64,000 nt of DNA from Sulfurifustis variabilis. GTDB lineage: Bacteria; Pseudomonadota; Gammaproteobacteria; Acidiferrobacterales; Sulfurifustaceae. Of the stretch, positions 1 through 64,000 are shown one piece after another (position 1 is the first letter of the stretch; each line of letters begins with the position of its first letter). The notes under the pieces were generated by a model. It made no database searches. It was not told the origin of the DNA and saw nothing but the letters and a program-made list of their open reading frames with translations. The DNA is taken from NCBI RefSeq assembly GCF_002355415.1, contig NZ_AP014936.1, positions 1,736,001 to 1,800,000 of the forward strand. Direction: 5' to 3'. Made by a program: the position numbers and the translations under genes.

Positions 1-1
1 T

Positions 2-940
2 TCGCAGGCGGCCGGCCGGGCGATCGCGATACACGCGGGGACCGCGCTCCGCGGCGCGCCGCGGCGCTGGGCGAAGATGGCCGAGCTGAACGCGGCCGAA
101 GAGCTGCGCCGCGCGGCGAACAGCCGCATGCACATGGAGGCGCGCTTCGAGGCCCTCAAGGATGCGCTCGATCTCGAAGAGATTCCCGGGCGGGTGGAGT
201 GCTTCGATATCAGCCACACGATGGGCGAGGCAGCGGTCGCGTCCTGCGTCGTGTTCGACCGGAACGGCCCGGTGAAGTCCGACTACCGGCGCTTCAATAT
301 CCGCGACATCGAGCCCGGGGACGATTACGGCGCGATCGCGCAGGCCCTCGAACGTCGTTATCGCAAGGTGAAGGAAGGAGAGGGCGAGCCTGAGATTTCC
401 CGGCGAACGCCTGGACAAGGAGGCCCAGGCCCGGCTCCGGAGAATCCATCGATGTCACGGCAGGGACGCCAGGTAGCGAAATTACCGGACATGATCCTGA
501 TCGACGGCGGCAAGGGGCAGGTGAGCGCGGCGCACGCGGTGCTGGACGAACTGCAGATCGACGACCTCGCGCTTGTCGGCGTGGCAAAAGGGCGCGAGCG
601 CAAGCCCGGGCTGGAGCAGCTTTTCTTGTGGGGTCGGGACGGCCCCACTATACTGCCCGCGGACTCCCCGGCCCTGCATCTCATTCAGCAGATTCGCGAC
701 GAGGCTCACCGTTTCGCGATCACCGGCCACCGCCAGCGCAGGGCGCGCGCCCGGACGACCTCGCCGCTGGAAAGCATTCCCGGGATCGGCGACAAGCGCC
801 GGCAGGCGCTGCTCAGGAACCTCGGCGGGATGCGCGAGGTGGCGCGGGCCGGCGTCGAGGATCTCGCCCGGGTGCCGGGCATCAGCCCGGAGCTCGCGCG
901 CCGGATCTACGACGCCTTCCATGAACAGGAACACCAATAA
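2..940 (+). CDS. uvrC: UvrABC excinuclease subunit C (5' end outside window)
   Basis: UvrC makes the two incisions around a bulky DNA lesion in nucleotide excision repair, acting with UvrA and UvrB. The frame is open from base 2, so the N-terminal GIY-YIG and UVR parts lie outside the window. What is visible is the RNase H-like nuclease domain (CFDISH, LIDGGKGQ, DEAHRFAI) and a C-terminal helix-hairpin-helix region (SIPGIGDKRRQALLRNLGG) followed by a second HhH. About 30 residues rich in Pro, Gly and Arg separate the GEGE segment from LPDMILIDGGKGQ (about 380-480). That is longer than in E. coli UvrC as I remember it, and the frame stays open. The stop codon directly abuts the pgsA start. Identification is secure. 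Confidence 0.95.
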   Translation, partial: SQAAGRAIAIHAGTALRGAPRRWAKMAELNAAEELRRAANSRMHMEARFEALKDALDLEEIPGRVECFDISHTMGEAAVASCVVFDRNGPVKSDYRRFNIRDIEPGDDYGAIAQALERRYRKVKEGEGEPEISRRTPGQGGPGPAPENPSMSRQGRQVAKLPDMILIDGGKGQVSAAHAVLDELQIDDLALVGVAKGRERKPGLEQLFLWGRDGPTILPADSPALHLIQQIRDEAHRFAITGHRQRRARARTTSPLESIPGIGDKRRQALLRNLGGMREVARAGVEDLARVPGISPELARRIYDAFHEQEHQ

Positions 941-1555
941 ATGATATGGAACGCCCCGAACATCCTCACGGTGCTGAGGCTGGTCCTGATCCCGCTTTTC
1001 ATCGTCGCGTACCACCTACCTTATAAGAATGCGAACATCCTGGCGGCGGTGCTGTTCATCATCGCCGCCATCACCGACTGGCTCGACGGCTACCTCGCCC
1101 GACGTCTCGGCCAGCATTCCCATTTCGGCGCGTTCCTCGACCCCGTCGCCGACAAGCTCATGGTCGCCGCCGCGCTGGTCATGCTCGTCGCCGACCCGGA
1201 GATCTACGGCGCCGTCTACGACGGACGGCTTTTCGCCATCGTCGTGGTCGTGATCGTCGGCCGCGAGATCACGGTTTCCGCGCTGCGCGAATGGATGGCC
1301 GAGTACGGCAAGCGCTCGCGCGTCGCCGTGTCGTTCGTGGGCAAGGTGAAAACGACCGCCCAGATGCTGGCGATCCCGTTTCTCCTCTGGCGGGAGGACC
1401 TCCTGGGACTGCCCGTCCTCCATATCGGGGAGGTGCTGCTTTACGTGGCCGGCGGCCTGACCCTGTGGTCGATGCTCGTGTACCTGCGCATCGCCTGGGC
1501 CGACCTGCTCCATCCGGACCGGGCCGCGGCCGACCGGGCCCAGGGGCGGCCGTAA
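941..1555 (+). CDS. pgsA: CDP-diacylglycerol--glycerol-3-phosphate 3-phosphatidyltransferase
   Basis: PgsA makes phosphatidylglycerophosphate from CDP-diacylglycerol and glycerol 3-phosphate, the committed step of phosphatidylglycerol and cardiolipin synthesis at the inner membrane. The CDP-alcohol phosphotransferase signature DG-x2-AR-x8-G-x3-D-x3-D is complete (D49, G50, A53, R54, G63, D67, D71). The 204-aa length and several hydrophobic segments are normal for the family. The ATG begins on the base after the uvrC stop, so the two genes are translationally adjacent. The uvrC-pgsA pair followed by Gly, Cys and Leu tRNAs is the gammaproteobacterial arrangement. Confidence 0.96.
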   Translation: MIWNAPNILTVLRLVLIPLFIVAYHLPYKNANILAAVLFIIAAITDWLDGYLARRLGQHSHFGAFLDPVADKLMVAAALVMLVADPEIYGAVYDGRLFAIVVVVIVGREITVSALREWMAEYGKRSRVAVSFVGKVKTTAQMLAIPFLLWREDLLGLPVLHIGEVLLYVAGGLTLWSMLVYLRIAWADLLHPDRAAADRAQGRP

Positions 1556-1557
1556 AC

Positions 1558-1586
1558 TTGAACCCGCCCGGTGGCCTGCTTACAAT
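1558..1586 (+). promoter_or_regulatory. Sigma-70 type promoter of the tRNA cluster
   Basis: TTGAAC (1558-1563) and TACAAT (1581-1586) are separated by 17 bases. The tRNA-Gly sequence begins 12 bases after the -10 box, which suits a transcript with a very short leader. The -35 box overlaps the end of pgsA. Confidence 0.65.
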
Positions 1587-1598
1587 GCCGGCCTTACT

Positions 1599-1674
1599 GC
1601 GGGAATAGCTCAGTTGGTAGAGCGCAACCTTGCCAAGGTTGAGGTCGCGAGTTCGAGCCTCGTTTCCCGCTCCA
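1599..1674 (+). tRNA. tRNA-Gly (GCC)
   Basis: The 76-nt sequence folds into a complete cloverleaf. The acceptor stem is GCGGGAA/TTCCCGC, the anticodon loop is TTGCCAA with anticodon GCC, the T loop contains GTTCGAG, and the 3' CCA is encoded. It occupies the position of E. coli glyW after pgsA. Confidence 0.97.
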
Positions 1675-1680
1675 GTCCCC

Positions 1681-1712
1681 ACGGGGAGGCCGCCGGGCCT
1701 CCCCGTTTTCTT
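1681..1712 (+). terminator. Rho-independent terminator between tRNA-Gly and tRNA-Cys
   Basis: A perfect 11-bp stem (5' arm ACGGGGAGGCC, 3' arm GGCCTCCCCGT) with a 4-nt GCCG loop spans 1681-1706 and is followed by TTTTCTT. It lies inside the tRNA cluster, so it could attenuate read-through from the Gly tRNA or act as a processing hairpin. Confidence 0.7.
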
Positions 1713-1716
1713 CTCC

Positions 1717-1790
1717 GGCTGGGTGGCAGAGTGGTTATGCAGCGGCCTGCAAAGCCGTGGACGCCGGTTCGATTCCGACCCCAGCCTCCA
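1717..1790 (+). tRNA. tRNA-Cys (GCA)
   Basis: The 74-nt cloverleaf has acceptor stem GGCTGGG/CCCAGCC, anticodon loop CTGCAAA with anticodon GCA, T-loop GTTCGATTC and an encoded CCA. It corresponds in position to E. coli cysT. Confidence 0.97.
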
Positions 1791-1839
1791 ATTTTCTGGT
1801 CGTTGCCCTAGCCCCCCTTTACACTTCGCGGAACCCGCC

Positions 1840-1926
1840 GCCCGGGTGGCGGAACAGGTAGACGCAACGGACTTAAAATCCGTTGGAGGCAACTCCGTGC
1901 CGGTTCGAGTCCGGCTCCGGGCACCA
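1840..1926 (+). tRNA. tRNA-Leu (UAA)
   Basis: This 87-nt class II tRNA has acceptor stem GCCCGGG paired with TCCGGGC (one G-U pair) and anticodon loop CTTAAAA with anticodon UAA. It has an extended variable arm and an encoded CCA. It corresponds to E. coli leuZ, third in the conserved cluster. Confidence 0.97.
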
Positions 1927-2002
1927 GTATCCCCGCGTCCTTTGGCTTTACCCGGCGATTAATAGGATGATTGCCGGGCTCAAGAAAGAACGGGGGGCAA
2001 TC

Positions 2003-2563
2003 ATGAGTCGTTTCATTAGCAGCGGGCCGCTTGCAGGTGCGGCGATGTGCCTGGGGCTCATGCTGATTCCGCTCGGCAATGTCCAGGCGACCGCGACGGC
2101 CACGGAGGTCGAGGCGCGGGTGAGCGCCGCCGTGAGCAATTTCAAGAAACGAGTGCAGAACGCCGACGAGTACCTGAAAGCCGCACGGGCCGTTCTGGTC
2201 ATACCTCATCCGCAGAGTCTCAGCGGAGGGCCCTGGATCGAGGGGGCGCTCAGGGTCGGAACGCGAACGGCCGCTTATTACAAGATGCAGTTGAGCGCTG
2301 CCAGTCTGCAGGTCGGCCCGCGACCGGATTACCTCTTTCTGTTCTTCACCGAGGACGAGGTGAACCGGTTCCGCAGCACGAGCGACTGGATAGCCGGGGT
2401 GGACACCGGGATCACTTTTATGGAGATCGGGGTGGGCGCCGGCCTTTCACCCGATACGCTGAAAAGCCTCCATGCGGTCGCCGGTTTCGCGTTGGATCAG
2501 ACCGGTGTGCGAGCCGGTTGGTCGGCGCGAGGGGCGAAATTCGCGAAGTTCCGGCCCTGGTAA
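2003..2563 (+). CDS. Exported SYLF (YSC84)-domain protein
   Basis: A 186-aa protein with an N-terminal export signal (about residues 1-30, with a hydrophobic LAGAAMCLGLMLIP stretch). The rest resembles SYLF domains, known from eukaryotic YSC84/SH3YL1 for phosphoinositide binding and widespread in exported bacterial proteins of unclear role. Family features seen are an early amphipathic helix, ARAVLVIPH, EGALRVG-x5-YYK, and the closing GFALDQTGVRAGW segment. I chose ATG 2003, preceded by GGGGGGCAATC. An in-frame upstream start at 1883 would run through tRNA-Leu. No operon partner is obvious and the function is unknown. Confidence 0.7.
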   Translation: MSRFISSGPLAGAAMCLGLMLIPLGNVQATATATEVEARVSAAVSNFKKRVQNADEYLKAARAVLVIPHPQSLSGGPWIEGALRVGTRTAAYYKMQLSAASLQVGPRPDYLFLFFTEDEVNRFRSTSDWIAGVDTGITFMEIGVGAGLSPDTLKSLHAVAGFALDQTGVRAGWSARGAKFAKFRPW

Positions 2564-2755
2564 CCGGGCCATCGACTTGCCGGCCAGCTCGGGGAGGGCC
2601 GTACCGGCGGGACCGAGGCTCATTAGTGATCACTGATTTGACAGCCGTAAACCGCCTCCCGATAGTGGGCGTTCGGGAACAGAAATACCAAGGCGGAAGT
2701 CCGCGCGGGATTGCGCACGTTTCCCTCCCGGAAAAACGAACGGGGAGTGGCGCGC

Positions 2756-3076
2756 ATGACGAGCGAAGCACTTCTGGCATGGCGACGGCTCTTCTCGGCG
2801 GTTCTGACGCTCACGTGCGAGTCGGGGACCGTCCAGCAACGCCTGGCGGACGCTTACCTCTCGAACCTCGAGCCGCTTCACGGTGACCCCGCCGCGCTGC
2901 CGGAGGTGATCCGCACCGAGTTCGCGCTGGTCCAAGCCGAGGTGGTCGGTTCGGAGTCCGTGCTCGGGCACGACTTCCTGCGCGAAACCATCGAACACAT
3001 GGATCGCGAACAGGCCCGGCGCATCGCCGGACGGATCGTCGCGATGTACGACAAGCTCGCGCGCGAGGCCGCCTGA
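2756..3076 (+). CDS. Hypothetical protein, 106 aa
   Basis: I do not recognise this family. The protein is predicted to be soluble and helical, with no signal peptide, no membrane segment and a single Cys. The ATG at 2756 has GGGGAGTGG just upstream, a better start than the frame opening 45 bases earlier. It is followed within four bases by the convergent end of the DUF2971 gene. Codon use is GC-rich like its neighbours. The frame and ribosome-binding site support a real gene; no function can be offered. Confidence 0.6.
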   Translation: MTSEALLAWRRLFSAVLTLTCESGTVQQRLADAYLSNLEPLHGDPAALPEVIRTEFALVQAEVVGSESVLGHDFLRETIEHMDREQARRIAGRIVAMYDKLAREAA

Positions 3077-3079
3077 CCG

Positions 3080-3733
3080 TCACACCGTCCCCGTGAGCGC
3101 GGAGCGTTCCACCGGAAAGCGGTGGCCGTAGCGGCGGGTCACCCCGACGACGACCGCCCGGAACCAGTCCGCCGCGAAGGGCGAGACGTAGACCCGCTCG
3201 ACGACACCGTCGGCGTCGATGCCGAAGAACCAGCCTCCGTCGGTCGCGCGCGCGCGATCCCCGGCCGCCGCGGCGTCCGCGAGCGGGAACACGGCCCGCA
3301 ACTCCTTTTCGTGCTCGTAGGCCCTGCGCTTGTAGAAGAAGCCGCTCAGGTGGTCCGTGCGCGCCTGCCGCTCGGGTTCGTCGACGTAGGTGACCTGGTG
3401 GATGCGCACGCAGTCGGGGAGGGCGCCGCGCAGCCGTTCGTACGTCGACTGCACCGCCACCGCTTCTTCGCGCGGGCTGTAGAGGCGCCACATCGCCTCC
3501 GACTCGTGGTCGCTCAGGTGCCAGCTGCTCACGGCAACGTCCGGCGGCGCCGCGGCTCCACCGCCCTCGCGGGTGTCGCTGAAGCGGCCGACAGGGGCGA
3601 AGAACAGGGCTTCCGCGTCGATCAGCGAGACGAACTTCGCGAAGTTCATGTAACGCCAGATTCGCGCACGTCGATCGGCGGGGACGGGAAGCGAGCGGGT
3701 GCTCGGAGGAATCGCCACGGACATCCGGGTCAT
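3080..3733 (-). CDS. DUF2971 domain protein
   Basis: A 217-aa soluble protein matching the pattern of DUF2971. It has an N-terminal RYMNFAKFVSLIDAEALFFAP segment, then SSWHLSDHESEAMWRLYS, then a VAVQSTYERL segment and a late KRRAYEHEKELRAVF block. The domain is widespread and often found near defence or toxin-like genes, but its biochemical role is unknown. ATG 3733 is used; an ATG three codons later is an alternative. It is convergent with the 106-aa gene and divergent from the GH13 gene at 3939. No defence partner is visible beside it. Confidence 0.7.
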   Translation of the reverse strand: MTRMSVAIPPSTRSLPVPADRRARIWRYMNFAKFVSLIDAEALFFAPVGRFSDTREGGGAAAPPDVAVSSWHLSDHESEAMWRLYSPREEAVAVQSTYERLRGALPDCVRIHQVTYVDEPERQARTDHLSGFFYKRRAYEHEKELRAVFPLADAAAAGDRARATDGGWFFGIDADGVVERVYVSPFAADWFRAVVVGVTRRYGHRFPVERSALTGTV

Positions 3734-3938
3734 GAGCTCTGATTCTCGCCAAGGCCCCGAAACGCGCGCCAGCCCGGCAGGTCGTCGGACTCGGACGCTA
3801 AGCCGCGACGGAATGGAAGTACATGCGGGAAAACGTGGAGCATGTCCATGGAAACCCCGAAATCGGAAGCGCCGCGCCTGTCGAACGTCTGCCGCCCATC
3901 CTTATACTGGACCGAGTCCAGGGACGGGGGCAGCAGCG

Positions 3939-5543
3939 ATGTGGGAACGCACCGCGATCCTGTACGGCGTGGACGTCGGCCGCTTCGCGGACAGCAACGA
4001 CGACGGGATAGGCGATTTTCGGGGCCTCGTCCGCCGCCTCGATCATGTTGCCGCGCTCGGCGCGGACTGCGTGTGGATCCTGCCGTGCTTTCCGAGCGCG
4101 ATGCGCGACAACGGATACGACGTCGACAACTACTACGCCATCCACCCGGCGCTCGGCGACCTCCGCGACTTCGCCGATTTCGTTGCGGCCGCGCGCGAGC
4201 GCGGCCTTCGGGTGCTGCTCGATCTCGTCGTCAATCACACGTCCGACCGTCACCCCTGGTTCCAGGCGGCGCGCCGCGATCCGCGGTCGCGCTATCGCGA
4301 CTACTACATCTGGCGGGACGAGCCTCCGCCTGCGTCGGACCAGGAAACGATCTTCCCGGGCGAGGAGCAGGGCACGTGGACCTACGACGAGCGTGCGGGG
4401 GCCTTCTTTCACCACCGCTTCTATCATTTCCAGCCGGACCTCGACGCCGCCAACCGGGAGGTGCGCGGCGAGATCGAGCGGATCATGGACTTCTGGCTGT
4501 CGTTCGGCGTCGACGGCTTCCGCCTCGACGCCGCGTCGCACCTCGTCGAAGAGAAGGGGCATCCGGAGATCGAGCCGCGTGACCGCCATGAGGTCCTGCG
4601 CGAGCTGTTCGCGTACCTGCGCAGCCGGCGGCCGGACGGGGTGCTGATGGCGGAGGCGGATGTGCCGCCGGGTCGTCTGCCGGCGTTCGTGTCGGGCGGC
4701 GATCAGGTCAACGTGATGCTGAACTTCCTCCTGAATAACTATCTCTGGCTCGCGCTCGCGACCGAACGCGCCGAGGCGATCGATCGCGGTCTCGCGCTGC
4801 TGCCCGCCTGGCCGGGCAGGGGTCAATGGGCGAACTTCCTGCGCAACCTCGACGAGGCGGATCTGGAGCAACTGAGCGGGGAGAAGCGCGCGGCGGTGAT
4901 GCGCGTGTTCGCGCCTGAGGCGTCCATGCGCATCTACGGACGGGGCATCCGCCGGCGCCTTGTCCCGATGCTCGGGGCCGATCGGCGCCGGCTGCAACTG
5001 GCCTTCGGCCTGCTCTTCGCCCTGCCGGGCGCCCCGGTGATCGTCTACGGCGACGAGATCGGGATGGGGGAGAATCTCTCGCAACCCGGCCGCGAGGCGG
5101 TGCGCCCTCCCATGCAATGGTCGGCGGAGAAGAACGGCGGGTTCTCGCGTGCGCCGCGCGAGCGGCTGGTCGCACCGGCGATCGAGGAGGGCGAGTTTGC
5201 GTACGACCGGATCAACGTCGCCGCGCAGGAGGCCGACCCCGGCTCGCTGCTGCGCGTCGTCCGGGCGCTCGCGCGCATACGCCGCGACCACCCGGAAATC
5301 GCGACCGGCGAGTGCCGCCAGATCGAGGCGGGGTCGTCCGCCGTGTGGGCCCGGGTCTACCGCGGCCCGTCCTCCCGACTGCTCGCGGCGCACAACCTGA
5401 GCAGCCGCACCGTCGAGACGGCGTTGCGGCCCGACGCGGCCCTCGCGACCGAGATCGGCAGCGGGGAACGGCTCGATATCGTGGATGGCCTGATCCGGCG
5501 CCGGCTCCCGCCGTATGGCTCGCTGTGGGCCCGTCTGGAGTAG
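3939..5543 (+). CDS. GH13 alpha-amylase-family enzyme, trehalose synthase (TreS)-like
   Basis: A 534-aa (beta/alpha)8-barrel enzyme. It has the TreS-style start ILYGVDVGRFADSNDDG, DLVVNHTSDRHPW, the nucleophile motif GFRLDAASHL (Asp197) and the acid/base motif MAEAD (Glu239). The C-terminal GDEIGMGENLS and RPPMQWS blocks resemble maltose alpha-D-glucosyltransferases. In conserved region IV the usual NHD reads NLD: Leu304 replaces the His before Asp305. TreS-like proteins with NLDE occur, so this may be a subgroup trait. No maltokinase domain is fused. ATG 3939 follows GGGACGGGGG. A role in maltose, trehalose or alpha-glucan metabolism is likely; the exact reaction is not determined. Confidence 0.8.
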   Translation: MWERTAILYGVDVGRFADSNDDGIGDFRGLVRRLDHVAALGADCVWILPCFPSAMRDNGYDVDNYYAIHPALGDLRDFADFVAAARERGLRVLLDLVVNHTSDRHPWFQAARRDPRSRYRDYYIWRDEPPPASDQETIFPGEEQGTWTYDERAGAFFHHRFYHFQPDLDAANREVRGEIERIMDFWLSFGVDGFRLDAASHLVEEKGHPEIEPRDRHEVLRELFAYLRSRRPDGVLMAEADVPPGRLPAFVSGGDQVNVMLNFLLNNYLWLALATERAEAIDRGLALLPAWPGRGQWANFLRNLDEADLEQLSGEKRAAVMRVFAPEASMRIYGRGIRRRLVPMLGADRRRLQLAFGLLFALPGAPVIVYGDEIGMGENLSQPGREAVRPPMQWSAEKNGGFSRAPRERLVAPAIEEGEFAYDRINVAAQEADPGSLLRVVRALARIRRDHPEIATGECRQIEAGSSAVWARVYRGPSSRLLAAHNLSSRTVETALRPDAALATEIGSGERLDIVDGLIRRRLPPYGSLWARLE

Positions 5544-5568
5544 ACGGCGACGGCGTCCCGGCCACCGG

Positions 5569-7137
5569 TCAGTGGCGCACGGTCGGAGTCGGCTCCTGCC
5601 CCGGCCGGCGACGCACGCGCCGCCGGTTGAACACCTCGATGAGGCGCCCGTACGGGAACGAAAAGAGGTCGCGCAGACCGTCGACAGTGGACACATGATC
5701 GATTGCCTTGCGCACCTGGTACTGCAGCTCCGGCCGCACGAGACCCTTTTCGACCTCGCCCTGTTCCTTGATGGTGACCAGGCGATGAAGCGAATAGAGC
5801 CCGAGCACGAACGCCAGCAGGAACACGAAGTCCAGACCGCGGAGCGTAAACGGCACGAAGTCCCCCTCCGTGCCGGCGAAGGTCGAGCGCCAGCGTACGA
5901 CGAACGTGATCTCCTCGCCCTCGAAGAACGTCGCGGCAATGCCGCCGAGTATCGGCGCGAAGGTCGCCGCGACGCCGGAGGTGAGCGCGTTGATCGCCAG
6001 GTATGCGGTGGCCTTCCCTTTCGGCGCCAGCTTGAGCGCGAGGTTGCCCGTGCACAGCTGCACGCCCGCCGTCGACATGCCGTTCAGCACGTAGATGAAG
6101 ATCAGCGCAGCCAGCGTGAATCCCGGCCATTGCCCGAACTGCGTGAGCGGCCACAGCACGAAGGTCACGATGAACAGCGGCCCGGCCTCGACCAAGGTCG
6201 ACTTGTAGCTGAAACGGTCGGCGAGCCGGCCCCAGATGCGGAAGAAGACGACGTTGATCGCCTGGCTCAGCACCGTGAGGGACAGGATGACGGTCATGGT
6301 GAGGCCGAGCCGTCGCAGCATGTAGACGGTGAAGAACGGCGCGGCGAAGTTGACCGCGAAGTTCCAGCTCGCGAGGAACCGCAGCAGCTGGCGGAAGTTG
6401 GCGTCGTGCAGCGGTTCGGCGATCAGCCGCCAGATCGGGTGAGCCGGATTGTGCTCGGCGCGCGGCTCGGGCACGCGACTGATGACGGAAACGCCGAACA
6501 GGCCGACGACGCCGGCGACCGCGAAGTACAGGCTGAATACGCCGAGGAGATCGTCGAAGCGGCGCTGGTACAGGTCGATGCCGCCGGCAGCGGCGAGGCC
6601 GAGCAGCGCGCCGATCCCGGTGATCCAGGCGAGCCGTCCGGCCATGTACTGGCCCAGCCGGTTCTCCGGGATGAGATCGCGCAGCCAGGGGTTCCAGGCC
6701 ACGCCCGACACCGTGCCCAGGCCGTAATACGCGAGGAGGGCGCCGATGAACACGGGAATGCGCTGCGGCTCCGGCACGACCCAGGGAATCGCGGCGAGCA
6801 CGAAGCAGAAAGCGCGCGAGAGCGCGAGCGCCACCACCACCACGAGCTTGCGCCAGCCGAGCCGTTCGACCAGGTAGATCGTCGGTATCTGCAGTGTCTG
6901 GGTGAGCGGCTGCAGCGCGCCGAGCAGGCCGATGGTGAACGGCGAGGCGCCGAGCTCGAGCGCGAAGGCCACCAGGAACGCGCCGCCCGTCAGCACGACC
7001 ATGATCTGTGCGGCCACGCCTTCGAGCATCACGAGACGCAGACCGCGCTCGAGCGTGTCGGGATCGATGATGCGCAGGGGGCGGAAGCGTTCCAGCATTT
7101 GGTATTCGGCGCTCGTACCCCGTTGGGTCGGCCGCAC
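5569..7137 (-). CDS. Major facilitator superfamily transporter
   Basis: A 522-aa inner-membrane carrier with about 12 hydrophobic helices and a long cytoplasmic loop between helices 6 and 7 (around VISRVPEPRAEHNP). A basic, Pro/Arg-rich tail ends the protein. The motif NRLGQYMAGRLAW after helix 4 resembles a family of MFS proteins often annotated only generically. The reading frame opens with GTG at 7137; ATG at 7098 (MLERFRP) is an equally plausible start. The gene sits between two GH13 hydrolases and next to gluconokinase, so a sugar or oligosaccharide substrate is a reasonable inference. It is convergent with the GH13 gene at 3939. Confidence 0.8.
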   Translation of the reverse strand: MRPTQRGTSAEYQMLERFRPLRIIDPDTLERGLRLVMLEGVAAQIMVVLTGGAFLVAFALELGASPFTIGLLGALQPLTQTLQIPTIYLVERLGWRKLVVVVALALSRAFCFVLAAIPWVVPEPQRIPVFIGALLAYYGLGTVSGVAWNPWLRDLIPENRLGQYMAGRLAWITGIGALLGLAAAGGIDLYQRRFDDLLGVFSLYFAVAGVVGLFGVSVISRVPEPRAEHNPAHPIWRLIAEPLHDANFRQLLRFLASWNFAVNFAAPFFTVYMLRRLGLTMTVILSLTVLSQAINVVFFRIWGRLADRFSYKSTLVEAGPLFIVTFVLWPLTQFGQWPGFTLAALIFIYVLNGMSTAGVQLCTGNLALKLAPKGKATAYLAINALTSGVAATFAPILGGIAATFFEGEEITFVVRWRSTFAGTEGDFVPFTLRGLDFVFLLAFVLGLYSLHRLVTIKEQGEVEKGLVRPELQYQVRKAIDHVSTVDGLRDLFSFPYGRLIEVFNRRRVRRRPGQEPTPTVRH

Positions 7138-7223
7138 GTCCCTTGGTTCAGGCCCCGAAACCCGCGCGGATCATGGCGGCAAGGGCCGGCTCAACCCTCC
7201 GCACGCCCGGCGGTCCTATCGTG

Positions 7224-7751
7224 ATGGACCGGGGCGAGCCCGCCATCCTCGTCGTGATGGGGGTATCCGGCGCGGGAAAGACGACCGTCGGCGGAGCGCT
7301 CGCGCGCGCGCTCGGCTGGCGGTTTCTCGATGGCGACGCGCTGCACTCGCCGGCCAGCATCGACAAGATGCGCCGGGGCATCCCGCTGACCGAAGCGGAT
7401 CGCGACCCCTGGCTCGAACGGCTGCGCCAGGCCACGGCGTCGTACCTCGCCGCCGGCGAGCGCGCCGTCATCGCGTGCTCTGCGCTCAAGCGGACGCACC
7501 GGTCGCGGTTGCGCGTGGGGCCCGGCGTGCGGTTCGTGTATCTCAAGGGAGGTCCGCCCCTGCTGCGCGAACGCCTGCGGCACCGGCGCGGCCACTACAT
7601 GAAGGCGCCGCTGCTCGAGAGCCAGCTCGCGACGCTCGAGGAGCCGCGCGACGCACTGACCCTCGACGCCGATCTCCCCGTGGACGTGCTGGTGCGCCGG
7701 GTGATCCGGGCGTACGGTCTGAAGGGCAAAAGAACGGAAGCCGGGGATTGA
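7224..7751 (+). CDS. gntK: Gluconokinase
   Basis: Phosphorylates gluconate to 6-phosphogluconate, feeding the pentose phosphate or Entner-Doudoroff routes. The 175-aa protein has the family P-loop GVSGAGKTT (about residues 13-21), the LDGDALHSPASIDKM substrate segment, GIPLTEADRDPWL, and CSALKRTHRSRLR. The length from ATG 7224 is typical of GntK. The longer frame starting upstream would add an unconserved, Pro/Ala-rich N-terminus. It is divergent from the MFS gene and convergent with the alpha-glucosidase gene 41 bases downstream. Confidence 0.9.
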   Translation: MDRGEPAILVVMGVSGAGKTTVGGALARALGWRFLDGDALHSPASIDKMRRGIPLTEADRDPWLERLRQATASYLAAGERAVIACSALKRTHRSRLRVGPGVRFVYLKGGPPLLRERLRHRRGHYMKAPLLESQLATLEEPRDALTLDADLPVDVLVRRVIRAYGLKGKRTEAGD

Positions 7752-7792
7752 CCGCGACGCACTCCTGTCGCGCCGGCCGGTCCCGCCGTCCT

Positions 7793-9376
7793 TCATTCCA
7801 GCCGCACGATCACGCCCTCATCCCCGCGCAGGGTCAGCACGGCGCTCACGCGCTCGCCCCCGCGGTCGAGACGGGTCCCGAGCGCGATCCGCCCGCGCAT
7901 ACCGCTGGGAAGCAGCAGGCGCTGGGTGGCGCCGCCGAGGTTGAGGGCCACGAGCAGCGACCGAGTGTCGTGCCGGCGGCGGAAGGCGAGGGCGTCGCCG
8001 CTGACCACGACGGGCTCGTAGCTCCCAGAGAGCAGTGCGGGCTCGGTCCGGCGAAGCGCGATCAGTGCGCGATAGAGATGGAGCAGCGAGGAAGGATCGG
8101 CGCGCTGGCTGGCGACGTTGCACGCCTCGAGGTCTTCCGCGACCGGGAGCCACGGCATGCCCTCGGTGAATCCGGCGCCGGCGCCGGCGTCCCATTGCAT
8201 GGGCGTACGCGCGGCATCGCGCCCGAACGCCGGGCGGTCGCGGGCCCACGGGTCGCGCACCCGGTCGGCGGGAAGCGCGACGTCGCGCATGCCGATCTCG
8301 TCGCCGTAATACAGGGTCGGCGTGCCGCGCAGGGTCAGGAGCAGCATCGCGGCAACCGCCGCCTGCGCGCTGCCCACGCGCGTCGCGATGCGATGTTTGT
8401 CGTGGTTGCCCAGCACCCAGTTGGGCCAGCCGCCCGGCGGGAGCGCGCGCTCGTATTCTTCGACGAGCGCGGCGAGGCGATGCGCCTTCCACGCCGCCTG
8501 TATGAGCGAGAAGTTGAACGGCAGGTGCAGCCCGGCGAGGTCCTTGCCGTAGTACGCGATGAGCCGTTCGATCGGCAGGTAGATCTCGCCGATGAGCAAC
8601 CGGTCGGCATAGGCGTCGATCGTGCGGCGAAGCTCGGCGAGGACGTCATGGACCTCCGGGCGGTCGGTGGAGTAGACCGGAAGCAGGCTGAAGAAAGGCG
8701 GCTGGTCCGGCCGGTACGCCGGGTTCGGCGGGTTGTCGCGAAACCGCTCGTCCTTGATCAGGTGCCAGATGGCGTCCAGCCGGAAACCGTCGACGCCGCG
8801 ATCGAGCCAGAAGCGCAGCGCGCCGTGCATCGCCTCGCGCACGGCCGGATTTCGCCAGTTGAGGTCGGGCTGCTCGTTCAGGAAGGCGTGATAGTAGTAC
8901 TGTCCGGTCGCTTCCTCGTACGCCCATGCGCTGCCGCCGAACACGCTCAGCCAGTTGTTGGGCGGGCCTCCGCCGGGAGCCGGGTCGCGCCAGATATACC
9001 AATCGCGCCGGCGGGCGTCGCGGGCCGTCCGGGATTCCACGAACCACGGGTGCCGATCGGACGAGTGGTTCGGGACGAAATCGAGAATGAGGCGGATGCC
9101 GCGCGCGTGGGCCTCGGCGAGCAGCGCGTCGAATTCGGCGAGCGTCCCGAAGACCGCGTCGACACCGGTGTAATCCGCGACGTCGTAGCCGAAGTCGGCC
9201 ATCGGCGAGGGATAGATCGGCGAAAGCCAGATCGCGTCGACGCCCAGCCAGTCGAGGTACTCCAGGCGCACGCGGATCCCGCGAAGGTCGCCGTATCCGT
9301 CGCCGTCGGAGTCCTGGAACGACAGCGGATAGATCTGGTAGACGACGGCGTGTCGCCACCACGGCTCGCCGCTCAT
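7793..9376 (-). CDS. Alpha-glucosidase / oligo-1,6-glucosidase (GH13)
   Basis: A 527-aa cytoplasmic GH13 enzyme that should hydrolyse or transfer terminal alpha-linked glucose of short oligosaccharides. All canonical regions are present: VVYQIYPLSFQDSDGDG, DFVPNHSSDRHPWF, the nucleophile region GVDGFRLDAIWHL, the acid/base region LLIGEIYLP, and the intact VLGNHDKHR. This makes it catalytically conventional, unlike the NLD variant at 3939. ATG 9376 has GGGA about nine bases upstream and is preferred to GTG 9391. It is convergent with gluconokinase and divergent from the DUF421 gene. Confidence 0.88.
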   Translation of the reverse strand: MSGEPWWRHAVVYQIYPLSFQDSDGDGYGDLRGIRVRLEYLDWLGVDAIWLSPIYPSPMADFGYDVADYTGVDAVFGTLAEFDALLAEAHARGIRLILDFVPNHSSDRHPWFVESRTARDARRRDWYIWRDPAPGGGPPNNWLSVFGGSAWAYEEATGQYYYHAFLNEQPDLNWRNPAVREAMHGALRFWLDRGVDGFRLDAIWHLIKDERFRDNPPNPAYRPDQPPFFSLLPVYSTDRPEVHDVLAELRRTIDAYADRLLIGEIYLPIERLIAYYGKDLAGLHLPFNFSLIQAAWKAHRLAALVEEYERALPPGGWPNWVLGNHDKHRIATRVGSAQAAVAAMLLLTLRGTPTLYYGDEIGMRDVALPADRVRDPWARDRPAFGRDAARTPMQWDAGAGAGFTEGMPWLPVAEDLEACNVASQRADPSSLLHLYRALIALRRTEPALLSGSYEPVVVSGDALAFRRRHDTRSLLVALNLGGATQRLLLPSGMRGRIALGTRLDRGGERVSAVLTLRGDEGVIVRLE

Positions 9377-9441
9377 GCCCGCGATTCCCACGTGGCAAGT
9401 CGACCGCGCCGCGCGGGCCCGCTTGGTAAGATAGCGTCGCC

Positions 9442-9942
9442 ATGGACGGGCTCGCCCGGATCGACTGGACCGGCATGTTCGCCTCGGAAGTGCCTCCGCT
9501 CGAGCTGTTCGTCCGCGGCACGGTGATCTATCTCGGCATTCTCGTCATGCTTCGCGTCCTCCTGCGCAGGGAGGCGGCGAGCATCACGGTTCCCGACCTG
9601 CTGATGATCGTGCTGCTGGCCGACGCCGGGCAGAACGCGATGGCGACCGACTATCACACGCTGACGGACGGCGGCGTCCTGATCGGCACCATCATCTTCT
9701 GGAACTACGCGCTCGACTGGCTGGCCTACCATTTCCGCTCGGTCGAGTGGTTCGTGCATCCGCCGCCGCTGCCGCTCGTGCGGAACGGCCGCCTGATCGC
9801 GCGCAACCTGCGGCGGGAATCGATCTCGGAACAGGAGCTCATGACCCAGCTCCGCCAGAACGGCATCGAGGAGATCGCGGACGTGAAGCTCGCCGTCATG
9901 GAGGGCGACGGGCGCATCAGCGTCATTCGGCGGGGCCGGTAG
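9442..9942 (+). CDS. DUF421 (YetF-like) membrane protein
   Basis: A 166-aa protein with an N-terminal membrane region of about three helices (ELFVRGTVIYLGILVMLRV, then LLMIVLLADAGQNAM, then GTIIFWNYALDWLAYHF). A cytoplasmic domain follows, with PLPLVRNGRLIARNLRRE, SISEQELMTQLRQNG and a closing KLAVMEGDGRISVI. This arrangement is typical of DUF421 proteins such as Bacillus YetF, for which no enzymatic activity is established. It starts at ATG 9442, 65 bases from the divergent alpha-glucosidase start, so the two may share a control region. Confidence 0.85.
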   Translation: MDGLARIDWTGMFASEVPPLELFVRGTVIYLGILVMLRVLLRREAASITVPDLLMIVLLADAGQNAMATDYHTLTDGGVLIGTIIFWNYALDWLAYHFRSVEWFVHPPPLPLVRNGRLIARNLRRESISEQELMTQLRQNGIEEIADVKLAVMEGDGRISVIRRGR

Positions 9943-10002
9943 CGCGTCGATGCGGCGGGGCATGGATCGTCGCGGCGCGAAGCAACGAAAAGGACGGCGT
10001 GC

Positions 10003-11103
10003 TTACATCTGTGCGGCGACGGCGAACGGCTCGGGCTCCGTCTCCGCGCGGTAGAGCTCGAGCGCGCGCCCCCGCACCTCCTCGAGCGGCACGTCGGCGA
10101 CGAACGACGACCGATGCTCGCAGGCGTTCGTCAGCGTGTTTCGCCCGCACTCCACGCACTCCAGCCGCCAGGAAGCGAGCGGGCGGTGCCGCGTGCGCGA
10201 GAGCGGGGCGCCGTTGATGAGGTTGCCCACCCAGTAGATGCCGACCGTGCGCGCGCCGACCGCGGCCGCGAGGTGCAGCGGCCCAGAGTCGTTTCCGACG
10301 ACGACGCGGCTGCGCGCGAGCAGGGCCGCGAGGCCTCCGAGCGAGAGTCGCCCGGCCACGCTGACGGCCGCCCCGGCGGCGGAGTCCACGACACGCGCCG
10401 CGAGCTCGCGCTCGGTCTCGTCGCCGGAGACCACGACCTGCGCGCCCGCGGCGTGAAGCGCGCGAGCGACGTCACCGAAGCGCTCCGCCGGCCAGCGCCG
10501 CCGGAGATCGGTGGCTCCCGGATGGATGATGACGAGCGGCCGCGAGGAGCCCAGCCCCAGGCCGTCGGCCTCGCGGCGGTCGGCGGCGGTCACGGCGATG
10601 CTCGGCTCCAGGGCATCCGGCTGCGCCCCGACGAGGGACACCAGCTCCAGGTAGCGCAGCACTTCGGGCTGGAAATACACGTACGGCACCCAGCGGTCGA
10701 GCGGCTCGGCATCGCGATCGCGCAGGCCGACCGCGTAGCGCGCGCCAAGCCGGCGCGTGAACGGGTTCGAGTACCGCCCGCCCCCGTGCATCTGCACGGC
10801 GAGATCGAAACGCTCGGCGCGCATCCGCTCGAAAAAGCGCTCGTGCGCGGCGGTGTCCGTGGCCGTGCCGGGCTCGGCGCCGACGCCGGGGTAGTCCGGC
10901 ACCACGGCGACGCGATCGATCGGCCCCGGCCGCCCGGCAAGGAACGCCGCGTGCCACGGTTTGCCGAGGAGAACGATCTCGGCGTCCGGGTACGTCCTGC
11001 GCAGCGCCGCCAGCGCGGGGATCGAGAACACGTAGTCCCCGATGCCGTTGGCGCGTACCACCGCTATCTTGCGTACCGAAGGGCTTCGCTGGTCTCTCCA
11101 CAT
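10003..11103 (-). CDS. Glycosyltransferase family 9 (heptosyltransferase-like)
   Basis: A 366-aa GT-B enzyme of the ADP-heptose:LPS heptosyltransferase family. Family motifs include VVRANGIGDYVFSIPALAAL near the N-terminus, FDLAVQMHG, VIIHPGATDLRRRWP at the start of the C-terminal domain, and VVGNDSGPLHLAAAVG in the nucleotide-sugar site. A Cys-containing segment (CVECGRNTLTNAC) near the end is shared by many GT9 proteins. ATG 11103 follows GGAAAGGAACG. The start lies 40 bases inside the end of the preceding GT9 gene, so translation is probably coupled. It is the last gene of the leftward hldE operon. Acceptor and sugar are not determined. Confidence 0.85.
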   Translation of the reverse strand: MWRDQRSPSVRKIAVVRANGIGDYVFSIPALAALRRTYPDAEIVLLGKPWHAAFLAGRPGPIDRVAVVPDYPGVGAEPGTATDTAAHERFFERMRAERFDLAVQMHGGGRYSNPFTRRLGARYAVGLRDRDAEPLDRWVPYVYFQPEVLRYLELVSLVGAQPDALEPSIAVTAADRREADGLGLGSSRPLVIIHPGATDLRRRWPAERFGDVARALHAAGAQVVVSGDETERELAARVVDSAAGAAVSVAGRLSLGGLAALLARSRVVVGNDSGPLHLAAAVGARTVGIYWVGNLINGAPLSRTRHRPLASWRLECVECGRNTLTNACEHRSSFVADVPLEEVRGRALELYRAETEPEPFAVAAQM

Positions 11104-12149
11104 GGAATTCGTTCCTTTCCGGTGGCGTCGGCGAGGAGCGTGTCCGCGGCCTGCAGCGCCTGATCCACGGACACGAGCGCGTCGGCGCCCGCGTCGGCGG
11201 GTTCGAGCGGCGCGAACGGCCCCTCGGCGAGCGGGCCGTAGCGCTCTCTGCCTCCGGCGCGATAAAGGGTGATGGTCGGGGCGCGCAGCGCATACGCGAC
11301 GTGCGCGGGGCCCGAGTCGTTGGTGATGAAAAGGGCGAGGCGCGTCAGCGCGGCGCCGAAGGGCCCGAGGGCGGTCCGGCCGACGAGGTTCCGGCAACCG
11401 GGGATGCGCGCCTCGAGCACCGCCGCCTCTTCCGAGACGGTCGCCCCGCCGAGGAGCACGATGCTGCCGCCGTAGCGGCGATGCAGCGTGCGAGCGACTT
11501 CGACGAAGCGCTCGAGCGGCCAGCGCCGCCGCGGATCGTGCGATCCCGGATGCAGGCCGATGATCGGCTGCGGCAGCCCCGCGAGCAGCGCCTGCGCGTT
11601 CGCCCGATCGGAGGGGAAGAGGGGGTACGTCATTTCCTCTCCCCGCGGCAGGGCGCCGAGGAACCCGACGAGCCCGAGCAGGCGGCGGATCTCGTGTCCG
11701 TGATCCGGCCAGGGCAGGCACGCGTCGAGCAGCGAGGTATCGTCACCCGGCCGCGCGAAGCCCGCGGTGCTCGCCGCGCCCAGCATGAGCGTGAACGGAT
11801 TGGCATACACGCCCGAGCCCTGCAGCTGGATCGCGAGATCGAAGCGCTCCCGCTGCATGCGCCGGAAAAAATCGAGCGCCCGCCGGGGATCGAAGAACTG
11901 CTGCGCGATGCCCGGATAACCGGGAAAGGCGATGAAGCCGTCGAGATAGGGCGACCGCACGACCGCGTCCTGCAACGCGGGAAGCGTGATCATGACCAGC
12001 TCGGCCTCGGGCAGCGCGTGTCGCAGGGCGCGCAGCGCCGGAGACGTGCACAGGAAGTCGCCGAGGCGCGAGGCGCGCAACAGCGCGACCTTGTGCGGCG
12101 GCCGCGGCAGGAGCGAGAGCAGGTTTTCGCCGTGCGCGTGTTCAACCAT
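11064..12149 (-). CDS. Glycosyltransferase family 9 (heptosyltransferase-like)
   Basis: A 361-aa GT9 protein, the second of two in this operon. It shows VALLRASRLGDFLCTSPALRAL, FDLAIQLQGSGVYANPF, IIGLHPGSHDPRRRWP and FITNDSGPAHVAYAL. Together with the downstream GT9 it could add successive heptoses or related sugars to a lipopolysaccharide core at the cytoplasmic face of the inner membrane. Its ATG overlaps the stop of the upstream GT2 gene by eight bases (ATGGTTGA), and its own 3' end overlaps the next start by 40 bases. These overlaps imply one polycistronic message. Confidence 0.85.
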   Translation of the reverse strand: MVEHAHGENLLSLLPRPPHKVALLRASRLGDFLCTSPALRALRHALPEAELVMITLPALQDAVVRSPYLDGFIAFPGYPGIAQQFFDPRRALDFFRRMQRERFDLAIQLQGSGVYANPFTLMLGAASTAGFARPGDDTSLLDACLPWPDHGHEIRRLLGLVGFLGALPRGEEMTYPLFPSDRANAQALLAGLPQPIIGLHPGSHDPRRRWPLERFVEVARTLHRRYGGSIVLLGGATVSEEAAVLEARIPGCRNLVGRTALGPFGAALTRLALFITNDSGPAHVAYALRAPTITLYRAGGRERYGPLAEGPFAPLEPADAGADALVSVDQALQAADTLLADATGKERIPCGETSEALRYAR

Positions 12150-12990
12150 AGGCTTTCTCCGGAAGCAGGGTGAAGCGCGCGGCCATTTCGTCGAGCAGCA
12201 CCAGGGCATGACCGTCGACGGTGCCTGCCGCATTCAGCACGGTCGACGGTTCCTCGGCGTGCCACGTCCCCGAGGGCATGATCGCGGCGCCGCCGTAGCG
12301 GCGCATGAGCAGGTTCTGCGCCAGCACCTCCTCGCCCGAGTGCCAGCGGGGCAGGCGGGGCCAGAAGGCGAAGCCGCCCACGTCGAGCAGCTTCGCGCGG
12401 TCGTAGAGCACGCACGACGCCACCCAGGCGACCTTGTAGAGCCGCGTGGCGGCGGGAGCGTGCTTCAGCGTGGCGTGGTAGAGGTTGGCGGCACGGTGCA
12501 GATGACGGCGCTCCCACGCCGGGCTGCCCGGCTCGACCGTCTCGGGACGCACCGGCCCGTCCCAGAACTCGACGCGCTGCTGGTCGGGGCGCACGTCCTC
12601 GCGGAACGACAGGCCCGACGGGAACGCGCCGACGAAGCCGCAGCGCTCGCGCGCAAGGGCGGTCACCAGCGCGTCGAGCACCCACGGCTCCATGAGCACG
12701 TCGTCGTCGAGGTACAGCACGAGCTCGGCCGTCGCCGCCTCGAGAAGGAACTGCCGCTGCTCCGCGATGCCGCGGCGTTCGTCGCGACGGTGCCACGCGA
12801 CCGGCGCGCTCAGGGTCTCGACGATGCGTTTCAGCGAGGCGATCGTCGGATGCGCCAGCGCGGGCGCTTCGCTCTGGTCGGCGACGATCAAACGGTAGTC
12901 GCGGTACCGCTGGGCCGCGAGACCCGAGAGCGTCATGGCGAGCGCGAGCGGCCGATCGCACGTGGGCAGCAGCACGTCAACGCGGGGCAT
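12142..12990 (-). CDS. Glycosyltransferase family 2
   Basis: A 282-aa GT-A enzyme. The N-terminus reads PRVDVLLPTCDRPLALAMTL, the metal/nucleotide-sugar DxD region is YLDDDVLMEPW, and the acceptor half has FWPRLPRWHSGEEVLAQNL with the HSGEEV motif. It is clearly paralogous to the gene just upstream: both share DVRP-x5-VEFW, a VRPE-xV-x2-SPAW segment and an ANLYH motif. I chose ATG 12990, where similarity to GT2 proteins begins. Its first 14 bases overlap the end of the upstream paralogue. It probably acts in the same heptose-containing glycan pathway. Confidence 0.82.
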   Translation of the reverse strand: MPRVDVLLPTCDRPLALAMTLSGLAAQRYRDYRLIVADQSEAPALAHPTIASLKRIVETLSAPVAWHRRDERRGIAEQRQFLLEAATAELVLYLDDDVLMEPWVLDALVTALARERCGFVGAFPSGLSFREDVRPDQQRVEFWDGPVRPETVEPGSPAWERRHLHRAANLYHATLKHAPAATRLYKVAWVASCVLYDRAKLLDVGGFAFWPRLPRWHSGEEVLAQNLLMRRYGGAAIMPSGTWHAEEPSTVLNAAGTVDGHALVLLDEMAARFTLLPEKAYG

Positions 12991-13813
12991 GCCGGCGCTC
13001 CTCCCATCCGATGCCGAGCGCCCGCGGCGCGTCCACCCGCCGGTCCGGCACCGTCGTCGGGACCTCCTGGTGATACACGCCCGACGGCAGGATGCCGCAG
13101 CCGCCGTAGCGCGCCATGACGCGCAGCTGCGCGAGCACGTCTTCGCCGCAGTGCGCGACGGGCAGGTCGCGCCAGAAACCGAAGCCGCCGCAGGCACGGA
13201 GCTTCCCGGTGTCGTACATCACGCACCCGCCGATCCATGCGACGCGGTAGGTTCGCCAGGCGCCGGCCGGCAGCGCGAGCCGACGCTGAACGTGATAGAG
13301 GTTCGCGGCGTTGTGCAGCCGGTGCCGCCGCCACGCCGGGGAATCGGGCGGTACGGCCTCCGGTCGGACGCGGCCCTCCCAGAACTCGACATGCTGCTCG
13401 TGCGGGCGCACGTCGTCCGCGTGACTCAGGCCGATGACCGCCTGGCCGACGAATCCGCACTGCTCGGCGGTGAGTGCCTGCAGCAGAGTGCCGATCACCC
13501 CGGGTTCGAGGATCAGGTCGTCGTCGAGGAACAGCGCGAAGGGCGCCTGCACGCGATCGAGGAGAAAATGACGATGCTCGGCCAGTCCGCGCGGCGGCAG
13601 GTGCCGGTGCGTCTCCACCGTGTGCCCGTGGGCGCGCAGGACGCGCAGGGTCGCCTGGACTTCGCCGGCGCGCACGGAGTCGCCGTGAACGGTCTGGTCC
13701 GAGATCACCACCCGGAAGCCGCGGAACGCCTGCGCGCACAGGCTCGTCAGCGTCACGGCGAGCGCGGCCGGGCGATTGCAGGTCGGTATGAGGACGTCGA
13801 CGTTCGGGCTCAC
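12977..13813 (-). CDS. Glycosyltransferase family 2 (paralogue of downstream gene)
   Basis: A 278-aa GT2 protein with PNVDVLIPTCNRPAALAVTL at the start, FLDDDLILEPGV as the DxD region, and FWRDLPVAHCGEDVLAQLRV in the acceptor half. Similarity with the next gene along its whole length points to tandem duplication followed by divergence. The start codon is GTG 13813 with GGGAGACGAGAG some 8-19 bases upstream, a mediocre ribosome-binding site. A 52-base gap separates it from hldE. Its sugar specificity cannot be inferred from sequence alone. Confidence 0.82.
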   Translation of the reverse strand: MSPNVDVLIPTCNRPAALAVTLTSLCAQAFRGFRVVISDQTVHGDSVRAGEVQATLRVLRAHGHTVETHRHLPPRGLAEHRHFLLDRVQAPFALFLDDDLILEPGVIGTLLQALTAEQCGFVGQAVIGLSHADDVRPHEQHVEFWEGRVRPEAVPPDSPAWRRHRLHNAANLYHVQRRLALPAGAWRTYRVAWIGGCVMYDTGKLRACGGFGFWRDLPVAHCGEDVLAQLRVMARYGGCGILPSGVYHQEVPTTVPDRRVDAPRALGIGWEERRHAPR

Positions 13814-13865
13814 CGGGTCGCTCTCGTCTCCCGGTTCACGCTGGTCCGAAGGTCGCGCCCCCGGT

Positions 13866-15335
13866 TCATCCGCCCACCACCCGCCGGATGCGCTCGATGA
13901 TTCCGCTCGTGGAGCGGTCGCCGACGTAGGGAAGAATGCACACGGCGCCGCCCAGACTCTCGACGAGCGCGGCCTCGGGGAGCGTGTCGCGCGTGTAGTC
14001 GCCGCCCTTCACGTAGATGTCGGGCCGCGCGGCCGAGATGAGCTCGCGCGGGGAATCGTCGTCGAAGGCGACGACGTAGTCCACGTAGCTGAGCGCGGCG
14101 AGCACCTTGAGGCGATCCTCGAGCGCGTTGATCGGGCGGCCGCGGCCCTTCAGCCGCGCGACGCTCGCGTCCGCGTTCACGCCGACGATCAGCACGTCGC
14201 CCAGGCCCTTCGCGCGATTGAGCAGCGTGACGTGCCCGCGATGGAGGATGTCGAAGCAGCCGTTGGTGAAGACGATGCGCCGCCCGGCGGCGCGCTCCGC
14301 CTCCACCCGCTGCGCGAGCGCGCGCGCGTCGGGCACGCGCTTTTCGCCGCCCGCGAACAGCGCGCGCAGCTCGGCGGTGCTGCACACCGCCGTGCCGTCC
14401 TTGCCGACGACCACCGCCGCCGCCGCCGATGCGATCTCCGCGGCCTCGGGCGTCTCCGCGCCCGACGCCAGGGCGAGCGCCAGCGCGGCGACGTACGTGT
14501 CGCCGCCGCCGGTGGTGCGCGGCGCGCGCGCCGGGCGGGCGTACGTGCGGTAGGGCGCGCGGCCGTGCTCGAGAATGATCGCGCCGTCGGTGTCCAGCGT
14601 GACCGCCGCGATACGCGCGCCGGTGCGTTGCAGCAGGCGCTCGCTCTGGGCCGCGATGCGCTCGGCGCGCCCGCCGCGCGCGGCGTCGGCGGTGCGTTCG
14701 AGCAGCGCGAGGGCCTGGGTGTAACTGGGCTTCACGACGGTCGGCGCGACGACGGCGAAGCGCGTGAGGCGGCGCGAGTCGACCACGACCGGTGCCGTGA
14801 ACCGGCCTCCGAGTCCGGCGAGCGCACCGAGCACGGTCGCCGTGAACACGCCGTAGCCGTAATCCGAGAGAACGACGACGTCCGCCTCCGCGCACGCGGC
14901 GAGCGCGCGATCGAGCAGCGCGTGCTCGATGTCCGCGGCAAGCGCGCGCCGCGCGCCGGAATCGAAGCGCGCGACCATCTGTCCGTCCGCGACGAGCCGG
15001 TGCTTGGCGGGCGTGCGACGTGCGCGGTCGACGATGAGCGAGGTGTCGTCCACGCCGCGTTCCCGGAGCGCGCGGCGCAGCCGCGCGCCGTCGGCGTCCT
15101 CGCCGATCACGGAGACGAACGTCACGCGACCGCCGAGCGCCGCGAGATTCGCCGCGGCGTTGGCGGCGCCGCCCGGCAGGTCCTGCGTGGCGTCGATCTG
15201 GACGAGCGGAACGGGCGCCTCGCGACAGAGGCGCTCGACGCGACCCTGGAGATAAACATCGAGGAGCGCGTCGCCGATCACCGTGACGCGCCGCTCCGGA
15301 AGCGCATCGGCGATCTGCGCGAGATCGATGGGCAC
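13866..15335 (-). CDS. hldE: Bifunctional heptose 7-phosphate kinase / heptose 1-phosphate adenylyltransferase
   Basis: Two steps in ADP-heptose synthesis: phosphorylation of heptose 7-phosphate and adenylylation of heptose 1-phosphate. The PfkB kinase domain (about residues 1-335) shows GDALLDVYLQG, DLPGGAANAAANLAALG and the catalytic APRTTGGGDTYVA. The cytidylyltransferase-like domain (about 355-489) has FTNGCFDILHRGHV. The frame is open upstream, but I prefer GTG 15335 because GAGGGAA lies six to seven bases before it and the protein then begins at the family N-terminus; ATG 15380 lacks a ribosome-binding site. First gene of the leftward operon. No hldD or gmhA is present in this window. 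Confidence 0.92.
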   Translation of the reverse strand: MPIDLAQIADALPERRVTVIGDALLDVYLQGRVERLCREAPVPLVQIDATQDLPGGAANAAANLAALGGRVTFVSVIGEDADGARLRRALRERGVDDTSLIVDRARRTPAKHRLVADGQMVARFDSGARRALAADIEHALLDRALAACAEADVVVLSDYGYGVFTATVLGALAGLGGRFTAPVVVDSRRLTRFAVVAPTVVKPSYTQALALLERTADAARGGRAERIAAQSERLLQRTGARIAAVTLDTDGAIILEHGRAPYRTYARPARAPRTTGGGDTYVAALALALASGAETPEAAEIASAAAAVVVGKDGTAVCSTAELRALFAGGEKRVPDARALAQRVEAERAAGRRIVFTNGCFDILHRGHVTLLNRAKGLGDVLIVGVNADASVARLKGRGRPINALEDRLKVLAALSYVDYVVAFDDDSPRELISAARPDIYVKGGDYTRDTLPEAALVESLGGAVCILPYVGDRSTSGIIERIRRVVGG

Positions 15336-15641
15336 CGCTGTTCCCTCAGCAATCGATTCGTCGCGAACGAGTCGAAGCATACCAGAGACGAGCGCGTACA
15401 CCAGCCCGTAACTTCATCCCGATGCGGCCGAGACGAAGCGGCTCGGCAAAGTCCCTGAAGCGATCAAAGGAACCGCGCGCGGCTGTCGCCAATCGGTTAC
15501 ACGTGTCGCGCTCGGGCCGACGGCGCTCAGTACTTTTGCGGATGCACGCACGCGGCCGCTTGACGGCAGAATGCCTCGAAAGAACCGCTGTCCGAAGCGG
15601 CCGCCAGCCGTCCGCCACGCAGTTGGAATCGAGGGAACGTC
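15336..15641. promoter_or_regulatory. Divergent intergenic region between the two glycan operons
   Basis: These 306 bases separate the leftward hldE operon from the rightward GT4 operon and must hold both promoters. I see no convincing paired -35/-10 boxes: a TTGACG at 15560 has no matching -10 at 17 bases. No terminator or RNA gene is evident. The right end carries GAGGGAACGTC, the ribosome-binding site for the GT4 gene. Confidence 0.4.
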
Positions 15642-16910
15642 ATGGTCGCAAGGATTGCGATGATCAGTGAGCACGCGTCCCCGCTGGCCACGCTGGGTGG
15701 CGTGGACAGCGGCGGACAGAACGTCTATGTAGCGCAACTCGCGAATCAGCTTGCCGCGCGCGGTTACCAGGTCGACGTGTTCACGCGGCGCGACCAGGAG
15801 ACGCTGCCGGACGTCGTGAAGTTCATCAGCCGCGTGCGCGTCGTGCACGTGAAGGCCGGCCCGCCGGTACCGATCCCCAAGGAGCAGCTGCTGCCGTACA
15901 TGCCGGAGTTCGCCCGGCAGATGAGCCTCTATTGTCGGCGCCAGCGCATGCCCTACGACGTCGTGCACGCGAACTTCTGGACCTCCGGCGTCGTCGCGAT
16001 GGCCCTGAAGGCGGAGCTGGACCTGCCGTTCGTGATCACGTTCCACGCGCTGGGTCGGGTGCGCCGCCTGCATCAGGGCGAGGCGGACCACTTTCCGGAC
16101 GAGCGTCCGGAGATCGAGGAGCGGATCATCGCCGCGGCCGACTGCGTGATCGCGGAGTGCGCCCAGGATCGCGCAGACCTCCTGAACCTCTACGGGGCCG
16201 ACCCCGCGCGGATCCGCATCGTGCCCTGCGGCTTCGACAGCGCGGAGCTTTGGCCCGTGGAGAAATGCGTCGCGCGGCGCGTGTTGGGGTTCGCGCCGGG
16301 CGAACGCATCGTCGCGAGCATCGGCCGCCTGGTGCCGCGCAAGGGAATCGATGTCGCCATCCGGGCGCTCGGCCGGCTCTGGCGGGAGCACGGCGTGGAC
16401 GCGCGGCTCGTCGTGGTGGGCGGCGAGTCCGAGCTGCCGTGCCCGACGGCGACCCCGGAGATCGCGCGGCTGCATCGCATCGCGGCCGAGGAAGGCGTGG
16501 ACGACCGGGTGACGTTCACCGGCTCCTGCCGTCGGCAGCTGCTGCGCTATTACTACAGCGCCGCGGACGTCTTCGTGACGACCCCGTGGTACGAGCCGTT
16601 CGGGATCACGCCCGTCGAGGCGATGGCCTGCGGCACGCCGGTCATCGGGACGAGCGTGGGCGGCATCAAGACCACGATACGCCACGGGCGCACCGGCTTC
16701 CTGATTCCGCCGCACAGCGCCGATGCGCTCGCCGCGCGCCTCGCGGAGCTCCTCGGCGCGCCCGAGCTGCGTCGGGCGCTCGGCGACGCGGGCCGCGAAC
16801 GGGCCAACCGGCACTTCACGTGGGCGCAGGTCGCCGACCGCGTCGCCTCTCTCTACGCGCACGTCATCGCCGCCGGGGCGGAGCAGCGCGCCGGCAACGC
16901 CAACGCCTGA
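15642..16910 (+). CDS. Glycosyltransferase family 4
   Basis: A 422-aa GT-B enzyme. The N-terminal ISEHASPLATLGGVDSGGQN segment resembles sucrose-phosphate synthase and inositol-phosphate glycosyltransferase (MshA-type) proteins. The second domain begins ERIVASIGRLVPRKGIDVAI and carries TTPWYEPFGITPVEAMACGT, including the family EPFGITPVE nucleotide-sugar motif. ATG 15642 has GAGGGAACG immediately upstream. It is the first gene of the rightward operon and precedes SDR and gmhB, so a role in surface glycan assembly is likely. Donor and acceptor are unknown. Confidence 0.85.
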   Translation: MVARIAMISEHASPLATLGGVDSGGQNVYVAQLANQLAARGYQVDVFTRRDQETLPDVVKFISRVRVVHVKAGPPVPIPKEQLLPYMPEFARQMSLYCRRQRMPYDVVHANFWTSGVVAMALKAELDLPFVITFHALGRVRRLHQGEADHFPDERPEIEERIIAAADCVIAECAQDRADLLNLYGADPARIRIVPCGFDSAELWPVEKCVARRVLGFAPGERIVASIGRLVPRKGIDVAIRALGRLWREHGVDARLVVVGGESELPCPTATPEIARLHRIAAEEGVDDRVTFTGSCRRQLLRYYYSAADVFVTTPWYEPFGITPVEAMACGTPVIGTSVGGIKTTIRHGRTGFLIPPHSADALAARLAELLGAPELRRALGDAGRERANRHFTWAQVADRVASLYAHVIAAGAEQRAGNANA

Positions 16911-16926
16911 GCGGGAGGGGAGGCCG

Positions 16927-17670
16927 ATGCAGGAAGGATCGGGGATGCCGGCTCTGCGCGGGAAGGTCGCGCTCGTGACGGGCGGGGCGCGCGGCCTCGG
17001 CGCGGAGGTCTGCCGGGTGCTCGCGCGCCACGGCGCCGATGTCGTGTGCGCGGACGTCCGCGAGGACCTCGCCGAGGGGCTCGTGCAGGAGATCCGCGGC
17101 GCGGAGGGGCAGGCGAGCACGATCGCGCTCGACGTGCGCGACCCGCAAGCCGTCGCGGACGCCGTCGGGCGCCTGGTTCGCAGCCACGACCGGGTGGACA
17201 TCGTCGTCAACAACGCGGCGATCGACATCACGGTGGCCGCCGACGAGCTCGCGGTCGATGACTGGCGGCGCATCATCGACACGAATCTGAACGGGCCGTA
17301 CTGGCTCTGCCGCAGCGTCTTCCCCGTGATGAAGCGGCAAGGAGGCGGGCAGATCGTCAACATCGCGTCGACGGCGGCGAAGCGCGCCTGGCCGAACGCG
17401 ACCGGCTACCACGCGAGCAAGTGGGGCCTGCTCGGGTTGAGCCACGCGCTCCACGCCGAGGGACGCGCGCACGGCATCAAGGTGACGGCGGTGGTGAGCG
17501 GAGGGATGCGCACGCCGTTCCTGCTGGACCGGTTCCCCGACATCGACGTCAACACGCTGCAGGACCCGCGGCACGTGGCCGACACGATCCTGTTCGTGCT
17601 GACGCGCCCGCCCGAGACGGTGATTCCGGAGATCATGGTGCTGCCGATGACGGAGACGTCCTGGCCGTGA
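16927..17670 (+). CDS. Short-chain dehydrogenase/reductase
   Basis: A 247-aa NAD(P)-dependent oxidoreductase with the cofactor motif TGGARGLG (18-25), the structural NNAA motif, catalytic Ser in NIAST, and the YHASK (Y-x3-K) active-site pair. ATG 16927 follows GGGAGGGGAGG. Its last bases overlap the gmhB GTG start (GTGA), and its position inside a heptose locus suggests modification of a nucleotide sugar or sugar phosphate. That substrate assignment is inferred from context only. Confidence 0.85.
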   Translation: MQEGSGMPALRGKVALVTGGARGLGAEVCRVLARHGADVVCADVREDLAEGLVQEIRGAEGQASTIALDVRDPQAVADAVGRLVRSHDRVDIVVNNAAIDITVAADELAVDDWRRIIDTNLNGPYWLCRSVFPVMKRQGGGQIVNIASTAAKRAWPNATGYHASKWGLLGLSHALHAEGRAHGIKVTAVVSGGMRTPFLLDRFPDIDVNTLQDPRHVADTILFVLTRPPETVIPEIMVLPMTETSWP

Positions 17671-18266
17671 CGGTCAAGGCGATATTCCTCGACAAAGACG
17701 GCACGCTGATCGAGAACGTGCCGTACAACACGGATCCGTCCCGGGTCCGCCTGACTCCGGGTGCCGGCCCCGCGCTCGTGCGCCTGCACACGCTCGGCTA
17801 CGCGCTCATCGTCGTCTCGAACCAGCCCGGCATCGCGCACGGGTTCTTCGCGCCGCGCGCGCTCGACGCGGTGTACGAACGACTGCGGATCCTGCTCGCG
17901 CCGTACCACGTTCCGCTCGCGGGGTTCTATTACTGCCCGCATCACCCCGCCGGGCGCGTGCCGCGCTACGCGACCGCCTGCGGCTGCCGCAAACCGGCGC
18001 CCGGCCTGCTGCTCGCGGCCGCGACGATCCACGGCGTCCATCTCGAGCGGTCATGGATGATCGGCGACATCCTCGACGACGTGGAGGCCGGGCAGCGCGC
18101 CGGCTGCCGCACCGTGCTCGTCGACAACGGCAACGAAACCGAGTGGCGCCAGGGACCGTTCCGCGCGCCGGACGCGACCGCGACGGACCTCCGGGGCGCC
18201 GCGGAGCGCATCGCGCGGTGTGCCGCCTGGAGCGAACGCTATTACCGGCGGGAGGTGCGCGCGTGA
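17667..18266 (+). CDS. gmhB: D-glycero-D-manno-heptose 1,7-bisphosphate 7-phosphatase-like HAD hydrolase
   Basis: GmhB removes the 7-phosphate from heptose 1,7-bisphosphate, between the two HldE reactions. The 199-aa protein carries the HAD nucleophile motif FLDKDGT (Asp9, Asp11), VVSNQPGIAHG, and the zinc-binding set YCPHHP with ACGC typical of GmhB and histidinol-phosphatase relatives. KPAPGLL and MIGDILDDVEAG complete the active site. GTG 17667 overlaps the SDR stop by four bases. The next gene begins the same way, giving three coupled genes. With hldE at 13866 it supports local heptose synthesis. Confidence 0.88.
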   Translation: MTVKAIFLDKDGTLIENVPYNTDPSRVRLTPGAGPALVRLHTLGYALIVVSNQPGIAHGFFAPRALDAVYERLRILLAPYHVPLAGFYYCPHHPAGRVPRYATACGCRKPAPGLLLAAATIHGVHLERSWMIGDILDDVEAGQRAGCRTVLVDNGNETEWRQGPFRAPDATATDLRGAAERIARCAAWSERYYRREVRA

Positions 18267-19378
18267 GCGGACCACCCCGCTGGGAGACCGCGCGAAACCT
18301 GTTGTGCGTGCGGCTCGACGCGCTCGGCGATGTCCTCATGACGGGACCCGCCATCGCGGCGCTCAAACGCGCGCGGCCGGACCGGCACGTGACCGTGCTC
18401 ACCTCGCCGGCGGGCGCCGCGATCGCGCAGTACCTGCCCGGGATCGACGCGCTGATCGTCCATCGCTCGCCCTGGGTCAAGGCGACGGCGCCGCGGGCGC
18501 GCGTCGGGGACGATCGCGTGCTGCTGGCGCGCCTGCGCACCCGGGACTTCGATGCGGCCGTGATCTTCACGGTGTACAGCCAGAGCGCGCTGCCGGCGGC
18601 GACGTACTGCTACCTCGCCGGCATTCCGCTGCGCCTCGCGCACTGCCGGGAGAATCCGTACGGGCTGCTGACGGACTGGGCGCCGGAGACGGAGCCGCAG
18701 CAGGGCGTGCGGCACGAAGTGCAGCGGCAGCTCGATCTCGTCGCCCGCGTCGGAGCGCGCATCGACGACGACCGGCTGCGCCTCAACGTTCCCGCCGAGA
18801 GCTTCGCCAAGGCGCAGGTGCTGGTCGCCGGCCTGCGGCTCGGCCGGAACGCACGCTGGGCGCTCGTGCACCCGGGCGCCAGCGCTCCCTCCCGGCGCTA
18901 TCCACCGGAAGGGTTCGCGCGCGCGGCCGATCTGCTGGTCCGGGAGCACGGTTGTCACGTCGTCTACACGGGAAGCGCGGCGGAATCCGCGCTGATCGCC
19001 GAGATCCGGGCGCACATGCGCTCGCCCTCGCACTCGCTCGCCGGGCGGTGCGATCTCGGCACGCTGAGCGCGCTCATCGCGCTCGCGCCCGTGCTGGTCG
19101 TCAACAACACCGGGCCGGCGCACATCGCGGCCGCGGTCGGCACCCCGGTCGTCGATCTCTACGCGCTCACGAACCCGCAGCACACGCCGTGGCGCGTGGA
19201 GAGCCGGGTCCTGTATCACGACGTGCCGTGCAAGAACTGCTACAAAAGCGTCTGCCCGATCGGCCATCACGACTGCCTGCGGCGCGTTCCGCCGGAAGCC
19301 GTCGCCCGGGCGGCCGTGGAGCTCCTGGAGGGCACGCCGCAGGGCGAGCGCGTGCGGGTCGCGCAGGGAGCGCGCTAG
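18263..19378 (+). CDS. Glycosyltransferase family 9 (heptosyltransferase-like)
   Basis: A 371-aa GT9 enzyme with LLCVRLDALGDVLMTGPAIAAL, VHPGASAPSRRYP, and VVNNTGPAHIAAAVGTPVV near the nucleotide-sugar pocket. A late segment rich in Cys and His (VPCKNCYKSVCPIGHHDC) is common in this subgroup. The start is GTG 18263, overlapping the gmhB stop by four bases. The carbamoyltransferase ATG follows its stop with no gap, which links glycosyl transfer and carbamoylation in one transcript. Confidence 0.85.
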   Translation: MSGPPRWETARNLLCVRLDALGDVLMTGPAIAALKRARPDRHVTVLTSPAGAAIAQYLPGIDALIVHRSPWVKATAPRARVGDDRVLLARLRTRDFDAAVIFTVYSQSALPAATYCYLAGIPLRLAHCRENPYGLLTDWAPETEPQQGVRHEVQRQLDLVARVGARIDDDRLRLNVPAESFAKAQVLVAGLRLGRNARWALVHPGASAPSRRYPPEGFARAADLLVREHGCHVVYTGSAAESALIAEIRAHMRSPSHSLAGRCDLGTLSALIALAPVLVVNNTGPAHIAAAVGTPVVDLYALTNPQHTPWRVESRVLYHDVPCKNCYKSVCPIGHHDCLRRVPPEAVARAAVELLEGTPQGERVRVAQGAR

Positions 19379-21154
19379 ATGTACACCCTCGGCATCAACG
19401 CGGCCTACCACGATTCCTCGGCGTGCCTCGTGCACGACGGCGTCGTCGTCGCCGCGGCGGAGGAAGAGCGGTTCACGCGTATCAAGCACGCGAAACGTCC
19501 GGTGCCGTTCTCGGCCTGGGAGCTCCCGTACCACGCGATCGATTTCTGCCTCGCGAGCGCCGGCGTCGACATCGGCGCGCTCGATCACGTCGCCTACGCG
19601 TACGATCCGCAGCAGCTGCTGCGCGACGGCCGGTCGGCCGTGGTCGCGCTGCCGCTCCAGCCGAGCGCGCACCCGATCCCCGAAGGGTGGGATTCGCCGT
19701 GGGAGCCGCTGTTCGTCTCCTACGTCGTCAACGCCCCGCGCCTCCTGGTCGACGGCGTGCCCCACCATCTGCAACGCCGCTTCGGCAAGGCCGGGGCCGC
19801 GCGTTACCGCTGGCATTTCGTCGATCACCACCTCGCGCACGAGGCGAGTGCTTTCCTGCCGTCGCCCTTCGATAGCGCCGCCGTGCTGACGATGGACGGA
19901 CGCGGCGAGCGCGCGACCACGAGCTACGCGGTCGGGCAGGGCACCGGGCTCGAGCGCCTCGCGCAGATCGACCTGCCGCATTCGCTCGGCCTCCTGTACG
20001 AGGAGGTGACGCGCTACCTCGGCTTTCTGCATTCGTCGGACGAGTACAAGGTCATGGCTCTCGCCTCGTTCGGCAAGCCGCGCTACCGCGAGCTGTTTCG
20101 CGAGATTCTCGAGAGCGGGCCGGACGGCCGCTACCGGATCAACGACGTCCCGCTCGCCGAGCGTCTCGGTCCCGCGCGGCGTCGCGGCGAGGCGCTGGAG
20201 GAGCGTCACTTCGACGTGGCCTGCTCCCTGCAGAAGGCCCTCGAGGAGACCGTGCTCGGCATGGCGCGCTGGCTGCACGAGCAGACCGGCGAGCGCCGGT
20301 TGTGCCTGGCCGGCGGCGTCGCGCTCAACTGCGTGATGAACGGGCGGCTGTTGCGGGAAGGGCCGTACGACGACATCTGGGTCCAGCCGGCGGCCGGCGA
20401 CGCCGGCACCGCGCTCGGGGCGGCGCTCTGGATCGATGCGCGCGAGCGGAACGACGGCGAGCGCCGTTACACGATGGATCACGCGCTGCTCGGCCCGTCG
20501 TACGACGAACGCGAGATCGAGGCGGTGCTGCGTCGCGCCGGCGTCCGTTACCGGCGTCTGCCCGGCCTCGACGACGTGGCCGAGCTGCTCGCGCGCGACC
20601 GGATCGTCGCCTGGTTCCAGGGCGCGATGGAGTTCGGGCCGCGTGCGCTCGGCGGCCGATCGATCCTCGCCTCGCCGATGTCGCCGTCGATGCAGGCGCG
20701 CCTGAACGACATCAAGGACCGCGAGGATTTCCGCCCGGTGGCCCCGGTCGTCCTGGAGGAGGAGGCGCCGGACTGGTTCGCGGGCTGCCGGCGCTCGCCG
20801 TTCATGCTGTTCGTGTACGACGTGCTACCCGAACGGCGCGCGCGCATCCCGGCGGTCGCGCACGTCGACGGCACGGCGCGGGTGCAGACCGTCAACCGCG
20901 AGCAGCACCCCGTCTACTATGACCTGCTGCGCGCCTTCCAGGCCCGCACGGGCGTGCCGGTGCTGGTCAACACCTCGTTCAACACGCGCGGCGAGCCGAT
21001 CGTGTGCACGCCGCGCGACGCGCTCGAGTGCTTCGCGAGCTCGCCGCTGGATGCCCTGGTCATGGGACCGTTTCTGCTCGAGAAACGGGAGCTGCTCAAT
21101 GACGTTGCGCGTTTCCGTCGTCGTACCGACGTACCGGCGCCCGTTTCTGCTTGA
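19379..21154 (+). CDS. Carbamoyltransferase, NodU/CmcH/WapO family
   Basis: Transfers a carbamoyl group from carbamoyl phosphate, through carbamoyl-adenylate, to a hydroxyl. The 591-aa protein has the two family domains. The N-terminal Kae1-like part starts TLGINAAYHDSSACLV and has the metal-binding VDHHLAHEAS (His150, His151, His155). The C-terminal part contains FGPRALGGRSILASP, LNDIKDREDFRPVAPVV and VNTSFNTRGEPIV. In Pseudomonas, WapO of this family carbamoylates a core heptose. The surrounding gmhB and GT9 genes make a similar lipopolysaccharide role the best inference. Confidence 0.88.
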   Translation: MYTLGINAAYHDSSACLVHDGVVVAAAEEERFTRIKHAKRPVPFSAWELPYHAIDFCLASAGVDIGALDHVAYAYDPQQLLRDGRSAVVALPLQPSAHPIPEGWDSPWEPLFVSYVVNAPRLLVDGVPHHLQRRFGKAGAARYRWHFVDHHLAHEASAFLPSPFDSAAVLTMDGRGERATTSYAVGQGTGLERLAQIDLPHSLGLLYEEVTRYLGFLHSSDEYKVMALASFGKPRYRELFREILESGPDGRYRINDVPLAERLGPARRRGEALEERHFDVACSLQKALEETVLGMARWLHEQTGERRLCLAGGVALNCVMNGRLLREGPYDDIWVQPAAGDAGTALGAALWIDARERNDGERRYTMDHALLGPSYDEREIEAVLRRAGVRYRRLPGLDDVAELLARDRIVAWFQGAMEFGPRALGGRSILASPMSPSMQARLNDIKDREDFRPVAPVVLEEEAPDWFAGCRRSPFMLFVYDVLPERRARIPAVAHVDGTARVQTVNREQHPVYYDLLRAFQARTGVPVLVNTSFNTRGEPIVCTPRDALECFASSPLDALVMGPFLLEKRELLNDVARFRRRTDVPAPVSA

Positions 21155-22073
21155 CCGGTGCCTGCGGGCGCTCGTCGGGCAGGACCTGCCGCGGGGGGAA
21201 TACGAGATCGTCGTGGTCGACGACGCCAATGACGCCAAGACGCGCGAGGTCGTCGAGGACTATGGACGCGAGGGCGACATCGCGCCGCCGATCCGCTACG
21301 AGTGCGTCACCGGCCGCCACGGTCCCGCGATCGCGCGCAACCGCGGCTGGCGCGCGGCGCGCGCCCCCATCGTGTCGTTCACGGACGACGACTGCGTTCC
21401 GCAATCCGACTGGCTTCGCCACGGCCTTCTGGCGCTCGACGGCGGCGCGGCGGCCGCGTGGGGACGGATCCGTGTCCCGCTGCCGCCCGAGCCGACCGAT
21501 TACGAGCGCGATGCCGCGCGGCTCGCCGACGCCGGCTTCGTTACGGCGAACTGCTTCTGTCGGCGGGAGGCGCTGCAGGCCGTCGGCGGACTGGACGAGC
21601 GTTTCACGGCCGCGTTTCGCGAGGACAGCGATCTCTACTTTTCCCTGCTCGAGCGCGGGCTGCCGGTCGTGCACGCGCCGCGGGCGATCGTCGTGCATCC
21701 GCTGCGGCCGGCCGGGTGGGGAGAGAGCCTGCGGCAGCAACGCAAGATCCTGTTCGATGCGTTGCTCTACAAGAAACACCCGGCCCTGTACCGGGCGCGC
21801 ATCCGGCGCACGCCGCGCTGGGATTACTACGGCATCGTCGCGCTCCTGGGCCTCGCGCTCGGCGGTGCGGCCGCCGGCGCGACGGGCGTGGCCCTTGGCG
21901 CGGGGGCCGGCTGGGCCGGCATGACGGCGCAGCTCTTCGCGACGCGTCTCGCCGGCACCCGGCGCTCGCCCGCGCACGTGGCCGAGATGGCGCTCACCTC
22001 GGCCTTGATCCCGCCGCTCGCCGTGTACTGGCGCCTCGTGGGCGCCGTCCGGTTTCGCACCGCGTTCTTTTGA
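21099..22073 (+). CDS. Glycosyltransferase family 2
   Basis: A 324-aa membrane-associated GT2 protein. It starts VSVVVPTYRRPFLLDRCLRA, carries SFTDDDCVPQSDWL as the DxD region and RREALQAVGGLDERF in the acceptor part. Near the C-terminus are one or two hydrophobic helices (IVALLGLALGGAAAGATGVA). ATG 21099 follows GGGAGCTGCTC and lies 56 bases inside the carbamoyltransferase gene in another frame, an unusually long overlap. Probably anchors at the inner membrane and extends the same glycan. Confidence 0.82.
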   Translation: MTLRVSVVVPTYRRPFLLDRCLRALVGQDLPRGEYEIVVVDDANDAKTREVVEDYGREGDIAPPIRYECVTGRHGPAIARNRGWRAARAPIVSFTDDDCVPQSDWLRHGLLALDGGAAAAWGRIRVPLPPEPTDYERDAARLADAGFVTANCFCRREALQAVGGLDERFTAAFREDSDLYFSLLERGLPVVHAPRAIVVHPLRPAGWGESLRQQRKILFDALLYKKHPALYRARIRRTPRWDYYGIVALLGLALGGAAAGATGVALGAGAGWAGMTAQLFATRLAGTRRSPAHVAEMALTSALIPPLAVYWRLVGAVRFRTAFF

Positions 22074-22080
22074 CGAACAC

Positions 22081-23079
22081 ATGGCGCCGCCCATCGCCTT
22101 CGCGCAGATCGAGCCCGTGGGACAGTGCAACCTGCGCTGCCGCATGTGTCCGATCCAGTTCCGCCGGGACGGCCCGCCCCACGGTCCGCTCGCGTTCATG
22201 CCGCTCGCCACCTTCCGGCGCCTGATCGACCAGCTCCCGGACCTTCGGTCCTTGCACCTGCAAGGCATGGGCGAGCCGCTGATGCATCCGCAGTTCTTCG
22301 AGATGGTGCGCTACGCGGCCGCCCGCGGCGTGCGCGTGTCCACGAACACCAACCTCACGCTCCTGTCCGAGCGGCGCGCGCGGCTGTGCGTGGAAAGCGG
22401 ACTGCACGAGTTGCATGTCTCCATCGACGGAGCGACCGCGGCGACCTACGAGGCGATCCGGGTGCGGTCGCGCTTCGCGCGGGTGCTGCGCCACCTGGAG
22501 TGGCTGCAACGCGCGCGCGAGGCGTGCAAGGCCTCGGCGCCCGAAGTCCGGATCGTCGCCGTGGTCATGCGCCGCAACCTCGAGGAGCTGCCGGGGCTGG
22601 TGGAGCTGGCGCACCGGTACGGGGTGCGACGGGTCTTCGTCCAGCATTTGTGCCACGACTTCGCGGAGGAGAGCTTGCCCGCGGAGTACCGGCCGATGCG
22701 CCACTTCGTCGACGACGAGAGCCTGCTCGGCGTCCCGGTGGAGCGGATCGACGCGTGGTTCGGCCGCGCGCGCGAGCGCGCCCTGGCGCTCGGGGTGGAC
22801 CTGCGGCTGCCGCGGGCGCGGCCGCGGGCGGAAGGGCCCGCCCCCGGGGCACGGCGCTGCGAGTGGCCCTGGCGCGGTCCTTATATAAGTTACCGCGGCG
22901 AGGCCATGCCGTGCTGCATGGTCTCCACGCCGGATCGCATCAACTTCGGGAACATGGCCGACCAGGGCATCGAGACCGTGTGGCGTTCCGCGCCCTACGA
23001 GGCCTTTCGCGCGGGCCTGGACGGGGACACGCCGCCCGAGGTGTGCCGCTCGTGCTCGGTTTACCAGGGAGTCTTTTGA
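22081..23079 (+). CDS. Radical SAM protein with SPASM-type C-terminus
   Basis: A 332-aa radical SAM enzyme. The [4Fe-4S] cluster motif CNLRCRMC (Cys16, Cys20, Cys23) is at the N-terminus, followed by HLQGMGEPLMHP and the ISIDG-like VSIDGATAATYEAI. The C-terminal Cys set (RRCEWPW, AMPCCMV, CRSC) fits a SPASM or twitch auxiliary-cluster domain, with NFGNMADQGIETVW as in family members. It sits between GT2 and GT9 genes, with gaps of seven and three bases. The substrate is unknown; sugar or lipid modification is suggested only by context. Confidence 0.85.
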   Translation: MAPPIAFAQIEPVGQCNLRCRMCPIQFRRDGPPHGPLAFMPLATFRRLIDQLPDLRSLHLQGMGEPLMHPQFFEMVRYAAARGVRVSTNTNLTLLSERRARLCVESGLHELHVSIDGATAATYEAIRVRSRFARVLRHLEWLQRAREACKASAPEVRIVAVVMRRNLEELPGLVELAHRYGVRRVFVQHLCHDFAEESLPAEYRPMRHFVDDESLLGVPVERIDAWFGRARERALALGVDLRLPRARPRAEGPAPGARRCEWPWRGPYISYRGEAMPCCMVSTPDRINFGNMADQGIETVWRSAPYEAFRAGLDGDTPPEVCRSCSVYQGVF

Positions 23080-23082
23080 TAT

Positions 23083-24231
23083 ATGGCCCGAACTTCACAG
23101 GATGCACTGGCGGGCGACACGGCGGCGGCGTTGTCGCCCGGCCATCGCCTGGGACCGACGCTGCCCGAGCGCGTCGCGGTCTTCCGGGCGCTGCAGCTCG
23201 GCGACATGCTGTGCGCGGTCCCGGCGCTGCGCGCCCTGCGGGCCGCGCTGCCGCGCGCCCGCATCACGCTCATCGGCCTGCCGTGGGCGGGCGCGTTCGC
23301 GAGCCGTTTCGCCCGCGACGTCGACGACTTTCTCGCGTTTCCGGGCGGTTCGGGCCTGCCCGAGCGAAGCGCCACCGCGCCCGAGACCGAGGCATTCTAC
23401 GCCCGTGCGCGTGCCGCGCGCTTCGACCTCGCGATCCAGCTGCACGGCGACGGCGAGCGCTCCAACGCGATCGTCGAGGAGATGGGCGCCCGCAGGCTGG
23501 CGGGGTTCTTCCGGCCCGGCGGACGCGCGCCGGAGCCGGAACGCTTCCTGCGCTATCCCGACGATCTGAGCGAGGTCCGCCGGCTCCTGGCGCTCATGTC
23601 GTTCCTCGGCATACCCGAGCGGGGGAGGGAGCTCGATTTTCCGATCCTGCCCGGCGAATGGCGCGATGGGGCCGCGCTCCGCGCGGCGTACGGGTTGCGG
23701 CCGGGCGAGTACGCGTGCGTGCATGCCGGCGCGCGCGCCCCCGCACGCCGCTGGGCGCCCGAACGGTTCGCGGCGGTGGCCGACCTGATCGCCGCGAGCG
23801 GGCTCCGGATCGTCCTCACCGGCACCGAGCAGGAGCGCGAGCTGACGGGCGCGGTCGCGCGCGCGATGCACACGGGCTGCGTGAACCTCGCGGGCCGCAC
23901 GCCGCTCGGCGTCCTGGCCGCGCTGCTCACGGGAGCGCGCCTGCTGGTCTGCAACGACACGGGCATATCGCACATCGCGGAGGCGCTGCGCGTTCCGAGC
24001 GTCGTGGTGTACACCGGATCGTCGCCGCAACGCTGGGCCCCGGCCGACGACGCGCGCCACCGGGCGGTGTACGTGCCCGTCGGGTGTCGCCCCTGCGAGT
24101 ACCGGGAATGCCCGATCGGACATCCCTGCGCCAACGGCGTCGGGCTGATGGACGTATGGCGGGAGGCACAGGCGCTGCTCGGGCCCGATCCTTCGACCGT
24201 CCGGACCGTTTCCCGGACGATGACGGGCTGA
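23083..24231 (+). CDS. Glycosyltransferase family 9 (heptosyltransferase-like)
   Basis: A 382-aa GT9 protein, the fourth in the locus. Motifs are VFRALQLGDMLCAVPALRAL, FDLAIQLHGDGERSN, VHAGARAPARRWAPERF and LVCNDTGISHIAEAL. The end carries GCRPCEYRECPIGHPC, similar in spirit to the Cys segment of the GT9 at 18263. It has no strong ribosome-binding site (TTTTGATAT before ATG 23083), so it may depend on coupling to the radical SAM gene three bases upstream. Confidence 0.85.
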   Translation: MARTSQDALAGDTAAALSPGHRLGPTLPERVAVFRALQLGDMLCAVPALRALRAALPRARITLIGLPWAGAFASRFARDVDDFLAFPGGSGLPERSATAPETEAFYARARAARFDLAIQLHGDGERSNAIVEEMGARRLAGFFRPGGRAPEPERFLRYPDDLSEVRRLLALMSFLGIPERGRELDFPILPGEWRDGAALRAAYGLRPGEYACVHAGARAPARRWAPERFAAVADLIAASGLRIVLTGTEQERELTGAVARAMHTGCVNLAGRTPLGVLAALLTGARLLVCNDTGISHIAEALRVPSVVVYTGSSPQRWAPADDARHRAVYVPVGCRPCEYRECPIGHPCANGVGLMDVWREAQALLGPDPSTVRTVSRTMTG

Positions 24232-24235
24232 CGCC

Positions 24236-25207
24236 ATGCCCCGGTTGAAGGTTCTCACGTGGCATATCCACGGCAGCTACCTCTATTACCTCAGTCACGC
24301 GCCGGTGGAGCTGTACGTGCTCTCGAAACCGGGGCGGCCGCCGGGATACCTCGGGCGCCACGGTCATTTCCCGTGGGGCGCGAACGTCCATGACATGCCC
24401 GTGTCGGACCTCCCGCGCCAGTCGTTCGACGCCGTGCTGTTCCAGTCCCGCGACCATTACGAGAAAGACCAGTACGAGATCCTGACGCCCGCCCAGCAGC
24501 GGCTGCCGAAGATCTATCTCGAGCACGATCCGCCGCGCGAGTCGCCGTTCGCGCAGCCGCACTGGGTCGACGATCCCGCCACGTTGCTGGTGCACGTCAC
24601 CCATTTCAACGCCCTGATGTGGAACAGCCGGCGCACGCCGGTGTGCGTGATTCCGCACGGCGTGACGGTGCCGCCGGACGTGCGCCATACCGGCGAGCTC
24701 GCGCGCGGCATCGTCGTGATCAATCATCTCGCCCGGCGCGGACGCCGCCTCGGCGAGGACGTCTACGCGCGGGTGCGCCGCGATGTCCCGCTCGATCTGG
24801 TGGGGATGGGCGCCGAGGAGAGCCCCGGAGGCATCGGCGAAATACGGCACGACGGGCTGTGCGCCTTCGCATCGCGCTACCGCTTCTTCTTCAATCCGAT
24901 CCGCTACACGAGCCTCGGGCTCGCCGTCTGCGAGGCGATGATGCTCGGCATGCCGGTGGTGGGGCTCGCGACCACGGAGATGTCGACCACCGTCGAGAAC
25001 GGGGTGTCGGGCTACGTGCACAACGACCTCGACTGGCTGACCGAACGGATGGCCGGGCTGCTCGCCGATCCGGCGGAAGCGCACCGGCTCGGCGAAGGCG
25101 CACGCCGCGCGGCGCGCGAGCGGTTCGCGATCGAACGGTTCGCGCGCGACTGGCGCGCCGCCTTCGAAGCGGTCGCGGGCCGCCCGGTCGCGCGGGCGCG
25201 TTCATGA
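24236..25207 (+). CDS. Glycosyltransferase (GT-B, family 1/4-like)
   Basis: A 323-aa protein whose C-terminal half shows the GT4-like pattern FFFNPIRYTSLGLAVCEAMM followed by GMPVVGLATTEM and a final helical segment with EGARRAARERF. The N-terminal half (KVLTWHIHGSYLYYLSH) resembles glycosyltransferases of the spore-coat/maturation type. It is the last gene of the rightward operon, four bases after the GT9 stop. Donor and acceptor are not recognisable. The following 127 bases (25208-25334) hold no feature I can support. Confidence 0.75.
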   Translation: MPRLKVLTWHIHGSYLYYLSHAPVELYVLSKPGRPPGYLGRHGHFPWGANVHDMPVSDLPRQSFDAVLFQSRDHYEKDQYEILTPAQQRLPKIYLEHDPPRESPFAQPHWVDDPATLLVHVTHFNALMWNSRRTPVCVIPHGVTVPPDVRHTGELARGIVVINHLARRGRRLGEDVYARVRRDVPLDLVGMGAEESPGGIGEIRHDGLCAFASRYRFFFNPIRYTSLGLAVCEAMMLGMPVVGLATTEMSTTVENGVSGYVHNDLDWLTERMAGLLADPAEAHRLGEGARRAARERFAIERFARDWRAAFEAVAGRPVARARS

Positions 25208-25334
25208 CGCGCGAGCGCGGAGGACCCCTTATTGTCGGCGGGGATGCGGCTGGTTATCGTGAATCATCGACCCTCCGGCGGCGGGTGTCCGTTCACCCGC
25301 TTCGGGGTCGTGGCAAGGACAGCGCAAGGACGCC

Positions 25335-26057
25335 ATGTTTCGGGCGGTCACGCTCAACCTGAGTTATCTGGGTACGCGGCACGGGCCGTGGCCCGCGCGG
25401 CGGGCGCTCGTGATCGACGCGCTTCGCGCGCTGCAGCCCGACGTCGTCGCGCTGCAGGCCGTGTGGCGCACGGTCGCGGGGGACAGCCAGGCCGACGAGC
25501 TTGCCCGCGAGGTGCCCGGCTACGAATACGTCGCCTTCGAACCGGCCGCCGAAAACGTACAGGGCAGCAAGGGCCTGGCCCTGCTCTCCCGCGGCGCGCT
25601 GGCGCAGATCGAGCCGCGGATGCTCGGGCTGCGCGCGGGCACCGAGGACCCGGACCGCCGCATCGTGCTGCGCGCGCACGCCGGCGACCTCTGCCTGTAC
25701 AACGTCCATTTCTCCTGGGTCCCCGAGCAGGTCGCCGACAACGTCCGCGAGGCCCTGCCGTTCCTGAGGGTGAGGGGGCCCGCGCTCGTGCTCGGCGATT
25801 TCAACCTGACGCCCGAGGACCCGCTCCACGCCCGCTTCCTCGAGGAGGGGTGGACCGACGCGTGGCAGGCGCTGCGCCCGCGCGATCCGGGCTACACCTT
25901 TGAATCCGATGCGCCGTCCATGCGCATCGACTACGTCTACGTCAACGAACCACTTTCCGCGCGGCTGCGCGCGATCGACCTCGTCGGCGGCGGCCGCGCG
26001 ACGCCGCCGCGGCTTTCCGACCATCTCGGCGTCGTCGTGGACCTGGACCTCGACTGA
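25335..26057 (+). CDS. Endonuclease/exonuclease/phosphatase (EEP) family protein
   Basis: A 240-aa metal-dependent phosphodiesterase-fold protein. EEP landmarks are the N-terminal AVTLNL, VVALQAVW (a Gln where many members have the metal-binding Glu), LYNVHFSW, VLGDFNLTPEDP and the final RIDYVYV with SDHLGV. Family members cleave DNA, sphingomyelin or inositol phosphates, and the substrate cannot be told here. ATG 25335 has AAGGACGCC upstream. It precedes treZ by 14 bases. A second EEP gene occurs at 42730 with only family-level similarity. Confidence 0.8.
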   Translation: MFRAVTLNLSYLGTRHGPWPARRALVIDALRALQPDVVALQAVWRTVAGDSQADELAREVPGYEYVAFEPAAENVQGSKGLALLSRGALAQIEPRMLGLRAGTEDPDRRIVLRAHAGDLCLYNVHFSWVPEQVADNVREALPFLRVRGPALVLGDFNLTPEDPLHARFLEEGWTDAWQALRPRDPGYTFESDAPSMRIDYVYVNEPLSARLRAIDLVGGGRATPPRLSDHLGVVVDLDLD

Positions 26058-26071
26058 GGAAGCGTCAGCGC

Positions 26072-27979
26072 ATGGCCGTGACGTCCCTGCCCGCAGGCGC
26101 GCATCGGCGCCTGCCCGTCGGCGCCGAGCCCGTTCCGGGCGGCGGCGTGCACTTCCGCGTGTGGGCGCCGCTGCGCCGGCGCGTCGCGGTCGTGCTCGAG
26201 GGCCCGGGGGAGGAGCCCCGTGCCTTTCCGCTGGCCGCGGAGACCGGCGGTTACTTTTCCGATCACGTGCGCGAGGCGCGCGCCGGTGCGCGCTACCGCT
26301 TTCGCCTGGACGACGACGAGCGGCTGTATCCCGATCCGGCCTCGCGCTTCCAGCCCGACGGCCCGCACGGCTCCTCGCAGGTCGTCGACCCGTCCGCGTT
26401 CGAGTGGACCGATCGCGCGTGGCGCGGCGTCCCGGTCGAGGGGCAGGTGCTCTACGAGATGCACGTCGGCACGTTCACGCACGAAGGCACCTTCGCGGCG
26501 GCGACCGCGGAGCTGCCCGCGCTCAGGGCGACCGGCATCTCGGTGGTCGAGCTGCTCCCGGTCGCCGACTTCACCGGGCGCTTCGGCTGGGGCTACGACG
26601 GCGTGGACTTCTACGCGCCGACCCGGCTCTACGGCGAGCCCGACGATCTCCGGCGGTTCGTCGACGCCGCCCATCGCCTGGGGCTCGGCGTGATTCTCGA
26701 CGTGGTCTACAACCACTTCGGTCCCGACGGCAACTACCTTAACGCGTACTCGGCCGATTACGTGTCCGCGCGCCACAAGAGCGAATGGGGCGAGGCGCCG
26801 AACTTCGACGGCCCGAACAGCGGCCCGGTGCGCGAGTTTTTCCTGGCGAACGTCGAGTACTGGATCCGGGAGTTCCACCTCGACGGCTACCGCTTCGACG
26901 CCACGCAGCAGATCTTCGACGCCTCGCCCGAGCACATCCTCGCCGCGATGACGCGACGCGCGGAGGAGGCGGGAGAGGGGCGGATGATCTACGCCGTCGC
27001 CGAGAACGAGCCGCAGGACACGAAGGTCGTCGCGGCGCGCGAGCGCGGCGGATTCGGCGTGGGCGCGCTCTGGAACGACGACTTCCACCACACGGCGCTG
27101 GTCGCGCTCACCGGGCGCAACGAGGCGTACTACAGCGACTACCGCGGCTCGCCGCAGGAGTTCGTCTCGGCCGCCAAGTGGGGGTTCCTCTACCAGGGGC
27201 AGCGCTACGAGTGGCAGCGGCAGCGGCGCGGCAGCCCGACGTACGGGCTCGACCCGTGGCGCTTCGTCACCTTCCTCGACAACCACGACCAGGTCGCTAA
27301 CTCGGGGCGCGGCGTACGCTGCCACATGCACACCACCCCCGGCCGCTACCGCGCCATGACCGCGCTGCTCCTGCTCGCGCCGCAGACGCCCATGCTGTTC
27401 CAGGGGCAGGAGTTCGCGGCGTCGACGCCGTTCTATTACTTCGCCGATCACCGCGAGGGGCTGGCGCGGCTCGTCGACGAGGGCCGCGCGCAATTCCTCG
27501 CGCAATTCCCGAGCCTCGCCACGCCGGAGATGCAGCACACTCTCCCGGATCCCGCCGATCCGCAGACCTTCGTGCGCTCCAAGCTCGACCACACCGAGCG
27601 CCACACCCACCGCGAGGCCTACGCGCTGCACTGCGACCTGCTGGCGCTGCGCAACAGCGACCCCGTCTTCGGGCGCACCCGCGTGCGCGAGCTCGACGGC
27701 GCCGTGCTCGGCCCGGAGGCCTTCGTGCTGCGCTACTTCGGCTTCGACGGCGACGACCGCCTGCTGCTCGTGAACCTGGGGCTCGACCTGCACCTGCGCC
27801 CGGCGCCGGAGCCGCTGCTCGCGCCGCCCGCGGGCAAACGCTGGCGCGTGCTGTGGTCGAGCGAGCATCCGAAGTACGGCGGCCGCGGCACCCCGCACCC
27901 CGACGGCGAGGAGAACTGGTGGCTCCCCGGGCACGCCGCCATCGCGCTCGGGCCCGGAGATCCGGAGCCGCGGGAATGA
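26072..27979 (+). CDS. treZ: Malto-oligosyltrehalose trehalohydrolase
   Basis: TreZ releases trehalose from maltooligosyl-trehalose made by TreY. The 635-aa protein has an N-terminal CBM48/E-set domain (GGGVHFRVWAPLRRRVAVVL), then a GH13 barrel with VYNHFGPDGNYL, the nucleophile motif GYRFDATQQIFD (Asp276), the acid/base AVAENEPQ (Glu311) and the intact LDNHDQVAN (Asp406). The Y-HFGPDGNYL and PQ segments are characteristic of TreZ rather than branching enzyme. GAGGAAG precedes ATG 26072. The next gene overlaps by four bases. No treY is visible in the window. Confidence 0.93.
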   Translation: MAVTSLPAGAHRRLPVGAEPVPGGGVHFRVWAPLRRRVAVVLEGPGEEPRAFPLAAETGGYFSDHVREARAGARYRFRLDDDERLYPDPASRFQPDGPHGSSQVVDPSAFEWTDRAWRGVPVEGQVLYEMHVGTFTHEGTFAAATAELPALRATGISVVELLPVADFTGRFGWGYDGVDFYAPTRLYGEPDDLRRFVDAAHRLGLGVILDVVYNHFGPDGNYLNAYSADYVSARHKSEWGEAPNFDGPNSGPVREFFLANVEYWIREFHLDGYRFDATQQIFDASPEHILAAMTRRAEEAGEGRMIYAVAENEPQDTKVVAARERGGFGVGALWNDDFHHTALVALTGRNEAYYSDYRGSPQEFVSAAKWGFLYQGQRYEWQRQRRGSPTYGLDPWRFVTFLDNHDQVANSGRGVRCHMHTTPGRYRAMTALLLLAPQTPMLFQGQEFAASTPFYYFADHREGLARLVDEGRAQFLAQFPSLATPEMQHTLPDPADPQTFVRSKLDHTERHTHREAYALHCDLLALRNSDPVFGRTRVRELDGAVLGPEAFVLRYFGFDGDDRLLLVNLGLDLHLRPAPEPLLAPPAGKRWRVLWSSEHPKYGGRGTPHPDGEENWWLPGHAAIALGPGDPEPRE

Positions 27980-30012
27980 GCGACGCACCGCACGTCTTCC
28001 GCCGTCCGGACTCGGGCTGGAAGGCGGAAGACCTCCTGTCGCGCGAATGGCTCGTCACCAACGGGCTCGGCGGCTATGCCTCGGGCACGATCGCCGGCGT
28101 GCACACGCGCGCCTATCACGGTTTTCTCACGGCGGCGCTGCCGGCGCCGCTCGGGCGGCTCCTGATGCTGAAGCAGCTCTCCGAGCAGGTGCGCGCGGGC
28201 GACGACGCCCACCCGCTGATCGACCAGGCGGCGATCTTCGGCGGGAAGGGGGCGCTGCCCGAGCCCGCGCACCTGAAGGAGTTCCGTCTGGAGACCGGCC
28301 TGCCCGTGTGGCGCTTCGACACGCCGGTCGCGACCCTCGAGCGGCGCGTCTGCATGCCGCACGGCCAGAACACGGTCTACGTCGCCTATCGCGTGATCGA
28401 CGCCGACGGACCGGTGCGGCTCACCGTGCGGCCCTGGATCCACTTCCGCTCGACCGACAACCCCTCCCGGCCCGATCCCGCGCGCGGTTACAGCCTCAGG
28501 GTCTTCGACAACCGCTACGAGATCAACGCCGAGCCCGATTTCCCGGCGTTGCGCCTGCTGCTTCGCGGCGACGATCCGCGCTTCGTGGTCGACGGCGGGA
28601 TGCGCCGGGAGGTGTATCTCGCGATCGAGGCCGAGCGCGGGTACGAGCCGCGCCGGATGCTGTGGAGCCCCGGCTGGTTCGCGATCGATCTCGCCCGCGG
28701 ACAGGAGGCGGCGCTCATCGCGTCGAGCGAGCCGTGGAACGCGATGTCGGCGCTCTCGCCGGACGAGGCCCACCGCTACGAGCAGGACCGCCGCCGGCGG
28801 CTGCTCGAGCTCGCGGACGCGCGGGTCAGGAGCTCGCCGGTCGCGTCGCTGGTGCTCGCCGCCGACCAGTTCCTCGTCGCGCCCGCCGGGCGCGTCCGCG
28901 ACGCGATCCGCGCGAACGCCGAAGGCGACCAGGTGCGCTCGGTGATCGCCGGCTATCACTGGTTCGGCGACTGGGGCCGGGACACGATGATCAGCCTCGA
29001 GGGGCTGACCCTGGTGACCGGACGGCACACGGAAGCGGGATGGATCCTGCGCACCTTCCAGCATTACGTGCGCGACGGGCTCATCCCGAACATGTTCCCG
29101 GAAGGCGAGGAGGAGGGGCTGTACCACACCGCCGACGCCACGCTGTGGTTCTTCCAGGCGCTCGACCGCTACCTCGCCCACACCGATGATCGCGGCACGC
29201 TGCGCCGGCTCCTCCCGACGCTCGTCGACATCGTCGGGCAGCACCTCGCCGGGACCCGGTTCGGGATCGGCGTCGACCGGAACGACGGCCTGCTGCGGCA
29301 GGGCGCGGAGGGCTACCAGCTCACCTGGATGGACGCGAAGGTCGAGGACTGGGTCGTGACGCCGCGGCGCGGCAAGGCCGTCGAGATCAACGCCCTCTGG
29401 TACAACGCGCTGCGGCTGCTCGCCGGATGGTTGCGCGACGAGGCGCGGACGGAAGAGGCGGCCGCGCTGGAGGAGCACGCCGCGCGTGCCCGGCGCGCGT
29501 TCAACGCGCGCTTCTGGTATGCGCAGGGCGGCTATCTCTACGACGTCGTCGACGGCGAGCGCGGCGACGACACGGCCTGCCGCCCGAACCAGCTCTTCGC
29601 GTTCACCCTGCGCCATCCCGTCCTCGCCCGCGAGCGCTGGGCGCCCGTGCTCGACGTCGTCCGCGAACGCCTGCTCACGCCGGTCGGGCTCCGCTCGCTC
29701 GCCCCCGATCAACCGGGCTACAAAGCCCGCTACTTCGGCGACCTGCGCGCCCGCGACGCCGCCTACCACCAGGGCACCGTGTGGGCCTGGCTCATCGGCC
29801 CGTTCGTTGACGCCTGGCTCGCCGTCCGCCCGGACGATCGCGACGGCGCCCGGCGTTGTCTCGAAGGCTTGCTGCCTCACCTCGACGACGCCTGCATCGG
29901 ATCGATCAGCGAGATCTTCGACGCCGAGGAGCCGTACGCGCCGCGGGGATGCGTCTCGCAGGCGTGGAGCGTCGCCGAAATGCTGCGGGCGTGGGTCAGG
30001 ACGCAGACATGA
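27976..30012 (+). CDS. Glycogen debranching enzyme (amylo-alpha-1,6-glucosidase type)
   Basis: A 678-aa enzyme with the archaeal/bacterial-type debranching architecture. An N-terminal domain has the hallmark TNGLGGYASGTIAG and RAYHGFL. An (alpha/alpha)6 C-terminal domain has WFGDWGRDTMISLEGLTL, NMFPEGEEEGLYHTADATLW, TWMDAK and RGKAVEINALWYNALRL. It should remove alpha-1,6 branches from glycogen-like polymers, supplying linear chains for TreY/TreZ and the alpha-glucosidases. ATG 27976 overlaps the treZ stop (ATGA), so the two products are made together. Confidence 0.9.
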   Translation: MSDAPHVFRRPDSGWKAEDLLSREWLVTNGLGGYASGTIAGVHTRAYHGFLTAALPAPLGRLLMLKQLSEQVRAGDDAHPLIDQAAIFGGKGALPEPAHLKEFRLETGLPVWRFDTPVATLERRVCMPHGQNTVYVAYRVIDADGPVRLTVRPWIHFRSTDNPSRPDPARGYSLRVFDNRYEINAEPDFPALRLLLRGDDPRFVVDGGMRREVYLAIEAERGYEPRRMLWSPGWFAIDLARGQEAALIASSEPWNAMSALSPDEAHRYEQDRRRRLLELADARVRSSPVASLVLAADQFLVAPAGRVRDAIRANAEGDQVRSVIAGYHWFGDWGRDTMISLEGLTLVTGRHTEAGWILRTFQHYVRDGLIPNMFPEGEEEGLYHTADATLWFFQALDRYLAHTDDRGTLRRLLPTLVDIVGQHLAGTRFGIGVDRNDGLLRQGAEGYQLTWMDAKVEDWVVTPRRGKAVEINALWYNALRLLAGWLRDEARTEEAAALEEHAARARRAFNARFWYAQGGYLYDVVDGERGDDTACRPNQLFAFTLRHPVLARERWAPVLDVVRERLLTPVGLRSLAPDQPGYKARYFGDLRARDAAYHQGTVWAWLIGPFVDAWLAVRPDDRDGARRCLEGLLPHLDDACIGSISEIFDAEEPYAPRGCVSQAWSVAEMLRAWVRTQT

Positions 30013-30089
30013 ATCAACACAGACGAGCGGGTGACACCCGGCGTGGCGGCAAACACGACCGGGAACCGTGAGCCGGAACTGTCGCCGCG

Positions 30090-30350
30090 CTAGTTCTTCT
30101 TGTCCTTCTTCTTCGGCGCGCCCGTCATCGGGTCGATGTTGACCTTCCCGACCTTCCCGTCCTTCGTCACGAAGCGGATCTTGTACACGCCATCGTCGTA
30201 CTTCGCCTCGGTGACGTAGGCGACGTTCTTCTCGTTCTCGACTTTCGCGACCATCTTGGAAAGCGGCCGCGCGCCTTCCGGAGGCCGGTCGTCCGCGGCC
30301 GGAACGGCAACGGCGGTCAGGAACAAGCCTGCAAAGAGAAGTGACCTCAT
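30090..30350 (-). CDS. Small exported PepSY-like protein
   Basis: An 86-aa protein with a clear signal peptide (RSLLFAGLFLTAVAVPAA) and a mature part of about 65 residues. The pattern KVENEKNVAYVTEAKYDDG followed by YKIRFVTKDGKVGKVNID resembles a single PepSY unit, found in inhibitors and periplasmic modules. A Lys-rich tail follows. GGGAGACGACC precedes ATG 30350. It is convergent with the debranching gene. Upstream bases 30351-30558 contain several GC-rich dyads but nothing I can name. Confidence 0.65.
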   Translation of the reverse strand: MRSLLFAGLFLTAVAVPAADDRPPEGARPLSKMVAKVENEKNVAYVTEAKYDDGVYKIRFVTKDGKVGKVNIDPMTGAPKKKDKKN

Positions 30351-30558
30351 GGTCGTCTCCCGTGACCTGAATCGGGAAAAGCTTGGGCGCCAGGGGCTCG
30401 CGGGACAACTGGGGAAGTGTCGGGGCAGAGGAAAGGAGTTTTCGCTCCCTTACCGGTAGTTCCCCTTATGCGGCCAACCGGATGCCCGGGAGCGCGAAAG
30501 CCGGGTGGCCGACGGACGCGCCCCTGGGACTGAGACAGCGAGGACTTGCGCGGAATCG

Positions 30559-31476
30559 CTACGATACCGGTATACCCAAGGCTCGCTTCGCGTGGTCCGC
30601 CACATAGGGGTCGGCGTCCGAAGCGAGCATCTCCAGGTCGGCGCGGTAAGCATTTCGGCCGGCGTCCTTGAAGACATCGACCGCAAGCGCTCTCAGCTCG
30701 CGGTCCGGGCTCTTCGCCCATTCGCGCGCACGGTCTATGCCGGCTCGCGCGTCCTGCCCGGTGAAGCGCAGAATCCTGTCGCGCACTGCGATCTGCATTG
30801 CGAGACGCAGCTCGCGGTCCGCGCGCTCGCTGCCGGTCTCGGATGAAATCATCCGGATGCGCTCCTCGAGCGGAGGCAGGAGCGTCTTGAGGTAATAGTC
30901 CTTGTAATACGTGCTGGCGTCTTCGAACCGTTGTCCGTTCCAGCGAAAAACGGCCGTCCAGATGTCGCTCGTTATGGCGCCGCGGTAGAAAGTGAGATAT
31001 TGCGAGACGAGCAACTCGGGCGTCCCATCCTTATCGAGGTCCTGCAACGCCGCGCCGAGGCTGTCCCGAGGCCATCCGGGGATCGCCTGGAGGACTTCCT
31101 TCCTGGTTCCATGCGCCTTGTAAACGATCGGCCCGCTGTAGAACGCGCGCGATTCGGCAAAGGTGACGAACAACTCGTAAACGCCGTCCTTGTCGATGTC
31201 TTCCCATTGGAATTCGCCTACCTGCTCCGGTCGTGCCGGCGGCTCGGCGAGCTCCGTGTCTTCAAGGTAGACGCCGCGGAAGTTGTCGAGAAACAGGGCA
31301 ACCGCCTTCTTATCGAAGTGGCGGTCCCGCACGGAAGGTTTTGCGTTTACCCGCCAATCGGCGGCATAGATCGGGTCCTTCCCTGGATCGGCGAACGACG
31401 GCTGTACGATAGCCGCGACCGAAAGGGCGCTGGCCACCGCGAGAAGGTTGGGCACGTTCAAGGAAACTCGCCTCAT
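30559..31476 (-). CDS. Exported hypothetical protein with Asp-rich repeats
   Basis: A 305-aa protein with an N-terminal signal (about 1-29, ending SFADPG). Two calcium-loop-like units, DIDKDGVYELFV and DLDKDGTPELLV, resemble FG-GAP/VCBS or EF-hand-like repeats. The C-terminal 90 residues (ELRALAVDVFKDAGRNAYRA, then ADPYVADHAKRALG) look like two HEAT-type helical repeats. I do not recognise the family. It is divergent from the NHL-repeat gene across 269 bases and may belong to the same exported-protein block. Confidence 0.65.
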   Translation of the reverse strand: MRRVSLNVPNLLAVASALSVAAIVQPSFADPGKDPIYAADWRVNAKPSVRDRHFDKKAVALFLDNFRGVYLEDTELAEPPARPEQVGEFQWEDIDKDGVYELFVTFAESRAFYSGPIVYKAHGTRKEVLQAIPGWPRDSLGAALQDLDKDGTPELLVSQYLTFYRGAITSDIWTAVFRWNGQRFEDASTYYKDYYLKTLLPPLEERIRMISSETGSERADRELRLAMQIAVRDRILRFTGQDARAGIDRAREWAKSPDRELRALAVDVFKDAGRNAYRADLEMLASDADPYVADHAKRALGIPVS

Positions 31477-31623
31477 GGTTCTTATTAAATATCATCGTTA
31501 CCTGCATTGTGTCGCTTCAATGCTCCGGCCACGAAAACCGAGAGCGTCCTGCCGCGCGCTTATCCGCCCAAATACGGTACCTCGGACTCACAAATCGCAT
31601 CGTATCTGCTGCAAACAAAAACC

Positions 31624-31656
31624 TTGACGAAAATCGGGTGACTTCATAGAGTCACC
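31624..31656 (+). promoter_or_regulatory. Promoter with an overlapping palindromic operator for the NHL gene
   Basis: TTGACG (31624-31629) and TAGAGT (31647-31652) are spaced by 17 bases and point toward the NHL gene, giving a leader of about 90 bases. A perfect inverted repeat, GGTGACT-N6-AGTCACC (31637-31656), covers the -10 box, as a repressor site would. No regulator gene is adjacent. Confidence 0.5.
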
Positions 31657-31745
31657 GCCGCGGCCAAAGGAACAAGGCCGACCAACAACCAAGAACTCGC
31701 GGGCGCTTCCGTTGCGCCTCGAGACCAGCAAGGGAGGCAGCGGAT

Positions 31746-34700
31746 TTGGAAAACCGCTCGATGCGTCGGGAAGGCTCGCCTGGCAAGCCCTGTCCCCGTA
31801 CCGTACGGACACACACTCGCTCGCCGATTCCTCTTGTCGTCCTCGCCCTTCTCGTGCTGTTCGCCACGGTTCCAGCAAGCGGGGCCGAGGCGGGCGGGTT
31901 CCTGTGGGTAGCCGACCATCATGCGCTGGTCCGTATAGACACGGAATCCAACCAAGCCGAACCGCTTGGAAGTCTTTCGCACAAGCCCGAGGCCCTGGCC
32001 ATCGCCGGCAATTCCACTTGGGTATTGCTCAAAAAAGAACTGATCCGGTACGACAACACCGGCAAGGCGGTGGAGGAGATTGATCTTTCTGTACTTGGCG
32101 TCGAAGCCGGCGAAGGCGGTCGCCTCGCCATCGATCCTTACGATGACTCAGTGTGGGTCGCCGCGGGAAAGCTCTTGTCACACGTTGTCGGCGGCAAGCG
32201 CGGACTCCAATGGCAAGCACCCGAACGCATCCTCGACATCGCTCTCGATCCCGATGAAAGCCTCTGGGTGCTTACGCAGAAACAGCTGCTGCTGATCGAC
32301 GGAAACGGCGTCGTGCGGGAGTCTGTCGATCTTCATCCCGCCATCAAGGATCCGGCGTTCCTGGCGGTCGATGGGTTAGGGGGGATCGTCTGGATCGCCG
32401 GACACAAACACTTGTATGCACTCGATACGAACAAACTCGACATCGGGCCGCAACCGGTGCCGGTTTCCGGTCATGAACAATTTGAAGGAGACGTCCGGTC
32501 CATCGCCGTGCATCCCGTCTTCGGCACACTCTGGCTGCTCACGAAAGGCCGCTTGTGGCTCTACGATCGCGCCGGCGCGCCGATCAGGATGGTAGATCTG
32601 ACTCCCAGCGGCATCGATGAGGCGCGGGTAATCGTCTTCGAGCCGATCAGTCTTAGTCTGTGGATTGGCGGCAAGAGGATGCTCGGTCGCTTTACGGGAA
32701 ATGGCGAGTTCGTCGCGCTGGTTGGTGTTGAGAAGAAAATCGAAGCGCTCGGCGTTCCACCCTTTACGCTTGCGCCTACACTTCGCCTTGTTCGTCCCGA
32801 GAATGGAACCACTACGGCTGACCCCCGCCCGACATTGGAGCTCGAAATAGGCGCGGCGTGTAATGATGTACCCTGCCTGCCGGTCGATGCCTACCTCAGC
32901 TCGCTGGCGATGGAGGCATGGTTGAACGGTATTGATATCAGCGACCGCTTCGTTCTTTCCGGCGCCATGGCGCGATATACGCCGGATGAACGCCTGCCGG
33001 AAGGGGAGAACGATCTTACCGCGCGGGTAAATGACGTCTTCGGGCATTCCTCGCAGTGGACGTCGACGCTCTTCACGATCGATACGATTCCACCGAAGTT
33101 CCTCTCTGTCTTGCCGCCGGACGGGTCCACCCTGACGAATGCGCAGGCGGTGATCTCCGGTCAAGTGGACGATCAGACGGCGAATGTTCTGCTCCTGGCA
33201 TCCGACGGCGGGTTGCTGAGCATGGGAGGCGCCAACTTCGTGTTTGCGGTCACTGTCCAGCCAGGGGAGAACCGGTTCACGCTTACGGCGCAGGATCCCG
33301 CGGGCAATTCAACGAGCCAACTCCTTCGGTTGACCTACCGTACGAGCACAGTAGCCGTTACGAACGTGAAGAACGGTGATCGGATAGAGGGCGGTTCCGT
33401 ATTCCTTATCGGTACCTTTCAAGGACCACCCAACACCGGCGTCATCGTCGATGGGAAAGTGGCGTATACCCAGGGAAACCAGTTTTTCGTCGAGGTGGAC
33501 CTGAGCCCGGGGGAAAACCAGATCGCGATCACGGCGAGCACTGAGGATGGTTTGCTAGGACAGGAGACCATCACGCTCTACCGTGATGCCGCAGTTTACG
33601 ACGTGGAACGGGCACCGAGCCAGGCGCCGGCGATCCATACGGTGGCCGGAAACGGTATTGCGGGCTTCGGAGCCGACGGGCAACCGGCGACCCAGTCTTC
33701 GCTGTTCTACCCGAGCGCGATCGCCATCGGTGCAAGCGGCGAGCTCTACATCGCGGATTACACGCGCGTGCGTCGCGTGACGACGGATGGCGTGATTACC
33801 ACGTATGCTGGGGTCCGGACACCGCCGTCCGGATCGGAGCCGGAACCCGGCAGGAATCTCTGCACGGAAGGCAATGGCGGGCTCGCCACGGAGGTTGAGT
33901 TCGCGTTTATCACTGATCTGGCGATGGATCCGGCGCGCACGACTCTCTACGTGGTGGATTACACGGCCGGCTGCGTTCGCCGTGTGGACCCCGATGGCCG
34001 CATTTACACGGTGGCAGGAGGTGGCCAGTCGACGGATGCAGGAGATGGCGGCCCGGCCACGGAGGCCACGCTCGTTTTCCCGCTGTCAGTCGCTGTCGGT
34101 CCGGACGGCAGTTTGTACATCGCCGAGGATGACTATCCCCGCATTCGCAGAGTGACGCCCGACGGAACGATTACGACGATCGCGGGCAACAGGACTTACG
34201 ACTATTCCGGTGACGGAGGCTTGGCGACCGAAGCGAGTTTCACCAGCATTTGGGATCTTGCCTTTGACTCGAAAGGTTCTCTTTACATTGCCGACAGCAA
34301 CAATCGGCGTATTCGGCGCATCGATCTCGACGGAATCGTCACGACCTTCGCAGGCTCCGGCTCTCCGGGTTATTCGGGGGATGGGGGACCGGCCGTCGAA
34401 GCTCAATTCGACTTTCCATCCGGGCTTGCCTTCGGCCCGGATGGTGCGCTCTACGTGGCCGACACGGACAACAGTGTGATTCGTCGCATAGCGCCGGACG
34501 AGACGATCACAACGATCGCCGGGACCGGCGAGTACGGGTATGACGGCGACGGTGGACCGCCGAGGCTTGCGCGTTTCGCTTTTCCAATGGGCTTGGCCAT
34601 CGACGCCGGGGGCAGTGCGCTCGTCGCGGACAGCGACAACCAGCGCATTCGCTCCTTCCCTGTCATCAGCGAGAACAGCGAGTTTGCTCCGGTCCGAGTT

Positions 34701-35213
34701 CGGTTCTCGATCAGCGGTGACAGCGGCATACAACGAATCGAAGCCGACTTCGATGGGGACGGGAAGACTGATTTTGCCACCACCAACCCGAATGTCGGTA
34801 TCGCGTCGCTCTATGAAGAACCGGGCGTATATCAAGCGACCTTTACCGTCACGGACTCCACCGGGAACAAGCACGTGCGGACCGTACCCGTTCTGATCAA
34901 GGACATTGAAGAACAGGATGAACTGCTGCGTTCCATCTACGCGAGCATGCTCAACCGCCTGGGGGTCCGTGATATCGACGGTGCGCTCAAAACGATTTCC
35001 GGTGCTGCTCGGGAGAAATACCGCGCTGTTTTCGACGTGCTCGCACCCGACCTTCCGACGATCGTCGATCAGCTCGGCACACTCAAGGAAGGCGCGATCG
35101 GGGAGGAAATCGCCGAATACGTCCTGGTTCGCGACGTAAACGGCAAATCCGTTGCCTTCCTAATATATTTCCTGAGAGGCGAAGATGGTGTTTGGCGCAT
35201 CGAGGGGATGTAA
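31746..35213 (+). CDS. Large exported NHL-repeat and Ig-like protein
   Basis: A 1155-aa secreted protein. After an N-terminal signal (VVLALLVLFATVPASGAEA) comes a propeller-like region (about 48-345, repeats such as GGFLWVADHH and SLWIGGKRM). One or two Ig-like domains follow (about 365-620, with TIPPKFLSVLPPDGSTL). A five- or six-repeat NHL propeller (about 635-990) has units such as TIAGNRTYDYSGDGGLATEA. A PKD-like segment and a 95-residue C-terminal domain end the protein. TTG 31746 has the strong AAGGGAGG site eight bases upstream; ATG 31761 lacks one. A cell-surface or periplasmic scaffold or ligand-binding role is likely, no enzyme motif being visible. Local GC is near 52-57 percent. 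Confidence 0.8.
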   Translation: MENRSMRREGSPGKPCPRTVRTHTRSPIPLVVLALLVLFATVPASGAEAGGFLWVADHHALVRIDTESNQAEPLGSLSHKPEALAIAGNSTWVLLKKELIRYDNTGKAVEEIDLSVLGVEAGEGGRLAIDPYDDSVWVAAGKLLSHVVGGKRGLQWQAPERILDIALDPDESLWVLTQKQLLLIDGNGVVRESVDLHPAIKDPAFLAVDGLGGIVWIAGHKHLYALDTNKLDIGPQPVPVSGHEQFEGDVRSIAVHPVFGTLWLLTKGRLWLYDRAGAPIRMVDLTPSGIDEARVIVFEPISLSLWIGGKRMLGRFTGNGEFVALVGVEKKIEALGVPPFTLAPTLRLVRPENGTTTADPRPTLELEIGAACNDVPCLPVDAYLSSLAMEAWLNGIDISDRFVLSGAMARYTPDERLPEGENDLTARVNDVFGHSSQWTSTLFTIDTIPPKFLSVLPPDGSTLTNAQAVISGQVDDQTANVLLLASDGGLLSMGGANFVFAVTVQPGENRFTLTAQDPAGNSTSQLLRLTYRTSTVAVTNVKNGDRIEGGSVFLIGTFQGPPNTGVIVDGKVAYTQGNQFFVEVDLSPGENQIAITASTEDGLLGQETITLYRDAAVYDVERAPSQAPAIHTVAGNGIAGFGADGQPATQSSLFYPSAIAIGASGELYIADYTRVRRVTTDGVITTYAGVRTPPSGSEPEPGRNLCTEGNGGLATEVEFAFITDLAMDPARTTLYVVDYTAGCVRRVDPDGRIYTVAGGGQSTDAGDGGPATEATLVFPLSVAVGPDGSLYIAEDDYPRIRRVTPDGTITTIAGNRTYDYSGDGGLATEASFTSIWDLAFDSKGSLYIADSNNRRIRRIDLDGIVTTFAGSGSPGYSGDGGPAVEAQFDFPSGLAFGPDGALYVADTDNSVIRRIAPDETITTIAGTGEYGYDGDGGPPRLARFAFPMGLAIDAGGSALVADSDNQRIRSFPVISENSEFAPVRVRFSISGDSGIQRIEADFDGDGKTDFATTNPNVGIASLYEEPGVYQATFTVTDSTGNKHVRTVPVLIKDIEEQDELLRSIYASMLNRLGVRDIDGALKTISGAAREKYRAVFDVLAPDLPTIVDQLGTLKEGAIGEEIAEYVLVRDVNGKSVAFLIYFLRGEDGVWRIEGM

Positions 35214-35364
35214 GGGCTCGCCTGTGCGAAGCTCGCGCATGGGCTGCTACGTGGTCAGCGCGTACTCGATTTTTATTACGCCGGGTTCGACGTATCCGAG
35301 GACAGTGTTCGGCATTCTTGACCGGGGATCACACTCTCGCTAAGGAGTACATCGAGGCGCGCGT

Positions 35365-35508
35365 ATGAAGAAAACAATCGACTCGAAGCGGCCGGCTGAC
35401 TGGCAGAACGAAAGGCAGACTGCCAGCGACAGCCTGCGGGTCATCTTGATCGAGCGCAGCGACGACGAGAAAGTGTCGCGGGCACGCGACGTCAGGAGTG
35501 CCTTATGA
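35365..35508 (+). CDS. Possible 47-aa ORF coupled to the lipoprotein gene
   Basis: ATG 35365 opens a 47-codon frame (MKKTIDSKRPADWQNERQ at the start), charged and without membrane segments. Its stop TGA overlaps the ATG of the next gene (ATGA), a classic coupling arrangement. The ribosome-binding site is poor (AAGGAG lies about 20 bases away). It could be a small gene or only a leader whose translation opens the lipoprotein start. The 151 bases before it (35214-35364) hold nothing I can support. Confidence 0.35.
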   Translation: MKKTIDSKRPADWQNERQTASDSLRVILIERSDDEKVSRARDVRSAL

Positions 35509-36167
35509 ATCGATGCACCATCATCATGGCCGTATTATTCCTCGCCGGGGTCTTGCCGCTGAACGGCTGTGCGACCTCCAGCGCGCCTCCCCGAGAACCG
35601 GTGGAAGGCAGAGTCCTGGAGCAGGGAACGAACAGACCCATCCCCGGCGCCATCGTCATCGCCCGCTGGCGCGGTCACATGCCGGTCTTCCCCGCCGACG
35701 GCCAAAGCGTTTGTTATCACGTCGAGAGCGCCACCACCGACGAGGAGGGCCGTTACCGCTTCCCCGTGTTCGACGAAGAGCCCCGGCATCGGCGGATTCG
35801 GTACAAGTACATCCAAGTCGACGCATATCAACCGGGTTACGAGTGGTCTGGTGCTTCAGAGGGAGGGAAGGTCCAGTATCTGGCACCTTTCATCGGGGGC
35901 AGGGAGGAGAGGTTGAAGTACCTTGCACGACTTTCTGGAGTGGTTGGCTGCTACGGTGCTGACAATGAAAAGCCGCTCGTGCCTGTCTACAAGACGCTCT
36001 ATGAGGAGGCACGTAGTATCGCAACAATGGATAAAGACAAGGAGTTGCTTCAATTCATACGCCGTCGTGCACTCTATGCTTGGTCACGCCCTCCGCGTGA
36101 ACTGACAGCGCGAGAGATCGAACAGGCTATTAAGAATGACCCGTATTTTCGGGAGCACTTCCCATGA
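35505..36167 (+). CDS. Lipoprotein with a carboxypeptidase-regulatory-like domain
   Basis: A 220-aa protein with a lipoprotein signal peptide ending in the lipobox LNGC (Cys22), so it should be anchored by lipidation. The domain after the linker begins VEGRVLEQGTNRPIPGAIVI and continues TTDEEGRYRFPVF, the pattern of CarboxypepD_reg-like beta-sandwiches. The C-terminal 90 residues (YKTLYEEARSIATMDKDKEL, PRELTAREIEQAIKND) are helical and unrecognised. It overlaps the next gene by four bases (ATGA) and probably forms a unit with the large zinc-enzyme-like protein. Confidence 0.72.
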   Translation: MNRCTIIMAVLFLAGVLPLNGCATSSAPPREPVEGRVLEQGTNRPIPGAIVIARWRGHMPVFPADGQSVCYHVESATTDEEGRYRFPVFDEEPRHRRIRYKYIQVDAYQPGYEWSGASEGGKVQYLAPFIGGREERLKYLARLSGVVGCYGADNEKPLVPVYKTLYEEARSIATMDKDKELLQFIRRRALYAWSRPPRELTAREIEQAIKNDPYFREHFP

Positions 36168-39100
36168 GGGGTGTTCGTATCCTCGTTGGTTCACTTGGTT
36201 TAAGCCTCGCTGTTTCAGCTCATGCCTACGAACTCGCTACTCATGGACGTCTTACATACCACGCTTACTTGCAGTCTGTACTTGCCCAAGATGGTTCGAT
36301 TCTGCAAGACCTCGGCTTGAAAGTAGAAAACCCACTAACGGACGAACCGTTTGAAACGGCATATTACGATTTTGCAGGGTTCGAAGTCAGAATTCGATAC
36401 GCGGACCCATTTGAGTCTTCCGATGGCAAAATGCCCAATGAGGTCAAGTCGCTCTCCCTTCCCGGCTGGCTCCTCCGCGGTGCCATTCGCGAAGACGATG
36501 TCTTGAATCCCACCAACGGCCAGCCGCTCGATGATCCTTACAACACGGGCAGCAAGCTTGCCGACAATCGAGTGCTTAATCATTTTTACGATCCGGCGCA
36601 CGACTGGCCGCTGAACGTGGGAGCCGTGCTCGGCAAGAAGGCCCCCGATTGGGCCGTCGGAGCGAAAGATATCTTCAGCCAACCTCACACCCCCGAACCT
36701 GGCCGGCGCAACCACTTCACGGTCTTTGATGCGCGGGAAGCAATGTATCGCGCGCTGACCGGTAGGGATAGAGAAGGCCAGGCGATCGCGAAGACCCAGG
36801 AAGAACGCAACAAGTACTGGGCCACAACATTCCGGGCGCTCGGTGACATCGTGCACCTGATCCAGGACATGGCCCAACCGCAACACACCCGAAACGACCC
36901 CCATGCCGGCATCGGCGGTCCCATCGGGGAAGCGGTGAGCGGCCACAAGAGCGTCTTCGAGGCATACATTGAAACGCGCGCCCTTGCCGCGATCTACGGA
37001 ACGCCGAAAGGACAGAGCTTCACTGCCACGCCCCTCGACTACATTGGTACGGGGCTTGATGCGCCCGACGGCTACCCCGTTCCACGCTTCACCGACTATA
37101 TCTCCTTCTTCACCACGCGCCACAAAGACAGCGACATCCACAAACGACAGGGCCTTGCCGACTACAGCAATCGCGGCTTCTTCTCGGCCGGAAGGAATCT
37201 TGATGCCTCCGACAGCGCCCTGTACGACTACCCCTCGAACAACCACCCTTCCTACCCACGCCGAACATTGACGGTGAATTGGGAGGGCAGGCCCCTCGAC
37301 GACGAATCCAACGCGAAAGTGGAACTCCTCCTGGGCAGCGTCGCCGATTCGTTTTATTCCGGCGGAAGCCGCAGCTGTGTGTCTGCGAGCGATCCAGGCT
37401 GCATTGCACTAACTACGTACGGAGTCTGGGATCAGTTTCTGGAAGAAAAGACCTGGCCCTCGCGCTATACCCTCAACCGCTACAACTACGACGACCAGGC
37501 GAGCCTCCTTATCCCCCGGGCGGTGGCGTACAGCGCCGGTCTGATCGATTACTTTTTTCGCGGGCGACTTGAGCCGGAAGATGTCAGCTTCACGAGTGAC
37601 GGCCTGCGGCTACGAATTAGAAATACCATTGACCTGGATCGTTACCCGGAGTGGGAGAACGAAGTGCTGCGTGCGCGGGACAGCCAGGACCGACCGGGTG
37701 TACTCGTACTTGTGTACGAGTACACGGATACGACCGGAACACGGCGTTTCGGAGAGCCGGCTCAGGTTGACATGGTGGCGGGGGACGATGTCCGGCCCGA
37801 TCGCGTTTCGCGCGCGAGTTACTTGTTCCCGATCGCGATTCCCGCAGACGCGCGTGAAGTGAAATACCGGATCGTATTCCGTGGCCGTTTAGGCAGTGAA
37901 GACGACGCGATTGCCGTTGGGACAATGCAGCCGGTGACGGGCTTCCTCGTAACACCGAATTATCTTCCGACCGACGAAGTGCCGGGAAGGCGGATGGTGC
38001 AGCGATTGGGTGACGCATGGCGTGTGAGCGAGGAGATCGGGTTAGAGGCAGGCACCGTGGACTGGAAGGGATGGTACGTCGACGGGAAGCCCACCAAAGT
38101 GCTTTCGTGGGTCGGTCCAAGCAGCCGCTATTTCCCGGATGTCGACGACTTCTGGAGCAAAACCTACTCGTCGGAATTCTCGCCTCAGATATTCCGGGCT
38201 GGAAGGATTCATGCCGTGGCCCCCAAGGCGGTATTGGGCGCGGCGGTGTATTCCGATGCCGAGGGCAAGGATTGGATCGTCGCGGTCACTCAAGATGGTC
38301 ATGCGGACGTCGTATACCGTCGGCCGAACCGGAGTAGCAATTCCGACGCGCTCCAATCAGAAGACGTGCCTGCGGGGTGGGAGGAAATCGGGCGGCTGGA
38401 CAACAATGCCGAGGGGACGCGCATTACGCTTCCGGCCGATGTCCCCTGGTTTTTCAATGGCCCCGGAACCGAGGCGCAGACGATGCGGAAGTGGTGGGAC
38501 ACGTCCGACCCGATGTCGATACACCTGAAGCGTCTGAAACTCGTGATACAAGATGGCCGTGCCGTTTTCGAAGATCTCGGAAACCTGCCGGGCTTCAGCG
38601 GCCAAACGCAGTGCACTCAGAGCTACGATGAGTTCGGGGCCGGGTCGGCACGCCAGATCGCTCACTCCGCCGGGCAATATATTCTTGCTGTCGATTACAA
38701 AGACGAACGGGAGGTCTTTGCCATTCTGCGGCTCGACAGCGAAAGCGAGACTGAAACCCAGGTGACCGTCATCCACGATCATGAGCCCGACCGGCACGGT
38801 AGCGACCAGGAGTCGGGCGGAACGACTCGCCTCTCAAACCATCGCGAGACCCTGGTTCTGGATGGCGGTCAAGAGATTCCGGTGCTGACAACCGGGGGGC
38901 ACCTTGTCACTACCTGGAGTCCAGACACCTTCAGCGCAATCAGTAGCGCTACATACGACCACAAGGAGATAACCTATTACCTTGACTTGCGTTACGACAC
39001 GTACGCCTACACCTACTGGGGAGTGGACACCACTACGGAGCGGAACAGCGCGGGAGGGATGGTCACCGAAGTACACAAGGACGGCATTCAGATCCTGTCG

Positions 39101-39427
39101 TCTGCAGAACCGATAATCGATGTGCTGGGCCCACGTTCGAATCTTGCGACGTATCCGGCGGGCCCGAATGACCTCTGGAAGTTGCACTGCTCCGCATCGG
39201 TTACCGATTATGCCGGCGTCGGTGAACTGAATTTCGGCTGGCGTGTGAACGCTCTCGGTTCGTGGGCCGTGGATGCCGAGGGAAATCTGGCCGTCTCGCA
39301 GCGGTTCTACGATGGCAACTATTACTTGCTTGCGCCGCACAACCTGATCACTGGCGGTCGCCTCGAGTCGTTGTTGCCTGATGCACCTGCGGGGGCGAGC
39401 TTCAAGCCCGTAGGCGTTCTTCATTAG
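36164..39427 (+). CDS. Large exported zinc-dependent phospholipase C / P1 nuclease-like protein
   Basis: An 1087-aa protein with signal peptide (cleavage expected after AHA near residue 22). The mature N-terminus has ATHGRLTYHAY. H140 in LNHFYDP and the block GDIVHLIQDMAQPQH (H231, D235, H241) reproduce the H-x3-D-x5-H zinc spacing of Bacillus phospholipase C and P1 nuclease. A later HKSVFEAY may supply the remaining His/Glu pair. The catalytic-like part spans roughly residues 23-460. The remaining 600 residues are beta-rich and unrecognised. Known single-domain enzymes are far shorter, so the C-terminal part is a large extension. Lipid or nucleotide hydrolysis is inferred. Confidence 0.7.
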   Translation: MRGVRILVGSLGLSLAVSAHAYELATHGRLTYHAYLQSVLAQDGSILQDLGLKVENPLTDEPFETAYYDFAGFEVRIRYADPFESSDGKMPNEVKSLSLPGWLLRGAIREDDVLNPTNGQPLDDPYNTGSKLADNRVLNHFYDPAHDWPLNVGAVLGKKAPDWAVGAKDIFSQPHTPEPGRRNHFTVFDAREAMYRALTGRDREGQAIAKTQEERNKYWATTFRALGDIVHLIQDMAQPQHTRNDPHAGIGGPIGEAVSGHKSVFEAYIETRALAAIYGTPKGQSFTATPLDYIGTGLDAPDGYPVPRFTDYISFFTTRHKDSDIHKRQGLADYSNRGFFSAGRNLDASDSALYDYPSNNHPSYPRRTLTVNWEGRPLDDESNAKVELLLGSVADSFYSGGSRSCVSASDPGCIALTTYGVWDQFLEEKTWPSRYTLNRYNYDDQASLLIPRAVAYSAGLIDYFFRGRLEPEDVSFTSDGLRLRIRNTIDLDRYPEWENEVLRARDSQDRPGVLVLVYEYTDTTGTRRFGEPAQVDMVAGDDVRPDRVSRASYLFPIAIPADAREVKYRIVFRGRLGSEDDAIAVGTMQPVTGFLVTPNYLPTDEVPGRRMVQRLGDAWRVSEEIGLEAGTVDWKGWYVDGKPTKVLSWVGPSSRYFPDVDDFWSKTYSSEFSPQIFRAGRIHAVAPKAVLGAAVYSDAEGKDWIVAVTQDGHADVVYRRPNRSSNSDALQSEDVPAGWEEIGRLDNNAEGTRITLPADVPWFFNGPGTEAQTMRKWWDTSDPMSIHLKRLKLVIQDGRAVFEDLGNLPGFSGQTQCTQSYDEFGAGSARQIAHSAGQYILAVDYKDEREVFAILRLDSESETETQVTVIHDHEPDRHGSDQESGGTTRLSNHRETLVLDGGQEIPVLTTGGHLVTTWSPDTFSAISSATYDHKEITYYLDLRYDTYAYTYWGVDTTTERNSAGGMVTEVHKDGIQILSSAEPIIDVLGPRSNLATYPAGPNDLWKLHCSASVTDYAGVGELNFGWRVNALGSWAVDAEGNLAVSQRFYDGNYYLLAPHNLITGGRLESLLPDAPAGASFKPVGVLH

Positions 39428-39560
39428 ACCGCTATGTGCGATAGTCCCCGCCTGAGAGAGCACGAAGACTTCCCGACAAACGGTAAGCCGCAGCTACGTT
39501 TCCTCGCTCGGGCGCAACACGTTGGTTTCGCTTCAGGTTGGTCGGTAGTTGTCGACAAAG

Positions 39561-39588
39561 TTGACACTACTCGTCCCGTGGATACTGT
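39561..39588 (+). promoter_or_regulatory. Candidate sigma-70 promoter before a small peptide gene
   Basis: A perfect TTGACA (39561-39566) is followed after 16 bases by TACTGT (39583-39588), a moderate -10. It lies 80 bases upstream of the small exported-peptide ORF and on the same strand. Confidence 0.35.
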
Positions 39589-39668
39589 GCCGTTCGGAGG
39601 AAACGGATTGACGGGGGAGCCGGGGGAGGAAGATATTCGGGTTCGGGGAACATAAAAACGAACTCACG

Positions 39669-39779
39669 ATGCGCGCATTTCTTTTTGCCACGATCCTCCT
39701 GCTGTCTTTCGGCTCGTTTGCGGCGGAACCCATCAAGATCGACCAACCGCAGCCGCAGACCGATCAGGACTGCAAGTAG
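39669..39779 (+). CDS. Possible 36-aa exported peptide
   Basis: ATG 39669 opens a short frame whose first 18 residues (MRAFLFATILLLSFGSFA) form a near-ideal signal peptide with cleavage expected at SFA-AE. The mature product would be about 18 residues, acidic and Gln/Pro-containing, ending in a single Cys. No good ribosome-binding site is seen. It could be a genuine small secreted peptide or the remnant of a longer exported protein. Confidence 0.4.
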   Translation: MRAFLFATILLLSFGSFAAEPIKIDQPQPQTDQDCK

Positions 39780-40053
39780 TCCCGAAAGGCAGAACTCCAC
39801 TGGCCGTCATGTGACTCCGCTGGGTCGCTGACCGCCCATTTCAAGACGCCAGCCCTCACTCGGGCTCGAATTAAAGCAGCGACTGCTTCACCGACCGCCT
39901 CCCCGCGTTTGCCTGGACATCAACCCGTAAACGCGTGGCCGGCCGCGGACAGGTGATGACCCTCCGACAGCAATTCGGCGCGGAAAAAACCGTGGAGTAG
40001 TCGCGGTTGGATAGCGGTTGGGGTTGCCTCCGGGGGCCGTTATTCTGAGCGCG

Positions 40054-41184
40054 ATGGCCTCGACGCAAATCGCGCAACGGGACGACCTCGCGCGGCTGCT
40101 CCGTGACGAGCGGGACTGGCTGCTCCGCGAATGGGAGCGCAAGGCCCGGCGCCTGCCGAAGGCGCGCGAGCTGAAGACCCCCTGGCTGCTCGATCACCTC
40201 CCGCTCCTCGTCGACGAGATGGCGCGCGAGCTGGACAAGCCCGGCGCGGTCCCGGCCGAGTCGCTGCGCAGCCCGTTCGAGCACGGCCGTCATCGGCTCG
40301 CGGCCGGCTTCGAGCTCTCCGAGGTGGTGGAGGAGTACCGCTACCTGCGGGAATGCATCTTTGCTCTCACCGAGCATCACGACCTGATACTGGTCGGCCC
40401 GGCGTGCGCGACCGTGAACTGCTTCATCGACACGTCGGTGAGCGCCAGCGTGCAGGCCTACATCCAGCAGCGCGACCAGGACGAGCGCCGGCGGCGCGAG
40501 GAGCACCTGTCGTTCATCGTGCACGACCTGCGGTCGCCGCTCAGCGCGATCTACCAGGGCACGGCGGTGATCGAGAAGGAGCTCGAGGGCCGTCCCGTGA
40601 GCGAACGCGCCCGGGCCATGCTGACGGCGGTGCGGCGGAACATCCAGCGCATGCAGGCGCTGATCGTGAAGGTGATGCAGGAAGAGGCGAACATCCGGAC
40701 GGACGCGAATGTCGAGGTGAAGCGCCGGCCGAGCGAGCTTCGCGCGATCGTCGAGCACGCCGTCAAGACGCTGGAGCCGCTCGCCCGCAGCTCGGAGACG
40801 CGCGTGATCGACGACGTCCCGCGGGACATCTCGGTCGACGCCGACCCGGCGCTGCTCGAGCGCGTGTTTCAGAACCTCATCTCGAACGCCATCGACTACG
40901 CGCCGCGGGGGGAAGTGACGATCGGCGCGCGCGCGGACGCGTCGGACGCCGAATGCTGGGTCCGCGACAACGGACCGGGCATTCCCGAGGATCTCCGCGA
41001 CAAGATCTTCGACAAGCACCATACGAACCCGCAGCGCCGCGGCGGCGTCGGGCTCGGCCTGGCGATCGTCAGGCAGATCGTCGAGGCGCACGGCGGCCGC
41101 GTCGACGTGGAGACGCAGGCGGGGAACGGCACGACGTTCCGCCTGGTCATCCCGCGCGACGGCGGGGCCGCGGCCTCTCGTTGA
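40054..41184 (+). CDS. Sensor histidine kinase (cytoplasmic)
   Basis: A 376-aa kinase without membrane segments. Residues 1-145 are helical (LARLLRDERDWLLREWERKA, VVEEYRYLRECIF) and resemble the RsbR/RsbT-co-antagonist-type sensory helices found in front of some kinases. HisKA carries FIVHDLRSPLSAI with phospho-acceptor His157. The ATPase domain has QNLISNAIDYAP, DNGPGIP and GVGLGLAI. ATG 40054 is preferred to an upstream TTG. No response regulator is adjacent, so the partner must be encoded elsewhere. Confidence 0.88.
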   Translation: MASTQIAQRDDLARLLRDERDWLLREWERKARRLPKARELKTPWLLDHLPLLVDEMARELDKPGAVPAESLRSPFEHGRHRLAAGFELSEVVEEYRYLRECIFALTEHHDLILVGPACATVNCFIDTSVSASVQAYIQQRDQDERRRREEHLSFIVHDLRSPLSAIYQGTAVIEKELEGRPVSERARAMLTAVRRNIQRMQALIVKVMQEEANIRTDANVEVKRRPSELRAIVEHAVKTLEPLARSSETRVIDDVPRDISVDADPALLERVFQNLISNAIDYAPRGEVTIGARADASDAECWVRDNGPGIPEDLRDKIFDKHHTNPQRRGGVGLGLAIVRQIVEAHGGRVDVETQAGNGTTFRLVIPRDGGAAASR

Positions 41185-41232
41185 TCCGCCGGCCCGCGCC
41201 GTCGCGACGATGCGGACGGCGCGGGCGGGCGT

Positions 41233-41688
41233 TCAAAGGTGGCGGGGTTGAGCGGCTCCCGGCGCGGGCGTCGGCGGCGGAGGCGATCGCAGTGCACGCA
41301 ACACCATTGGATCGAGGTGCCAGCGTGCGGTGACGGCCGCACGGGCCCGAGCCTCGTCGTGCGCGGGCACGAACACCACGAACTCTCCGCCGTGCTCGCG
41401 CGCCCACGCGGCGAGCGCCTCGCAGCGACGCCGCAGCGAGGCCTCGCCGATGTCCCGGCTCGTCGCCACGACGCCGAGCAACGGCCCGCGGCGCCGCGGA
41501 TGGCTCGCGCACAGGTCGGGCTGGAGCGGCACCTGCAATACGGGTACGACCAGCGCTTGCGGCCTGCGGAATCCCGCGCAGCCGCTGGCGCGTACTTCGA
41601 GCCAGCCGTCCGAGCGCAGCTGGTCGGCCGCGGCGCGCACGAGGCGCTCGCGTTCGGCACCCGCCGAAAGAGGGGAATGAGTCGGCAT
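41233..41688 (-). CDS. Hypothetical protein, 151 aa
   Basis: I do not recognise this protein. From ATG 41688 it has an N-terminal helical segment (RERLVRAAADQLRSDGWLEV) resembling a small winged-helix-like start. A central region has QPDLCASHPRRRGPLLGVV and a later HGGEFVVFVPAHDEARARA block. A Pro-rich tail ends it. The gene is convergent with the histidine kinase and divergent from the DUF302 gene. Codon bias matches neighbours, but the ribosome-binding site is weak. Confidence 0.5.
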   Translation of the reverse strand: MPTHSPLSAGAERERLVRAAADQLRSDGWLEVRASGCAGFRRPQALVVPVLQVPLQPDLCASHPRRRGPLLGVVATSRDIGEASLRRRCEALAAWAREHGGEFVVFVPAHDEARARAAVTARWHLDPMVLRALRSPPPPTPAPGAAQPRHL

Positions 41689-41815
41689 GATCGATTGTCC
41701 CGGGGAAGGGCAGGCCATTGTAGTCGAGCGCTTCTCGCGCAAAACCGTGCAAACGGCGCGAGCACTGCCGGGGGGAAAGCCAGTCTAACCGTTGGTCGGC
41801 CGGGATGGAGCGCTC

Positions 41816-42403
41816 ATGATCTTTTTTAGAAATGTTCTCGCATCGATCGGTGCTGCGGCGCTCGCGCTGCTCCTCGTCGGCGGCGCCCGTCTCGCCGACG
41901 TCGAGGAGCGCATGAAGGACTTCGACCCGAAGGCGCGCGTCGTTTACGAGGAGATGGCGGACATCCTGATCGAGACGGGGAGCGCCGCGCAGGCCACCGT
42001 CTGGAAGATCGCCGTGGACGAGGGCCTCACGCCCGAGGACGTCGAGGAAGCCATGAAGAGCGCGGCGATCGAGCGCAACATTCTCGACGTCGGCGAGCTG
42101 CCGCTCTACAAGCAGGTCGAGGCGAGCAGCGGCGAACCGTACCGCTTCGTCAAGATCTACATGTTCTGCAACGCGCTCACCGCCAAGCGCATGATCGACT
42201 ACGACGCGGCCTTCTCGGCCTATCTTCCGTGCCGCGTGACGCTGCTCGAGGAGCCGGACGGGAAGCTCTGGCTCTACACGCTCAACATGGACATGATGAT
42301 CCACGGCGGCAAACCGCTGCCGCCGGATCTCTACGAGGAAGCCGTCGGCGTGCGGGACACGATCCTCGCGATCATGCAGCGCGGCGCCAAGGGGGCCTTC
42401 TGA
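41816..42403 (+). CDS. Exported DUF302-domain protein
   Basis: A 195-aa protein with an N-terminal signal or anchor (FRNVLASIGAAALALLLVGG). The C-terminal 100 residues follow the DUF302 pattern: RFVKIYMFCNALTAKRMIDY, SAYLPCRVTLLEEPDGKLWL and a final helix. DUF302 proteins are periplasmic and frequent near sulfur or metal redox genes, though their activity is unknown. ATGGAG five bases before ATG 41816 acts as the ribosome-binding site. The stop overlaps the next ATG (TGATG), so the two are co-translated. Confidence 0.75.
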   Translation: MIFFRNVLASIGAAALALLLVGGARLADVEERMKDFDPKARVVYEEMADILIETGSAAQATVWKIAVDEGLTPEDVEEAMKSAAIERNILDVGELPLYKQVEASSGEPYRFVKIYMFCNALTAKRMIDYDAAFSAYLPCRVTLLEEPDGKLWLYTLNMDMMIHGGKPLPPDLYEEAVGVRDTILAIMQRGAKGAF

Positions 42404-42600
42404 TGACGCAACCACCGGCCGACATGCCGCGCGAGATGCCGCAGGTCTCCTGCGCGATGTGCCGTCGCGAGATCCCGCGCTCCGCCGCGCAGAGCGCGGA
42501 AGGGCGCGACTACGTGCTGTACTTCTGCAGCCTCGGTTGCCGCGAGAGCTGGGAGAAGCAGGAACGCGATGCCAAGGGCGGGCGTCCGGAATCCGGCTAG
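42403..42600 (+). CDS. Small Cys-rich protein (DUF3330-like)
   Basis: A 65-aa cytoplasmic protein with VSCAMCRREIPRSAAQ, YVLYFCSLGCRESWEKQ and a charged tail. Two Cys pairs (CAMC and C-x3-C) suggest a metal- or disulfide-binding knuckle, as in DUF3330 proteins known from mercury transposons and from chromosomes. Its ATG overlaps the DUF302 stop by one base, indicating a linked role. Confidence 0.7.
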   Translation: MTQPPADMPREMPQVSCAMCRREIPRSAAQSAEGRDYVLYFCSLGCRESWEKQERDAKGGRPESG

Positions 42601-42729
42601 GGCGAGCGCCGGCATCCGGACGTATCCCGGCGGAGGCCGCCCGGGAGCGGAACGGGCGCGCCTCCCGATAGCCCGTGAGCACGCGAGCGACGCGCGGCCG
42701 CCGCGATCGGCGATCTTCTGAACGGCCGT

Positions 42730-43449
42730 ATGCGCTGCACCGCGGCCTCCTACAACATCCACCGCTGCATCGGGCAGGACGGGCGCCACGATCCCGAGCG
42801 GGTCGCGCGCGTGATCGAGGAGCTCGACACGGACGTGATCGGCCTTCAGGAGGTCGAGTCGCGCTTCGGAGGCTCGCTCGACATCCATCAGCTCAACTAC
42901 CTCGCGGAGGAGACCGGCTTCTACGCCGTCGCGGGCAGCACCGTGCTGCGGCCCGACAGCCACTACGGCAACGCGCTGCTCACGCGCCACCTCATCCGCG
43001 AGGTCCGCACCTTCGACGTGAGCGTGCCGGACCGGGAGCCGCGCGGAATCCTCGACGTGGACATCGACGTGCACGGGCAGGCGCTGCGCGTGCTCGTCAC
43101 GCACCTGGGCCTCGGGTCGAGGGAACGCAGCTATCAGACCAAGCTGCTGCTCGAGGCCGTGGCGGCGCATCGCGACGAGCCGGTCATCGTGCTGAGCGAC
43201 TTCAACGAGTGGTTCCCCTGGCGCACCTCCCTGCGCTGGATGCACGCGCGCCTCGGCCGCCTTCCGGCGCTGAACACGTTTCCGGCGTTCCTGCCCGTCA
43301 TGGCGCTCGACCGGATCTGGGTCGCGCCCCGGCGGAACTTCGTCTCGCTCGCGGTGCACCGCTCGCGGCTCGCGCGCATCGCCTCCGATCATCTGCCGCT
43401 GAAGGCGGTCGTCGAACTCGATCTGGAACGGAAGGGCGCGAAGGCGTGA
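42730..43449 (+). CDS. Endonuclease/exonuclease/phosphatase (EEP) family protein
   Basis: A 239-aa EEP-fold hydrolase with complete metal-site motifs: AASYNIHRCIG, DVIGLQEVESRFG (catalytic Glu), VLVTHLGLG, IVLSDFNEW, LDRIWV and ASDHLPL. The set is closer to canonical EEP hydrolases than the 25335 protein, which has Gln in place of the Glu. Relatives often lie beside cardiolipin synthase-like genes, not seen here. The stop codon falls inside an 8-bp tandem repeat. Confidence 0.85.
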   Translation: MRCTAASYNIHRCIGQDGRHDPERVARVIEELDTDVIGLQEVESRFGGSLDIHQLNYLAEETGFYAVAGSTVLRPDSHYGNALLTRHLIREVRTFDVSVPDREPRGILDVDIDVHGQALRVLVTHLGLGSRERSYQTKLLLEAVAAHRDEPVIVLSDFNEWFPWRTSLRWMHARLGRLPALNTFPAFLPVMALDRIWVAPRRNFVSLAVHRSRLARIASDHLPLKAVVELDLERKGAKA

Positions 43450-43507
43450 GAGCGTGAGAGCGTGAGAGCGTGAGTGCGTGAGTGCGTGAGGGCGTGAGGG
43501 CGTGTGA
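43444..43507. repeat. 8-bp tandem repeat, eight units
   Basis: Eight consecutive units of consensus GCGTGAGN: three GCGTGAGA, two GCGTGAGT, two GCGTGAGG and one divergent GCGTGTGA. The array begins in the last codons of the upstream EEP gene and includes its TGA, so copy-number change could alter the extreme C-terminus or 3' end of the message. Confidence 0.9.
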
Positions 43508-43514
43508 CCATGTC

Positions 43515-43583
43515 CCCTCTCCCGACCTCCCGACCTCACGTTCGTTTTCATCATCCCTCTCCCGACCTCCCGATCTCCCGTTC
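43515..43583. repeat. Pair of 29-bp direct repeats, 40 bp apart
   Basis: CCCTCTCCCGACCTCCCGAC begins the copy at 43515-43543. The copy at 43555-43583 differs at two positions. The second copy reaches the stop codon of the leftward proline-rich ORF. Together with the adjacent 8-bp array it fills the whole convergent intergenic space. Confidence 0.75.
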
Positions 43584-43815
43584 ACTTCATCGGGGGCTCG
43601 ATCGGGCCGGGCGGAACGCCGGGACCCGGAGGCACCGGCGAGGGACGGTCGGGCGGCTCGGGCGGCACGCCCGGGGGAGGCGTCTCGGGCGCGGGCCGCG
43701 GCGGCTGGCCGGGCGGCCCCGGTTTCGGCGGAGGCGGTGACGGCCGCGGCGGCCGTTGCGCGCGCCGGCTGGTCACGGACGGGGAGAGGCTCGTTCGCAG
43801 TCGGGAGTCGGTCAT
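43582..43815 (-). CDS. Proline-rich small protein coupled to AsmA
   Basis: A 77-aa protein. A Ser/Arg-rich start (TDSRLRTSLSPSVTSRRAQR) is followed by about 50 residues that are roughly half proline with Gly, Glu and Arg. Its ATG overlaps the asmA stop (ATGA), and GGGAAGAAACC gives a ribosome-binding site. No signal peptide or domain is visible. Low complexity makes any function unclear. The overlap argues that it is really translated. Confidence 0.5.
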   Translation of the reverse strand: MTDSRLRTSLSPSVTSRRAQRPPRPSPPPPKPGPPGQPPRPAPETPPPGVPPEPPDRPSPVPPGPGVPPGPIEPPMK

Positions 43816-45677
43816 GGTTTCTTCCCGGCGGGGCGTGGTTTCCTGGACGGCAGGGCGCCCTGCAGCAGCGAGTCGCAGTCCGGATTCGCGGCAGTTCCGG
43901 GTTCGCTCAGCGGGATAAGCGCGGCGAAGGGCGACAGCAGCGCGCCCAGAGCGAGTGCCGCGGCACCCTTGGCCGCGAGCTTTCCGGCGTCCGGCTGCAC
44001 GGACGGTTTGCGCAGCGGACCGGTGACGCGGATCGGCGCGCGTGCGGCGAGCACGCTGGCATCCTTGGGGTGAGCGCGCAGCGTGAGATTGAGCCGCTCC
44101 TGCGGCAGATCGATGTGACCGTCGACGATGAGTATCGAGTCGCGCGTGTCCACAACGAACGGGTGCGCCGTCCAGATGCCGTCGTCGGCGTTGAAGGCGA
44201 TGAAGCCGCAGCGTATCGGCGTGCCGCCGGCCTCGGCGCCCTTCGCCATGAGCCATTCGCCCAGGTCGAGGCCCATGAGCTCCACCAGCGCCGCCTGTAT
44301 CTCGCCGCCGCGCACCACGAAAAGGAGCTGGCCGTCCGACGACTCGAGGAGATCGGCCAGCGTGCGCCCGCGTCCGCGGAGGTCGATGCGCCCGCTCAGT
44401 CTCCCGGACAGATACTCCGCGGGAACGGCGCGGTCGAGCCGCAGATCCCGGATGTCGAGCTGAAGGGACGAGGAGGGCATGCGTTCCCGTCCATCGAGAA
44501 CGAGGCTCCCCTGCAACGTGCCTCCCGCGACGCTGGCCTTCAACGGGTCGACCGTCAATCTGCCGCGATCGAGGCGCACGGCCAGCGTGATGTCGCGCAC
44601 CGGCGGGGCCGGGCTCGCTTCCAGGCGCCCGACGCTCAGGTCCGCCTGGAGGTTGAGCTTGTGGAGCACCGCGGTTTCGATCGGAACCGCCGGTATCAGC
44701 CGCCGCTCCGGCGCGGGCTTCGGTTTCGGCCGGTCGGGCAGGTGCAGGCGGTCCGTGTGCAGCGTCGCATAGATCATGATCGGCACCTGGTCGGCATCGA
44801 TCCGCAGGTCGCCGCGCACCTTTTGCGGGCCGATCTGCGCCTCGATGCCGTCGAACAGCCAATGGCCGCGATCGCGCGTGAGTCTCGCGGCGACCTCGAC
44901 CGGCGCCGTGTGCGGGAAATCGACGACCGGAAGATCGTTGAGCGCGGCGAGATCGGGCCCGCGAAACGCGAGCTGCACGTCCGGCTTCGCCACCGTGCCG
45001 CTCGCCGACAACCGCGACTCCCCGAGCTCGATTTCCGCCTGCACGCGCCAGTCGTCGTTGCCCGACGTCGTCTCCTGGGCCGCTTGAACGCGAACGGCCA
45101 GGGGCTGGTCCTCGAAACGTCCCGTGCCCTGCAGCTCCAGCTCGCCCTCCGGGCCGAGATGCCCCGTCAGCTCCGCGATGCTGAGCTGGACGGACTGCTC
45201 GAGAGCCGCATCCCGATAGATCGCGTGGCCGTCGGTGACCTTGATCTCCTCGATCGCCGGGGGAGGGCCTTGTTCCTCCTCGTCCTTTCCGAGGTCCCAG
45301 TTCAACGTCCCGTCCTGCCTGCGCTCGACCAGGACACGCGGCTCGCTCAAGGCGACGCGCGGCAATCGGGTCTCGCCGCGCAGCAGCGCCACGAGGTCGA
45401 GCGAGGCCTCCAGCGCGCCGAGCACGAGCATCGGTTGCTCGGAGGCCCAGTCGGCGTTCGCGATCCGGACATCGCCGGCGCGCACGCGCGTCGTTCCCCG
45501 CAGGTCGAGATCCAGGTCGTCGGTCAGCGTCACCTCGCGGCCGAGTTGCGCACCGAGGTATGCCGCGATCGGACCCTTGAACCACGGCGTCTTCCAGTCG
45601 AGCAGGATCAGGAAGACGGCGAGGAGCGACAGGATCGCGACGACCGCCGTGAGCGTCCAGGACGCGGCGCGGATCAC
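43812..45677 (-). CDS. AsmA family protein
   Basis: A 621-aa protein with one N-terminal inner-membrane helix (WTLTAVVAILSLLAVFLILL) and a long periplasmic beta-rich region. AsmA hallmarks are the early LGREVTLTDDLDLDLRG segment with VRIANADWASE, NWDLGK, and the C-terminal block with RGRGRTLADLLESSDGQLLF and RMPSSSLQLDIRDLRL. AsmA-like proteins are thought to bridge or transfer phospholipids between membranes. The start is GTG 45677. It is divergent from the HiPIP gene by 162 bases and overlaps the proline-rich ORF at its end. Confidence 0.88.
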   Translation of the reverse strand: MIRAASWTLTAVVAILSLLAVFLILLDWKTPWFKGPIAAYLGAQLGREVTLTDDLDLDLRGTTRVRAGDVRIANADWASEQPMLVLGALEASLDLVALLRGETRLPRVALSEPRVLVERRQDGTLNWDLGKDEEEQGPPPAIEEIKVTDGHAIYRDAALEQSVQLSIAELTGHLGPEGELELQGTGRFEDQPLAVRVQAAQETTSGNDDWRVQAEIELGESRLSASGTVAKPDVQLAFRGPDLAALNDLPVVDFPHTAPVEVAARLTRDRGHWLFDGIEAQIGPQKVRGDLRIDADQVPIMIYATLHTDRLHLPDRPKPKPAPERRLIPAVPIETAVLHKLNLQADLSVGRLEASPAPPVRDITLAVRLDRGRLTVDPLKASVAGGTLQGSLVLDGRERMPSSSLQLDIRDLRLDRAVPAEYLSGRLSGRIDLRGRGRTLADLLESSDGQLLFVVRGGEIQAALVELMGLDLGEWLMAKGAEAGGTPIRCGFIAFNADDGIWTAHPFVVDTRDSILIVDGHIDLPQERLNLTLRAHPKDASVLAARAPIRVTGPLRKPSVQPDAGKLAAKGAAALALGALLSPFAALIPLSEPGTAANPDCDSLLQGALPSRKPRPAGKKP

Positions 45678-45839
45678 GGCGATTCCCGCGGTGTGCGGAC
45701 GGCTAAGGCGACGGCGGGGCGGTGCACTCTCTGTTAGAGGGCCGAATTCCTGGACTGCTCAACCGTCGTCCGGAAGCGACGTTGTGCGTTCGGGAAGTGC
45801 TGTGCCACGCTTCCCCAACACGACACAAGGAGAAAGAGC

Positions 45840-46166
45840 GTGCGACGGAGAAGGGCGTTGCGTTATCTGCTCCTCGCTCCCCTGCTGGCGTCGGGGGCGG
45901 CGTGGCGCCCGGGCGTCTCGTTGGCGCAGGCGCAGGGACGGTGCGACGCGTCGGGTCTGTCGAAACAGGAGCGGCAACAGCGCGACGCGCTCGAGTACGT
46001 GGACCGCTCGCCGCATCCACGACAAACCTGCGGAAACTGCATGCACCTGCAGCCGACGCCGGCGAAGAACGGAGGCCCGTGCAAGGCCTGCAGCGTGCTG
46101 CCCGGGCCGGTGCACATGGAGGGCTGGTGCACCGCCTGGGTGGCGCGCATCGGCGGCGCCGGCTGA
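45840..46166 (+). CDS. High-potential iron-sulfur protein (HiPIP)
   Basis: A 108-aa periplasmic electron carrier with one [4Fe-4S] cluster. The cluster ligands are probably Cys64, Cys67, Cys84 and Cys97, spaced +3, +17 and +13, close to Chromatium HiPIP. The flanking QTCGNCMHL, CKACSVLPG and EGWCTAWV fit the family. The N-terminus MRRRRALRYLLLAPLLASG is Arg-rich and hydrophobic, compatible with Tat export as for other HiPIPs. Two extra Cys (35, 81) are present. GTG 45840 follows AAGGAG by eight bases. HiPIPs serve in photosynthetic, sulfur- or iron-oxidising electron transport. Confidence 0.85.
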   Translation: MRRRRALRYLLLAPLLASGAAWRPGVSLAQAQGRCDASGLSKQERQQRDALEYVDRSPHPRQTCGNCMHLQPTPAKNGGPCKACSVLPGPVHMEGWCTAWVARIGGAG

Positions 46167-46185
46167 TCCACTTCGGAGCGGAATC

Positions 46186-46809
46186 ATGAAGCAGCCTCTC
46201 GAGCTCACCTTCCACGACGTCGACCGGTCCGCGTGGGTGGAGGATTACATCCGGCGGCGGGCGGAGCGCCTCGAGCGCCTCGCGGACGATATCATCTGGT
46301 GCCGCGTCGCCGTCGAGCAGCCGAGCCGTTCCCGCAACACGGGCAATCTCTACCGCGTCTCGATCGAGCTTTCGCTGCCGCCCAACAAGGATCTCGTCGC
46401 GGCGAAGGAGCGTCCGATCGACGACCCGCACATGCAGCTGCGCCCGCTGATCAAGAGCGCGTTCGAGGCGTTGGAGCGCCAGCTCAAGAAGACCGTCGAG
46501 CGGCGTCGCTACGACGTCAAGAGCCACGAAGAGCCGCCGCACGGGTTGGTGGCGCGCGTCTTTCCCAGGGAGGGTTACGGTTTCATCCGCAGCAGCGACG
46601 GCCGCGAGATCTACTTCAACCGGCGCGCCGTGCTGCACGACGGCTTCGAACGGCTCGCGATCGGAACCGAGGTCCGCTTCGTGGACGAGTCGGGCGAAGA
46701 GGGCCCGCAGGCGAGCAGCGTCCAGATCGTGTCGAAACGGGGACAGCGGGAGAGCGTCGAGGGCGGCTCCGCCGCGCCCGGTGCGGGTGGCGGCGGCGAT
46801 ACCTCCTGA
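46186..46809 (+). CDS. Hibernation-promoting factor domain fused to a cold-shock domain
   Basis: A 207-aa protein. Residues 1-115 match HPF/RaiA ribosome-binding domains (LELTFHDVDRSAWVEDYIRR, LERLADDIIWCRVAVEQPSR, DVKSHE). Residues about 120-185 form a cold-shock OB-fold with the RNA-binding signatures EGYGFI and REIYFN. A Gly/Ser-rich tail follows. Such fusions occur in Proteobacteria and probably place an RNA-binding module on ribosomes under stress. ATG 46186 has GGAGCGG upstream and lies 19 bases after the HiPIP stop. Confidence 0.85.
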   Translation: MKQPLELTFHDVDRSAWVEDYIRRRAERLERLADDIIWCRVAVEQPSRSRNTGNLYRVSIELSLPPNKDLVAAKERPIDDPHMQLRPLIKSAFEALERQLKKTVERRRYDVKSHEEPPHGLVARVFPREGYGFIRSSDGREIYFNRRAVLHDGFERLAIGTEVRFVDESGEEGPQASSVQIVSKRGQRESVEGGSAAPGAGGGGDTS

Positions 46810-46873
46810 CCCCCGGCGCACTCCCTATTCCCCGGGCGTGGGTGTAGAGTGGCGCGATAAAAGCGGGGGTGCC

Positions 46874-48385
46874 ATGGGGGAGACCGAGGGGTCGGCGGGC
46901 GGGGAACCGGTGCCGAGCAACCCAGGCTTGCCCTTGGCAGCAACGGGGATACCCGGGCTGGACGCGGCGTCGGGGGGAGGTTTTCCCCGCTGTCGGATGT
47001 ATCTCCTGAGAGGCGGATCCGGGACGGGCAAGACGACCCTGGGCCTGCAGTTTCTGCTGGCCGGCCGCGAGGCGGGCGAGGAGTCGCTCTACCTGGGCCT
47101 GTCGGAGAGCCGCGACGAGATCGAAAGCATCGCCCGGTCGCATGACTGGTCGCTCGCCGGCATCCACATCCACGAGTACTCGATCGCCGATCAGCTCCGG
47201 GCGGAGACGCGCCAGACGATATTCAATGCGGCCGAGATCGAGTTGCCGGAGACGATGGCGGCGTTGCTCGAAGCAATGGACCGGGTGCGCCCGGCCCGGT
47301 GCGTGGTGGATTCGCTCGCGGAGCTGCGGCTGCTCGCGGACGACGCGCTGCGCTACCGGCGCCAGATACTGCTCCTCAAGGAGTACGTCGTGGTGAACAG
47401 GTGCACGGTGCTCCTGCTGGACGAACATCGCGGTCCCAACGACGTCGAGATCGAGAACCTGATGCACGGAGTGATCCTGCTCGACCACGAGGCGGCCCCG
47501 TACGGGCACGACCGTCGCCGGCTGCGCATCAAGAAGCTGCGCGGCCGGCGCTTCAGCGAGGGTTACCACGATTACCGGATCGCGACCGGCGGGATCAGCG
47601 TGTATCCGCGCATGACCCTGCCGGAAGGTCGTCCGGCCGCGAAAGTCGAAACGATGTCGACCGGCGTCGCTGCGCTGGATCGGCTGCTCGGCGGCGGCGT
47701 CGACCGCGGCGGCAGCCTGCTGCTGGTCGGGCCGGCGGGCACCGGGAAGTCGAGCGTCGCCGCGCGCGTCGCGGCGAGCGCGGCGGCGCGCGGCGAGGGC
47801 GTGGCCATTTACCTGTTCGACGAGAGCCGGGAGATGTTCCTCACGCGCTGCGCGGGGCTCGGATTGCCGCTGCCCGCGCTGGCGGAAACGGGCGCCGCGC
47901 TCGTGCGCGCCGTCGATCCGGCGGAGATGCCCTTCGGGGAGTTCGCGAACGAGCTTCGGCGCGCGGTCGATGCGGGCGCCCGCGTCGTGGTCATCGACAC
48001 GCTGGTCGGTCTGCGCACCGCGATGCGGGAAGAACGCTTTCTTCCCTTGCAGCTCCGCGAGCTTCTCGCCTACCTCGCGCGCAGCCGCGTCGTCACGGTG
48101 CTCGTCGACCGGGAGATCGGCGGGGCGCGCGGGCCGCATTCCACCGACACGCTCAGCTATCTCGCGGACACCGTCGTCGCGTTCCGCTACTACGAGTGCG
48201 GCGGCGAGGTGCGGCCCGTGATCTCGGTCCTCAAGCGCCGTGCCGGCGAGCACGAGCACGCGATCCGCGAGCTTCGCATCGGCCCGCCGGAAGGCGTGGA
48301 CCTCGGCCCGCCGCTCACCCGGCTGCGCGGCAGCGTGACGGGCGGTCCCGTCTGCGACGACCGCGACCCGGATCCCGCCGGATGA
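46874..48385 (+). CDS. KaiC-like ATPase with two RecA domains
   Basis: A 503-aa double-domain KaiC homologue. Domain 1 has Walker A GGSGTGKTT (about 47-55) and a Walker B-type CVVDSLAELR. Domain 2 has GPAGTGKSS (about 285-293) and VVVIDTLVGLR. Glu residues after Walker A resemble KaiC catalytic Glu pairs. In cyanobacteria KaiC is the clock ATPase/kinase. In Proteobacteria such homologues sit beside histidine kinases and act in stress responses. No kaiA or kaiB is present. The next gene overlaps by four bases (ATGA). Confidence 0.85.
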   Translation: MGETEGSAGGEPVPSNPGLPLAATGIPGLDAASGGGFPRCRMYLLRGGSGTGKTTLGLQFLLAGREAGEESLYLGLSESRDEIESIARSHDWSLAGIHIHEYSIADQLRAETRQTIFNAAEIELPETMAALLEAMDRVRPARCVVDSLAELRLLADDALRYRRQILLLKEYVVVNRCTVLLLDEHRGPNDVEIENLMHGVILLDHEAAPYGHDRRRLRIKKLRGRRFSEGYHDYRIATGGISVYPRMTLPEGRPAAKVETMSTGVAALDRLLGGGVDRGGSLLLVGPAGTGKSSVAARVAASAAARGEGVAIYLFDESREMFLTRCAGLGLPLPALAETGAALVRAVDPAEMPFGEFANELRRAVDAGARVVVIDTLVGLRTAMREERFLPLQLRELLAYLARSRVVTVLVDREIGGARGPHSTDTLSYLADTVVAFRYYECGGEVRPVISVLKRRAGEHEHAIRELRIGPPEGVDLGPPLTRLRGSVTGGPVCDDRDPDPAG

Positions 48386-51300
48386 GCCTCCCCAAACAAC
48401 AGGCGGCGACGCGAGCGACCGCCTTTGCCGAGGGCGAGCGCGTCCTGGTGCTCGCGCCGACGGGGCGGGACGCGCTCCTCGTGTGCACGTTCCTGGCGCA
48501 GGCCGGCATCCCGTCCAAGTCGTGCGACGACATGTCGCAACTGTGCGAGGAGCTGGACCAGCCGACGGGCGCCACGCTGATCGCCGAAGAGGCGCTGGGC
48601 GGCACGTCGCTGCGGCGCTTCACGGAGGCGCTGGCGCAGCAGCCGCCCTGGTCCGATCTCCCGATCCTGATCCTCACGAACGGCGGCGAAGACGGCGGCT
48701 GGCGGCGGCTCGCGATCCTCGACAGCATCGGCAACGCGACGCTGATCGAGCGCCCGGTGCGGATGGTCCACCTGATGAGCGCCGTGCAGACGGCCCTGCG
48801 CTCGCGCCGCCGGCAGTACGAGATGCGCGCGTACCTCGCCGAGCGCGAGACGCGGGAGCGCGCGGCGCGCGAGGCCGCTCGACTCGAGCAGGCGCTGCGG
48901 GCGCAGGCCACGGCCGCGCGGGAGGATCTCGAGCGCGTGGTCGCGAGCATCCGCGACGGCTTCATGATCGTCGACCGCGCCTGGCGCTTCACGTACGTGA
49001 ACGAGCAGGCCGCCCGGTTCGCGGGCCTGCGGCCGGCCGACATGCTGGCCAAGAGCCTGTGGGAGCTGTTCCCCGACCGCATCGGCGGCAAGTTCTATCA
49101 CGAGGCGCAGCGGGCGATGACGCAGCGGCAGGCGCTGAGCTTCGACCTCTACCATCCCGCGGCGCACCGCTGGTTCGAGTACCGGCTGTACCCGCAGCCG
49201 CAGGGGCTCGTCATCCTCGAGACCGACGTCACCGACCGCAAGCAGGCGGAGGAGCACCGGGCCCAGCTGGCCGCGGTGGTGGAGGCTTCCGCCAACGCGA
49301 TCACCAGCCAGACGCTCGAGGGCATCATCACGAGCTGGAATCCCGGTGCCGAGCGCATGTACGGCTATACCGCCGACGAGGCGGTCGGCCGCTCTATATA
49401 TATGACGATCCCGCCCGAGCTCACGGAGGAGATGGCCGAGCTTTACGCCCGCGTCCGGACCGGGGGCCGGGTAGAGCGCGCGGAGAGCGTTCGCCAGCGC
49501 AAGGACGGAACGACCCTCCCGGTGGCGGTCAGCCTGGCCCCGATCCGCGGCCGCGACGGGATGGTGGTGGCCCTGACGAGCGTCGAGACGGACATCGCGG
49601 AGCGCGTGCGCGTCGAGCAGGCGCTGCGGGACAGCGAGGACCGGTATCGCCGCCTGATCGAGCTCAGCCCCGCGGCGGTCTTCGTCCACCTCGAGAACCG
49701 CATCGTCTACGCGAATCCGGCCTCCCTGCATCTTTTCGGGGCGCGCGAGCCCAACGAGGTGCTGGGTCATTCGAAGATCGAGTTCGTGCACCCCGACTTC
49801 GTGCCGATCGTCGAGGGGCGCATCCGCAGGATGCGCGAGACCGGCGAGCCCAACGCCCCCATGGAGCAGAAATGGGTGCGGCGGGACGGAACCGTCATCG
49901 ACGTCGAGGTCTCCGCGAGCCCGTTGCCGTGGAGCGGGCGGACGGCCGTGCAGGTCATCGCGCGCGACATCACGCTGCGCAAGCGCGCCGAGAACGCGCT
50001 GCGTGACAGCGAGATGCGCGAGCGGGCGCGCGCCCTCGAAATCCGGTCCCTGATGGAGGCGGTGCCGGCGGCGGTGCTGATCGCCGAGGACATCGAATGC
50101 CGCCGGATCACGGCGAACCGCGCGGGCTACGACCTCCTGCGGCTTCCGGTGGGCAGCAACACCTCGCTCAGCGCCGACGTCGACGCGCCGCGTCACTTCC
50201 GGGTCTTCACGGACGGTCGCGAGCTCCGGCCCGAGGAGCTGCCTGTCCAGCGGGCCGCCGCGACCGGAACGCCGATACGCGACGTCGAGGAGGAGATCGT
50301 TTTCGACGACGGCTCCCGCGTCTTTCTCCTCGGCAATGCCGTGCCGCTGTTCGACGAGACCGGGCGCCCGCGCGGCGCGGTCGCCGCGTTCGTGGATATC
50401 ACGGCCCGCAAGCAGGCGGAGGAGGCGGTGCGCGCGAGCGAGGCGCGCTTCCGGCACATCTTCCAGTCGGCGGCCGTGGCGATTTTCGAGGACGACTTCC
50501 TGCCCGCATGGGAGATGCTTCAGGCCCTCAAGCGCGAGGGCGTGACGGACTTCCGGACCTATTTCCGCGAGCACCCGGATGCCGTGCAGCGCGCGGCGGA
50601 GCTCGTCCGGGTGAACGAAGCGAATCGCGAAGGCTGCGAGATCTGGCAGGCGGAAGACCGCCAGGACCTGCTCGGGCCGCTGGTCCGCCTCTTCGGAGCG
50701 GAGAGCGCCCCGGCGCTCGAGCGCTGTCTCGTGCAGCTCGCCGACGGGGCGGACTACATCGAGGAGGAAGCGGTCATCCGCACGCTGAAGGGCGAGCTTC
50801 GGGAAGTGCGTTGCGCGGTTGCGCTGCATTCGCACGAACCGGACGACCTGCGTCGCGTGCTGGTCACGTCCATCGACATCACGGCCCACAAGCACGCCGA
50901 GCGGGCCTTGCGCGCGAGCGAGGCGCGCTACCGCTACATCTTCGAGGCGGCCGCGCCGGGCATCATCGAGGTCGACGCCTCGCACCTGAAGCGGCTGCTC
51001 GACGGGCTCAAGACGAAGGGACCGCACACCCTCGAGGAGCGGCTCATGCGGTCCGACGACTTCCTGCGGCAGGCCGCGGCGTGGCTGCGCGTGGTTGCCG
51101 CGAACCCGCAGGCGATCGCGCTGTACGAGGCCGACGACATCGAGGCGCTCAATCCGCTGGCGCGCCTGTTCGAGCCGTCGACCCTGCGCATTTTCGGCGA
51201 GTGCGTGGAGCAGATCGCCGAGGGCGTGCGCTACTACGAAGGAGAGGGCAGCATCCTCACCGTGAAGGGCAACCGGCGCGAGGTGTTCCTGACCGTTTCG

Positions 51301-53280
51301 CTGCCGACCCAGCCCCAGGACTTCAGGCGCGTGCTCGTGACGCTGATGGACATGACCGAGCGCAAGCGCGCGGAAGAGTCGGTCCGGCGCAGCGAGGCGA
51401 ACCTGGCGAAGGCGCAGGCCATCGCGCACGTCGGCAGCTGGGAATGGGAGATCGAGCGCAACGACATCACGTGCTCGGACGAGACCTACCGCATCCTCGG
51501 CCTCGAGCCGCAGTCCCGCGAGATGCGATTCCCGAACATCGTCGAGGCGGTCGTGCACCCGGACGACCGCGAGCGCGTAAAGGAGATCATCAGCGCCGCG
51601 CTGCGCCAGCCCCATCCCTGGTTCCTCGAGATTCGCCTGGTGCTGCCGGACGGCAGCGAGCGGGTCGCCTACCTGCGCGCGGAGGTCGTGTGCGAGGGCG
51701 ACCGGCCCGTTCGCATGGTCGGCACGCTACAGGACATCACCGAGCGCAAGCTCGTCGAGGAGGCGTTGCGTTTCAGCGAGTCGCGCTTCCGGGCGGCGCT
51801 GCAGGGCGTGCCGATCGTCGTGTCGCAGCAGGACCGCGAGCTGCGCTACACCTGGATCCACAAGCCGCTGCCCGGCTACACCGTCGACCGCGTGATCGGC
51901 CGGCGCGACACCGACGTGCTCGAACGGCGCGAGGAGGCCGAGGCGCTCGAGGCCTTCAAGCGGCACGTGATCCACACGGGCGTCGCCGCGCGGCGCAAGT
52001 TCAGGCTCCACCTGGAAGGCGCGCCGCGCGAGCTCGACGTCATCGCCGAACCGCTGCGCAGCGGGCACGGCGACGTGGTCGGCGTCACCTGCGCCGCGGT
52101 CGACATCACCGAGCACACCGAGCTGCAGGATCAGCTCCGTCGCCAGGCGGAGCAGCTCGCGCGCATGGACAGCCGCAAGAACGAGTTCCTCGCGATGCTC
52201 GCGCACGAGCTGCGCAACCCGCTCGCGCCGATACACAACGCCGTGCACGTCCTCAAGATCCAGCCCGATCCGCCGGATCGCCGGCACCTGCAGTGGGCCC
52301 TCGACGTCATCGCCCGACAGGTGCAGCACCTCGCGCGCCTGGTGGACGACCTGCTCGACATCGCGCGCATCACCCACGGCCGGATCCGCCTCCAGCGGGA
52401 GCTGGTCGACCTGCACACGCTGCTGGCGCAGGCGGTCGAGGCGGCACGGCCGACGATGACCCAGCGGCGCCACGCCCTCGTCTACGCGCCGCCGTCGGAG
52501 CCGATCGTGCTCGAGGCGGACCCGACGCGGCTGGTGCAGATCGTCGGGAACCTGCTTGGCAACGCCGGACGCTACACGCCGCCCGGGGGCCGCATCGACG
52601 TGGCCGCGCGCCGCGAGGGCAGCGAGGCCGTCATCACGGTCCGCGACAACGGCATCGGCATCGCCGCCGAGGCGCTCCCGCACATCTTCGATCTCTTCAG
52701 CCAGGCCGGCCGCTCCACGGACGACCGCCAGGGCGGACTGGGGCTGGGACTTGCGCTCGTGCATCGGCTCGTCGAGCTGCACGGCGGCAGCGTGTCGGCG
52801 GCGAGCGCGGGGACGGGGAAGGGCAGCACGTTCACCGTACGACTGCCGGTGCTCCCCGAAGCGCGGGAGGCCCCCGCGGGCTACCCGGCGCAGCAACCCG
52901 TGCGCGACCGCCGCGGGATGCGCATTCTCGTCGTGGACGACAACCCGGACGTCGCGCAGTCCCTGGCCGTGCTGCTCGACGTCCTCGGCCATCGCGTGGA
53001 GGCGGTCAACGACGGCGGCTCGGTCCTGCCCGCGATCGAGCGGTGCAACCCCGACGTGGTGTTCCTCGACATCGGCCTGCCCGACATGGACGGCTACGAG
53101 GTGGCGCGCCGCATCCGCGCGGCCTATCCGACGCGCGCCCTGCGCGTGGTCGCGCTGACCGGCTATGGACAGGAGGAGGTGCGCCGGCGCGTACAGTCGG
53201 CCGGCTTCGACGCCCACCTGCTGAAACCGGCAAGCGTGGAGTCCCTGGAGACGCTGCTCGCCTCGTTCCGATTGCAGTAA
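48382..53280 (+). CDS. Hybrid sensor histidine kinase with eight PAS-type domains
   Basis: A 1632-aa soluble kinase, no membrane segment seen. Residues about 20-155 form a receiver-like domain lacking a clear phospho-Asp. A coiled coil and eight PAS-type units follow (about 190-1250), each ending in an [DT]ITxxK-x-AE linker. The fifth and sixth have long helical inserts. HisKA has FLAMLAHELRNPLAPI (His1275), the ATPase has GNLLGNAGRY, DNGIGIA and GLGLGLAL, and a C-terminal receiver has VVFLDIGLPDMDGY (Asp1563). ATG 48382 overlaps the kaiC-like stop, strongly linking the two products in one signalling unit. Confidence 0.9.
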   Translation: MSLPKQQAATRATAFAEGERVLVLAPTGRDALLVCTFLAQAGIPSKSCDDMSQLCEELDQPTGATLIAEEALGGTSLRRFTEALAQQPPWSDLPILILTNGGEDGGWRRLAILDSIGNATLIERPVRMVHLMSAVQTALRSRRRQYEMRAYLAERETRERAAREAARLEQALRAQATAAREDLERVVASIRDGFMIVDRAWRFTYVNEQAARFAGLRPADMLAKSLWELFPDRIGGKFYHEAQRAMTQRQALSFDLYHPAAHRWFEYRLYPQPQGLVILETDVTDRKQAEEHRAQLAAVVEASANAITSQTLEGIITSWNPGAERMYGYTADEAVGRSIYMTIPPELTEEMAELYARVRTGGRVERAESVRQRKDGTTLPVAVSLAPIRGRDGMVVALTSVETDIAERVRVEQALRDSEDRYRRLIELSPAAVFVHLENRIVYANPASLHLFGAREPNEVLGHSKIEFVHPDFVPIVEGRIRRMRETGEPNAPMEQKWVRRDGTVIDVEVSASPLPWSGRTAVQVIARDITLRKRAENALRDSEMRERARALEIRSLMEAVPAAVLIAEDIECRRITANRAGYDLLRLPVGSNTSLSADVDAPRHFRVFTDGRELRPEELPVQRAAATGTPIRDVEEEIVFDDGSRVFLLGNAVPLFDETGRPRGAVAAFVDITARKQAEEAVRASEARFRHIFQSAAVAIFEDDFLPAWEMLQALKREGVTDFRTYFREHPDAVQRAAELVRVNEANREGCEIWQAEDRQDLLGPLVRLFGAESAPALERCLVQLADGADYIEEEAVIRTLKGELREVRCAVALHSHEPDDLRRVLVTSIDITAHKHAERALRASEARYRYIFEAAAPGIIEVDASHLKRLLDGLKTKGPHTLEERLMRSDDFLRQAAAWLRVVAANPQAIALYEADDIEALNPLARLFEPSTLRIFGECVEQIAEGVRYYEGEGSILTVKGNRREVFLTVSLPTQPQDFRRVLVTLMDMTERKRAEESVRRSEANLAKAQAIAHVGSWEWEIERNDITCSDETYRILGLEPQSREMRFPNIVEAVVHPDDRERVKEIISAALRQPHPWFLEIRLVLPDGSERVAYLRAEVVCEGDRPVRMVGTLQDITERKLVEEALRFSESRFRAALQGVPIVVSQQDRELRYTWIHKPLPGYTVDRVIGRRDTDVLERREEAEALEAFKRHVIHTGVAARRKFRLHLEGAPRELDVIAEPLRSGHGDVVGVTCAAVDITEHTELQDQLRRQAEQLARMDSRKNEFLAMLAHELRNPLAPIHNAVHVLKIQPDPPDRRHLQWALDVIARQVQHLARLVDDLLDIARITHGRIRLQRELVDLHTLLAQAVEAARPTMTQRRHALVYAPPSEPIVLEADPTRLVQIVGNLLGNAGRYTPPGGRIDVAARREGSEAVITVRDNGIGIAAEALPHIFDLFSQAGRSTDDRQGGLGLGLALVHRLVELHGGSVSAASAGTGKGSTFTVRLPVLPEAREAPAGYPAQQPVRDRRGMRILVVDDNPDVAQSLAVLLDVLGHRVEAVNDGGSVLPAIERCNPDVVFLDIGLPDMDGYEVARRIRAAYPTRALRVVALTGYGQEEVRRRVQSAGFDAHLLKPASVESLETLLASFRLQ

Positions 53281-53302
53281 TCGCCCGCAAACGGAGTTGC
53301 GC

Positions 53303-54463
53303 ATGTTCACCCGACGTTTCACCCTGTTCCGGCTGTTCGGCTTCGAGGTCCGCCTCGATCTGACGTGGCTCCTGCTCGCGGTCCTCGTGACGTGGTCGCT
53401 CGCGAGCGGACTCTTCCCGACCCTGACCCCGGGGCTCGACAGCCGCACGTACTTCTGGATGGGCGTGGTCGGCACGCTCGGCCTGCTGTTCTCGATCGTG
53501 TTCCACGAGCTGTCGCACGCCCTGGTCGCGCGGCGGTACGGGCTGCCGATCGGCGGCATCACGCTCTTCATCTTCGGGGGCGTCGCGGAGATGACGCGGG
53601 AACCGGAGAACGCCAAGACCGAGTTCCTCATGGCCGTCGCCGGCCCCATCTCGAGCCTGGTCCTGGCGCTCCTGTTCTACGAGCTGTACGTGTACACGGC
53701 ATCCGACGTCGCGACCCCGCTCAACGGCGTCGCCTACTACCTCGGTCTGCTCAACGTGATCCTCGCCGTCTTCAACCTCGTCCCGGCGTTTCCGCTCGAC
53801 GGCGGCCGCATGCTCCGGGCCGCCCTCTGGGGCTGGAAGGGCGACTACCGCTGGGCGACGCGCTTCGCCGCGCGCCTGGGTTCGGGCTTCGGCCTCCTGC
53901 TGATCATGCTCGGCGTGTTCGCGTTCCTGACCGGCAACGTCATCACCGGGATGTGGTGGTTCCTGATCGGGCTTTTCCTGCGCGGGGCCGCCGGGATGTC
54001 CTACCAGCAGCTCGTGATCCGCGAAACCATGCACGGCGAGAAAGTGGCGCGCTTCATGAACCCCCACCCGGTCACCGTCTCGTCGAACGTGCGCATCCAG
54101 GACCTGGTGGACGACTACATCTACCGCCACCATTTCAAGATGTACCCCGTCGTCGACAACGAGCGCCTGCTCGGCTGCGTCTCGACCGACGAGGTCAAGA
54201 AACTCGCCCGCGAGGACTGGCACCGGCGCACGGTCGCCGACGTCATGGACCGCTGCTCGTCCGACAACACCGTGACCCCGAATGCCGACGCGATGGAGGC
54301 CTGGATGCAGATGAGCCGCACCGGCGCGAGCCGCCTCCTCGTCGAGGACCGCGGCCGCCTCGCCGGCATCCTCTCCCTGCGCGACCTCATGCGCTTCATG
54401 TCCCTCAAGTTCGACCTGGACCAGTCGCCGAAGGGCATGCCGGGGAGGGCGGGACGAGGCTAG
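53303..54463 (+). CDS. Site-2 protease family (M50) metalloprotease with CBS domains
   Basis: A 386-aa inner-membrane zinc protease. It has about five helices, the FHELSHALVARRYG motif (His68, Glu69, His72) and NLVPAFPLDGGRM (Asp166), which together bind zinc within the membrane. Two CBS domains (about 250-375, RFMNPHPVTVSS and VADVMDRCSS) form a C-terminal regulatory module that may sense nucleotides. GGAG six bases before ATG 53303 is the ribosome-binding site; an in-frame TTG two codons upstream is less likely. Substrates are unknown. Confidence 0.9.
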   Translation: MFTRRFTLFRLFGFEVRLDLTWLLLAVLVTWSLASGLFPTLTPGLDSRTYFWMGVVGTLGLLFSIVFHELSHALVARRYGLPIGGITLFIFGGVAEMTREPENAKTEFLMAVAGPISSLVLALLFYELYVYTASDVATPLNGVAYYLGLLNVILAVFNLVPAFPLDGGRMLRAALWGWKGDYRWATRFAARLGSGFGLLLIMLGVFAFLTGNVITGMWWFLIGLFLRGAAGMSYQQLVIRETMHGEKVARFMNPHPVTVSSNVRIQDLVDDYIYRHHFKMYPVVDNERLLGCVSTDEVKKLAREDWHRRTVADVMDRCSSDNTVTPNADAMEAWMQMSRTGASRLLVEDRGRLAGILSLRDLMRFMSLKFDLDQSPKGMPGRAGRG

Positions 54464-54527
54464 TTCGTTCCGTTCCGCGCCGTTCTTCCCGCTCTATCCG
54501 CCCGCCAGCCAGCCAACACCAACCGGC

Positions 54528-54548
54528 CCCGGATAACCGTTATCCGGG
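54528..54548. repeat. Palindrome CCCGGATAAC-C-GTTATCCGGG
   Basis: A perfect 10-bp inverted repeat around a single C, containing CCGGATA-N5-TATCCGG. The same arms recur at 54663-54681, 134 bases downstream. There is no T-run. It lies between the M50 gene and the cassette array. Confidence 0.75.
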
Positions 54549-54632
54549 CAAACCGCCGCTCGGGCCATACACGGTGGAAGCGCCGTATATACTTCTCAGA
54601 AGACCAATAATCAGTTTCGCAAAGGATTGCCG

Positions 54633-54707
54633 ATGACAGCATTCCCACCCTTTCGCCTCTGTCCGGATATCAGGTATCCGGTACATGGGTCGTGTATTCA
54701 TCGTTAG
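54633..54707 (+). CDS. Possible 24-aa leader ORF ending in the first core site
   Basis: ATG 54633, preceded by AAAGGATTGCCG, opens a 24-codon frame whose TAG lies inside GTTAGGC (54703-54709). The first cassette gene starts 12 bases later and has no ribosome-binding site of its own. In class 1 integrons a short ORF over attI1 (ORF-11) lets ribosomes reach such cassettes. The same logic may apply here; this is an inference from arrangement only. Confidence 0.4.
   Translation: MTAFPPFRLCPDIRYPVHGSCIHR
54663..54681. repeat. Palindrome CCGGATA-N5-TATCCGG (second copy)
   Basis: Arms CCGGATA and TATCCGG are identical to the inner arms at 54529-54547, with a different 5-nt centre (TCAGG versus ACCGT). 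It is located 22 bases before the first integron-like core GTTAGGC at 54703 and inside the 24-codon ORF. Confidence 0.75.
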
Positions 54708-54718
54708 GCAAATACAGC

Positions 54719-55156
54719 ATGACCCTCGCTCGGTTCATTCTTTCGTCTGCCCTTGTGTCTGGTTCGTTTATCGTCCTGGCGGTTCCATTGCTGTTCTCCT
54801 CTCTGGGAACCACCGAAAATATATTCCAAAAATACCCGCTATTGTTTCTCTTCCCGCTGCCGTACTTTCTTGGGGCCTCGCTCAACAAAGAAGCGTATTG
54901 GGCGCGATCTCTGTCGCTGTCCGAACTTCTAAATTCCCGGGAGAGCAAAAAGCAAAAGGGCGAGTATGGTTGGGCAGTACGAATGTTGACCGCTGTTGTA
55001 CTAGGTCTCGCTGTATCTCTCCCGCCGCCCCCAAAGGATACGTTTCTGCTGTTGTTAGGAGTTTCATGGGGAGCCGTTGTCACACGCGCGTGGTTTATTT
55101 ATCAGGAATGCCTAACCCGCAACTCAACCGGACGCACCTTACGGCGCGCCGGTTAG
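54719..55156 (+). CDS. Cassette 1: hypothetical membrane protein, 145 aa
   Basis: About four hydrophobic helices (LSSALVSGSFIVLAVPLLF, YPLLFLFPLPYFLGASL, MLTAVVLGLAVSL, FLLLLGVSWGAVV). No family recognised. ATG 54719 follows the core GTTAGGC by nine bases and lacks a ribosome-binding site. A GTG frame at 54692 spans the core and is less likely. The stop TAG falls within the attC-like palindrome, so the last residues (RTLRRAG) derive from it, a typical cassette feature. Low GC distinguishes it from neighbours. Confidence 0.6.
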   Translation: MTLARFILSSALVSGSFIVLAVPLLFSSLGTTENIFQKYPLLFLFPLPYFLGASLNKEAYWARSLSLSELLNSRESKKQKGEYGWAVRMLTAVVLGLAVSLPPPPKDTFLLLLGVSWGAVVTRAWFIYQECLTRNSTGRTLRRAG

Positions 55157-55169
55157 CGGCACGTTAGCT
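55110..55169 (+). repeat. attC-like site 1
   Basis: Sixty bases from R'' GCCTAAC to the R' core GTTAGCT. Inner arms AACCGG and CCGGTT pair, with ACTC offset between 5' and 3' halves as in attC L boxes. The R' core deviates from GTTRRRY at one base. Confidence 0.65.
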
Positions 55170-55174
55170 GACAA

Positions 55175-55573
55175 ATGACGAAGTTTGAAAACGCACGCTG
55201 TAGCGTCTGGCCATGTGGCGTTAGTTCAGTCGGCGCGCTTATAGTCGTGTCCCTCGGCCTCTATGGACAAAATGCCTGGTTCTACCCAAGCGATCAGTTA
55301 ATATTCTTTGGGTCGTGGCTCGCGGTGGCCCTGGGTCTCGTTAGCACCTATCTGTTATACCTTTACGGAGACTTCTCGGATGAAAGGCTACAAAGACAAA
55401 GAATGCGAAAGTCATTTATCTTGCTAGGCGCGGCGGTTTTGCTTCCGCTAATGCTGTGGTTCGCGTTCTGTCTAGGTGCTCCTGCCATTGTCGCTAGCGC
55501 GCTTGGTCCGAATGACAGGATCGTAACAACCGTCTCAGAAAAGACGCAGAGAGGAGCGTTAAAGAGAAACTGA
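55175..55573 (+). CDS. Cassette 2: hypothetical membrane protein, 132 aa, probably truncated
   Basis: Three hydrophobic helices (GALIVVSLGLYGQNAW region, FFGSWLAVALGLVSTYLLYL, FILLGAAVLLPLMLWFAF). ATG 55175 lies five bases after the previous core and no ribosome-binding site is visible. The TGA at 55571-55573 ends the frame, yet the same frame continues open for 67 further codons to a TAA inside the next attC-like site. The annotated protein may therefore be a truncated form of a gene of about 200 codons. No family recognised. Confidence 0.55.
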   Translation: MTKFENARCSVWPCGVSSVGALIVVSLGLYGQNAWFYPSDQLIFFGSWLAVALGLVSTYLLYLYGDFSDERLQRQRMRKSFILLGAAVLLPLMLWFAFCLGAPAIVASALGPNDRIVTTVSEKTQRGALKRN

Positions 55574-55777
55574 GTCAGTCTGACAGACTACTCTGTCCTT
55601 TTTAAGAACCCGCTATGGGTTCCGGACGAGATCTTCAATCAACTGCAGGAGGGGCGGGAGGTTTCTATAATCATTCGCCAGGACGTTCTCGGGACCCGTA
55701 TTTTTCACATTGAGCCCAGGAACCACGCTAACACGTCGTTCAACTGGGTGCGCGCAACGACGGCGCGCGCCGGTTAA
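55574..55777 (+). pseudogene. In-frame continuation of cassette 2 after a TGA stop
   Basis: The frame of the 55175 gene continues after the TGA (55571-55573) for 67 codons, with protein-like content such as LWVPDEIFNQLQEGREVSII and IFHIEPRN. It ends at TAA 55775-55777 within the attC-like site, the same place where cassette 1 ends (both finish in an A-G-stop sequence). No standard start codon occurs in this part before a late GTG. It is best read as the 3' part of a gene broken by a nonsense mutation, or a sequencing error. Confidence 0.5.
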
Positions 55778-55790
55778 CTCTGCGTTGTCT
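55726..55790 (+). repeat. attC-like site 2
   Basis: CGCTAAC marks R''. GTT-C-AAC-TGG pairs with CCGGTTAAC, leaving an extrahelical C in the 5' arm, as attC sites show. R' is GTTGTCT, different from the canonical core. The 3' half (GCGCGCGCCGGTTAACTCTG) nearly matches attC-like site 6. Confidence 0.6.
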
Positions 55791-56051
55791 ATGAAGGCAT
55801 GGATGAAGTTGGAAGTGCCTCCTGCGCGTGGTGTGTTCTTTGGGCTTGCAGTTTTTGTTGGGTCATTGTTTCTTGCTGGGTACGGAAAAATCCTAATAAC
55901 TGGTTCTAATTTCATGGTTGGGTCCGCTGTTTGGGTGCTCGGCCAAGTGGGCGTTGTGGCAGGACTCGGGCTTGTTGGGCTTTCCATAGTCACGGTACAT
56001 CGACGAAACAGATATAAGAAGCGCGGTTCAATTCGAAATGGACCACCCTGA
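55791..56051 (+). CDS. Cassette 3: hypothetical membrane protein, 86 aa
   Basis: Two hydrophobic helices (RGVFFGLAVFVGSLFLAG and MVGSAVWVLGQVGVVAGLGL) separated by a short loop, then a basic tail (VHRRNRYKKRGSIRNG). ATG 55791 begins immediately after the core GTTGTCT. No ribosome-binding site is seen. The stop TGA sits in the R'' box of the next palindrome. Low GC. No family recognised. Confidence 0.55.
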   Translation: MKAWMKLEVPPARGVFFGLAVFVGSLFLAGYGKILITGSNFMVGSAVWVLGQVGVVAGLGLVGLSIVTVHRRNRYKKRGSIRNGPP

Positions 56052-56134
56052 CTTCGTGTTGGAGTCGACATGGTGAGACATCACACCGTTACGTGTCGGC
56101 TCGGTGCCCCGCGCGGCTCAACGCGGCGTTAGGT
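56046..56134 (+). repeat. attC-like site 3, long loop
   Basis: R'' CCCTGAC pairs with R' GTTAGGT, a canonical GTTRRRY core. L'' GTGTTGGAGTCG pairs with CGGCTCAACGC apart from wobble pairs and one extrahelical G. The central part between arms is about 40 bases, longer than in sites 1 and 2. Confidence 0.65.
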
Positions 56135-56233
56135 CTCCGGAAAAAACCACTTTGAGTCGGACGCCTGCCTTTCCGCTGTGCCTCAGGGCATCCCGTCGCT
56201 CGGGTGGGCCGTCATGCATAACAAGGACTCGAC

Positions 56234-56875
56234 ATGAGATATCTCGCCGCCCTGGCCGTTTGCCTTTCGCCTCTTCTCGCTGAAGCCGGCTCATACATCG
56301 TCATCGCGAGTGGCGATACCGTTCCGGTACCCGCCGTTCTGGACGTACCAGCCGAGTACGTCGGCGTGTCCGTGTACATCCGAAGCGCAGCAAAGGACGC
56401 GGCAAAGCGCATCGATGAGGTAAATGAAACTCGCGTGCGCCTTAATAGGGCCGTTTCTGCAAACCCGAACTTGCAGATTCAGTGGGCCAGAAGCTCGTAC
56501 TCGGCCGCGGAAGGTAGCTACAAGTTCAGTTCCTACAGCGGAGCGGACTCTCAATCGCAGATGTTCGTCCTCGGCAAGCTCGGTTCGGCCGGCATCGATG
56601 CTGTTACGAAGCAAATCATCAGCGCTATCAAGACGGTCGAGGCTGTTGGTGATGCCAGCATCACGACCGGTGATACCCGTCTGGGAGTCACAGATCCGGA
56701 ACGCTTTCGCAAGAAGCTCCTTGGGCTGATCAAGGACAACGCAGGCGAGGCGAGAACGGCACTTGGCGGGTCCTCACTGGAGATTTCGGGAGTCGGATCC
56801 CCGGTCCAGGTCGTCCAGAAGAACGACAAAGAGGTGAGCCTTTTCATCAACTACCGGGTCACGGTGAAGAAGTGA
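56234..56875 (+). CDS. Cassette 4: exported protein, possibly SIMPL/DUF541-like
   Basis: A 213-aa protein with a short signal peptide (RYLAALAVCLSPLLAEA). It has an Ala/Lys-rich helix, SVYIRSAAKDAAKRIDEVNE, and a region with QTSS-like ARSSYSAAEGSYKFSSYSG. The pattern of short strands around helices resembles SIMPL (DUF541) domains, but I am not certain. ATG 56234 has AAGGACTCGAC upstream, so unlike cassettes 1-3 it carries its own ribosome-binding site. The 99 bases before it hold no other feature. Confidence 0.6.
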   Translation: MRYLAALAVCLSPLLAEAGSYIVIASGDTVPVPAVLDVPAEYVGVSVYIRSAAKDAAKRIDEVNETRVRLNRAVSANPNLQIQWARSSYSAAEGSYKFSSYSGADSQSQMFVLGKLGSAGIDAVTKQIISAIKTVEAVGDASITTGDTRLGVTDPERFRKKLLGLIKDNAGEARTALGGSSLEISGVGSPVQVVQKNDKEVSLFINYRVTVKK

Positions 56876-56876
56876 T

Positions 56877-56944
56877 GCGCTACCAGACGCTCACCGGGCG
56901 ACGCGACTCGCTTCGCCTGGCGCCAATGAGTGCGGGCGTCAGGC
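56877..56944 (+). repeat. attC-like site 4
   Basis: Outer boxes GCGCTAC and GTCAGGC are one or two bases from consensus. The 5' half (GCGCTACCAGACGCTC) and 3' half (GAGTGCGGGCGTCAGG) align with site 5, supporting common ancestry. The middle has CCGGGCGA facing TCGCCTGG. Confidence 0.5.
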
Positions 56945-56959
56945 GTCATTGAGGAAATA

Positions 56960-57409
56960 ATGAGAATCGTCCAGGCGGCGCTTGTCGCATATCTTACCCT
57001 TGTCACATCGGTCAACTCTGCCGCAGCGGATTACCTCGACTATTTCAAGAAGGCGAACATTGAAGTGACCAAAATCGTCGGCCAAACGAGTTCGCACATT
57101 GGAAACGGATTTGAGATTAAAGCGGCATACGGGTACACGCCCGAGACGGCACTCCGGGGCCACTTCGTCGGAGTCTTTCTCATCGAGGATGGAGCGTTTG
57201 TCGAGGTCATCGATGTGTTGCCGTCCGAGCGCGGCTTGGACTTCTTTCCGCGCATACAAGAAGCAAGCAAGTCGCGCGTAGTAGTAAGCTTTTTAAGCGA
57301 CTATGGCGAGTTAAGGAAGCGCCAGTACGTCCTCGACTTGACGAAGGAAAAGAAACTGGTCGAGGTCATTGAACTCGAACCGGCCGGGATTCCCGGTAAC
57401 CTGCAATGA
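56960..57409 (+). CDS. Cassette 5: exported hypothetical protein, 149 aa
   Basis: A signal peptide (MRIVQAALVAYLTLVTSVNS, cleavage near AAA) is followed by about 125 soluble residues with FEIKAAYGYTPETALRGHFV and VVVSFLSDYGELRKRQYVL. No family recognised. GAGGAAATA precedes ATG 56960, a good ribosome-binding site. It ends 16 bases before the next palindrome. Periplasmic or extracellular location is expected. Confidence 0.6.
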   Translation: MRIVQAALVAYLTLVTSVNSAAADYLDYFKKANIEVTKIVGQTSSHIGNGFEIKAAYGYTPETALRGHFVGVFLIEDGAFVEVIDVLPSERGLDFFPRIQEASKSRVVVSFLSDYGELRKRQYVLDLTKEKKLVEVIELEPAGIPGNLQ

Positions 57410-57425
57410 GGAGCGGCAAAACAGT

Positions 57426-57494
57426 GCCCAACCAGGCGCTCCAGCCGGTTCTCACCCTGTAGGCGCGGCCCGCGGATTAGCGCGGGCGTTATGA
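57426..57494 (+). repeat. attC-like site 5
   Basis: The 5' end GCCCAACCAGGCGCTCCAGC is the sequence seen, with small changes, at the start of many published proteobacterial attC sites. The R'' box is perfect RYYYAAC. The R' core GTTATGA is imperfect. Inner GC-rich arms (GCGCGGCCCGCGG) face one another. Confidence 0.7.
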
Positions 57495-57509
57495 CGCGGG
57501 AGAGCACTC

Positions 57510-58040
57510 ATGATCGACTACAACAGCATCGTCAGGCTCGTGTTAAAGCTCTCGGGTGTGGGGCTCGTGGTATATGGCGGCGTATCCCTCTCCTCATACC
57601 TCCCCGCGCTCATCCACACGGACAGTTGGAGCGAGTGGCCCGCCTTGATAATTTTTGCGAATCTCGCTGCGCTGGCGATGCCGTTTCTGTTCGGCATGTT
57701 CCTGTGGCTCTTTCCTGCCCCCGTCGCCAATACGATCGTTCGGGGAGCCGCGGCAGGCAGCCAATCGGAAACCCTCCTGAGCCACGAACTTGAACGAATC
57801 GGGATAGCCCTCTTGGGGCTCTATCTGTTCTATCGCGCGGTCTCTGATCTCATCTATCAATTGATGATCCACCGCGCGAAAGTGGCGGCTCTCGGGAACG
57901 TCAGGGCACCGGACGATTTTCCCGCGCTGATGACCGCAACAGTTATCGAGTTGGTTTTGGCGCTCATTTTCCTTCTCCAGGCGAAAGGACTCGTGAATCT
58001 GTTCAGGAAGGTTCGTGGCTACCCGGGAAGCGCCTTATAA
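57510..58040 (+). CDS. Cassette 6: hypothetical membrane protein, 176 aa
   Basis: Four hydrophobic helices (LKLSGVGLVVYGGVSL, WPALIIFANLAALAMPFLFG, IGIALLGLYLFYRAVSDL, TATVIELVLALIFLLQAKGL) with a short cytoplasmic C-terminus. The frame ends at TAA just inside the next palindrome. GCGGGAGAGC precedes ATG 57510 by a few bases. Unrecognised family, typical of small membrane proteins in cassette arrays. Confidence 0.6.
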   Translation: MIDYNSIVRLVLKLSGVGLVVYGGVSLSSYLPALIHTDSWSEWPALIIFANLAALAMPFLFGMFLWLFPAPVANTIVRGAAAGSQSETLLSHELERIGIALLGLYLFYRAVSDLIYQLMIHRAKVAALGNVRAPDDFPALMTATVIELVLALIFLLQAKGLVNLFRKVRGYPGSAL

Positions 58041-58101
58041 CACTTCGTCCACCGAACGCGGGCACACGACGATGCGCGCGCCGGCTAACTCTGCGTTAGG
58101 C
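58033..58101 (+). repeat. attC-like site 6
   Basis: A canonical R' core GTTAGGC closes the site. The 3' half (GCGCGCGCCGGCTAACTCTG) differs from site 2 at one base. The R'' region CTTATAAC is imperfect and overlaps the stop of cassette 6. Confidence 0.65.
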
Positions 58102-58103
58102 GA

Positions 58104-58421
58104 ATGAAACGAAGACTGTCATGGGTGCTTGGGGGCCTGGCATACATCGCCCCGCCAACCTGGGCCTACTTCGAACAGGCATCGCTGTATGGAGAGTTAG
58201 CCGAGCGGCATGGTTACGTTTGCGGTCTGCCGATGCTTGCCATTGCCATCCTTGCCGGATCCGGTGCTTGCGTGCTGTCTGGCTTGGCTTCGTGGTGTGG
58301 TTACATGTCGTTCCAGGCACTACCACGACCCCGCCCCCGCATTCGTTCCATTGAGCTTGCGGTCTTGGCAACTCCATGTCTCGTTTCGGCCAGCTATGTC
58401 ACATCGCTATTCATCGCGTAA
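58104..58421 (+). CDS. Cassette 7: hypothetical membrane protein, 105 aa
   Basis: Three likely hydrophobic helices (VLGGLAYIAPPTWAYF, LPMLAIAILAGSGACVLSGL, IELAVLATPCLVSASYVTSL). Four Cys are present, two of them in the hydrophobic regions. ATG 58104 lies two bases after the core GTTAGGC. No ribosome-binding site is seen. No family recognised. Confidence 0.55.
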   Translation: MKRRLSWVLGGLAYIAPPTWAYFEQASLYGELAERHGYVCGLPMLAIAILAGSGACVLSGLASWCGYMSFQALPRPRPRIRSIELAVLATPCLVSASYVTSLFIA

Positions 58422-58532
58422 GGACCCGGTTTCGTCAAAAAAGGCGCTCTACCGATTTTCTCGAGGCGCCGCGGTGAAGGCCCCGGGCTTCGCGGCGCCG
58501 ATCGTTGCCTGGCGCGGCTTAAGACGTTGTCA
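58422..58532 (+). repeat. Candidate degenerate attC-like region 7
   Basis: The 3' end GCGGCTTAAGACGTTGTCA resembles an L'/R' attC end with the GTTGTC core also seen in site 2. No convincing matching R'' could be found on the 5' side. The centre carries a strong hairpin with arms GGCGCCGCG (58465-58473) and CGCGGCGCC (58491-58499). Confidence 0.35.
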
Positions 58533-58556
58533 GCTAAAACAAACAGGAGATTCAAC

Positions 58557-58919
58557 ATGCCAGTTGTCACCCTTCGAGGTCTCATTTCTGCTGTCGCGCT
58601 CTTGGGTTTGCTGTCTTTCATGCCCGCATACGCCGCGGAAGTGAGCTGGCTCGTAGGCAAGTGGGAAATGACACAGGATCCTGACGGAAACGATAAAGAT
58701 TGGATGGAATTCACGCCGGAGGGTCAGGCAACCAGCATCGCACCGAGCGGCAGACGCGTACCGGGCCGGTATGAGGTTACGGATAATGAAGTGAGGATCG
58801 TCTATACCGTAAATGGAAGGACTATTCCTATTACTCTTAAGTACAGCGCCGACAGGAAGAGACTTCTTGCCTACTCCAAAAGAACGGGAAACACCTCCGT
58901 TTACGAGAAGGTCAGATAG
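58557..58919 (+). CDS. Cassette 8: exported lipocalin-like small protein, 120 aa
   Basis: A signal peptide (LRGLISAVALLGLLSFMPAYA) precedes a 93-residue beta-rich domain: VSWLVGKWEMTQDPDG, DWMEFTPEGQATSI, PGRYEVTDNEVRIVY and SVYEKV. The W-x2-G-KWE start and strand pattern resemble small lipocalin-like or calycin domains. CAGGAG nine bases before ATG 58557 is a good ribosome-binding site. Its own GC is lower than flanks. Function unknown. Confidence 0.6.
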   Translation: MPVVTLRGLISAVALLGLLSFMPAYAAEVSWLVGKWEMTQDPDGNDKDWMEFTPEGQATSIAPSGRRVPGRYEVTDNEVRIVYTVNGRTIPITLKYSADRKRLLAYSKRTGNTSVYEKVR

Positions 58920-58931
58920 AAGACGCAAGAT

Positions 58932-58992
58932 ACCCAACAACCGATGCGAGACAGGCGCGAAAAGCCGGCGCGCCGCTCAACGGGAGTTTGTC
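58932..58992 (+). repeat. attC-like site 8
   Basis: R'' ACCCAAC matches RYYYAAC. The 3' side has CGCGCCGCTCAACGGGAG and a degenerate core GTTTGTC. Arms CAGGCGCG and CGCGCCGC face each other across GAAAAGC. No accepted ORF starts immediately downstream, so this may mark the array end. Confidence 0.5.
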
Positions 58993-59128
58993 CACATTTC
59001 ATGATCTCCCAAGAACCCGGCCCGGGCCGCCAGGTCCATGGCGGTATCGCCGGTCGCAGAGGGGCGCTGGCATGGCGCCAGCCACGCGAAAGTCACGGCA
59101 GCTTAACGAGTGATCAGGGAGAAAGCAC

Positions 59129-59503
59129 GTGCAGTGTTACCAACATAACGAGAATGTCTCCGTCGGTTTGTGTAAGGCCTGCCAGAAGGCAGTCTGTTCC
59201 GTTTGCGCCACGGACACCGGCCGGGGTCTGGCGTGTTCGGAGCCCTGTTCAAGGGAGGTCGGCGTTCTGAACGAGATCATCGACAGAAGCAAACAGATCT
59301 ATGGCATCGGCAGCCGGTCGAAGCTTCCCCCGACCGGAATTCTGTTCTATCTCTTTTTTGCGCTCGTGTCCCTCGGAGTCGGTCTTTACCCCCTGACTTA
59401 CGGAAAACCGGTGGAGTGGTTCCTGGTCCTGATGGGCTCCGGCTTTCTTGTATTCGGCACCATGTCCTATGTCAGGACGAGAAAGCTTCGTCTCAACTGC
59501 TAG
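59129..59503 (+). CDS. B-box-type zinc-finger membrane protein, 124 aa
   Basis: The N-terminal 45 residues hold CYQHNENVSVGLCKACQKAV and further Cys (CSVCATDTG, GLACSEPC), the Cys/His pattern of bacterial B-box-like zinc fingers. Two membrane helices follow (GILFYLFFALVSLGVGLYPL and FLVLMGSGFLVFGTMSYV). GTG 59129 is preceded by AGGGAGAAAGCAC. Similar proteins are common on proteobacterial chromosomes, with unknown function. No attC-like site follows, so it may belong to the host chromosome rather than to the array. Confidence 0.7.
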   Translation: MQCYQHNENVSVGLCKACQKAVCSVCATDTGRGLACSEPCSREVGVLNEIIDRSKQIYGIGSRSKLPPTGILFYLFFALVSLGVGLYPLTYGKPVEWFLVLMGSGFLVFGTMSYVRTRKLRLNC

Positions 59504-59565
59504 GTGAACCATGACCTTCCTTTGCAGCAGGACGCGTGAAGCGGCGCGCGGCCGAAGGTGATCGA

Positions 59566-59881
59566 ATGAAACACGAATCTCGAGATTTGCCCGAAATGCC
59601 AGGAAGCGGGTGTCTCGCCGTGGGCCCCGCTTTTCGCAAGCTGGCCGTTTCATGCGCGATGCAGGAACTGCGGGACGAAGCTTCGAGTGAGGGTTCCGCA
59701 CTGGCAAAACGCCCTGGCGCAGATTCTCGCCCAGGTCGCTTTCTGGGCGTTGCTGCTCTTTGGCCTGGTTAATGGTGGAGTTGCGGGACTGCTGTTTGGC
59801 GGCCTCACGGGAACAGCGGTGGGCCTGCTTATCGCATTGATTCCGGGTTTCTTCTCGAAGCTGGAGCCATTGCCTGAGTAG
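59566..59881 (+). pseudogene. Zinc-ribbon membrane protein with an apparent one-base frameshift
   Basis: A start ATG (59566) preceded by GAAGGTGATCG leads into the wrong frame. One base later, at about 59584, the alternative frame reads ICPKCQEAGVSPWAPLF, then RCRNCGTKLRV, two CxxC pairs of a zinc ribbon. A membrane region (AFWALLLFGLVNGGVAGLLF) follows, to TAG 59879-59881. Deleting a single G would join ATG and ribbon as MKHESRICPKCQ. It could be a frameshifted gene, a sequencing error, or initiation at ATT 59585. The GTG-initiated frame at 59687 would keep only the membrane half. Confidence 0.5.
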
Positions 59882-59894
59882 ATCCTCAAAGTCG

Positions 59895-60200
59895 ATGAAC
59901 CTTACAGAAGCCACCGGATTGATTCTCGCCGTGGCGGGAGCGGCCCTGGTTCCGCTCGGATGGATCGTCAGCGCCAAGATCGTCGTCGTGGGGTTCGTTC
60001 TTCTCGGCGTCGGCGTCGGGCTTTTTTATACCGAGCGAAGATTGAGGCGGGAAGAGAAGATCGACAAGGAAAGCACCGGGGGCGGAGGGACGGGTTCCGG
60101 GGTTCCGGCGGACTTCCACAACTACACGGGTTGGCGCTCCGGCGGGAGGCGACGGGACATGGAGTCGACGTTCGAATCGGGGGACGCCGACGGAGACTGA
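59895..60200 (+). CDS. Hypothetical membrane protein, 101 aa
   Basis: Two hydrophobic helices (GLILAVAGAALVPLGWIVSA and IVVVGFVLLGVGVGLFY) and a charged tail with GGGGTGSGVPADFHNYTG and RSGGRRRDM. GC-rich codon use matches the chromosome and not the cassettes. No clear ribosome-binding site precedes ATG 59895. Family not recognised; the DFHNYTGWRSGG block looks conserved-type. Confidence 0.6.
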   Translation: MNLTEATGLILAVAGAALVPLGWIVSAKIVVVGFVLLGVGVGLFYTERRLRREEKIDKESTGGGGTGSGVPADFHNYTGWRSGGRRRDMESTFESGDADGD

Positions 60201-60288
60201 ACGAACGGCGCAGCGGGAGGTTTGACTGCACGCGTCGCCCGCGCCAACATCGCTGCACAGAACTCTCCCGATCCTCCGGAAGCCAGCC

Positions 60289-60681
60289 ATGAGCGAAAAG
60301 CCCGCAAAGCAGTATCTTGTCATTTCCCGCGGACAATGGAACAAGGAGGCCTCGCGGGAGGAAATACAGGGCGCGATCGACAAGTTCTACGTCTGGCTCG
60401 ACCGGCTCGTGGCCGAAGGAAAGATGCAGACCGGGCAGCGGCTCGCCGGCGAGGGGAAGACGGTCTCGAAGAGCAGGGTGACGGACGGCCCTTACAGCGA
60501 AGCCAAGGAAGTGATCGGCGGCTTCTGGTTCATCCTCGCCGACAGCCTCGAGGAAGCGGCGGAGATCGCGCGGGGAAATCCGTGCCTTGATTACGGCCTG
60601 TTTTACGAGATCCGGCCGATCGAGTCGGTCCGCGCGAGCGCTTATGCGGTGACCTGCGAGACCCCGCGAGACCGCAAATAG
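60289..60681 (+). CDS. YCII-family (DGPF-like) protein
   Basis: A 130-aa single-domain protein of the YCII/dimeric alpha-beta barrel class. The pattern includes QYLVISRGQWNKE, an early helix, KTVSKSRVTDGPYSEAKEVI and GGFWFILADSLEEAAEIA, where DGPYSEAKE is the family centre. YCII proteins range from sigma-factor partners to hydrolases; no ECF sigma factor is adjacent here. It is convergent with the alpha-amylase gene. Confidence 0.82.
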   Translation: MSEKPAKQYLVISRGQWNKEASREEIQGAIDKFYVWLDRLVAEGKMQTGQRLAGEGKTVSKSRVTDGPYSEAKEVIGGFWFILADSLEEAAEIARGNPCLDYGLFYEIRPIESVRASAYAVTCETPRDRK

Positions 60682-60765
60682 CCTTCGGACCCGGCGCCGC
60701 CGGCCCTCCGGTCGGACGCTCCGGGTAACGACGCTTCGAGCCGACCGTCCGACTGCCGGCCGACG

Positions 60766-62613
60766 CTACGCCCGCCCCACCTGTGTCAGCATCTGCAGTT
60801 CCATCGGGGCCAGCGCCACCGACACGCGCCGGGCCCATCCCGGCGAGCGGGAGCCGTCGCGCTGATAGAACGTCACGTCCCCACTCGCGATTTCCCGCGA
60901 TCCGGCGGTGCCCTGGTTGCTGTAGCTGACCCGAAAACCGGTCGCGTCCCCGTTGATGCGGGCATCGACCACCACCCAGCCGTTGAACGGCTGGGCGACA
61001 GTGGTGTTGCCGACGATGACGACCTCGCGGTCGTTGAGGATGCGCGAGAACGCGACAATCCCGCCGGGTACGCTCGAATGGCCGAAGTCCGTCCCGTTGC
61101 CGGAGACGGCGCGGAAGTACTGCCGCCCGTAGCGCAGCGCGGGCTCGAGCGCCCGCTGCCGGGCGATCTCCGCGATCGCCTTGAAGATCGGGTTGCTTCG
61201 GTCGAATCCGTTCGGCTTGCCCCATAACGCCTCGCGCACGTGCTCGGGCTTGTGGTCGACGTGCTCGGCGTACAGCTCGCGCGTGCCCTTGAGGCCCTGC
61301 TCGGTGCCGTAGTACAGGCAGGGAATGCCCTGGAGGCCGAACAGGCAGCCGATCCCGAGCGTGAGCTGGTGCGCGTAATCGCCGCCGCCGCGCGGGTAGA
61401 GGAAGCGGCTGTGATCGTCGTGGTTGTCGAGGAACGTGACGAAGAACCGCGACGCCTCGCCGTGGGTGCTCAAAAGGTGCTTGTCCTGCTGGATCCGCTT
61501 GCGCAGGTCGTAGACGTCCTCTAGGAGCGTCGGCGGCGCGAAGCCTTTCACTACCGGGCCGAGCTTCCACTGGAGCGGAAAGTCGAGGGAAGCGTCGGCG
61601 CCGAAGCGGCCGTCCTCGTCGGTGGTGTAGCGGCCGGTGTACTCGGCAAGCACGTGCTCCTCGTCCTTGGTCTCGCCGTAGATGAAGAAGTTGCGCTTGC
61701 CGATGGCATAGGCGTATTCGCGGATGGCGTTGCAGAAGGTGAGCGCGAAGTCGCGCTCCACGTGCTTGAGCGTGTCGATGCGGAAGCCGTCGACATCGAG
61801 CTTCGCGATCAGGTACTGATAGATGCTGATGAGGCGGTTCCACACGGGCTTGTCGCCGAACTCGTCGTCCAGCTCCGTCAGGAACTCCTTCAGGCTCTCG
61901 AAATCGCCGTGCAGGCCGCCGCCCTTGCCTTGCCGGCGCAGGTAGCGGTTCGTGCGCAGCTCAGTCGGCCACAGGGCGGCCTCGCGCGGCGGGGTGGTCG
62001 GGGCCTCGATCCAGTCCTGACGCGGCGCGCCATTCTCGTCCCGCCAGAAGACGGTGTACGGGCTCCCGCTCCAGTCGGCGGCGTCCTTGATCTCGCCGTT
62101 CACCTTGTAGGCGTACACGTCGCCGGCGTGGTTGATGACGATGTCCAGAATGACGTACAGCCCGCGCGCATGCGCCTCGTCGATGAGGCGCATCAGCTCG
62201 GCGTCGGCGCGCTCGGGTGTCGTGCCGAAACGCGGCTCGACCTCGAGGAAGTCGACGATGCCGTAGCCGTGGTGGCTCGGCTGCGACGGACGGTTGCGCA
62301 GCACCGGCGTGAGCCACAGCGCCCCGGCGCCGAGCGCCTGGATGTAGTCGAGCTTCTGTCGCACGCCTTCGAACGTGCCGCCCTGGCGTTCGCCCGTCTC
62401 CCGGTCCCAGGCGAAACGCGGCGGCGCCGAGGGGTTGTTGAATCGGTCGATCATCACGAAGTAGATCCAGTGGTCGCGCCAGTCGACGGGGGAGGGGAAG
62501 GGTTTGGGGATGCGGTGCACCGCGGCGTCGGGAAGCGGGATCTCGACGGAGCGCAGCTGTCGGGCGCCGGCGAGCGTGGCGCGCACGGCGGGATCGGATA
62601 GCGACGTAGGCAT
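60766..62613 (-). CDS. Alpha-amylase family (GH13) hydrolase
   Basis: A 615-aa enzyme with a complete GH13 catalytic set: IYFVMIDRFNNPSAPPRF, DIVINHAGDVYAY, DVDGFRIDTLKHV (nucleophile), IYGETKDEEHVLAEYTG (acid/base) and FLDNHDDHSRFLY. LGADASLDFPLQ and a late CLYYGTEQGL are common in alpha-amylases acting on linear alpha-glucans. There is no signal peptide, suggesting intracellular use. AAGGAGG precedes ATG 62613. The 208 bases upstream separate it from the UXS gene. Confidence 0.85.
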   Translation of the reverse strand: MPTSLSDPAVRATLAGARQLRSVEIPLPDAAVHRIPKPFPSPVDWRDHWIYFVMIDRFNNPSAPPRFAWDRETGERQGGTFEGVRQKLDYIQALGAGALWLTPVLRNRPSQPSHHGYGIVDFLEVEPRFGTTPERADAELMRLIDEAHARGLYVILDIVINHAGDVYAYKVNGEIKDAADWSGSPYTVFWRDENGAPRQDWIEAPTTPPREAALWPTELRTNRYLRRQGKGGGLHGDFESLKEFLTELDDEFGDKPVWNRLISIYQYLIAKLDVDGFRIDTLKHVERDFALTFCNAIREYAYAIGKRNFFIYGETKDEEHVLAEYTGRYTTDEDGRFGADASLDFPLQWKLGPVVKGFAPPTLLEDVYDLRKRIQQDKHLLSTHGEASRFFVTFLDNHDDHSRFLYPRGGGDYAHQLTLGIGCLFGLQGIPCLYYGTEQGLKGTRELYAEHVDHKPEHVREALWGKPNGFDRSNPIFKAIAEIARQRALEPALRYGRQYFRAVSGNGTDFGHSSVPGGIVAFSRILNDREVVIVGNTTVAQPFNGWVVVDARINGDATGFRVSYSNQGTAGSREIASGDVTFYQRDGSRSPGWARRVSVALAPMELQMLTQVGRA

Positions 62614-62821
62614 GTCCTGCCTCCTTGCCTGCGAGCGAGGGGTCCGCGACGGGAGCGGACGGTCCGAGGTGCGCCGCCGAATCTAGCACCCGGTCGCGCA
62701 TGGCCTCCAGCGAGGGAAAGTACCACCGTACGGGCGGGCGGAAAGCGGGTCGGTCGCGATGAATCGGCGTCGTCGTCAGGGAGGAGAGGGATGCCCGCCC
62801 GGATGCCGGCGGGCGAGGTGC

Positions 62822-63817
62822 TCAATTCGCCAGTCGGCCGACCGCGGCGAGGTTCGCGGGGATCCGCCTCGCCGGGGATCGTCCCGCCAGCAGCGCATCG
62901 AAATACTCGATCGTCTGCGTCAGACCCTCGCGCAGTCCGGTTTTCGGCTCCCAGTCCAGGAGGGTGCGCGCGGCCGTGATATCGGGGCGCCGGCGGCGCG
63001 GGTCGTCGAAGGGGAGGGGGCGATGCACGACGGGAGAGCGGGAATTCGTGAGATCGAGAATCTGCTCGGCGAGCGCGCGCATGGAGCACTCCTCGGGATT
63101 GCCGAGGTTCACGGGCCCCGTCACCTCGTCCGGCGTGTCGACGAATCGCACCAAAGCCTCGATCAGGTCGCCGGCGTAGCAGAAGGAGCGCGTCTGGGTG
63201 CCGTCGCCGTAGAGCGTGATCGCTTCGTTGTTGAGCGCCTGGACGATGAAGTTGGAGACGACGCGGCCGTCCCCCTGCTGCATGTACGGGCCGTAGGTGT
63301 TGAATATCCGCGCGACCTTGATGCGCAGGCGGTGCTGCCGGTGGTAGTTGAAGAAAAGCGTCTCGGCGCAGCGCTTGCCCTCGTCGTAGCACGAGCGCGG
63401 GCCGATGGGATTCACGTGCCCCCAGTAGTCCTCCGTCTGCGGATGGATCTCGGGATCGCCGTAGACCTCGCTGGTCGAGGCCTGCAGTACGCGTGCCCTC
63501 AGGCGCTTGGCGAGCCCGAGGACGTTGATCGCGCCGTGCACGCTCGTTTTCACGGTCTGTACGGGGTCGTGCTGGTAATGGATCGGGCTCGCGGGGCAGG
63601 CGAGGTTGTAAATCGCGTCGACCTCGACGTACAGCGGAAAACAGATGTCGTGTCGCAGGACCTCGAAGTTCGGGTCGTTCAGGAATTCCGCGATGTTGCG
63701 CCGCGTGCCCGTGTAGAAGTTATCCACGCAGAGGACTTCATGGCCTTCGGCGAGCAGGCGCGCGCAAAGATGCCTCCCCAGGAATCCCGCCCCGCCCGTC
63801 ACCAGCACCCGGCTCAT
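62822..63817 (-). CDS. UDP-glucuronate decarboxylase-like NAD-dependent SDR
   Basis: A 331-aa extended short-chain dehydrogenase. The N-terminal TGGAGFLG (residues 7-14) binds [15 protein letters not shown] follows, and the catalytic set is TSEVYGDP plus Y144-x3-K148. The [14 protein letters not shown] context and RIFNTYGP match UDP-xylose synthase (UXS) proteins that convert UDP-glucuronate to UDP-xylose. AGGGAAAGAACG precedes ATG 63817, preferred to an in-frame ATG 45 bases upstream. Related epimerases cannot be ruled out. Confidence 0.85.
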
Positions 63818-63950
63818 CGTTCTTTCCCTGCCGCGTCGCGTTCCTTCCGTCTCCGCCATCAAGCGGGCCGGCTCGCTTCTGTGTCAATGAGGGGCATTAC
63901 CCGCAAAGCCGCGAAGCGGGTACGGCGAAGCAAAAAGAACGGACAACGGG

Positions 63951-64000
63951 TTACGGAGGCGCGCTGTAACGCTTCTCGATCTGCTGCCGTACCAGTCGGC
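63951..64000 (-). CDS. Possible C-terminal end of a leftward gene (partial)
   Basis: On the minus strand the window edge carries an open frame ending RLVRQQIEKRYSAPP and TAA (63951-63953). Only about 15 codons are visible, too few to identify. Its direction would match the UXS gene, so it may be the preceding gene of that transcription unit. Confidence 0.35.
   Translation of the reverse strand, partial: RLVRQQIEKRYSAPP

Follow-up and report, generated by a model that had tools for sequence, protein, structure and literature searches.

In the Gammaproteobacterium Sulfurifustis variabilis, whose genome consists of a single contig of 3,958,814 bases, the DNA analysed here is the 64,000-nucleotide stretch at bases 1736001-1800000 (the window; features within it are given in window coordinates, those elsewhere as genome positions). 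Eight plus-strand ORFs of 86-213 aa are interleaved there with eight proposed integron recombination sites (attC, numbered w1 to w8), and a leader sequence precedes the first of them (Table 1). The gene upstream, at 53297-54463, is taken from its motifs to be membrane-protease-like (M50).

The ORFs of the array

An original prediction, made from the letters of the window, described this region as an array of gene cassettes. Its cores at 54703, 55163, 56128 and 58095 are all present in the window sequence, as are the eight same-strand, lower-GC ORFs, the GC content of 54704-59010 being 0.555 against 0.681 in the rest of the window. Several ORF stops were said to fall within the palindromic sites, and they do so for three of the eight ORFs (c1, c3 and c6). 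In cassette 2, reading on past the TGA at 55571-55573 gives another 67 open codons in frame, up to a stop at 55775 within w2. The likeness between the second and sixth sites at their 3' ends is also borne out: w2 and w6 have 23 of their last 28 bases in common.

The cassette contents had been called undescribed. Ten ORFs were tested against Pfam, eight of them the cassette ORFs of the array, and none has a match above cut-off. The absence of a Pfam match is usual for cassettes. The protein of cassette 6 has no match when searched against plasmids, and a sigma-70 scan of 54400-60400 found no promoter-like site. The ORFs at 59129-60200 were considered as further cassettes and are not counted as such, because that stretch has no plus-strand attC match at E up to 10.

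Table 1. Features of the cassette array in window coordinates, with the evidence for each (R2 and R3, covariance models described in the text; R'', attC box compared with the core that opens its own cassette).
Feature	Coordinates	Strand	Evidence
attI-like leader, ends in core GTTAGGC (54703-54709)	54528..54709	+	homology to IntI A leader
Cassette 1 ORF, 145 aa, likely membrane protein	54719..55156	+	by inspection; Pfam/NCBIfam: no match
attC w1	55110..55169	+	R2 E 2.4e-7; R3 34.3 bits; bottom-strand fold z -3.63; R'' fit 7/7
Cassette 2 ORF, 132 aa	55175..55573	+	ORF call
attC w2	55726..55790	+	R2 E 7.3e-9; same type found in other genomes
Cassette 3 ORF, 86 aa	55791..56051	+	ORF call
attC w3	56046..56134	+	R2 E 6.8e-10; R3 51.2 bits; other genomes: stretches 76-91% identical
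Cassette 4 ORF, 213 aa, N-terminal signal-like stretch	56234..56875	+	by inspection; distant homologue (29%)
Candidate decayed attC w4, core GTCAGGC	56878..56944	+	by inspection; R2, R3: not found
Cassette 5 ORF, 149 aa	56960..57409	+	ORF call
Weak attC w5	57426..57494	+	R3 11.0 bits, E 0.23 over 6 kb
Cassette 6 ORF, 176 aa, likely membrane protein	57510..58040	+	by inspection
attC w6	58035..58101	+	R2 E 0.0037; R3 18.0 bits, E 0.025
Cassette 7 ORF, 105 aa	58104..58421	+	ORF call
Candidate decayed attC w7, core GTTGTCA	58447..58532	+	by inspection; R2, R3: not found
Cassette 8 ORF, 120 aa	58557..58919	+	sub-threshold TIGR03066 match, 22.7 bits vs cut-off 93.25
Weak attC w8, last recognisable site	58932..58992	+	R3 5.9 bits, E 6 over 6 kb

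attC sites in the array, the genome and other genomes

The sites were searched with covariance models made entirely from sequence outside the window. The first of these, R2, carries a hand-written structure and is based on four attC sites beside the two integrase genes of the genome (IntI A and IntI B), kept from nine picked by eye as those whose arms aligned without trouble. An earlier model, an RNAalifold consensus of nine poorly aligned sites with five pairs, was not used for searching. The second, R3, is built from 16 off-window sites at seven loci of the same genome, taken from R2 matches with E up to 5e-5. When all 64 kb were searched with R2 on both strands and with filters off, the four best matches in the window were w3, w2, w1 and w6, in that order, and the fifth was w1 on the opposite strand; the best match outside the array reaches 14.6 bits (E 0.13; here as in Table 1 the E-values are rough, because the calibration of both models was short). 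R3 ranks the same four sites first. It also recovers w5 and w8 at coordinates that had been set by eye beforehand, with scores no higher than those of matches elsewhere in the window, while w4 and w7 have no match with either model. The original prediction, which had named a covariance-model search as its check, is thus upheld for the four of eight attC candidates that stand out, of which w6 is the weakest; w5 and w8 are weak, and w4 and w7 were not recovered.

Pairing within the sites was compared with that in shuffled alignments. Paired cells make up 87.5% of the training alignment, which has a covariation score of 0.442 (0.166 when shuffled). For the four window sites the paired share is 81.7%, compared with 75.2% in shuffles (13 of 500 as high) and 28.2-37.8% once the partners are slid. 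The structure guided the fitting of both alignments, which biases these figures in its favour. The covariation score of the four window sites is 0.375, against 0.254 for shuffles (3 of 500 as high). Folding as single-stranded DNA is clearly above shuffles for one of the eight bottom strands, that of w1 (z -3.63); two sites from the arrays of IntI A and IntI B give z of -4.08 and -3.73.

Elsewhere in the same genome, attC matches lie beside both integrase genes, at 757-760 kb (IntI A) and 2982-2985 kb (IntI B), and, with no intI adjoining, in at least five other places: at about 118 kb (one site), 787, 986-990, 1216-1220 and 1261-1265 kb. In these genome-wide searches, which took the best 150 of 3386 and the best 150 of 6052 candidates so that the places found are a lower bound, the window array appears at 1791-1794 kb, and w1 is missing from both sets.

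The DNA of the array (54704-59010) also served as query against 369 genomes from the class, its own included, keeping at most the two best candidates per genome. Among these candidates there are 18 non-self places, and none of them matches cassette ORF sequence beyond the proposed sites. Fifteen of the 18 fall on w1, w2 or w3, one of them being the IntI B array of the same genome and the other 14 lying in other genomes. Of the 17 that lie in other genomes, 13 were checked with R3, namely ten that match w1-w3 and three others. All ten carry an attC match on the matched stretch, and six of them have two or more attC matches within about 3 kb. That 15 of 18 matches lie on w1-w3 suggests that, as far as seen, the array's DNA has attC sites, but no genes, in common with other genomes. 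The remaining three matches, at about 58466-58492 within w7, are GroEL-like by inspection of the translation and have no attC match at E up to 0.05, and were for these reasons dropped as support for w7. Recurrence as one fixed block in related genomes, which the original prediction had taken as telling against it, was not observed: as a unit the array was not found by the DNA search (at most the two best candidates per genome) in the 368 other genomes, the relatives including no other member of the genus.

A distant homologue of the cassette 4 protein is found in two others of the 369 genomes, at 29% and 23% identity. The former, in another genus, lies close after an attC match (E 2.1e-5), where a cassette gene would be expected; the latter has no attC match beside it at E up to 1. 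To look for an empty or intI-bearing version of the locus, the chromosomal neighbourhood was compared with that of the 53297-54463 gene's three closest orthologues (in genomes G012, G025 and G030). In tblastn searches with the neighbouring window ORFs, only the 53297-54463 gene itself was matched there, and the contig of G012 ends just upstream of the orthologue. No relative with intI at this position was found.

The leader and the integrase genes

Two genes in the S. variabilis genome exceed the TIGR02249 cut-off for integron integrases, IntI A at 760660-761604 and IntI B at 2985776-2986633. Across the relatives and the genome itself, 12 of 41 genomes carry an intI above this cut-off, and none of 14 control genomes does. 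IntI A is intact. IntI B is frameshifted near the position of residue 46 of IntI A, since its tblastn match falls into two pieces in different frames. Within the window TIGR02249 finds no place, and the best tblastn match of IntI A has an E of 0.46. The array had been described as lacking a visible integrase, which holds for the window and not for the genome; the wider search proposed with it thus yields two intI genes in addition to the further attC places given above.

Between the 53297-54463 gene and the first cassette lies a leader of which 179 bases (54528-54706) are 70% identical (E 4.8e-16) to 760299-760482, a stretch that separates IntI A from the first cassette beside it, about 1 Mb from the array. 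The homology starts 64 bases past the stop of the upstream gene, and in a global alignment it extends through the core GTT. Two GGATA..TATCC palindromes occur in both leaders. A search of the genome with 54500-54720 (221 bases) returns, besides itself, one match, the IntI A leader. Upstream of IntI A there is a LexA-like box, CTGT(N8)ACAG, of which no counterpart is present in 54400-54720 of the window. A search of 40 relatives did not find the window leader, nor did the IntI A leader turn up in the other 368 genomes sampled from the class (at most the two best candidates per genome).

Judged by its sequence, the site at 54703 is attI-like and not an attC. The original prediction had counted it as the first attC-like site of the array, a reading given up here, as its core ends the leader that resembles that of IntI A. 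The leader may be understood as an attI whose adjoining intI is gone.

Origin of the array

IntegronFinder applies the name CALIN to groups of several attC sites that have cassettes but lack an intI alongside. The array is a CALIN by that definition, with three attC sites at E < 1e-6 and one at 0.0037 by the off-window model, and it is most likely a decayed integron. The original prediction had proposed a CALIN on the same grounds, attC sites and no adjoining intI. The array differs from the class as so defined in beginning with a recognisable attI-like leader; since this leader is homologous to that of an intact integron, the array is more specific than an anonymous CALIN. Sites of the attI type outside class 1 are not detected by IntegronFinder.

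How did the array come to lie here without an integrase? The array, of about eight cassettes, is a genuine integron array; most probably it has an attI-like head of its own and has lost the integrase gene that adjoined it. An integron integrase would have joined the folded single-stranded attC of circular cassettes to the attI-like core at 54703, and cassettes would have been inserted there successively. Subsequently intI and its promoter would have been lost by deletion in place, leaving the leader from 54528 onwards. Decay of the attC sites may since have been uneven, with w1, w2 and w3 still good, w6 fair and the others poor.

A measure of this decay is provided by the R'' box. When an integron integrase inserts a cassette, the R'' of the cassette's attC is complementary to the core with which that cassette begins. 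The comparison covers all sites found by eye or by model. Among them are the degenerate sites at the distal ends of the IntI A and IntI B arrays, two weak ones from the cluster at 986-990 kb and those of three small clusters. In the window array the fit is 38 of 56 bases and is not significant (permutation p 0.10), the successive cassettes scoring 7, 6, 2, 4, 5, 6, 4 and 4 of 7. Beside IntI A it is 31 of 35 (p 0.017) and beside IntI B 42 of 49 (p 0.0001), where the five proximal cassettes fit at 35/35 and the two distal ones at 7/14. The integrase-less cluster at 986-990 kb reaches 44 of 49 (p 0.0043), and the three small clusters (10/14, 12/14 and 3/7) are not significant. Judged in this way, none of the other three longer arrays is as eroded as that of the window.

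On the preferred reading the leader may work as an attI, and IntI A might still use it in trans. It is conceivable, if unlikely, that the locus, with an attI and cassettes alone, is a second landing platform that is still usable and is served by IntI A from about 1 Mb away. A single integrase with a LexA-like box upstream would then feed two spatially separate arrays. Mobilisation of CALINs in trans has already been stated as possible (PMC12444791).

Alternatively, the leader and first cassettes could derive from the IntI A integron by duplication or relocation, at a locus that never had an integrase of its own. In favour of this, only two copies of the leader were found in the genome, but the leader is 30% diverged and no cassette is shared (tblastn of c1-c8 against 741000-780000, E up to 1e-3). 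The duplication would therefore have to be old, and loss of intI is the simpler account, so that this origin is doubtful. Less probable again is a CALIN that arose apart from any integron, through insertion of cassettes at an attG site, as has been described (PMC12444791), or through relocation of a piece of another array, with the resemblance of the leader being secondary. At least five other places with attC matches and no intI beside them speak for it. An attG, however, needs only a short core, whereas the leader is homologous over 179 bases into the core, and in the whole genome only the IntI A leader matches it. That small chromosomal genes merely lie between unrelated hairpins is hardly credible, even with half of the sites weak and their folding mostly unremarkable, given model E-values down to 6.8e-10 and the position of the cross-genome matches on the sites themselves.

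Loss of the adjoining integrase, the reading preferred here, has precedents. CALINs have already been proposed to be degraded integrons (PMC9024848), and in Xanthomonas integrons with inactivated or lost intI, cassette arrays were likewise left behind (PMC12444791). There the ilvD locus is common to the genus, which makes the loss of intI traceable, whereas the relatives searched here include no congener. An attI-headed CALIN beside a complete integron has also been reported, in the Shewanella prophage M16-3, where both lie in one replicon and attI heads both arrays (PMC9892861). Both M16-3 arrays carry the same attI type and the CALIN lies between phage genes (PMC9892861); the two leaders described here, by contrast, are 70% identical, about 1 Mb apart and chromosomal. 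For Sulfurifustis itself, the word integron is absent from the S. variabilis genome paper (PMC5024460), and in the literature searched one paper, a river-sediment survey, mentions both the genus and integrons.

The array offers a concrete case of how CALINs may originate, at least one integrase-less array having an apparent integron head. With such a head, the array is more fittingly described as a stripped integron than as a set of stray cassettes. Furthermore, a diverged pair of attI-like sites in a genome with one intact integrase would provide a natural test of drift of attI against its use in trans.

Within and beside the cassette array

The ORF of cassette 2 terminates at a TGA codon, past which the frame stays unbroken and protein-like for another 67 codons, the next stop lying at 55775, within attC site w2. 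The cassette could be either a gene broken by a nonsense codon or two ORFs. Further along the array, 26-27 bases within the candidate decayed attC w7 match groEL-like genes at 96% in three genomes, a stretch that may be a captured fragment or a chance match. Three small ORFs follow beyond the last attC, in DNA with a GC content of about 0.60. The attC model search found no plus-strand hit among these ORFs, which leaves the array's right-hand boundary uncertain. Elsewhere in the window, an island of reduced GC (0.56-0.63) carries long ORFs, one of them encoding a protein of 1155 aa that contains NHL, Ig-like, PKD and FG-GAP domains.

Features in the window and at the integrase loci
Feature	Sequence	Coordinates
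Lower-GC island	window	30000-40000
Cassette 2 region	window	55175-55777
TGA of cassette 2 ORF	window	55571-55573
groEL-like stretch in candidate w7	window	58466-58492
Small ORFs beyond last attC	window	59129-60200
Transposase-like insertion	L017	about 8000-9180
LexA-like box	L017	10561-10576
Frameshifted IntI B	L020	9600-10650 (genome about 2985.6-2986.6 kb)

The two integrase loci

Upstream of the intact integrase IntI A (locus L017) lies the LexA-like box CTGTATAAATATACAG, which suggests that this integrase is under SOS control. In the array beside IntI A, a transposase-like insertion, IS3-like by inspection, seems to split one of the cassettes. The second integrase, IntI B (locus L020), has a frameshift close to the N-terminus that breaks it in two, yet the five proximal cassette boundaries of its array fit perfectly (35/35), suggesting that the break is a recent loss or a sequencing error.

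A related genome

In the relative G004, attC arrays occur at two loci (L079 and L088) separated by about 1.5 Mb, and the one intI above the cut-off adjoins L088. Like S. variabilis, this genome therefore appears to have both an integron and a CALIN (a cluster of attC sites lacking an integron integrase).
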